From contig NEEC01000167.1 of the NCBI GenBank assembly GCA_002189035.1, forward strand, positions 1-38,747: a stretch of DNA of 38,747 nucleotides, in the 5' to 3' direction. Position 1 is the first letter of the stretch. Every line of letters begins with the position of its first letter. Source of the stretch: Utricularia gibba. Taxonomy: Eukaryota > Streptophyta > Magnoliopsida > Lamiales > Lentibulariaceae. This document shows positions 1-38,747 of the stretch, piece by piece. Under the pieces are notes generated by a model, which saw only the letters and a program-made list of their open reading frames with translations, was not told the origin of the DNA and did not search any database. Both the position numbers and the translations under genes were made by a program.

Positions 1-66
1 CTTTTTCCGGTTCCAAGTGCCCCCCAAGACCGCCTCCTCATGTATAAAGTATGTTGTTAAAAAAAT
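1..66 (+). repeat. Partial B monomer (3' end)
   Basis: The window opens inside a B tail (CTTTTTCCGGTTCCAAGTGC, then the CCGCC and TATAAAG stretch) that runs into the first A monomer. The tail carries the a1-type markers CCTCCTCATG and TATAAAGTATG. The array therefore continues to the left of the window. Confidence 0.9.
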
Positions 67-3000
67 CATGTGGGGTGCACGTGACATCATAATTTAAACA
101 AATGCATCATTTTTTTTAATCGATTTGCATCCAGTTGACCTCATGAGCCATACAGAATCGGGGTCAAGGACCAAGTTCCCAGCGAGACTGGCCGCCACAA
201 AACGAGAAGCGGTTCCTTGAAAAACCATGTAGGCAGCCCCGAAAACCGAACGATAATAAATACATCACTTTATTTGCCGGACTACAACTACTCGGGCAAG
301 CCAAACTTACCTTTGTCCGTTCCAGGTGCACCCAAAGACCGCCTGCTCAAGTATAAAGTAAGTTGTTGAAAAAATCATGTGGGGTGCACGTGATATCGCA
401 ATTTAAACAAATGCAACATTGTATTCATCGATTTGCATCCTTTTGTCCTCATGAGCCATAAAGAATCGCGGGCCCGGACCAAGTTCCTAGCGAGACTGGC
501 CGCCACAAAACGAGAAGCTGTTCCTTGAAAAACCATGTAGGCAACACCGAAAACCGAACGTTAATAAATACATCACTTTCTTTGCCGGGCTACAACTTAC
601 TTTGGGCCAAGGCCTAAGCTGACTTTTTCCGGTTCCAAGTGCCCCAAGACCGCCTCCTCATGTATAAAGTATGTTGTTAAAAAAAATCATGTGGGGTGCA
701 CGTGACATCGTAATTTAAACAAATGCATCATTTTTTTTAATCGATTTGCATCCAGTTGACCTCATGAGCCATACAGAATCGGGGTCAAGGACCAAGTTCC
801 CAGCGAGACTGGCCGCCACAAAACGAGAAGCGGTTCCTTGAAAAACCATGTAGGCAGCCCCGAAAACCGAACGATAATAAATACATCACTTTATTTGCCG
901 GACTACAACTACTTTCGGCCAAGCCTAAGCTTCTTTTTCCGGTTCCAGTGCCCCAAGACCGCCTCCTCAAGTATAAAGTAAGTTGTTGAAAAAATCATGT
1001 GGGGTGCACGTGATATCGCAATTTAAACAAATGCAACATTGTCATCGATTTGCATCCTTTTGTCCTCATGAGCCATAAAGAATCGCGGGCCCGGACCAAG
1101 TTCCTAGCGAGACTGGCCGCCACAAAACGAGAAGCTGTTCCTTGAAAAACCATGTAGGCAACACCGAAAACCGAACGTTAATAAATACATCACTTTCTTT
1201 GCCGGGCTACAACTTACTTTGGGCCAAGGCCTAAGCTGATTTTTTTCCGGTTCCAAGTGCCCCAAAGACCGCCTCTCAAGTATAAAGTAAGTTGTTGAAA
1301 AAATCATGTGGGGTGCACGTGACATCATAATTTAAACAAATGCATCATTTTTTTTAATCGATTTGCATCCAGTTGACCTCATGAGCCATACAGAATCGGG
1401 GTCAAGGACCAAGTTCCCAGCGAGACTGGCCGCCACAAAACGAGAAGCGGTTCCTTGAAAAACCATGTAGGCAGCCCCCGAAAACCGAACGATAATAAAT
1501 ACATCACTTTATTTGCCGGACTACAACTAACTTCGGGCAAGCCAAACCTTACTTTGTCCGTTCCAGTGCCCCCAAGACCGCCTCCTCAAGTATAAAGTAA
1601 GTTGTTGAAAAAATCATGTGGGGTGCACGTGATATCGCAATTTAAACAAATGCAACATTGTATTCATCGATTTGCATCCTTTTGTCCTCATGAGCCATAA
1701 AGAATCGCGGGCCCGGACCAAGTTCCTAGCGAGACTGGCCGCCACAAAACGAGAAGCTGTTCCTTGAAAAACCATGTAGGCAACACCGAAAACCGAACGT
1801 TAATAAATACATCACTTTCTTTGCCGGGCTACAACTTACTTTGGGCCAAGGCCTAAGCTGACTTTTTCCGGTTCCAAGTGCCCCAAAGACCGCCTCTCAT
1901 GTATAAAGTAAGTTGTTAAAAAAATCATGTGGGGTGCACGTGACATCGTAATTTAAACAAATGGATCATTTTTTTTAATCGATTTGCATCCAGTTGACCT
2001 CATGAGCCATACAGAATCGGGGTCAAGGACCAAGTTCCCAGCGAGACTGGCCGCCACAAAACGAGAAGCGGTTCCTTGAAAAACCATGTAGGCAGCCCCC
2101 GAAAACCGAACGATAATAAATACATCACTTTATTTGCCGGACTACAACTAACTTTGGGCAAGCCAAACTTACTTTTTCCGTTCCAGTGCACCCAAAGACC
2201 GCCTGCTCAAGTATAAAGTAAGTTGTTGAAAAAATCATGTGGGGTGCACGTGATATCGCAATTTAAAAAATGCAACATTGTATTCATCGATTTGCATCCT
2301 TTGTCCTCATGAGCCATAAAGAATCGCGGGCCCGGACCAAGTTCCTAGCGAGACTGGCCGCCACAAAACGAGAAGCTGTTCCTTGAAAAACCATGTAGGC
2401 AACACCGAAAACCGAACGTTAATAAATACATCACTTTCTTTGCCGGGCTACAACTTACTTTGGGCCAAGGCCTAAGCTGACTTTTTCCGGTTCCAAGTGC
2501 CCCCAAGACCGCCTCCTCATGTATAAAGTATGTTGTTAAAAAAAATCATGTGGGGTGCACGTGACATCGTAATTTAAACAAATGCATCATTTTTTTTAAT
2601 CGATTTGCATCCAGTTGACCTCATGAGCCATACAGAATCGGGGTCAAGGACCAAGTTCCCAGCGAGACTGGCCGCCACAAAACGAGAAGCGGTTCCTTGA
2701 AAAACCATGTAGGCAGCCCCCGAAAACCGAACGATAATAAATACATCACTTTATTTGCCGGACTACAACTAACTCTCGGTGCAAGCCAAACCTTACTTTG
2801 TCCCGTTCCAGGTGCACCCAAAGACCGCCTGCTCAAGTATAAAGTAAGTTGTTGAAAAAATCATGTGGGGTGCACGTGATATCGCAATTTAAACAAATGC
2901 AACATTGTATTCATCGATTTGCATCCTTTTGTCCTCATGAGCCATAAAGAATCGCGGGCCCGGACCAAGTTCCTAGCGAGACTGGCCGCCACAAAACGAG

Positions 3001-5648
3001 AAGCTGTTCCTTGAAAAACCATGTAGGCAACACCGAAAACCGAACGTTAATAAATACATCACTTTCTTTGCCGGGCTACAACTTACTTTGGGCCAAGGCC
3101 TAAGCTGACCTTTTTCCGGTTCCAAGTGCCCCCCAAGACCGCCTCCTCATGTATAAAGTATGTTGTTAAAAAAATCATGTGGGGTGCACGTGACATCGTA
3201 ATTTAAACAAATGCATCATTTTTTTTAATCGATTTGCATCCAGTTGACCTCATGAGCCATACAGAATCGGGGTCAAGGACCAAGTTCCCAGCGAGACTGG
3301 CCGCCACAAAACGAGAAGCGGTTCCTTGAAAAACCATGTAGGCAGCCCCCGAAAACCGAACGATAATAAATACATCACTTTATTTGCCGGACTACAACTA
3401 ACTCTCGGGCAAGCCAAACCTTACCTTTGTCCGTTCCAGGTGCCCCAAAGACCGCCTCTCAAGTATAAAGTAAGTTGTTGAAAAAATCATGTGGGGTGCA
3501 CGTGATATCGCAATTTAAACAAATGCAACATTGTATTCATCGATTTGCATCCTTTTGTCCTCATGAGCCATAAAGAATCGCGGGCCCGGACCAAGTTCCT
3601 AGCGAGACTGGCCGCCACAAAACGAGAAGCTGTTCCTTGAAAAACCATGTAGGCAACACCGAAAACCGAACGTTAATAAATACATCACTTTCTTTGCCGG
3701 GCTACAACTTACTTTGGGCCAAGGCCTAAGCTGACTTTTTCCGGTTCCAAGTGCACCCAAAGACCGCCTCTCAAGTATAAAGTAAGTTGTTAAAAAATCA
3801 TGTGGGGTGCACGTGACATCATAATTTAAACAAATGCATCATTTTTTTTAATCGATTTGCATCCAGTTGACCTCATGAGCCATACAGAATCGGGGTCAAG
3901 GACCAAGTTCCCAGCGAGACTGGCCGCCAAAAACGAGAAGCGGTTCCTTGAAAAACCATGTAGGCAGCCCCCGAAAACCGAACGATAATAAATACATCAC
4001 TTTATTTGCCGGACTACAACTACTTTGGGCAAGCCTAAGCCTTTTTCCGTTCCAGTGCCCCCAAAGACCGCCTCCTCAAGTATAAAGTAAGTTGTTGAAA
4101 AAATCATGTGGGGTGCACGTGATATCGCAATTTAAACAAATGCAACATTGTATTCATCGATTTGCATCCTTTTGTCCTCATGAGCCATAAAGAATCGCGG
4201 GCCCGGACCAAGTTCCTAGCGAGACTGGCCGCCACAAAACGAGAAGCTGTTCCTTGAAAAACCATGTAGGCAACACGGAAAACCGAACGTTAATAAATAC
4301 ATCACTTTCTTTGCCGGGCTACAACTTACTTTGGGCCAAGGCCTAAGCTGATCTTTTTCCGGTTCCAAGTGCACCCAAGACCGCCTCTCAAGTATAAAGT
4401 AAGTTGTTGAAAAAATCATGTGGGGTGCACGTGACATCATAATTTAAACAAATGGATCATTTTTTTTAATCGATTTGCATCCAGTTGACCTCATGAGCCA
4501 TACAGAATCGGGGTCAAGGACCAAGTTCCCAGCGAGACTGGCCGCCACAAAACGAGAAGCGGTTCCTTGAAAAACCATGTAGGCAGCCCCCGAAAACCGA
4601 ACGATAATAAATACATCACTTTATTTGCCGGACTACAACTCAAGCCAAACTTACTTTTTCCGTTCCAGTGCACCCAAGACCGCCCTCAGTATAAAGTAAG
4701 TTGTTGAAAAAATCATGTGGGGTGCACGTGATATCGCAATTTAAACAAATGCAACATTGTATTCATCGATTTGCATCCTTTTGTCCTCATGAGCCATAAA
4801 GAATCGCGGGCCCGGACCAAGTTCCTAGCGAGACTGGCCGCCACAAAAAAGAAGCTGTTCCTTGAAAAACCATGTAGGCAACACCGAAAACCGAACGTTA
4901 ATAAATACATCACTTTCTTTGCCGGGCTACAACTTACTTTGGGCCAAGGCCTAAGCTGACCTTTTTCCGGTTCCAAGTGCCCCCAAGACCGCCTCCTCAT
5001 GTATAAAGTAAGTTGTTAAAAAATCATGTGGGGTGCACGTGACATCGTAATTTAAACAAATGCATCATTTTTTTTAATCGATTTGCATCCAGTTGACCTC
5101 ATGAGCCATACAGAATCGGGGTCAAGGACCAAGTTCCCAGCGAGACTGGCCGCCACAAAACGAGAAGCGGTTCCTTGAAAAACCATGTAGGCAGCCCCCG
5201 AAAACCGAACGATAATAAATACATCACTTTATTTGCCGGACTACAACTAACTCTCGGCAAGCCAAACCTTACCTTTGTCCCGTTCCAGGTGCACCCAAAG
5301 ACCGCCTGCTCAAGTATAAAGTAAGTTGTTGAAAAAATCATGTGGGGTGCACGTGATATCGCAATTTAAACAAATGCAACATTGTATTCATCGATTTGCA
5401 TCCTTTTGTCCTCATGAGCCATAAAGAATCGCGGCCGGACCAAGTTCCTAGCGAGACTGGCCGCCACAAAACGAGAAGCTGTTCCTTGAAAAACCATGTA
5501 GGCAACACCGAAAACCGAACGTTAATAAATACATCACTTTCTTTGCCGGGCTACAACTTACTTTGGGCCAAGGCCTAAGCTGACTTTTTCCGGTTCCAAG
5601 TGCCCCAAAGACCGCCTTCTCAAGTATAAAGTAAGTTGTTGAAAAAAT
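67..5648 (+). repeat. Regular A-B block, left arm
   Basis: Eighteen monomers in strict A-B order. A starts: 67, 688, 1305, 1926, 2547, 3176, 3799, 4417, 5025. B starts: 376, 996, 1615, 2236, 2862, 3488, 4105, 4714, 5339. Monomer lengths are 297-315. A haplotypes are mixed. Markers CATCGTAAT plus AAATGCATC (a1) occur at 688, 2547, 3176 and 5025. CATCATAAT plus AAATGCATC (a2) occurs at 67, 1305 and 3799. CATCATAAT plus AAATGGATC (a3) occurs at 4417. The copy at 1926 is a recombinant, CATCGTAAT with AAATGGATC. The A tails at about 900-955 and 4018-4065 carry B-like sequence (AAGCCTAAGC followed by TTTTTCCG). The A at 4417 is shortened to 297 bp by deletions in its tail near 4640. Confidence 0.93.
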
Positions 5649-5946
5649 CATGTGGGGTGCACGTGACATCATAATTTAAACAAATGCATCATTTTTTTTA
5701 ATCGATTTGCATCCAGTTGACCTCATGAGCCATACAGAATCGGGGTCAAGGACCAAGTTCCGCGAGACTGGCCGCCACAAAACGAGAAGCGGTTCCTTGA
5801 AAAACATGTAGGCAGCCCCCGAAAACCGAACGATAATAAATACATCACTTTATTTGCCGGACTACAACTTACTTTGTAAGCTTTTTTCCGGTTCCAAGTG
5901 CCCCCAAGACCGCCTCCTCATGTATAAAGTAAGTTGTTGAAAAAAT
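5649..5946 (+). repeat. A/B hybrid monomer causing an A-A phase break
   Basis: This 298-bp unit begins as a2-type A (CACGTGACATCATAAT, GAAGCGGTTCC). After about 5868 it switches to B tail sequence (ACTTACTTTGTAAGC, TTTTTTCCGGTTCCAAGTGC). The next unit at 5947 is again A (CACGTGACATCGTAAT), so one B body is missing and the A-B alternation is broken. The simplest reading is an unequal exchange or deletion between an A and a neighbouring B at the shared GACTACAACT / GGCTACAACT segment. Confidence 0.88.
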
Positions 5947-8900
5947 CATGTGGGGTGCACGTGACATCGTAATTTAAACAAATGCATCATTTTTTTAATC
6001 GATTTGCATCCAGTTGACCTCATGAGCCATACAGAATCGGGGTCAAGGACCAAGTTCCCAGCGAGACTGGCCGCCACAAAACGAGAAGCGGTTCCTTGAA
6101 AAACCATGTAGGCAGCCCCCGAAAACCGAACGATAATAAATACATCACTTTAACTACAACTAAAAGCCAAACCTTTTCCCGTTCCAGTGCACCCAAAGAC
6201 CGCCTCTCAAGTATAAAGTAAGTTGTTGAAAAAATCATGTGGGGTGCACGTGATATCGCAATTTAAACAAATGCAACATTGTATTCATCGATTTGCATCC
6301 TTTTGTCCTCATGAGCCATAAAGAATCGCGGCCCGGACCAAGTTCCTAGCGAGACTGGCCGCCACAAAACGAGAAGCTGTTCCTTGAAAAACCATGTAGG
6401 CAACACCGAAAACCGAACGTTAATAAATACATCACTTTCTTTGCCGGGCTACAACTTACTTTGGGCCAAGGCCTAAGCTGACCTTTTTCCGGTTCCAAGT
6501 GCCCCCCAAGACCGCCTCCTCATGTATAAAGTAAGTTGTTAAAAAAAATCATGTGGGGTGCACGTGACATCGTAATTTAAACAAATGCATCATTTTTTTT
6601 AATCGATTTGCATCCAGTTGACCTCATGAGCCATACAGAATCGGGGTCAAGGACCAAGTTCCCAGCGAGACTGGCCGCCACAAAACGAGAAGCGGTTCCT
6701 TGAAAAACCATGTAGGCAGCCCCCGAAAACCGAACGATAATAATACATCACTTTATTTGCCGGACTACAACTAACTCTCGGGCAAGCCAAACCTTACCTT
6801 TGTCCCGTTCCAGGTGCACCCAAAGACCGCCTCTCAAGTATAAAGTAAGTTGTTGAAAAAATCATGTGGGTGCACGTGATATCGCAATTTAAACAAATGC
6901 AACATTGTATTCATCGATTTGCATCCTTTTGTCCTCATGAGCCATAAAGAATCGCGGGCCCGGACCAAGTTCCTAGCGAGACTGGCCGCCACAAAACGAG
7001 AAGCTGTTCCTTGAAAAACCATGTAGGCAACACCGAAAACCGAACGTTAATAAATACATCACTTTCTTTGCCGGGCTACAACTTACTTTGGGCCAAGGCC
7101 TAAGCTGATCTTTTTCCGGTTCCAAGTGCACCCAAAGACCGCCTTCTCAAGTATAAAGTAAGTTGTTGAAAAAATCATGTGGGGTGCACGTGACATCATA
7201 ATTTAAACAAATGATCATTTTTTTTAATCGATTTGCATCCAGTTGACCTCATGAGCCATACAGAATCGGGGTCAAGGACCAAGTTCCCAGCGAGACTGGC
7301 CGCCACAAACGAGAAGCGTTCCTTGAAAAACCATGTAGGCAGCCCCCGAAAACCGAACGATAATAAATACATCACTTTATTTGCCGGACTACAACTTAAC
7401 TTTGGCAAGCCAAACTGACCTTTTTCCGTTCCAGTGCCCCCAAGACCGCCTCTCAAGTATAAAGTAAGTTGTTGAAAAAATCATGTGGGGTGCACGTGAT
7501 ATCGCAATTTAAACAAATGCAACATTGTATTCATCGATTTGCATCCTTTTGTCCTCATGAGCCATAAAGAATCGCGGGCCCGGACCAAGTTCCTAGCGAG
7601 ACTGGCCGCCACAAAACGAGAAGCTGTTCCTTGAAAAACCATGTAGGCAACACCGAAAACCGAACGTTAATAAATACATCACTTTCTTTGCCGGGCTACA
7701 ACTTACTTTGGGCCAAGGCCTAAGCTGATCTTTTTCCGGTTCCAAGTGCACCCAAAGACCGCCTTCTCAAGTATAAAGTAAGTTGTTGAAAAAAATCATG
7801 TGGGGTGCACGTGACATCATAATTTAAACAAATGGATCATTTTTTTTAATCGATTTGCATCCAGTTGACCTCATGAGCCATACAGAATCGGGGTCAAGGA
7901 CCAAGTTCCCAGCGAGACTGGCCGCCACAAAACGAGAAGCGGTTCCTTGAAAAACCATGTAGGCAGCCCCCGAAAACCGAACGATAATAAATACATCACT
8001 TTATTTGCCGGACTACAACTAACTGGGCAAGCCAAACTTTTTCCGTTCCAGTGCACCCAAAGACCGCCTGCTCAAGTATAAAGTAAGTTGTTGAAAAAAT
8101 CATGTGGGGTGCACGTGATATCGCAATTTAAACAAATGCAACATTGTATTCATCGATTTGCATCCTTTTGTCCTCATGAGCCATAAAGAATCGCGGGCCC
8201 GGACCAAGTTCCTAGCGAGACTGGCCGCCACAAAACGAGAAGCTGTTCCTTGAAAAACCATGTAGGCAACACCGAAAACCGAACGTTAATAAATACATCA
8301 CTTTCTTTGCCGGGCTACAACTTACTTTGGGCCAAGGCCTAAGCTGACCTTTTTCCGGTTCCAAGTGCCCCCAAGACCGCCTCCTCATGTATAAAGTATG
8401 TTGTTAAAAAAAATCATGTGGGGTGCACGTGACATCGTAATTTAAACAATGCATCATTTTTTTTAATCGATTTGCATCCAGTTGACCTCATGAGCCATAC
8501 AGAATCGGGGTCAAGGACCAAGTTCCCAGCGAGACTGGCCGCCACAAAACGAGAAGCGGTTCCTTGAAAAACCATGTAGGCAGCCCCCGAAAACCGAACG
8601 ATAATAAATACATCACTTTATTTGCCGGACTACAACTAACTCTCGGTGCAAGCCAAACCTTACCTTTGTCCCGTTCCAGGTGCACCCAAAGACCGCCTGC
8701 TCAAGTATAAAGTAAGTTGTTGAAAAAATCATGTGGGGTGCACGTGATATCGCAATTTAACAAATGCAACATTGTATTCATCGATTTGCATCCTTTTGTC
8801 CTCATGAGCCATAAAGAATCGCGGGCCCGGACCAAGTTCCTAGCGAGACTGGCCGCCACAAAACGAGAAGCTGTTCCTTGAAAAACCATGTAGGCAACAC

Positions 8901-10890
8901 CGAAAACCGAACGTTAATAAATACATCACTTTCTTTGCCGGGCTACAACTTACTTTGGGCCAAGGCCTAAGCTGACCTTTTTCCGGTTCCAAGTGCCCCA
9001 AAGACCGCCTCTCAAGTATAAAGTAAGTTGTTGAAAAAAATCATGTGGGGTGCACGTGACATCATAATTTAAACAAATGCATCATTTTTTTTAATCGATT
9101 TGCATCCAGTTGACCTCATGAGCCATACAGAATCGGGGTCAAGGACCAAGTTCCCAGCGAGACTGGCCGCCACAAAACGAGAAGCGGTTCCTTGAAAAAC
9201 CATGTAGGCAGCCCCCGAAAACCGAACGATAATAAATACATCACTTTATTTGCCGGACTACAACTAACTTCGGTGCAAGCCAAACCTTTTTCCGTTCCAG
9301 TGCACCCCAAGACCGCCTGCTCAAGTATAAAGTAAGTTGTTGAAAAAATCATGTGGGGTGCACGTGATATCGCAATTTAAACAAATGCAACATTGTTTTC
9401 ATCGATTTGCATCCTTTTGTCCTCATGAGCCATAAAGAATCGCGGGCCCGGACCAAGTTCCTAGCGAGACTGGCCGCCACAAAACGAGAAGCTGTTCCTT
9501 GAAAAACCATGTAGGCAACACCGAAAACCGAACGTTAATAAATACATCACTTTCTTTGCCGGGCTACAACTTACTTTGGGCCAAGGCCTAAGCTGATCTT
9601 TTTCCGGTTCCAAGTGCACCCAAAGACCGCCTTCTCAAGTATAAAGTAAGTTGTTGAAAAAATCATGTGGGGTGCACGTGACATCATAATTTAAACAAAT
9701 GGATCATTTTTTTTAATCGATTTGCATCCAGTTGACCTCATGAGCCATACAGAATCGGGGTCAAGGACCAAGTTCCCAGCGAGACTGGCCGCCACAAAAC
9801 GAGAAGCGGTTCCTTGAAAAACCATGTAGGCAGCCCCCGAAAACCGAACGATAATAAATACATCACTTTATTTGCCGGACTACAACTAACTCTCGGCCAA
9901 GCCAAACTTACCTTTGTCCCGTTCCAGGTGCACCCAAAGACCGCCTGCTCAAGTATAAAGTAAGTTGTTGAAAAAATCATGTGGGGTGCACGTGATATCG
10001 CAATTTAAACAAATGCAACATTGTATTCATCGATTTGCATCCTTTTGTCCTCATGAGCCATAAAGAATCGCGGGCCCGGACCAAGTTCCTAGCGAGACTG
10101 GCCGCCACAAAACGAGAAGCTGTTCCTTGAAAAACCATGTAGGCAACACGAAAACCGAACGTTAATAAATACATCACTTTCTTTGCCGGGCTACAACTTA
10201 CTTTGGGCCAAGGCCTAAGCTGACCTTTTTCCGGTTCCAAGTGCCCCCAAGACCGCCTCCTCATGTATAAAGTATGTTGTTGAAAAAATCATGTGGGGTG
10301 CACGTGACATCGTAATTTAAACAAATGCATCATTTTTTTAATCGATTTGCATCCAGTTGACCTCATGAGCCATACAGAATCGGGGTCAAGGACCAAGTTC
10401 CAGCGAGACTGGCCGCCACAAAACGAGAAGCGGTTCCTTGAAAAACCATGTAGGCAGCCCCCGAAAACCGAACGATAATAAATACATCACTTTATTTGCC
10501 GGACTACAACTAGGCAAGCCAAACCTTTTTCCGTTCCAGTGCCCCAAAGACCGCCTCTCAAGTATAAAGTAAGTTGTTGAAAAAATCATGTGGGGTGCAC
10601 GTGAATCGCAATTTAAACAAATGCAACATTTAATCGATTTGCATCCTTTTGTCTCATGAGCCATAAAGAATCGCGGGCCCGGACCAAGTTCCTAGCGAGA
10701 CTGGCCGCCACAAAACGAGAAGCTGTTCCTTGAAAAACCATGTAGGCAACACGAAAACCGAACGTTAATAAATACATCACTTTCTTTGCCGGGCTACAAC
10801 TTACTTTGGGCCAAGGCCTAAGCTGACTTTTTCCGGTTCCAAGTGCCCCAAAGACCGCCTCTCAAGTATAAAGTAAGTTGTTGAAAAAAT
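5947..10890 (+). repeat. Regular A-B block
   Basis: A-B order resumes after the phase break. A starts: 5947, 6550, 7176, 7797, 8415, 9042, 9664, 10290. B starts: 6236, 6863, 7482, 8101, 8730, 9350, 9978, 10587. Haplotype a1 is at 5947, 6550, 8415 and 10290, a2 at 9042, and a3 or a3-like at 7176, 7797 and 9664. The A at 5947 (289 bp) has lost pieces of its tail near 6150-6180. The B at 10587 (304 bp) has lost bases around 10604-10655 (CACGTGAATCGC, AACATTTAATCG, GTCTCATGAG). Confidence 0.92.
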
Positions 10891-11232
10891 CATGTGGGGT
10901 GCACGTGATGCAAATTTAAACAAGCATGCAACCATTTTTTCATGATAATAAATACATCACTTTATTTGCCGGACTACAACTACTTTGTCCTCATGCAAGC
11001 CAAGTACGGGGCCCGCTTTGGACCAAGTTCGTAGCGAGACTGGCCGCCACAAAACGAGAAGCTGTTCCTTGAAAAACCATGTAGGCAACACCGAAAACCG
11101 AACGTTAATAAATACATCACTTTCTTTGCCGGGCTACAACTTACTTTGGGCCAAGGCCTAAGCTGATCTTTTTCCGGTTCCAAGTGCACCCAAAGACCGC
11201 CTCTCAAGTATAAAGTAAGTTGTTGAAAAAAT
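10891..11232 (+). repeat. Collapsed, scrambled A+B chimera (342 bp)
   Basis: The unit starts with an intact CATGTGGGGTGCACGTGA. It continues with aberrant TGCAAATTTAAACAAGCATG, jumps at about 10945 to A second-half sequence (ATAATAAATACATCACTTTA, GCCGGACTACAACT), and then runs through a mixed patch (TTTGTCCTCATGCAAGCCAA, GGGGCCCGCTTTGG). From about 11022 it is normal B body and tail. About one monomer's worth of sequence is missing compared with an intact A-B pair. The short patch order does not match either monomer, so several junctions or consensus errors are involved. Confidence 0.8.
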
Positions 11233-12149
11233 CATGTGGGGTGCACGTGACATCATAATTTAAACAAATGCATCATTTTTTTTAATCGATTTGCATCCAG
11301 TTGACCTCATGAGCCATACAGAATCGGGGTCAAGGACCAAGTTCCCAGCGAGACTGGCCGCACAAAACGAGAAGCGGTTCCTTGAAAAACCATGTAGGCA
11401 GCCCCGAAAACCGAACGATAATAAATACATCACTTTATTTGCCGGACTACAACTTAACTTTGGCAAGCCAAGCTTACCTTTTTCCGTTCCAGTGCCCCCA
11501 AGACCGCCTGCTCAAGTATAAAGTAAGTTGTTGAAAAAATCATGTGGGGTGCACGTGATATCGCAATTTAAACAAATGCAACATTGTATTCATCGATTTG
11601 CATCCTTTTGTCCTCATGAGCCATAAAGAATCGCGGGCCCGGACCAAGTTCCTAGCGAGACTGGCCGCCACAAAACGAGAAGCTGTTCCTTGAAAAACCA
11701 TGTAGGCAACACCGAAAACCGAACGTTAATAAATACATCACTTTCTTTGCCGGGCTACAACTTACTTTGGGCCAAGGCCTAAGTTTCCGATCCAAGTGCA
11801 CCCAAAGACCGCACCCTGACCGTATCAAGTAATAAAGTAAGTTGAAAAAAATCATGTGGGGTGCACGTGACATCATAATTTAAACAAATGGATCATTTTT
11901 TTTAATCGATTTGCATCCAGTTGACCTCATGAGCCATACAGAATCGGGGTCAAGGACCAAGTTCCCAGCGAGACTGGCCGCCACAAAACGAGAAGCGGTT
12001 CCTTGAAAAACCATGTAGGCAGCCCCCGAAAACCGAACGATAATAAATACATCACTTTATTTGCCGGACTACAACTACTAAGCCAAACCTTTTTCCGTCA
12101 GTGCACCCAAGACCGCCTGCTCAAGTATAAAGTAAGTTGTTGAAAAAAT
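11233..12149 (+). repeat. Three near-regular monomers A-B-A
   Basis: Units A 11233 (a2), B 11541 and A 11853 (a3). The B tail at about 11783-11850 is altered. The usual GCTGATCTTTTTCCGG is cut to TTTCCGATCC, and a short extra patch (GCACCCTGACCGTATC) precedes an irregular TAATAAAGTAAGTTG. The A at 11853 has a shortened tail (ACTACTAAGCCAAACC). Confidence 0.88.
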
Positions 12150-12522
12150 CATGTGGGGTGCACGTGATATCGCAATTTAAACAAATGCAACATTTAATCG
12201 ATTTGCATCCTTTTGTCCTCATGAGCCATAAAGAATCGTGCGGACCCAAAGACCCTTGCCTGCTGTACGCCAAGTAAAACGAAAGCATGTGGGGTGCACG
12301 TGATAAAAACGCATCATTTAAACAAATGCAACAGAAAACCGATTTAATAAATACATCACTTTCTTTGCCTTTGTCCTGCTACAACTTACTTTGGGCCAAG
12401 CCCGGACCAAGTTCCTAGCGAGACTGGCCGCCACAAAACGAGAAGCTGTTCCTTGAAAACCACCATTCCAAGTGCGACCCAAAGACCGCCTCCTCATGTA
12501 TAAAGTATGTTGTTGAAAAAAT
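12150..12522 (+). repeat. Scrambled B monomer(s) in two short units (136 and 237 bp)
   Basis: A B unit begins normally at 12150 but breaks at about 12238 (AATCGTGCGGACCCAAAGAC). A second CATGTGGGGTGCACGTGATA begins at 12286, only 136 bp later. That second unit has TAAAAACGCATCATTTAAAC, then jumps to second-half sequence (ATAAATACATCACTTTC, TACAACTTACTTTGGGCC) and back to first-half sequence (CCCGGACCAAGTTCCTAGCG). The expected order of these blocks is reversed here. It ends with CTTGAAAACCACCATTCC before a normal tail. The pieces are all recognisable B or A segments in a non-canonical order. Confidence 0.8.
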
Positions 12523-15009
12523 CATGTGGGGTGCACGTGACATCATAATTTAAACAAATGCATCATTTTTTTTAATCGATTTGCATCCAGTTGACCTCAT
12601 GAGCCATACAGAATCGGGGTCAAGGACCAAGTTCCCAGCGAGACTGGCCGCCACAAAACGAGAAGCGGTTCCTTGAAAAACCATGTAGGCAGCCCCGAAA
12701 ACCGAACGATAATAAATACATCACTTTATTTGCCGGACTACAACTAACTCTCGGCAAGCCAAACCTTACCTTTGTCCGTTCCAGGTGCACCCAAAGACCG
12801 CCTCTCAAGTATAAAGTAAGTTGTTGAAAAAATCATGTGGGGTGCACGTGATATCGCAATTTAAACAAATGCAACATTGTATTCATCGATTTGCATCCTT
12901 TTGTCCTCATGAGCCATAAAGAATCGCGGCCCGGACCAAGTTCCTAGCGAGACTGGCCGCCACAAAACGAGAAGCTGTTCCTTGAAAAACCATGTAGGCA
13001 ACACCGAAAACCGAACGTTAATAAATACATCACTTTCTTTGCCGGGCTACAACTTACTTTGGGCCAAGGCCTAAGCTGATCTTTTTCCGGTTCCAAGTGC
13101 ACCAAAGACCGCCTTCTCAAGTATAAAGTAAGTTGTTGAAAAAATCATGTGGGGTGCACGTGACATCATAATTTAAACAAATGGATCATTTTTTTTAATC
13201 GATTTGCATCCAGTTGACCTCATGAGCCATACAGAATCGGGTCAAGGACCAAGTTCCCAGCGAGACTGGCCGCCACAAAACGAGAAGCGGTTCCTTGAAA
13301 AACCATGTAGGCAGCCCCGAAAACCGAACGATAATAAATACATCACTTTATTTGCCGGACTACAACTAACTCTCGGTGCAAGCCAAACCTTACCTTTGTC
13401 CCGTTCCAGGTGCACCCAAAGACCGCCTGCTCAAGTATAAAGTAAGTTGTTGAAAAAATCATGTGGGGTGCACGTGATATCGCAATTTAAACAAATGCAA
13501 CATTGTATTCATCGATTTGCATCCTTTTGTCCTCATGAGCCATAAAGAATCGCGGGCCCGGACCAAGTTCCTAGCGAGACTGGCCGCCACAAAACGAGAA
13601 GCTGTTCCTTGAAAAACCATGTAGGCAACACCGAAAACCGAACGTTAATAAATACATCACTTTCTTTGCCGGGCTACAACTTACTTTGGGCCAAGGCCTA
13701 AGCTGATCTTTTTCCGGTTCCAAGTGCACCCAAAGACCGCCTTCTCATATAAAGTAAGTTGTTGAAAAAATCATGTGGGGTGCACGTGACATCATAATTT
13801 AAACAAATGGATCATTTTTTTTAATCGATTTGCATCCAGTTGACCTCATGAGCCATACAGAATCGGGGTCAAGGACCAAGTTCCCAGCGAGACTGGCCGC
13901 CACAAAACGAGAAGCGGTTCCTTGAAAAACCATGTAGGCAGCCCCCGAAAACCGAACGATAATAAATACATCACTTTATTTGCCGGACTACAACTAACTT
14001 TGGTGCAAGCCAAACTTTTCCGTTCCAGTGCCCCCAAAGACCGCCCTCAAGTATAAAGTAAGTTGTTGAAAAAATCATGTGGGTGCACGTGATATCGCAA
14101 TTTAAACAAATGCAACATTGTATTCATCGATTTGCATCCTTTTGTCCTCATGAGCCATAAAGAATCGCGGGCCCGGACCAAGTTCCTAGCGAGACTGGCC
14201 GCCACAAAACGAGAAGCTGTTCCTTGAAAAACCATGTAGGCAACACCGAAAACCGAACGTTAATAAATACATCACTTTCTTTGCCGGGCTACAACTTACT
14301 TTGGGCCAAGGCCTAAGCTGACCTTTTTCCGGTTCCAAGTGCCCCCCAAGACCGCCTCTCATGTATAAAGTATGTTGTTAAAAAAATCATGTGGGGTGCA
14401 CGTGACATCGTAATTTAAACAAATGCATCATTTTTTTTAATCGATTTGCATCCAGTTGACCTCATGAGCCATACAGAATCGGGGTCAAGGACCAAGTTCC
14501 CAGCGAGACTGGCCGCCACAAAACGAGAAGCGGTTCCTTGAAAAACCATGTAGGCAGCCCCCGAAAACCGAACGATAATAAATACATCACTTTATTGCCG
14601 GACTACAACTAACTCGGGCAAGCCAAACTTACCTTTGTCCCGTTCCAGGTGCACCCAAAGACCGCCTCTCAAGTATAAAGTAAGTTGTTGAAAAATCATG
14701 TGGGGTGCACGTGATATCGCAATTTAAACAAATGCAACATTGTATTCATCGATTTGCATCCTTTTGTCCTCATGAGCCATAAAGAATCGCGGGCCCGGAC
14801 CAAGTTCCTAGCGAGACTGGCCGCCACAAAACGAGAAGCTGTTCCTTGAAAAACCATGTAGGCAACACGAAAACCGAACGTTAATAAATACATCACTTTC
14901 TTTGCCGGGCTACAACTTACTTTGGGCCAAGGCCTAAGCTGATCTTTTTCCGGTTCCAAGTGCACCCAAAGACCGCCTTCTCAAGTATAAAGTAAGTTGT
15001 TGAAAAAAT
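12523..15009 (+). repeat. Regular A-B block
   Basis: A starts: 12523 (a2), 13146 (a3), 13772 (a3), 14388 (a1). B starts: 12834, 13460, 14076, 14697. Lengths are 304-314 bp. The copy at 14388 is the last clear a1 unit before a run of a3 that lasts to about 24.5 kb. Confidence 0.93.
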
Positions 15010-15564
15010 CATGTGGGGTGCACGTGACATCATAATTTAAACAAATGGATCATTTTTTTTTAATCGATTTGCATCCAGTTGACCTCATGAGCCATACAGA
15101 ATCGGGGTCAAGGACCAAGTTCCCAGCGAGACTGGCCGCATTCCTTGAAAAACCATGTAGGCATAATAAATACATCACTTTATTTGCCGACTACAACTAA
15201 CTCTCGGTGCAAGCCAAACCTTACCTTTGTCCCGTTCCAGGTGCACCCAAAGACCGCCTGCTCAAGTATAAAGTAAGTTGTTGAAAAAATCATCACGTGA
15301 TATCGCAATTTAAACAAATGCAACATCATCGATTTGCATCCTTTGTCCTCATGAGCCATAAAGAATCGCGGGCCCGGACCAAGTTCCTAGCGAGACTGGC
15401 CGCCACAAAACGAGAAGCTGTTCCTTGAAAAACCATGTAGGCAACACCGAAAACCGAACGTTAATAAATACATCACTTTCTTTGCCGGGCTACAACTTAC
15501 TTTGGGCCAAGGCCTAAGCTGATCTTTTTCCGGTTCAAGTGCACCCAAAGACCGCCTTCTCAAG
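15010..15564 (+). repeat. Internally deleted A (281 bp) and B (274 bp)
   Basis: The A at 15010 lacks the bases between GACTGGCCGC and TTCCTTGAAA (about 15139) and between CATGTAGGC and ATAATAAATA (about 15163). The B at 15291 starts with CATCACGTGATATCGC instead of CATGTGGGGTGCACGTGA, and it also lacks TTGTATT before the ClaI-like ATCGAT. Its end goes from TTCTCAAG directly to the next CATGTGGGG at 15565, so the TATAAAGTAAGTTGTTGAAA stretch is absent. All changes are deletions relative to intact neighbours. Confidence 0.85.
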
Positions 15565-18500
15565 CATGTGGGGTGCACGTGACATCATAATTTAAAAAAT
15601 GGATCATTTTTTTTAATCGATTTGCATCCAGTTGACCTCATGAGCCATACAGAATCGGGGTCAAGGACCAAGTTCCCAGCGAGACTGGCCGCCACAAAAC
15701 GAGAAGCGGTTCCTTGAAAAACCATGTAGGCAGCCCCGAAAACCGAACGATAATAAATACATCACTTTATTTGCCGGACTACAACTAACTTTGGTGCAAG
15801 CCAAAGCTTACCTTTGCAGGTGCCCCAAAGACCGCCTGCTCATGTATAAAGTAAGTTCTTAAAAAATCATGTGGGGTGCACGTGAATCGCAATTTAAACA
15901 AATGGATTCATCGATTTGCATCCTTTTGTCCTCATGAGCCATAAAGAATCGCGGGCCCGGACCAAGTTCCTAGCGAGACTGGCCGCCACAAAACGAGAAG
16001 CTGTTCCTTGAAAAACCATGTAGGCAACACGAAAAACCGAACGTTAATAAATACATCACTTTCTTTGCCGGGCTACAACTTACTTTGGGCCAAGGCCTAA
16101 GCTGATCTTTTTCCGGTTCCAAGTGCACCCAAAGACCGCCTTCTCAAGTATAAAGTAAGTTGTTGAAAAAATCATGTGGGGTGCACGTGACATCATAATT
16201 TAAACAAATGGATCATTTTTTTTAATCGATTTGCATCCAGTTGACCTCATGAGCCATACAGAATCGGGGTCAAGGACCAAGTTCCCAGCGAGACTGGCCG
16301 CCACAAAACGAGAAGCGGTTCCTTGAAAAACCATGTAGGCAGCCCCCGAAAACCGAACGATAATAAATACATCACTTTATTTGCCGGACTACAACTAAAA
16401 GCCAAACCTTACCTTTGTCCCGTTCCAGGTGCACCCAAAGACCGCCTGCTCAAGTATAAAGTAAGTTGTTGAAAAAATCATGTGGGGTGCACGTGATATC
16501 GCAATTTAAACAAATGCAACATTGTATTCATCGATTTGCATCCTTTTGTCCTCATGAGCCATAAAGAATCGCGGGCCCGGACCAAGTTCCTAGCGAGACT
16601 GGCCGCCACAAAACGAGAAGCTGTTCCTTGAAAAACCATGTAGGCAACACCGAAAACCGAACGTTAATAAATACATCACTTTCTTTGCCGGGCTACAACT
16701 TACTTTGGGCCAAGGCCTAAGCTGATCTTTTTCCGGTTCCAAGTGCACCCAAAGACCGCCTTCTCAAGTATAAAGTAAGTTGTTGAAAAAATCATGTGGG
16801 GTGCACGTGACATCATAATTTAAACAAATGGATCATTTTTTTTAATCGATTTGCATCCAGTTGACCTCATGAGCCATACAGAATCGGGGTCAAGGACCAA
16901 GTTCCCAGCGAGACTGGCCGCCACAAAACGAGAAGCGGTTCCTTGAAAAACCATGTAGGCAGCCCCGAAAACCGAACGATAATAAATACATCACTTTATT
17001 TGCCGGACTACAACTAACTCTCGGTGCAAGCCAAACCTTACCTTTGTCCCGTTCCAGGTGCACCCAAAGACCGCCTCTCAAGTATAAAGTAAGTTGTTGA
17101 AAAAATCATGTGGGGTGCACGTGATATCGCAATTTAAACAAATGCAACATTGTATTCATCGATTTGCATCCTTTTGTCCTCATGAGCCATAAAGAATCGC
17201 GGGCCCGGACCAAGTTCCTAGCGAGACTGGCCGCCACAAAACGAGAAGCTGTTCCTTGAAAAACCATGTAGGCAACACCGAAAACCGAACGTTAATAAAT
17301 ACATCACTTTCTTTGCCGGGCTACAACTTACTTTGGGCCAAGGCCTAAGCTGATCTTTTTCCGGTTCCAAGTGCACCCAAAGACCGCCTTCTCAAGTATA
17401 AAGTAAGTTGTTGAAAAAATCATGTGGGGTGCACGTGACATCATAATTTAAACAAATGGATCATTTTTTTTAATCGATTTGCATCCAGTTGACCTCATGA
17501 GCCATACAGAATCGGGGTCAAGGACCAAGTTCCCAGCGAGACTGGCCGCCACAAAACGAGAAGCGGTTCCTTGAAAAACCATGTAGGCAGCCCCCGAAAA
17601 CCGAACGATAATAAATACATCACTTTATTTGCCGGACTACAACTACTGGTGCAAGCCAAACCTTACCTTTGTCCCGTTCCAGTGCACCCAAAGACCGCCT
17701 GCTCAAGTATAAAGTAAGTTGTTGAAAAAAATCATGTGGGGTGCACGTGATATCGCAATTTAAACAAATGCAACATTGTATTCATCGATTTGCATCCTTT
17801 TGTCCTCATGAGCCATAAAGAATCGCGGGCCCGGACCAAGTTCCTAGCGAGACTGGCCGCCACAAAACGAGAAGCTGTTCCTTGAAAAACCATGTAGGCA
17901 ACACCGAAAACCGAACGTTAATAAATACATCACTTTCTTTGCCGGGCTACAACTTACTTTGGGCCAAGGCCTAAGCTGATCTTTTTCCGGTTCCAAGTGC
18001 CCCAAAGACCGCCTTCTCAAGTATAAAGTAAGTTGTTGAAAAAATCATGTGGGGTGCACGTGACATCATAATTTAAACAAATGGATCATTTTTTTTAATC
18101 GATTTGCATCCAGTTGACCTCATGAGCCATACAGAATCGGGGTCAAGGACCAAGTTCCCAGCGAGACTGGCCGCCACAAAACGAGAAGCGGTTCCTTGAA
18201 AAACCATGTAGGCAGCCCCCGAAAACCGAACGATAATAAATACATCACTTTATTTGCCGGACTACAACTAACTCTCGGCAAGCCAAACCTTACCTTTGTC
18301 CGTTCCAGGTGCACCCAAAGACCGCCTGCTCAAGTATAAAGTAAGTTGTTGAAAAAATCATGTGGGGTGCACGTGATATCGCAATTTAAACAAATGCAAC
18401 ATTGTATTCATCGATTTGCATCCTTTTGTCCTCATGAGCCATAAAGAATCGCGGGCCCGGACCAAGTTCCTAGCGAGACTGGCCGCCACAAAACGAGAAG

Positions 18501-20225
18501 CTGTTCCTTGAAAAACCATGTAGGCAACACCGAAAACCGAACGTTAATAAATACATCACTTTCTTTGCCGGGCTACAACTTACTTTGGGCCAAGGCCTAA
18601 GCTGATCTTTTTCCGGTTCCAAGTGCACCCAAAGACCGCCTTCTCAAGTATAAAGTAAGTTGTTGAAAAAATCATGTGGGGTGCACGTGACATCATAATT
18701 TAAACAAATGGATCATTTTTTTTAATCGATTTGCATCCAGTTGACCTCATGAGCCATACAGAATCGGGGTCAAGGACCAAGTTCCAGCGAGACTGGCCGC
18801 CACAAAACGAGAAGCGGTTCCTTGAAAAACCATGTAGGCAGCCCCCGAAAACCGAACGATAATAAATACATCACTTTATTTGCCGGACTACAACTAACTC
18901 GCAAGCCAAACTTACCTTTTCCCGTTCCAGGCACCCAAAGACCGCCTGCTCAAGTATAAAGTAAGTTGTTGAAAAAATCATGTGGGGTGCACGTGATATC
19001 GCAATTTAAACAAATGCAACATTGTATTAATCGATTTGCATCCTTTTGTCCTCATGAGCCATAAAGAATCGCGGGCCCGGACCAAGTTCCTAGCGAGACT
19101 GGCCGCCACAAAACGAGAAGCTGTTCCTTGAAAAACCATGTAGGCAACACCGAAAACCGAACGTTAATAAATACATCACTTTCTTTGCCGGGCTACAACT
19201 TACTTTGGGCCAAGGCCTAAGCTGATCTTTTTCCGGTTCCAAGTGCACCCAAAGACCGCCTTCTCAAGTATAAAGTAAGTTGTTGAAAAAATCATGTGGG
19301 GTGCACGTGACATCATAATTTAAACAAATGGATCATTTTTTTTAATCGATTTGCATCCAGTTGACCTCATGAGCCATACAGAATCGGGGTCAAGGACCAA
19401 GTTCCCAGCGAGACTGGCCGCCACAAAACGAGAAGCGGTTCCTTGAAAAACCATGTAGGCAGCCCCCGAAAACCGAACGATAATAAATACATCACTTTAT
19501 TTGCCGGACTACAACTAACTGGCAAGCCAAACCTTACCTTTGTCCAGGTGCACCCAAAGACCGCCTCTCAAGTATAAAGTAAGTTGTTGAAAAAATCATG
19601 TGGGGTGCACGTGATATCGCAATTTAAACAAATGCAACATTGTATTCATCGATTTGCATCCTTTTGTCCTCATGAGCCATAAAGAATCGCGGGCCCGGAC
19701 CAAGTTCCTAGCGAGACTGGCCGCCACAAAACGAGAAGCTGTTCCTTGAAAAACCATGTAGGCAACACCGAAAACCGAACGTTAATAAATACATCACTTT
19801 CTTTGCCGGGCTACAACTTACTTTGGGCCAAGGCCTAAGCTGACCTTTTTCCGGTTCCAAGTGCACCCAAAGACCGCCTTCCTCAAGTATAAAGTAAGTT
19901 GTTAAAAAAATCATGTGGGGTGCACGTGACATCATAATTTAAACAAATGCATCATTTTTTTTAATCGATTTGCATCCAGTTGACCTCATGAGCCATACAG
20001 AATCGGGGTCAAGGACCAAGTTCCCAGCGAGACTGGCCGCCACAAAACGAGAAGCGGTTCCTTGAAAAACCATGTAGGCAGCCCCCGAAAACCGAACGAT
20101 AATAAATACATCACTTTATTTGCCGGACTACAACTAACTCTCGTGCAAGCCAAACCTTACCTTTGTCCCGTTCCAGTGCACCCAAAGACCGCCTGCTCAA
20201 GTATAAAGTAAGTTGTTGAAAAAAT
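15565..20225 (+). repeat. Most homogeneous A-B block
   Basis: A starts: 15565, 16173, 16793, 17421, 18046, 18673, 19293, 19912. B starts: 15868, 16479, 17107, 17733, 18359, 18979, 19597. The seven A copies from 15565 to 19293 are all haplotype a3 (CATCATAAT, AAATGGATC). They follow B tails ending AAGCTGATCTTTTTCCGG and mostly CCGCCTTCTCAAG. The copy at 19912 is a2-like. B lengths are almost always 312-315. The A tail remains the only length-variable part (304-314). The B at 15868 is shortened near 15900-15912. Confidence 0.92.
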
Positions 20226-20391
20226 CATGTGGGGTGCACGTGATATCGTAATTTAAACAAATGCAATCGATTTGCGGAAAGCCATAATCATTCCTGGGGA
20301 GAAGCTGTTCCTTGAAAAACCATGTAGGCATAATCGCACAACTTTAAACAAACCCAAAGACCGCCTGTATAAAGTAAGTTGTTGAAAAAAT
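20226..20391 (+). repeat. Truncated B unit (166 bp)
   Basis: Begins CATGTGGGGTGCACGTGATA, then quickly degenerates (AAATGCAATCGATTTGCGG, AAAGCCATAATCATTCCTGG). It retains GAGAAGCTGTTCCTTGAAAA and CATGTAGGCA. It then reads TAATCGCACAACTTTAAAC, a short echo of the B head, and jumps to CCCAAAGACCGCCTGTATAA. About half a monomer is missing. The next unit, at 20392, is again B, so this fragment also disturbs A-B phase. Confidence 0.82.
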
Positions 20392-20689
20392 CATGTGGGG
20401 TGCACGTGATATCGCAATTTAAACAAATTCATCGATTTGCATCCTTTTGTCCTCATGAGCCATAAAGAATCGCGGGCCCGGACCAAGTTCCTAGCGAGAC
20501 TGGCCGCCACAAAACGAGAAGCTGTTCCTTGAAAAACCATGTAGGCAACACCGAAAACCGAACGTTAATAAATACATCACTTTCTTTGCCGGGCTACAAC
20601 TTACTTTGGGCAAGCCTAAGCTGACTTTTTCCGGTTCCAAGTGCACCCAAAGACCGCCTTCTCAAGTATAAAGTAAGTTGTTAAAAAAT
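20392..20689 (+). repeat. B monomer, slightly shortened
   Basis: A 298-bp B unit. GCAACATTGTA is missing between AAACAAAT and TTCATCGAT (about 20427). The body and tail are otherwise typical. Confidence 0.88.
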
Positions 20690-21046
20690 CATGTGGGGTG
20701 CACGTGACATCATAATTTAAACAAATGGATCATTTTTTTAATCGATTTGCATCCAGTTGACCTCATGAGCCATACAGAATCGGGGTCAGGACCAAGTTCC
20801 CAGCGAGACTGGCCGCCACAAACGAGAAGCGGTTCCTTGAAAAACCATGTAGGCAGCCCCCGAAAACCGAACGATAATAAATACATCACTTTATTTGCCG
20901 GACTACAACTTACTTTGTGGTTCCAAGTGCGAAAGTATAAAGTCATGTGGGGTGCACGTGACAAATGCATCATTTTTTTTAATCGATTTGCATCCTTTGT
21001 CCCGAATTTCCAGCGTTAAAGTAATCGTATAAAGGTGACAAGTTGA
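20690..21046 (+). repeat. Truncated A (254 bp) plus 103-bp mini-unit
   Basis: The A at 20690 (a3) is intact to GACTACAACT, then jumps at about 20910 to a compressed tail (TACTTTGTGGTTCCAAGTGC, GAAAGTATAAAG). The next anchor at 20944 starts a 103-bp unit, CATGTGGGGTGCACGTGACA, then AAATGCATCA, the T tract, ATCGATTTGCATCC and a short patch (TTTGTCCCGAATTTCCAGCG, TTAAAGTAATCGTATAAAGG). A fresh B unit starts at 21047. The mini-unit is the smallest anchored repeat in the window. Confidence 0.83.
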
Positions 21047-22599
21047 CATGTGGGGTGCACGTGATATTTTAAACAAATGCAACATTGTATTCATCGATTT
21101 GCATCCTTTTGTCCTCATGAGCCATAAAGAATCGCGGGCCCGGACCAAGTTCCTAGCGAGACTGGCCGCCACAAAACGAGAAGCTGTTCCTTGAAAAACC
21201 ATGTAGGCAACACCGAAAACCGAACGTTAATAAATACATCACTTTCTTTGCCGGGCTACAACTTACTTTGGGCCAAGGCCTAAGCTGATCTTTTTCCGGT
21301 TCCAAGTGCGACCGCCTCTCAAGTATAAAGTAAGTTGTTGAAAAAATCATGTGGGGTGCACGTGACATCATAATTTAAACAAATGGATCATTTTTTTTAA
21401 TCGATTTGCATCCAGTTGACCTCATGAGCCATACAGAATCGGGGTCAAGGACCAAGTTCCCAGCGAGACTGGCCGCCACAAAACGAGAAGCGGTTCCTTG
21501 AAAAACCATGTAGGCAGCCCCCGAAAACCGAACGATAATAAATACATCACTTTATTTGCCGGACTACAACTAACTCTCGGTGCAAGCCAAACCTTACCTT
21601 TGTCCCGTTCCAGGTGCACCCAAAGACCGCCTGCTCAAGTATAAAGTAAGTTGTTGAAAAAATCATGTGGGGTGCACGTGATATCGCAATTTAAACAAAT
21701 GCAACATTGTATTCATCGATTTGCATCCTTTTGTCCTCATGAGCCATAAAGAATCGCGGGCCCGGACCAAGTTCCTAGCGAGACTGGCCGCCACAAAACG
21801 AGAAGCTGTTCCTTGAAAAACCATGTAGGCAACACCGAAAACCGAACGTTAATAAATACATCACTTTCTTTGCCGGGCTACAACTTACTTTGGGCCAAGG
21901 CCTAAGCTGATCTTTTTCCGGTTCCAAGTGCACCCAAAGACCGCCTTCTCAAGTATAAAGTAAGTTGTTGAAAAAATCATGTGGGGTGCACGTGACATCA
22001 TAATTTAAACAAATGGATCATTTTTTTTAATCGATTTGCATCCAGTTGACCTCATGAGCCATACAGAATCGGGGTCAAGGACCAAGTTCCCAGCGAGACT
22101 GGCCGCCACAAAACGAGAAGCGGTTCCTTGAAAAACCATGTAGGCAGCCCCCGAAAACCGAACGATAATAAATACATCACTTTATTTGCCGGACTACAAC
22201 TAACTCTCGGGCAAGCCAAACCTTACCTTTGTCCCGTTCCAGGTGCACCCAAAGACCGCCTGCTCAAGTATAAAGTAAGTTGTTGAAAAAATCATGTGGG
22301 GTGCACGTGATATCGCAATTTAAACAAATGCAACATTGTATTCATCGATTTGCATCCTTTTGTCCTCATGAGCCATAAAGAATCGCGGGCCCGGACCAAG
22401 TTCCTAGCGAGACTGGCCGCCACAAAACGAGAAGCTGTTCCTTGAAAAACCATGTAGGCAACACCGAAAACCGAACGTTAATAAATACATCACTTTCTTT
22501 GCCGGGCTACAACTTACTTTGGGCCAAGGCCTAAGCTGATCTTTTTCCGGTTCCAAGTGCACCCAAAGACCGCCTTCTCATGTATAAAGTAAAAAAAAT
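21047..22599 (+). repeat. Regular B-A-B-A-B block
   Basis: B starts: 21047, 21664, 22293. A starts: 21348, 21978, both a3. The B at 21047 lacks CGCA after CACGTGATAT and has a short tail (AAGTGCGACCGCCTC). The B at 22293 ends with TATAAAGTAAAAAAAATC, having lost GTTGTTG. Confidence 0.92.
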
Positions 22600-23279
22600 C
22601 ATGTGGGGTGCACGTGACATCATAATTTAAACAAATGCATCATTTTTTTTAATCGATTTGCATCCAGTTGACCTCATGAGCCATACAGAATCGGGGTCAA
22701 GGACCAAGTTCCCAGCGAGACTTCATCAATTTGTGGATGCATGTACATCACGTGATATCGCAATTTAAACAAATGCAGATTTGCATCATGAGCCATAAAG
22801 AATCGCGGGCCCGGACCAAGTTCCTAGCGAGACTGGCCGCCACAAAACGAGAAGCTGTTCCTTGAAAAACCATGTAGGCAACACGAAAACCGAACGTTAA
22901 TAAATACATCACTTTCTTTGCCGGGCTACAACTTACTTTGGGCCAAGGCCTAAGCTGATCTTTTTCCGGTTCCAAGTGCACCCAAAGACCGCCTTCTCAA
23001 GTATAAAGTAAGTTGTTGAAAAAATCATGTGGGGCAGTGACAGTGATTTGCATCCAGTTGACCTCATGAGCCATTCCAAGGACCAAGTTCCCATGGCCGC
23101 CACGAGAAGCGGTTCCTTGAAAAACCATGTAGGCAGCCCCGAAAACCGAACGATAATAAATACATCACTTTATTTGCCGGACTACAACTAACTCTCGGCA
23201 AGCCAAACCTTACCTTTGTCCCGTTCCAGGTGCACCCAAAGACCGCCTGCTCAAGTATAAAGTAAGTTGTTGAAAAAAT
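22600..23279 (+). repeat. Damaged A-B-A trio
   Basis: The A at 22600 stops at CCAGCGAGACTT (22723) and is followed by TCATCAATTTGTGGATGCAT, a patch with no good match in either monomer. The B that follows (about 22738) begins CATCACGTGATATCGC, the same shortened head as at 15291, and lacks about 30 bp up to CATGAGCC. The A at 23026 has lost the E-box. It reads CATGTGGGGCAGTGACAGTG and passes straight to ATTTGCATCC. It also lacks several short segments up to CCACGAGAAGCGG (about 23100). Its second half is normal. Confidence 0.83.
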
Positions 23280-23761
23280 CATGTGGGGTGCACGTGATAT
23301 CGCAATTTAAACAAATGCAACATTGTATTCATCGATTTGCATCCTTTTGTCCTCATGAGCCATAAAGAATCGCGGGCCCGGACCAAGTTCCTAGCGAGAC
23401 TGGCCGCCACAAAACGAGAAGCTGTTCCTTGAAAAACCATGTAGGCAACACCGAAAACCGAACGTTAATAAATACATCACTTTCTTTGCCGGGCTACAAC
23501 TTACTTTGGGCCAAGGCCTAAGCTGATCTTTTTCCGGTTCCAAGTGCCCCAAAGACCGCCTTCTCAAGTATAAAGTAAGTTGTTGAAAAAATCATGTGGG
23601 GTGCACGTGACATCATAATTTAAACAAATGGATCATTTTTTTTAATCGATTTGCATCCAGTTGACCTCATGAGCCATACAGAATCGGGGTCAAGGACCAA
23701 GTTCCCAGCGAGACTGGCCGCCACAAAACGAGAAGCGGTTCCTTGAAAAACCATGTAGGCA

Positions 23762-23778
23762 GCCCCCGAAAACCGAAC
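23762..23778 (-). other. Weak CENP-B-box-like motif (A monomer)
   Basis: On the minus strand the sequence is GTTCGGTTTTCGGGGGC. Against the mammalian CENP-B core NTTCGNNNNANNCGGGN it matches 7 of the 9 fixed bases without gaps; A and the C of CGGG are changed. Alternatively, both TTCG and CGGGG are present with a spacer two bases short. B monomers have CGGTG here and match worse. This is a sequence resemblance only. Confidence 0.25.
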
Positions 23779-23884
23779 GATAATAAATACATCACTTTAT
23801 TTGCCGGACTACAACTAACTCTCGGTGCAAGCCAAACCTTACCTTTGTCCCGTTCCAGGTGCACCCAAAGACCGCCTGCTCAAG

Positions 23885-23896
23885 TATAAAGTAAGT
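23885..23896 (+). other. TATAAAG-TAAGT segment (one per monomer)
   Basis: TATAAAGTAAGT lies about 20 bp before each monomer start. It contains a TATA-like word overlapping a splice-donor-like AAAGTAAGT. Haplotype a1 boundaries usually read TATAAAGTATG. No gene follows, so it is recorded as a conserved word and not called a promoter. Confidence 0.3.
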
Positions 23897-23919
23897 TGTT
23901 GAAAAAATCATGTGGGGTG

Positions 23920-23927
23920 CACGTGAT
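23920..23927. other. E-box CACGTGAY (one per monomer)
   Basis: CACGTG starts 11 bases into the monomer and is followed by AC in A or AT in B. The complement, RTCACGTG, fits the bHLH E-box consensus and also the budding-yeast CDEI consensus RTCACRTG. It sits in an imperfect dyad, TCATGTG...CACGTGA, whose only mismatch would be a T-G wobble. It is present in nearly all units. It is lost at 23026 and in the headless remnants near 24809 and 28940. Confidence 0.6.
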
Positions 23928-23963
23928 ATCGCAATTTAAACAAATGCAACATTGTATTCATCG

Positions 23964-23971
23964 ATTTGCAT
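23964..23971 (-). other. Octamer motif ATGCAAAT (one per monomer)
   Basis: ATTTGCAT on the plus strand is the exact complement of the octamer ATGCAAAT bound by POU-domain factors. It overlaps the palindrome ATCGAT at 23960-23965. It is present in both A and B at offset about 55-56 and survives in several damaged units, for example 20944 and 23026. Binding is inferred from the motif only. Confidence 0.45.
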
Positions 23972-24001
23972 CCTTTTGTCCTCATGAGCCATAAAGAATC
24001 G

Positions 24002-24009
24002 CGGGCCCG
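24002..24009. other. B-specific palindrome CGGGCCCG
   Basis: Eight-base perfect palindrome in half 1 of B, replaced in A by GGGGTCAAGG. Several copies are one or two bases shorter (CGGCCCGG at 6330, 12928, 28784, 33505, 35903 and 37708; CGGCCGG at 5433 and 31667), and it is absent at about 34126, 35304 and 37120. Confidence 0.7.
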
Positions 24010-24536
24010 GACCAAGTTCCTAGCGAGACTGGCCGCCACAAAACGAGAAGCTGTTCCTTGAAAAACCATGTAGGCAACACCGAAAACCGAACGTTAATAA
24101 ATACATCACTTTCTTTGCCGGGCTACAACTTACTTTGGGCCAAGGCCTAAGCTGATCTTTTTCCGGTTCCAAGTGCACCCAAAGACCGCCTTCTCAAGTA
24201 TAAAGTAAGTTGTTGAAAAAATCATGTGGGGTGCACGTGACATCATAATTTAAACAAATGATCATTTTTTTTAATCGATTTGCATCCAGTTGACCTCATG
24301 AGCCATACAGAATCGGGGTCAAGGACCAAGTTCCCAGCGAGACTGGCCGCCACAAAACGAGAAGCGGTTCCTTGAAAAACCATGTAGGCAGCCCCCGAAA
24401 ACCGAACGATAATAAATACATCACTTTATTTGCCGGACTACAACTAACTCTCGGTGCAAGCCAAACCTTACCTTTGTCCCGTTCCAGGTGCACCCAAAGA
24501 CCGCCTCTCAAGTATAAAGTAAGTTGTTGAAAAAAT

Positions 24537-25130
24537 CATGTGGGTGCACGTGATATCGCAATTTAAACAAATGCAACATTGTATTCATCGATTTGCATCC
24601 TTTTGTCCTCATGAGCCATAAAGAATCGCGGGCCCGGACCAAGTTCCTAGCGAGACTGGCCGCCACAAAACGAGAAGCTGTTCCTTGAAAAACCATGTAG
24701 GCAACACCGAAAACCGAACGTGGGCCATAAATACATCTCACAACGTTTGCCGGGCTACAACTTTTTGGGCCAAGGCCTAAGCTGACGTTTCCGGTTCCAA
24801 GTGCAACCCATCATTTTTTTAATCGATTTGCATCCAGTTGACCTCATGAGCCATACAGAATCGGGGTCAAGGACCAAGTTCATCCAGCGAGACTGGCCGT
24901 TCCACAAAACGAGAAGCGGTTCCTTGAAAAACCATGTAGGCAGCCCCGAAAACCGAACGATAATAAATACATCACTTTATTTGCCGGACTACAACTAACT
25001 CTCGGTGCAAGCCAAACCTTACCTTTGTCCCGTTCCAGGTGCACCCAAAGACCGCCTGCTCAGTATAAAGTAAGTTGTTGGTGCACCCAAAGACCGCCTG
25101 CTCAAGTATAAAGTAAGTTGTTGAAAAAAT
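24537..25130 (+). repeat. B with altered second half fused to a headless A
   Basis: The B at 24537 is normal up to CCGAACG (24720), then reads TGGGCCATAAATACATCTCA and CAACGTTTGCCGGG, a local rearrangement. Its tail stops at AAGTGCAACC and joins directly to an A body at CATCATTTTTTTAATCG (24809). The tail end, the TATAAAG segment and the A head with its E-box are absent. The A also has small insertions (AAGTTCATCCAGCG, GGCCGTTCCACAAAAC). Confidence 0.83.
25038..25122 (+). repeat. 42-bp tandem duplication in the A tail
   Basis: GGTGCACCCAAAGACCGCC through TAAGTTGTT occurs twice in immediate succession, at 25038-25079 and 25080-25122. The only difference is CAGTATAAAG versus CAAGTATAAAG. It is a sub-monomer duplication of the boundary segment without the following GAAAAAATCATG. 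Confidence 0.92.
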
Positions 25131-26029
25131 CATGTGGGGTGCACGTGATATCGCAATTTAAACAAATGCAACATCATCGATTTGCATCCTTTTGTCCTCA
25201 TGAGCCATAAAGAATCGCGGGCCCGGACCAAGTTCCTAGCGAGACTGGCCGCCACAAAACGAGAAGCTGTTCCTTGAAAAACCATGTAGGCAACACCGAA
25301 AACCGAACGTTAATAAATACATCACTTTCTTTGCCGGGCTACAACTTACTTTGGGCCAAGGCCTAAGCTGACCTTTTTCCGGTTCCAAGTGCCCCAAGAC
25401 CGCCTTCTCAAGTATAAAGTAAGTTGTTGAAAAAATCATGTGGGGTGCACGTGACATCATAATTTAAACAAATGCATCATTTTTTTTAATCGATTTGCAT
25501 CCAGTTGACCTCATGAGCCATACAGAATCGGGGTCAAGGACCAAGTTCCCAGCGAGACTGGCCGCCACAAAACGAGAAGCGGTTCCTTGAAAAACCATGT
25601 AGGCAGCCCCCGAAAACCGAACGATAATAAATACATCACTTTATTTGCCGGACTACAACTAACTCTCGGTGCAAGCCAAACCTTACCTTTGTCCCGTTCC
25701 AGGTGCACCCAAAGACCGCCTGCTCAAGTATAAAGTAAGTTGTTGAAAAAATCATGTGGGGTGCACGTGATATCGCAATTTAAACAAATGCAACATTGTA
25801 TTCATCGATTTGCATCCTTTTGTCCTCATGAGCCATAAAGAATCGCGGGCCCGGACCAAGTTCCTAGCGAGACTGGCCGCCACAAAACGAGAAGCTGTTC
25901 CTTGAAAAACCATGTAGGCAACACCGAAAACCGAACGTTAATAAATACATCACTTTCTTTGCCGGGCTACAACTTACTTTGGGCCAAGGCCTAAGCTTTT
26001 TTCCGGTTCCAAGTGCACCCAAAGTGGAT
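25131..26029 (+). repeat. Regular B-A-B stretch with truncated last tail
   Basis: B 25131, A 25437 (a2), B 25753. The last B is cut to 277 bp. Its tail ends GTGCACCCAAAGTGGATCAT and joins the next A head, losing CCGCC through TTGAAAAA. Confidence 0.9.
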
Positions 26030-26637
26030 CATGTGGGGTGCACGTGACATTAATTTAAACAAATCATGATTTGCATCCAGTTGACCTCATGAGCCATACA
26101 GAATCGGGGTCAAGGACCAAGTTCCCAGCGAGACTGGCCGCCACAAAACGAGAAGCGGTTCCTTGAAAAACCATGTAGGCAGCCCCCGAAAACCGAACGA
26201 TAATAAATACATCACTTTATTTGCCGGACTACAACTAACTCTCGGTGCAAGCCAAACCTTACCTTTGTCCCGTTCCAGGTGCACCCAAAGACCGCCTCCT
26301 CAAGTATAAAGTAAGTTGTTGAAAAAATCATGTGGGGTGCACGTGATATCGCAATTTAAACAAATGCAACATTGTATTCATCGATTTGCATCCTTTTGTC
26401 CTCATGAGCCATAAAGAATCGCGGGCCCGGACCAAGTTCCTAGCGAGACTGGCCGCCACAAAACGAGAAGCTGTTCCTTGAAAAACCATGTAGGCAACAC
26501 CGAAAACCGAACGTTAATAAATACATCACTTTCTTTGCCGGGCTACAACTTACTTTGGGCCAAGGCCTAAGCTGACTTTTTCCGTTCCAAGTGCACCCAA
26601 AGACCGCCTTCTCATATAAAGTAAGTTGTTAAAAAAT
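26030..26637 (+). repeat. A with shortened head region, then intact B
   Basis: The A at 26030 has an intact CATGTGGGGTGCACGTGACA. It then compresses TAATTTAAACAAATCATG onto ATTTGCATCC, losing the T tract and ATCGAT. The rest is full-length, ending with the long CTCGGTGCAAGCC tail. The B at 26329 (309 bp) is normal. Confidence 0.88.
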
Positions 26638-27436
26638 CATGTGGGGTGCACGTGACATCATAATTTAAACAAATGGATCATTTTTTTTAATCGATTTGCA
26701 TCCAGTTGACCTCATGAGCCATACAGAATCGGGGTCAAGGACCAAGTTCCCAGCGAGACTGGCCGCCACAAAACGAGAAGCGGTTCCTTGAAAAACCATG
26801 TAGGCAGCCCCCGAAAACCGAACGATAATAAATACATCACTTTATTTGCCGGACTACAACTAACTCTCGGTGCAAGCCAAACCTGTTCCAAGCACCAAGA
26901 CCGCCTTACATGTGGGGTGCACGTGACATATCAAATGCAATTTAAACCGTTTGCCCTTTTGTCCTCATGGTATAAGAATCACCAAGTTCCTAGCGAGACT
27001 GGCCGCCACAAAACGAGAAGCTGTTCCTTGAAAAACCATGTAGGCAACACCGAAAACCGAACGTTAATAAATACATCACTTTCTTTGCCGGGCTACAACT
27101 TTGGGCCAAGGCCTAAGCTGATCTTTTTCCGGTTCCAAGTGCCCCAAGACCGTCTCTCATGTATAAAGTAAGTTGTTAAAAAATCATGTGGGGTGCACGT
27201 GATAATCGCAATTTTAAACAAATCATGCCATACAGAATTCAAGGACCAAGTTCCCAGCGAGACTGGCCGCCACAAAACGAGAAGCGGTTCCTTGAAAAAC
27301 CATGTAGGCAGCCCCCGAAAACCGAACGATAATAAATACATCACTTTATTTGCCGGACTGGCAAGCCAAACCTTGTCCCGTTCCAGGTGCACCCAAAGAC
27401 CGCCTGCTCAAGTATAAAGTAAGTTGTTGAAAAAAT
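26638..27436 (+). repeat. Damaged A-B-A trio, including a B-headed A
   Basis: The A at 26638 (271 bp, a3) ends with a cut tail (CCAAACCTGTTCCAAGCACC). The B at 26909 has an altered head (CACGTGACATATCAAATGC, AATTTAAACCGTTTGCCC) and lacks the octamer before a normal body. The unit at 27185 (252 bp) starts with a B-like head (CACGTGATAATCGCAATTTT) and passes at about 27226 into A body (CCATACAGAATTCAAGGACC). It is a B/A hybrid with about 60 bp missing. Open frames crossing this patch, such as plus-strand 26788-27171, are rearranged repeat and not genes. Confidence 0.83.
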
Positions 27437-28939
27437 CATGTGGGGTGCACGTGATATCGCAATTTAAACAAATGCAACATTGTATTCATCGATTTGCATC
27501 CTTTTGTCCTCATGAGCCATAAAGAATCGCGGGCCCGGACCAAGTTCCTAGCGAGACTGGCCGCCACAAAACGAGAAGCTGTTCCTTGAAAAACCATGTA
27601 GGCAACACCGAAAACCGAACGTTAATAAATACATCACTTTCTTTGCCGGGCTACAACTTACTTTGGGCCAAGGCCTAAGCTGACCTTTTTCCGGTTCCAA
27701 GTGCACCCAAAGACCGCCTCTCATGTATAAAGTAAGTTGTTTAAAAAATCATGTGGGGTGCACGTGACATCATAATTTAAACAAATGATCATTTTTTTTA
27801 ATCGATTTGCATCCAGTTGACCTCATGAGCCATACAGAATCGGGGTCAAGGACCAAGTTCCCAGCGAGACTGGCCGCCACAAACGAGAAGCGGTTCCTTG
27901 AAAAACCATGTAGGCAGCCCCCGAAAACCGAACGATAATAAATACATCACTTTATTTGCCGGACTACAACTAACTCTCGGTGCAAGCCAAACCTTACCTT
28001 TGTCCCGTTCCAGGTGCACCCAAAGACCGCCTGCTCAAGTATAAAGTAAGTTGTTGAAAAAATCATGTGGGGTGCACGTGATATCGCAATTTAAACAAAT
28101 GCAACATTGTATTCATCGATTTGCATCCTTTTGTCCTCATGAGCCATAAAGAATCGCGGGCCCGGACCAAGTTCCTAGCGAGACTGGCCGCCACAAAACG
28201 AGAAGCTGTTCCTTGAAAAACCATGTAGGCAACACCGAAAACCGAACGTTAATAAATACATCACTTTCTTTGCCGGGCTACAACTTACTTTGGGCCAAGG
28301 CCTAAGCTGACCTTTTTCCGGTTCCAAGTGCCCCCAAGACCGCCTCCTCATGTATAAAGTATGTTGTTAAAAAAATCATGTGGGGTGCACGTGACATCGT
28401 AATTTAAACAAATGCATCATTTTTTTTAATCGATTTGCATCCAGTTGACCTCATGAGCCATACAGAATCGGGGTCAAGGACCAAGTTCCCAGCGAGACTG
28501 GCCGCCACAAAACGAGAAGCGGTTCCTTGAAAAACCATGTAGGCAGCCCCCGAAAACCGAACGATAATAAATACATCACTTTATTTGCCGGACTACAACT
28601 AACTCAAGGGCAAGCCAAACCTTACCTTTGTCCGTTCCAGTGCACCCAAAGACCGCCTCCTCAAGTATAAAGTAAGTTGTTGAAAAAATCATGTGGGGTG
28701 CACGTGATATCGCAATTTAAACAAATGCAACATTGTATTCATCGATTTGCATCCTTTTGTCCTCATGAGCCATAAAGAATCGCGGCCCGGACCAAGTTCC
28801 TAGCGAGACTGGCCGCCACAAAACGAGAAGCTGTTCCTTGAAAAACCATGTAGGCAACACCGAAAACCGAACGTTAATAAATACATCACTTTCTTTGCCG
28901 GGCTACAACTTACTTTGGGCCAAGGCCTAAGCTGACCTT
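27437..28939 (+). repeat. Regular B-A-B-A-B stretch
   Basis: B 27437, A 27750 (AAATGATC, a3-like), B 28064, A 28377 (a1), B 28690. The a1 haplotype reappears here for the first time since 14388. Confidence 0.92.
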
Positions 28940-29079
28940 TTCATCCGGATTCCAAGATGCAAGACCAATAGAGCCACGCCGTTCCTGGCCATGTAATCGA
29001 TAATAAATGAGCCATACAGGTTCAAGTTCCCAGAGACCCAAGACCGCCTCTCAAGTATAAAGTAAGTTGTTGAAAAAAT
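28940..29079 (+). repeat. Scrambled remnant in place of an A monomer
   Basis: Between two B units (28690 and 29080), where an A of about 310 bp is expected, there are about 140 bp of shuffled fragments. They are TTTTCATCCGGATTCCAAG, ATGCAAGACCAATAGAGCC, ACGCCGTTCCTGGCCATG, TAATCGATAATAAATGAGCC, ATACAGGTTCAAGTTCCCAG and then a normal CCAAGACCGCC tail. Most pieces resemble A words. CCAATAGAGCCACGCC has no clear match elsewhere in the window and is the longest apparently non-satellite patch. Confidence 0.75.
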
Positions 29080-29722
29080 CATGTGGGGTGCACGTGATAT
29101 CGCAATTTAAACAAATGCAACATTGTATTCATCGATTTGCATCCTTTTGTCCTCATGAGCCATAAAGAATCGCGGGCCCGGACCAAGTTCCTAGCGAGAC
29201 TGGCCGCCACAAAACGAGAAGCTGTTCCTTGAAAAACCATGTAGGCAACACCGAAACCGAACGTTAATAAATACATCTTTCTTTGCCGGGCTACAACTTA
29301 CTTTGGGCCAAGGCCTAAGCTGACTTTTTCCGGTTCCAAGTGCACCCAAAGACCGCCTTCCTTGTATAAAGTAAGTTGTTGAAAAAATCATGTGGGTGCA
29401 CGTGACATCATAATTTAAACAAATGATCATTTTTTTTAATCGATTTGCATCCAGTTGACCTCATGAGCCATACAGAATCGGGTCAAGGACCAAGTTCCCA
29501 GCGAGACTGGCCGCCACAAAACGAGAAGCGGTTCCTTGAAAAACCATGTAGGCAGCCCCCGAAAACCGAACGATAATAAATACATCACTTTATTTGCCGG
29601 ACTACAACTAACTCTATCGGTGCAAGCCGCCTCCTCAAACGCTTACGCTTTGTCCCGTTCATCAGCGTGCACCCACAAGACCGCCTGCATCAAGTATTAA
29701 AGTAAGTTTGTTGAAGAATAAT
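29080..29722 (+). repeat. B and an insertion-rich A (334 bp)
   Basis: B 29080 (309 bp) and A 29389. The A tail and the following boundary (about 29615-29755) carry many small insertions. Examples are CTCTATCGG, GCCGCCTCCTCAAACGC, CGTTCATCAGCGTGCACCC, CCTGCATCAAG, GTATTAAAG, AAGTTTGTTG and GAAGAATAATCATG. No other part of the window shows this excess of one- to three-base insertions. Confidence 0.87.
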
Positions 29723-32700
29723 CATGTGGGGGTGCACGTGACTATAACGCAATTTAAACAAATGCAACATTGTATTCATCGATTTGCATCCTTTTGTCCT
29801 CATGAGCCATAAAGAATCGCGGGCCCGGACCAAGTTCCTAGCGAGACTGGCCGCCACAAAACGAGAAGCTGTTCCTTGAAAAACCATGTAGGCAACACCG
29901 AAAACCGAACGTTAATAAATACATCACTTTCTTTGCCGGGCTACAACTTACTTTGGGCCAAGGCCTAAGCTGATCTTTTCCGGTTCCAAGTGCACCCAAG
30001 ACCGCCTCAATAAAAGTAAGTTGTTGAAAAAATCATGTGGGGTGCACGTGACATCATAATTTAAACAAATGGATCATTTTTTTTAATCGATTTGCATCCA
30101 GTTGACCTCATGAGCCATACAGAATCGGGGTCAAGGACCAAGTTCCCAGCGAGACTGGCCGCCACAAAACGAGAAGCGGTTCCTTGAAAAACCATGTAGG
30201 CAGCCCCCGAAAACCGAACGATAATAAATACATCACTTTAGACTACAACTAACTCTTGCAAGCCAAAACCTTTTCCCGTTCCAGGTGCACCCAAAGACCG
30301 CCTGCTCAAGTATAAAGTAAGTTGTTGAAAAAATCATGTGGGGTGCACGTGATATCGCAATTTAAACAAATGCAACATTGTATTCATCGATTTGCATCCT
30401 TTTGTCCTCATGAGCCATAAAGATCGCGGGCCCGGACCAAGTTCCTAGCGAGACTGGCCGCCACAAAACGAGAAGCTGTTCTTGAAAAACCATGTAGGCA
30501 ACACCGAAAACCGAACGTTAATAAATACATCACTTTCTTTGCCGGGCTACAACTTACTTTTGGGCCAAGGCCTAAGCTGACTTTTTTCCGGTTCCAAGTG
30601 CCCCAAAGACCGCCTCCTCATGTATAAAGTATGTTGTTAAAAAAATCATGTGGGGTGCACGTGACATCGTAATTTAAACAAATGCATCATTTTTTTTAAT
30701 CGATTTGCATCCAGTTGACCTCATGAGCCATACAGAATCGGGGTCAAGGACCAAGTTCCAGCGAGACTGGCCGCCACAAAACGAGAAGCGGTTCCTTGAA
30801 AAACCATGTAGGCAGCCCCGAAAACGAACGATAATAAATATCACTTTATTTGCCGGACTACAACTAACTCTCGTGCAAGCCAAACCTTACCTTTGTCCCG
30901 TTCCAGGTGCACCCAAAGACGCCTGCTCAAGTATAAAGTAAGTTGTTGAAAAAATCATGTGGGGTGCACGTGATATCGCAATTTAAACAAATGCAACATT
31001 GTATTCATCGATTTGCATCCTTTTGTCCTCATGAGCCATAAAGAATCGCGGGCCCGGACCAAGTTCCTAGCGAGACTGGCCGCCACAAAACGAGAAGCTG
31101 TTCCTTGAAAAACCATGTAGGCAACACCGAAAACCGAACGTTAATAAATACATCACTTTCTTTGCCGGGCTACAACTTACTTTGGGCCAAGGCCTAAGCT
31201 GATCTTTTTCCGGTTCCAAGTGCAAGCCTTCTCATGTATAAAGTAAGTTGTTGAAAAAATCATGTGGGGTGCACGTGACATCATAATTTAAACAATGCAT
31301 CATTTTTTTTAATCGATTTGCATCCAGTTGACCTCATGAGCCATACAGAATCGGGGTCAAGGACCAAGTTCCCAGCGAGACTGGCCGCCACAAAACGAGA
31401 AGCGGTTCCTTGAAAAACCATGTAGGCAGCCCCGAAAACCGAACGATAATAAATACATCACTTTATTTGCCGGACTACAACTAACTCTCGGTGCAAGCCA
31501 AACCTTACCTTTGTCCCGTTCCAGGTGCACCCAAAGACCGCCTCTCAAGTATAAAGTAAGTTGTTGAAAAAATCATGTGGGGTGCACGTGATATCGCAAT
31601 TTAAACAAATGCAACATTGTATTCATCGATTTGCATCCTTTTGTCCTCATGAGCCATAAAGAATCGCGGCCGGACCAAGTTCCTAGCGAGACTGGCCGCC
31701 ACAAAACGAGAAGCTGTTCCTTGAAAAACCATGTAGGCAACACCGAAAACCGAACGTTAATAAATACATCACTTTCTTTGCCGGGCTACAACTTACTTTG
31801 GGCCAAGGCCTAAGCTGACCTTTTTCCGGTTCCAAGTGCCCCCAAGACCGCCTCCTCATGTATAAAGTAAGTTGTTAAAAAAATCATGTGGGGTGCACGT
31901 GACATCATAATTTAAACAAATGCATCATTTTTTTTAATCGATTTGCATCCAGTTGACCTCATGAGCCATACAGAATCGGGGTCAAGGACCAAGTTCCCAG
32001 CGAGACTGGCCGCCACAAAACGAGAAGCGGTTCCTTGAAAAACCATGTAGGCAGCCCCCGAAAACCGAACGATAATAAATACATCACTTTATTTGCCGGA
32101 CTACAACTACCAAGCCAAAGTTCCAAAAAGACCTCAAGTATAAAGTAAGTTGTTGAAAAAATCATGTGGGTGCACGTGATATCGCAATTTAAACAAATGC
32201 AACATTGTATTCATCGATTTGCATCCTTTTGTCCTCATGAGCCATAAAGAATCGCGGGCCCGGACCAAGTTCCTAGCGAGACTGGCCGCCACAAAACGAG
32301 AAGCTGTTCCTTGAAAAACCATGTAGGCAGAAAACCGAACGTTAATAAATACATCACTTTCTTTGCCGGGCTACAACTTACTTTGGGCCAAGGCCTAAGC
32401 TGACCTTTTTCCGGTTCCAAGTGCCCCCCAAGACCGCCTCCTCATGTATAAAGTATGTTGTTAAAAAAATCATGTGGGGTGCACGTGACATCGTAATTTA
32501 AACAAATGCATCATTTTTTTTAATCGATTTGCATCCAGTTGACCTCATGAGCCATACAGAATCGGGGTCAAGGACCAAGTTCCCAGCGAGACTGGCCGCC
32601 ACAAAACGAGAAGCGGTTCCTTGAAAAACCATGTAGGCAGCCCCAAAACCGAACGATAATAAATACATCACTTTATTTGCCGGACTACAACTAACTCTCG

Positions 32701-34337
32701 GTGCAAGCCAAACCTTACCTTTGTCCCGTTCCAGGTGCACCCAAAGACCGCCTGCTCAAGTATAAAGTAAGTTGTTGAAAAAATCATGTGGGGTGCACGT
32801 GATATCGCAATTTAAACAAATGCAACATTGTATTCATCGATTTGCATCCTTTTGTCCTCATGAGCCATAAAGAATCGCGGGCCCGGACCAAGTTCCTAGC
32901 GAGACTGGCCGCCACAAAACGAGAAGCTGTTCCTTGAAAAACCATGTAGGCAACACCGAAAACCGAACGTTAATAAATACATCACTTTCTTTGCCGGGCT
33001 ACAACTTACTTTGGGCCAAGCCTAAGCTGATCTTTTTTCCGGTTCCAAGTGCACCCAAAGACCGCCTTCTCATGTATAAAGTAAGTTGTTGAAAAAATCA
33101 TGTGGGTGCACGTGACATCATAATTTAAACAAATGGATCATTTTTTTTAATCGATTTGCATCCAGTTGACCTCATGAGCCATACAGAATCGGGTCAAGGA
33201 CCAAGTTCCCAGCGAGACTGGCCGCCACAAAACGAGAAGCGGTTCCTTGAAAAACCATGTAGGCAGCCCCCGAAAACCGAACGATAATAATACATCACTT
33301 TATTTGCCGGACTACAACTAACTCTCGGTGCAAGCCAAACCTTACCTTTGTCCCGTTCCAGGTGCACCCAAAGACCGCCTGCTCAAGTATAAAGTAAGTT
33401 GTTGAAAAAATCATGTGGGGTGCACGTGATATCGCAATTTAAACAAATGCAACATTGTATTCATCGATTTGCATCCTTTTGTCCTCATGAGCCATAAAGA
33501 ATCGCGGCCCGGACCAAGTTCCTAGCGAGACTGGCCGCCACAAAACGAGAAGCTGTTCCTTGAAAAACCATGTAGGCAACACGAAAACCGAACGTTAATA
33601 AATACATCACTTTCTTTGCCGGGCTACAACTTACTTTGGGCCAAGGCCTAAGCTGATCTTTTTCCGGTTCCAAGTGCCCCCAAGACCGCCTCCTCATGTA
33701 TAAAGTAAGTTGTTAAAAATCATGTGGGGTGCACGTGACATCGTAATTTAAACAAATGCATCATTTTTTTTAATCGATTTGCATCCAGTTGACCTCATGA
33801 GCCATACAGAATCGGGGTCAAGGACCAAGTTCCCAGCGAGACTGGCCGCCACAAAGAGAAGCGGTTCCTTGAAAAACCATGTAGGCAGCCCCCGAAAACC
33901 GAACGATAATAAATACATCACTTTATTTGCCGGACTACAACTAACTCTCGGTGCAAGCCAAACCTTACCTTTGTCCCGTTCCAGGTGCACCCAAAGACCG
34001 CCTCTCAAGTATAAAGTAAGTTGTTGAAAAAATCATGTGGGGTGCACGTGATATCGCAATTTAAACAAATGCAACATTGTATTCATCGATTTGCATCCTT
34101 TGTCCTCATGAGCCATAAAGAATCGCAACCAAGTTCCTAGCGAGACTGGCCGCCACAAAACGAGAAGCTGTTCCTTGAAAAACCATGTAGGCAACACCGA
34201 AAACCGAACGTTAATAAATACATCACTTTCTTTGCCGGGCTACAACTTACTTTGGGCCAAGGCCTAAGCTGACCTTTTTCCGGTTCCAAGTGCCCCCAAG
34301 ACCGCCTCCTCATGTATAAGTATGTTGTTAAAAAAAT
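29723..34337 (+). repeat. Regular A-B block, right arm
   Basis: B starts: 29723, 30335, 30956, 31574, 32163, 32785, 33412, 34034. A starts: 30034 (a3), 30647 (a1), 31261 (a2), 31885 (a1-type boundary with CATCATAAT), 32471 (a1), 33099 (a3), 33721 (a1). The A at 31885 (278 bp) has a strongly cut tail (ACTACCAAGCCAAAGTTCC, AAAAAGACCTCAAG). Other units are 301-314 bp. Confidence 0.92.
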
Positions 34338-37300
34338 CATGTGGGGTGCACGTGACATCGTAATTTAAACAAATGTCATTTTTTTAATCGATTTGCATCC
34401 AGTTGACCTCATGAGCCATACAGAATCGGGGTCAAGGACCAAGTTCCCAGCGAGACTGGCCGCCACAAAACGAGAAGCGGTTCCTTGAAAACCATGTAGG
34501 CAGCCCCGAAAACCGAACGATAATAAATACATCACTTTATTTGCCGGACTACAACTAAAAGCCAAAAAAGGTGCACCCAAGACAAGTATAAAGTAAGTTG
34601 TTGAAAAATCATGTGGGGTGCACGTGATATCGCAATTTAAACAAATGCAACATCATCGATTTGCATCCTTTTGTCCTCATGAGCCATAAAGAATCGCGGG
34701 CCCGGACCAAGTTCCTAGCGAGACTGGCCGCCACAAAACGAGAAGCTGTTCCTTGAAAAACCATGTAGGCAACACGGAAACCGAACGTTAATAAATACAT
34801 CACTTTCTTTGCCGGGCTACAACTTACTTTGGGCCAAGGCCTAAGCTGACTTTTTCCGGTTCCAAGTGCACCCAAAGACCGCCTCTCAGTATAAAGTAAG
34901 TTGTTAAAAATCATGTGGGGTGCACGTGACATCATAATTTAAACAAATGGATCATTTTTTTTAATCGATTTGCATCCAGTTGACCTCATGAGCCATACAG
35001 AATCGGGGTCAAGGACCAAGTTCCCAGCGAGACTGCCGCCAAAAACGAGAAGCGGTTCCTTGAAAAACCATGTAGGCAGCCCCGAAAACCGAACGATAAT
35101 AAATACATCACTTTATTTGCCGACTACAACTAACTCTCGCAAGCAAACCCTTTGTCCCGTTCCATGCACCCAAAGACCGCCTGCTCAAGTATAAGTAAGT
35201 TGTTGAAAAAATCATGTGGGGTGCACGTGATATCGCAATTTAAACAATGCAACATTGTATTCATCGATTTGCATCCTTTGTCCTCATGAGCCATAAAGAA
35301 TCGCACCAAGTTCCTAGCGAGACTGGCCGCCACAAAACGAGAAGCTGAAAAACATGTAGGCAAGAAAACCGAACGTTAATAAATACATCACTTTCTTTGC
35401 CGGGCTACAACTTACTTTGGCAAGGCCTAAGCTGACTTTTTCCGGTTCCAAGTGCCCCAAAGACCGCCTTCTCAAGTATAAAGTAAGTTGTTAAAAAAAT
35501 CATGTGGGGTGCACGTGACATCATAATTTAAACAAATGCATCATTTTTTTTAATCGATTTGCATCCAGTTGACCTCATGAGCCATACAGAATCGGGGTCA
35601 AGGACCAAGTTCCCAGCGAGACTGGCCGCCACAAAACGAGAAGCGTTCCTTGAAAAACCATGTAGGCAGCCCCGAAACCGAACGATAATAAATACATCAC
35701 TTTATTTGCCGGACTACAACTAACTCTCGGCAAGCCAAACCTTACCTTTGTCCCGTTCCAGGTGCACCCAAAGACCGCCTTCTCAAGTATAAAGTAAGTT
35801 GTTGAAAAAAATGTGGGGTGCACGTGATATCGCAATTTAAACAAATGCAACATTGTATTCATCGATTTGCATCCTTTTGTCCTCATGAGCCATAAAGAAT
35901 CGCGGCCCGGACCAAGTTCCTAGCGAGACTGGCCGCCACAAAAAGAAGCTGTTCCTTGAAAAACCATGTAGGCAACACCGAAAACCGAACGTTAATAAAT
36001 ACATCACTTTCTTTGCCGGGCTACAACTTACTTTGGGCCAAGGCCTAAGCTGAGGTTCCAAGTGCAAGACCGCCTCCTCAAGTATAAAGTATGTTGAAAA
36101 AATCATGTGGGGTGCACGTGACATCGTAATTTAAACAAATGCATCATTTTTTTTAATCGATTTGCATCCAGTTGACCTCATGAGCCATACAGAATCGGGG
36201 TCAAGGACCAAGTTCCCAGCGAGACTGGCCGCCACAAAACGAGAAGCGGTTCCTTGAAAAACCATGTAGGCAGCCCCCGAAAACCGAACGATAATAAATA
36301 CATCACTTTATTTGCCGGACTACAACTAACTCTCGGGCAAGCCAAACCTTACCTTTGTCCCGTTCCAGGTGCACCCAAAGACCGCCTCTCAAGTATAAAG
36401 TAAGTTGTTGAAAAATCATGTGGGGTGCACGTGATATCGCAATTTAAACAAATGCAACATTGTATTCATCGATTTGCATCCTTTTGTCCTCATGAGCCAT
36501 AAAGAATCGCGGGCCCGGACCAAGTTCCTAGCGAGACTGGCCGCCACAAAACGAGAAGCTGTTCCTTGAAAAACCATGTAGGCAACACCGAAAACCGAAC
36601 GTTAATAAATACATCACTTTCTTTGCCGGGCTACAACTTACTTTGGGCCAAGGCTAAGCTGACTTTTTCCGGTTCCAAGTGCACCAAAGACCGCTTCTCA
36701 AGTATAAAGTAAGTTGTTGAAAAAATCATGTGGGGTGCACGTGACATCATAATTTAAACAAATGGATCATTTTTAATCGATTTGCATCCAGTTGACCTCA
36801 TGAGCCATACAGAATCGGGGTCAAGGACCAAGTTCCCAGCGAGACTGGCCGCCAAAACGAGAAGCGGTTCCTTGAAAAACCATGTAGGCAGCCCCCGAAA
36901 ACCGAACGATAATAATACATCACTTTATTTGCCGACTACAACTAACTTTGCAAGCCAAACCTTACTTTGTCCCGTTCCAGGTGCACCCAAAGACCGCCTC
37001 TCAAGTATAAAGTAAGTTGTTGAAAAAATCATGTGGGTGCACGTGATATCGCAATTTAAACAAATGCAACATTGTATTCATCGATTTGCATCCTTTTTCC
37101 TCATGAGCCATAAAGAATCGACCAAGTTCCTAGCGAGACTGGCCGCCACAAAACGAGAAGCTGTTCCTTGAAAAACCATGTAGGCAACACCGAAAACCGA
37201 ACGTTAATAAATACATCACTTTCTTTGCCGGGCTACAACTTACTTTGGGCAAGCCTAAGCTGACCTTTTTCCGGTTCCAAGTGCACCCAAGACCGCCTCC

Positions 37301-38747
37301 TCATGTATAAAGTAAGTTGTTAAAAAATCATGTGGGGTGCACGTGACATCGTAATTTAAACAAATGGATTTGCATCCAGTTGACCTCATGAGCCATACAG
37401 AATCGGGGTCAAGGACCAAGTTCCCAGCGAGACTGGCCGCCACAAAACGAGAAGCGGTTCCTTGAAAAACCATGTAGGCAGCCCCGAAAACCGAACGATA
37501 ATAAAACATCACTTTATTTACTACAACTAACTCTTGCAAGCCAAACCTTACCTTTGTCCGTTCCAGGTGCACCCAAGACCGCCTCTCAAGTATAAAGTAA
37601 GTTGTTGAAAAAATCATGTGGGGTGCACGTGATATCGCAATTTAAACAAATGCAACATTGTATTCATCGATTTGCATCCTTTTGTCCTCATGAGCCATAA
37701 AGAATCGCGGCCCGGACCAAGTTCCTAGCGAGACTGGCCGCCACAAAACGAGAAGCTGTTCCTTGAAAAACCATGTAGGCAACACCGAAAACGAACGTTA
37801 ATAAAACATCACTTTCTTTGCCGGGCTACAACTTACTTTGGGCCAAGGCCTAAGCTGACTTTCCGGTTCAAGTGCACCCAAAGACCGCCTTCTCATGTAT
37901 AAAGTAAGTTTTAAAAAATCATGTGGGTGCACGTGACATCATAATTTAAACAAATGATCATTTTTTTTAATCGATTTGCATCCAGTTGACCTCATGAGCC
38001 ATACAGAATCGGGGTCAAGGACCAAGTTCCCAGCGAGACTGGCCGCCACAAAACGAGAAGCGGTTCCTTGAAAAACCATGTAGGCAGCCCCCGAAACCGA
38101 ACGATAATAAATACATCACTTTATTTCCGACTACAACTAACTCTCGGTGCAAGCCAAACCTTACCTTTGTCCCGTTCCAGGTGCACCCAAAGACCGCCTG
38201 CTCAAGTATAAAGTAAGTTGTTGAAAAAATCATGTGGGGTGCACGTGATATCGCAATTTAAACAAATGCAACATTGTATTCATCGATTTGCATCCTTTTG
38301 TCCTCATGAGCCATAAAGAATCGCGGGCCCGGACCAAGTTCCTAGCGAGACTGGCCGCCACAAAACGAGAAGCTGTTCCTTGAAAATGTAGGCAACACCG
38401 CCGAACGTTAATAAATACATCACTTTCTTTGCCGGGCTACAACTTACTTTGGGCCAAGGCCTAAGCTGATCTTTTTCCGGTTCCAAGTGCACCCAAAGAC
38501 CGCCTTCTCAAGTATAAAGTAAGTTGTTGAAAAAATCATGTGGGGTGCACGTGACATCATAATTTAAACAAATGGATCATTTTTTTTAATCGATTTGCAT
38601 CCAGTTGACCTCATGAGCCATACAGAATCGGGGTCAAGGACCAAGTTCCCAGCGAGACTGGCCGCCACAAAACGAGAAGCGGTTCCTTGAAAAACCATGT
38701 AGGCAGCCCCCGAAAACCGAACGATAATAAATACATCACTTTTTGCC
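34338..38747 (+). repeat. Regular order but indel-rich block, running off the window
   Basis: A starts: 34338, 34912, 35501, 36104, 36727, 37329, 37920, 38537. B starts: 34610, 35213, about 35811, 36417, 37030, 37615, 38231. A-B order is strict, but lengths fall to 272-313 because of scattered small losses. Examples are AAAAAAATGTGGGG at 35805 (TC lost), GAAGCTGAAAAACATG at 35341, CCGAAAACGAACG-type dropouts at 37790, ATAAAACATC at 37803, and ATGGATTTGCATCC at 37363 (T tract and ATCGAT removed). The final A is cut by the window edge at 211 bp. Confidence 0.9.

Follow-up and report, generated by a model that had tools for sequence, protein, structure and literature searches.

The window, by which we mean the whole 38,747-bp stretch of Utricularia gibba DNA that was analysed (contig NEEC01000167.1; G000:C20, or C20, in our numbering), is a satellite array along its entire length. 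Half units located on the plus strand with half-unit profiles cover 99.1% of it. The features referred to below, with monomers A and B as the worked example, are the following.

1 to 38747, plus strand: satellite array of 129 half-1 and 128 half-2 units (half-profile search)
23583 to 24212, plus strand: A-B higher-order unit of 630 bp (recurrence by identity at lag 2)
23583 to 23742, plus strand: half 1 of monomer A (sequence, anchors)
23743 to 23898, plus strand: half 2 of monomer A (sequence, anchors)
23899 to 24057, plus strand: half 1 of monomer B (sequence, anchors)
24058 to 24212, plus strand: half 2 of monomer B (sequence, anchors)
23583 to 23634, plus strand: first 52 bases of a half unit, where conservation across halves and subfamilies is highest
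23604 to 23609, plus strand: CACGTG (E-box/G-box) in half 1 of A (sequence)
23920 to 23925, plus strand: CACGTG in half 1 of B (sequence)

Array structure and levels of repetition

Six gaps of more than 15 bp lie between the units found with the half profiles, the largest of them 76 bp, and Tandem Repeats Finder reports periods of 306-315 bp across 1-34,556 (with breaks of at most about 0.8 kb) and again across 37,363-38,742. The median length in the window is 159 bp for half 1 (n=108 measured) and 153 bp for half 2 (n=105 measured). Among 248 close junctions between units, 123 pass cleanly from half 1 to half 2 and 119 cleanly from half 2 to half 1; five more alternate but are truncated, and a single one joins two like halves, at a truncated unit (24924-25120). 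Same-half junctions also occur elsewhere, one clean and three truncated in the left array of contig C510 and one clean and one truncated in C481. The arrangement is that of a satellite, a long head-to-tail array of one unit, and more specifically that of a dimeric satellite, in which two homologous halves alternate in fixed order.

The sequence-only reading had proposed a hierarchy of about 157, 314 and 624 bp, and lag identities in the window reproduce it, with the third level at about 628 bp. Over 87 monomers, mean identity at lags 1 to 4 is 0.846, 0.935, 0.858 and 0.924, respectively (monomers of 280-335 bp were kept and others left out, so that a few lags are off by one). Monomers n apart are thus more alike than neighbours in the window, as they are in C25 (n=2 in both) and in C490 (n=4), where a lag-4 identity of 0.988, based on four monomer pairs in 3 kb, marks a 1,250-bp four-monomer unit. 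In C503 and the left array of C510 the lag identities are flat and no level above about 314 bp was found. Near-identical copies of the 630-bp A-B unit were found in C20, C25, C481, C484, C485 and C489.

Several minor observations belong here. A local 42-bp tandem duplication lies at the end of a half 2 (25038-25123), and a 76-bp stretch (20276-20351) is matched by neither half profile. On C47, a 22-mer of the diverged family recurs mostly every 1,250 bp or so over almost 80 kb, which agrees with the four-monomer unit of C490. Rfam and tRNA searches of the window gave no match, and an origin from a known RNA or from rDNA was rejected on the absence of Rfam matches in the window and in 14 contig-end samples. 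CpG loss as a sign of methylation was uninformative (the CpG observed/expected ratio was 0.94 for the window, and four further samples gave 0.92-1.06), and an AA/TT periodicity of about 10 bases was dropped, its peaks at about 9.8 and 10.8 being confounded by the repeat itself.

Homology and history of the two halves

It had been proposed that each 314-bp monomer is a diverged doubling of a unit of about 157 bp, a claim that is borne out by shuffle tests and by alignments of diverged subfamilies. The positions first quoted for the starts of the halves (23593, 23752, 23909 and 24067) are exact for the CATG of the anchor, which next occurs at 24223 (spacings 159, 157, 158 and 156), but they are not the starts of TTGAAAAA, which in A and B lie at 23583, 23743, 23899 and 24058. 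The pairing of AAATGGATCA at 23626 with AAATACATCA at 23785 was correct, both being present and in register. The match suggested near the ends of the halves is out of register, with an offset of 118 bases for GTTCCCAG in half 1 and of 109 bases for GTTCCAGG in half 2; the alignment partner of half-1 GTTCC is half-2 GTGCA.

When the window half consensuses (built from 109 and 102 copies) were aligned globally, none of 1000 dinucleotide-shuffled pairs reached their score under any of three scoring schemes, which is the outcome expected of a doubled unit; in local alignment 0, 0 and 29 of 1000 did so. For a second window consensus the half-half score was reached by 2/2000 shuffles globally and 3/2000 locally, and when the monomer consensus was compared with itself without gaps, a shift of 157 gave the best match among all shifts. 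Within the window this similarity rests mostly on the first 25 bases and is weak beyond them. Removal of the first 18, 20 or 25 bases let 20, 8 and 13 of 1000 shuffles reach the score globally (43, 46 and 33 of 1000 locally), and the second consensus without its first 25 bases was reached by 80/2000 globally. These last values (13/1000 and 80/2000) are what might be expected if the halves were non-homologous along their length and had only a short TTGAAAAA-CATGT box in common, by chance or through selection for a protein site.

The diverged subfamilies contradict such non-homology, which on their sequences we consider very improbable. We found that: (i) the halves of C490 and of the right array of C510 align with 97/161 and 96/164 identical columns, respectively (z 8.1 each, 0/2000 shuffles), and keep z 7.0 with 0/2000 shuffles once the first 25 bases are removed; (ii) in a diverged copy close to the junction of C510, half 1 is matched in register by the half-2 profile over model positions 4-140 (16.0 bits); (iii) all nine consensus pairs give z of at least 3.8 in global alignment, with at most 2/2000 shuffles reaching any pair; and (iv) the true register outscores every tried rotation of half 2 in all nine pairs. 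Without the first 25 bases, the number of shuffles per 2000 that reached the score was 80 for the window, 49 for C481, 10 for C485, eight for the left array of C510, five for C25, two for C489 and none for C8, C490 and the right array of C510.

The sequences further indicate that the doubling happened once, ahead of the separation of the subfamilies, because identity between like halves of the window and C490 (0.70 for half 1, 0.81 for half 2) is above every half-half value (0.53-0.60) and because, in a tree of 18 half consensuses, the half-1 and half-2 sequences fall into separate groups (support 1.000). Conservation is uneven along the unit: 24 of the 41 columns invariant among eight half consensuses fall within the first 52 of 159 columns (p 0.003 by permutation for the best stretch of this kind). 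This part may be a putative protein site or the trace of past exchange between the halves.

According to the sequence-only reading only half 1 had kept the E-box, a wording that assumes an E-box in the ancestor. In the window CACGTG is indeed present in 127/127 half-1 units covering that part and in no half-2 unit; elsewhere it was counted 65 times in the left array of C510 (72 half-1 units) and five times in the C8 sample (10 half-1 units). The samples from C490 and the right array of C510 contain no CACGTG, and their diverged half-1 consensus reads CTCATG at this place. An ancestral E-box is unsupported, since CACGTG is missing from the half-2 consensus in every sample and from half 1 in one family, and a gain inside one half-1 lineage would be at least as likely. 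Special conservation of the E-box was also rejected, as 112/159 half-1 columns in the window are at least 99% conserved.

These results show a single duplication of a unit near 157 bp, whose two halves now have 53-60% identical columns and whose product, the 314-bp pair, became the new repeating unit. Unequal exchange and gene conversion would now act on the pair and its multiples and rarely between halves, and such turnover could yield the window's A-B unit (about 628 bp), the 1,250-bp four-monomer unit in another subfamily and near-uniform monomers elsewhere. That the halves seldom exchange is suggested by the 242 clean alternating junctions against one same-half junction in the window. We infer that the halves are too different, or too constrained, for frequent exchange and that the pair is the copied unit.

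Abundance and position in the genome

A half-1 pattern with at most one mismatch matches 17,524 times genome-wide (reversed control, 2). The other patterns, whose controls all gave 0, were a half-2 30-mer with at most three mismatches (16,031 matches), a half-2 19-mer with at most one (12,513), an exact degenerate half-2 29-mer (9,070) and an exact 22-mer of the diverged family (4,420). About 17,500 monomers of about 312 bp amount to some 5.5 Mb, or about 5% of the 100.09-Mb assembly of 516 contigs, a copy number as high as satellite DNA would be expected to have. This is more likely an underestimate than an overestimate because the half-1 pattern misses some of the half-1 units detected by profile (it recovers 110/129 in the window, 49/72 in the left array of C510, 28/33 in C25 and 10/10 in both C490 and C8). 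Seven small contigs, read in parts (C7, C8, C25, C481, C484, C485 and C489), are satellite wherever read, and units cover 99.0-99.9% of the sampled satellite stretches.

The four leading contigs, C1 to C4 (8.5, 6.19, 5.35 and 3.85 Mb), were taken as complete chromosomes; according to the passage on the assembly in PMC8333044, 18 contigs of U. gibba exceed 1 Mb and four of them are putatively entire chromosomes. None of five satellite patterns has an exact match on C1-C4 among the matches listed (the first 100, in contig order), where the first contig to appear is C7 for four patterns and C37 for the diverged-family pattern. Exact matches on C1-C4 would head such a list, whereas mismatched copies could escape it. 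Given the sensitivity of the exact degenerate 29-mer, which in nine samples ranged from 2/9 half-2 units (C490) to 109/128 (window), a sizeable array of the sampled kind on these contigs would hardly escape. The satellite is, therefore, not one of every centromere, and it lacks the presence on every chromosome that is usual, if not required, for a centromeric satellite.

We also surveyed the ends of 23 large contigs, namely those met through a retroelement search and through our samples, reading 400-10,000 bases at each end (the starts of C1-C3 through the list of telomere matches only). Seven of the 46 ends, in five contigs, carry the satellite: the end of C213, the end of C402, both ends of C460, both ends of C510 and the start of C414 (its first 160 bp or so). 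The other 39 surveyed ends are without it; the sizes of C1, C2, C409, C505, C507 and C515 are multiples of 2,500, so that their ends may be trimmed. The orientation of the arrays varies between contigs. At the start of C414, the satellite is joined directly to a stretch that, by eye, resembles a retroelement gag with a zinc knuckle, as if a retroelement had inserted at or in an array.

The telomeric repeat TTTAGGG is present in at least nine copies at 14 surveyed ends, and the satellite was found at none of the 11 of these that were tested with the profiles, the other three being the starts of C1-C3. Fewer copies are found at the ends of C480 (six) and C508 (five), and the last bases of C507 are a 7-base unit repeated 4.6 times. 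In C213 the telomere is at the start and the satellite at the inner end, 3.7 Mb apart.

Possible relation to centromeres

C510 carries the satellite at both ends. The left array is on the minus strand and fills roughly the first 32,070 bp, of which 1-20,000, 25,001-25,600 and the part from 30,001 were read; the right array takes up the final 1.8 kb, on the plus strand. Between them lie about 348 kb, where 17 slices of 600 bp and three 8-kb slices contained no satellite. Next to the right array is an element in which ATHILA ORF1, integrase and RNase H domains were recognised, and next to the left array are reverse transcriptase and RNase H domains; the two flanking elements are 86% alike over 1.4 kb. 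The domain model PF00077, tried as a retroelement marker, gave no match in the genome.

Relatives of these elements, at 84-94% identity, occur on C1, C4, C413, C451 and C505 among others (40 of 119 and 40 of 171 candidates were scored). On C1, which is 8.5 Mb long, all those among the matches listed (8/8 and 7/7 rows, of which some are pieces of a single copy) fall within 4.79-5.54 Mb. On C2, C3, C4 and C451 they are more scattered, so that they clearly mark one cluster only on C1, and they also occur on contigs without satellite at their ends. All five satellite-bearing contigs have some listed relative no more than about 0.55 Mb from a satellite end.

In centromere arrays that are layered, diverged copies lie toward the edges, and the left junction of C510 has this appearance: the scores of its units against the window profiles fall from 0.70-0.88 bits per base (1-25.6 kb) to 0.53-0.58 (30-32 kb, adjoining the junction; 12 units in the last two kb). 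Divergence is not only an edge matter, since C490 and C503 are diverged throughout the stretches read and the spacing on C47 is that of a diverged array too.

The sequence-only reading had guessed at a centromeric satellite from the unit size. The inner contig ends and the Athila-like neighbours at C510 speak for this guess, and the lack of an exact match on C1-C4 among the matches listed speaks against its general form. We favor the possibility, with a probability of roughly 0.72, that the window is a piece of a centromeric or pericentromeric satellite present on some chromosomes, with an ancient doubled unit and turnover at the level of the pair. The arrays would then be heterochromatin at or beside the centromere of those chromosomes and, each half being of nucleosome length, may carry putative CENH3 nucleosomes there.

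The strongest competitor, which we find less probable though worth serious attention, is that the arrays are flanking pericentromeric heterochromatin only and that the CENH3 nucleosomes sit on retroelement-rich DNA of all chromosomes. This would account for C1-C4 being without a listed exact match and for the Athila-like cluster on C1, where 11 slices of 2 kb taken from 4.85-5.42 Mb contain neither the satellite nor any tandem unit longer than 23 bases. It also agrees with PMC8333044, which, in the passage concerned, describes centromeric regions without satellites. Against it, the total of about 5.5 Mb and the near-complete unit coverage of the sampled stretches resemble active arrays as well. 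Abundant, near-continuous satellite is characteristic of active plant centromere arrays.

An idea that we put forward tentatively, and at rather less than even odds, is that one karyotype holds two kinds of centromere: satellite-free and retroelement-rich ones on at least four chromosomes, which would for this reason have assembled end to end, and ones with the doubled-unit satellite on the others, which would for this reason be broken. The split might follow the parental subgenomes. The 2021 paper links features of the putative centromeric regions of U. gibba to an absence of satellites, citing its reference 15, presumably the genome paper, for this in the passage concerned (PMC8333044). Such a view may be biased, and could be a selection effect, because it is chromosomes free of long arrays that can be assembled completely. 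If the idea were true, satellite-free and satellite centromeres in one nucleus would permit a direct comparison of both kinds. For this reason the position of the satellite in the genome is of more interest than its inner doubling, the doubled nucleosome-sized design being a familiar one.

A subtelomeric or knob-like satellite with no relation to centromeres would likewise fit its not being listed on C1-C4 and the differing orientation of arrays between contigs. We consider it unlikely, as none of the 11 profile-tested telomeric ends has the satellite, 3.7 Mb separate telomere and satellite on C213, and the neighbours at C510 are Athila-like. An origin of the arrays in misassembly or in a second organism of the culture could be imagined from C20 being satellite throughout and from the partly read small contigs, but is highly improbable with C510 joining satellite to elements whose close relatives lie on C1, C4, C413, C451 and C505, and C213 joining it to a plant telomere arm.

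Taken as a (peri)centromeric satellite, the repeat is an ordinary kind of satellite DNA. Human alpha satellite has a nucleosome-sized unit, an old alternation of two types, array-specific higher-order units and diverged edge copies, and the present satellite is like its dimers in all four respects; it differs in that its halves are more diverged, and the sequences are not known to be related. The CEN180 repeat of Arabidopsis, CentO of rice and CentC of maize are 155-180 bp repeats that form arrays with Ty3/Gypsy elements (Athila in Arabidopsis). Judged by description, the likeness to these lies in the range of unit length and the association with Ty3/Gypsy elements, and the difference in that they are not known to be other than single-unit repeats, whereas here the unit is doubled.

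Closer at hand, in the same plant family, is Gn7c161 of Genlisea nigrocaulis, a 161-bp satellite which, according to the passage on it in PMC4542322, gives signals on each metaphase chromosome and co-localises with an antibody specific to centromeres (work that the paper cites as in review). A unit near 160 bp is common to both. By description, which is the basis of this comparison, Gn7c161 differs in being a 161-bp repeat on each metaphase chromosome, as against a 314-bp pair with no exact match on C1-C4 among the matches listed. In the open-access literature on repeats and centromeres of Utricularia and Lentibulariaceae we found no description of this satellite; a prior description is possible.

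Other repeats were met at the contig ends. A second tandem repeat, with a unit of about 340-355 bp (Tandem Repeats Finder gives 347 in C480) and no Rfam match, lies at six of the 46 surveyed ends, all without the window's satellite (the starts of C480, C402 and C508 and the ends of C451, C244 and C255). The small contig C200 also starts with this repeat, and C402 has it at its start and the window's satellite at its end. The start of C255 (1-600) holds a different tandem repeat, its copies about 153-162 bp apart and 92-93% alike, which the half profiles do not match. A GC-rich (64-76%) family lies at the starts of C495, C500, C512 and C502, with tandem units of about 52 and 131 bp in two members and marginal matches only to the half-2 profile, in two members (8.6 and 6.4 bits). 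Finally, the starts of C100, C400, C505 and C507 have sequence in common, and this repeat may also break the assembly because it is common to four contig starts.
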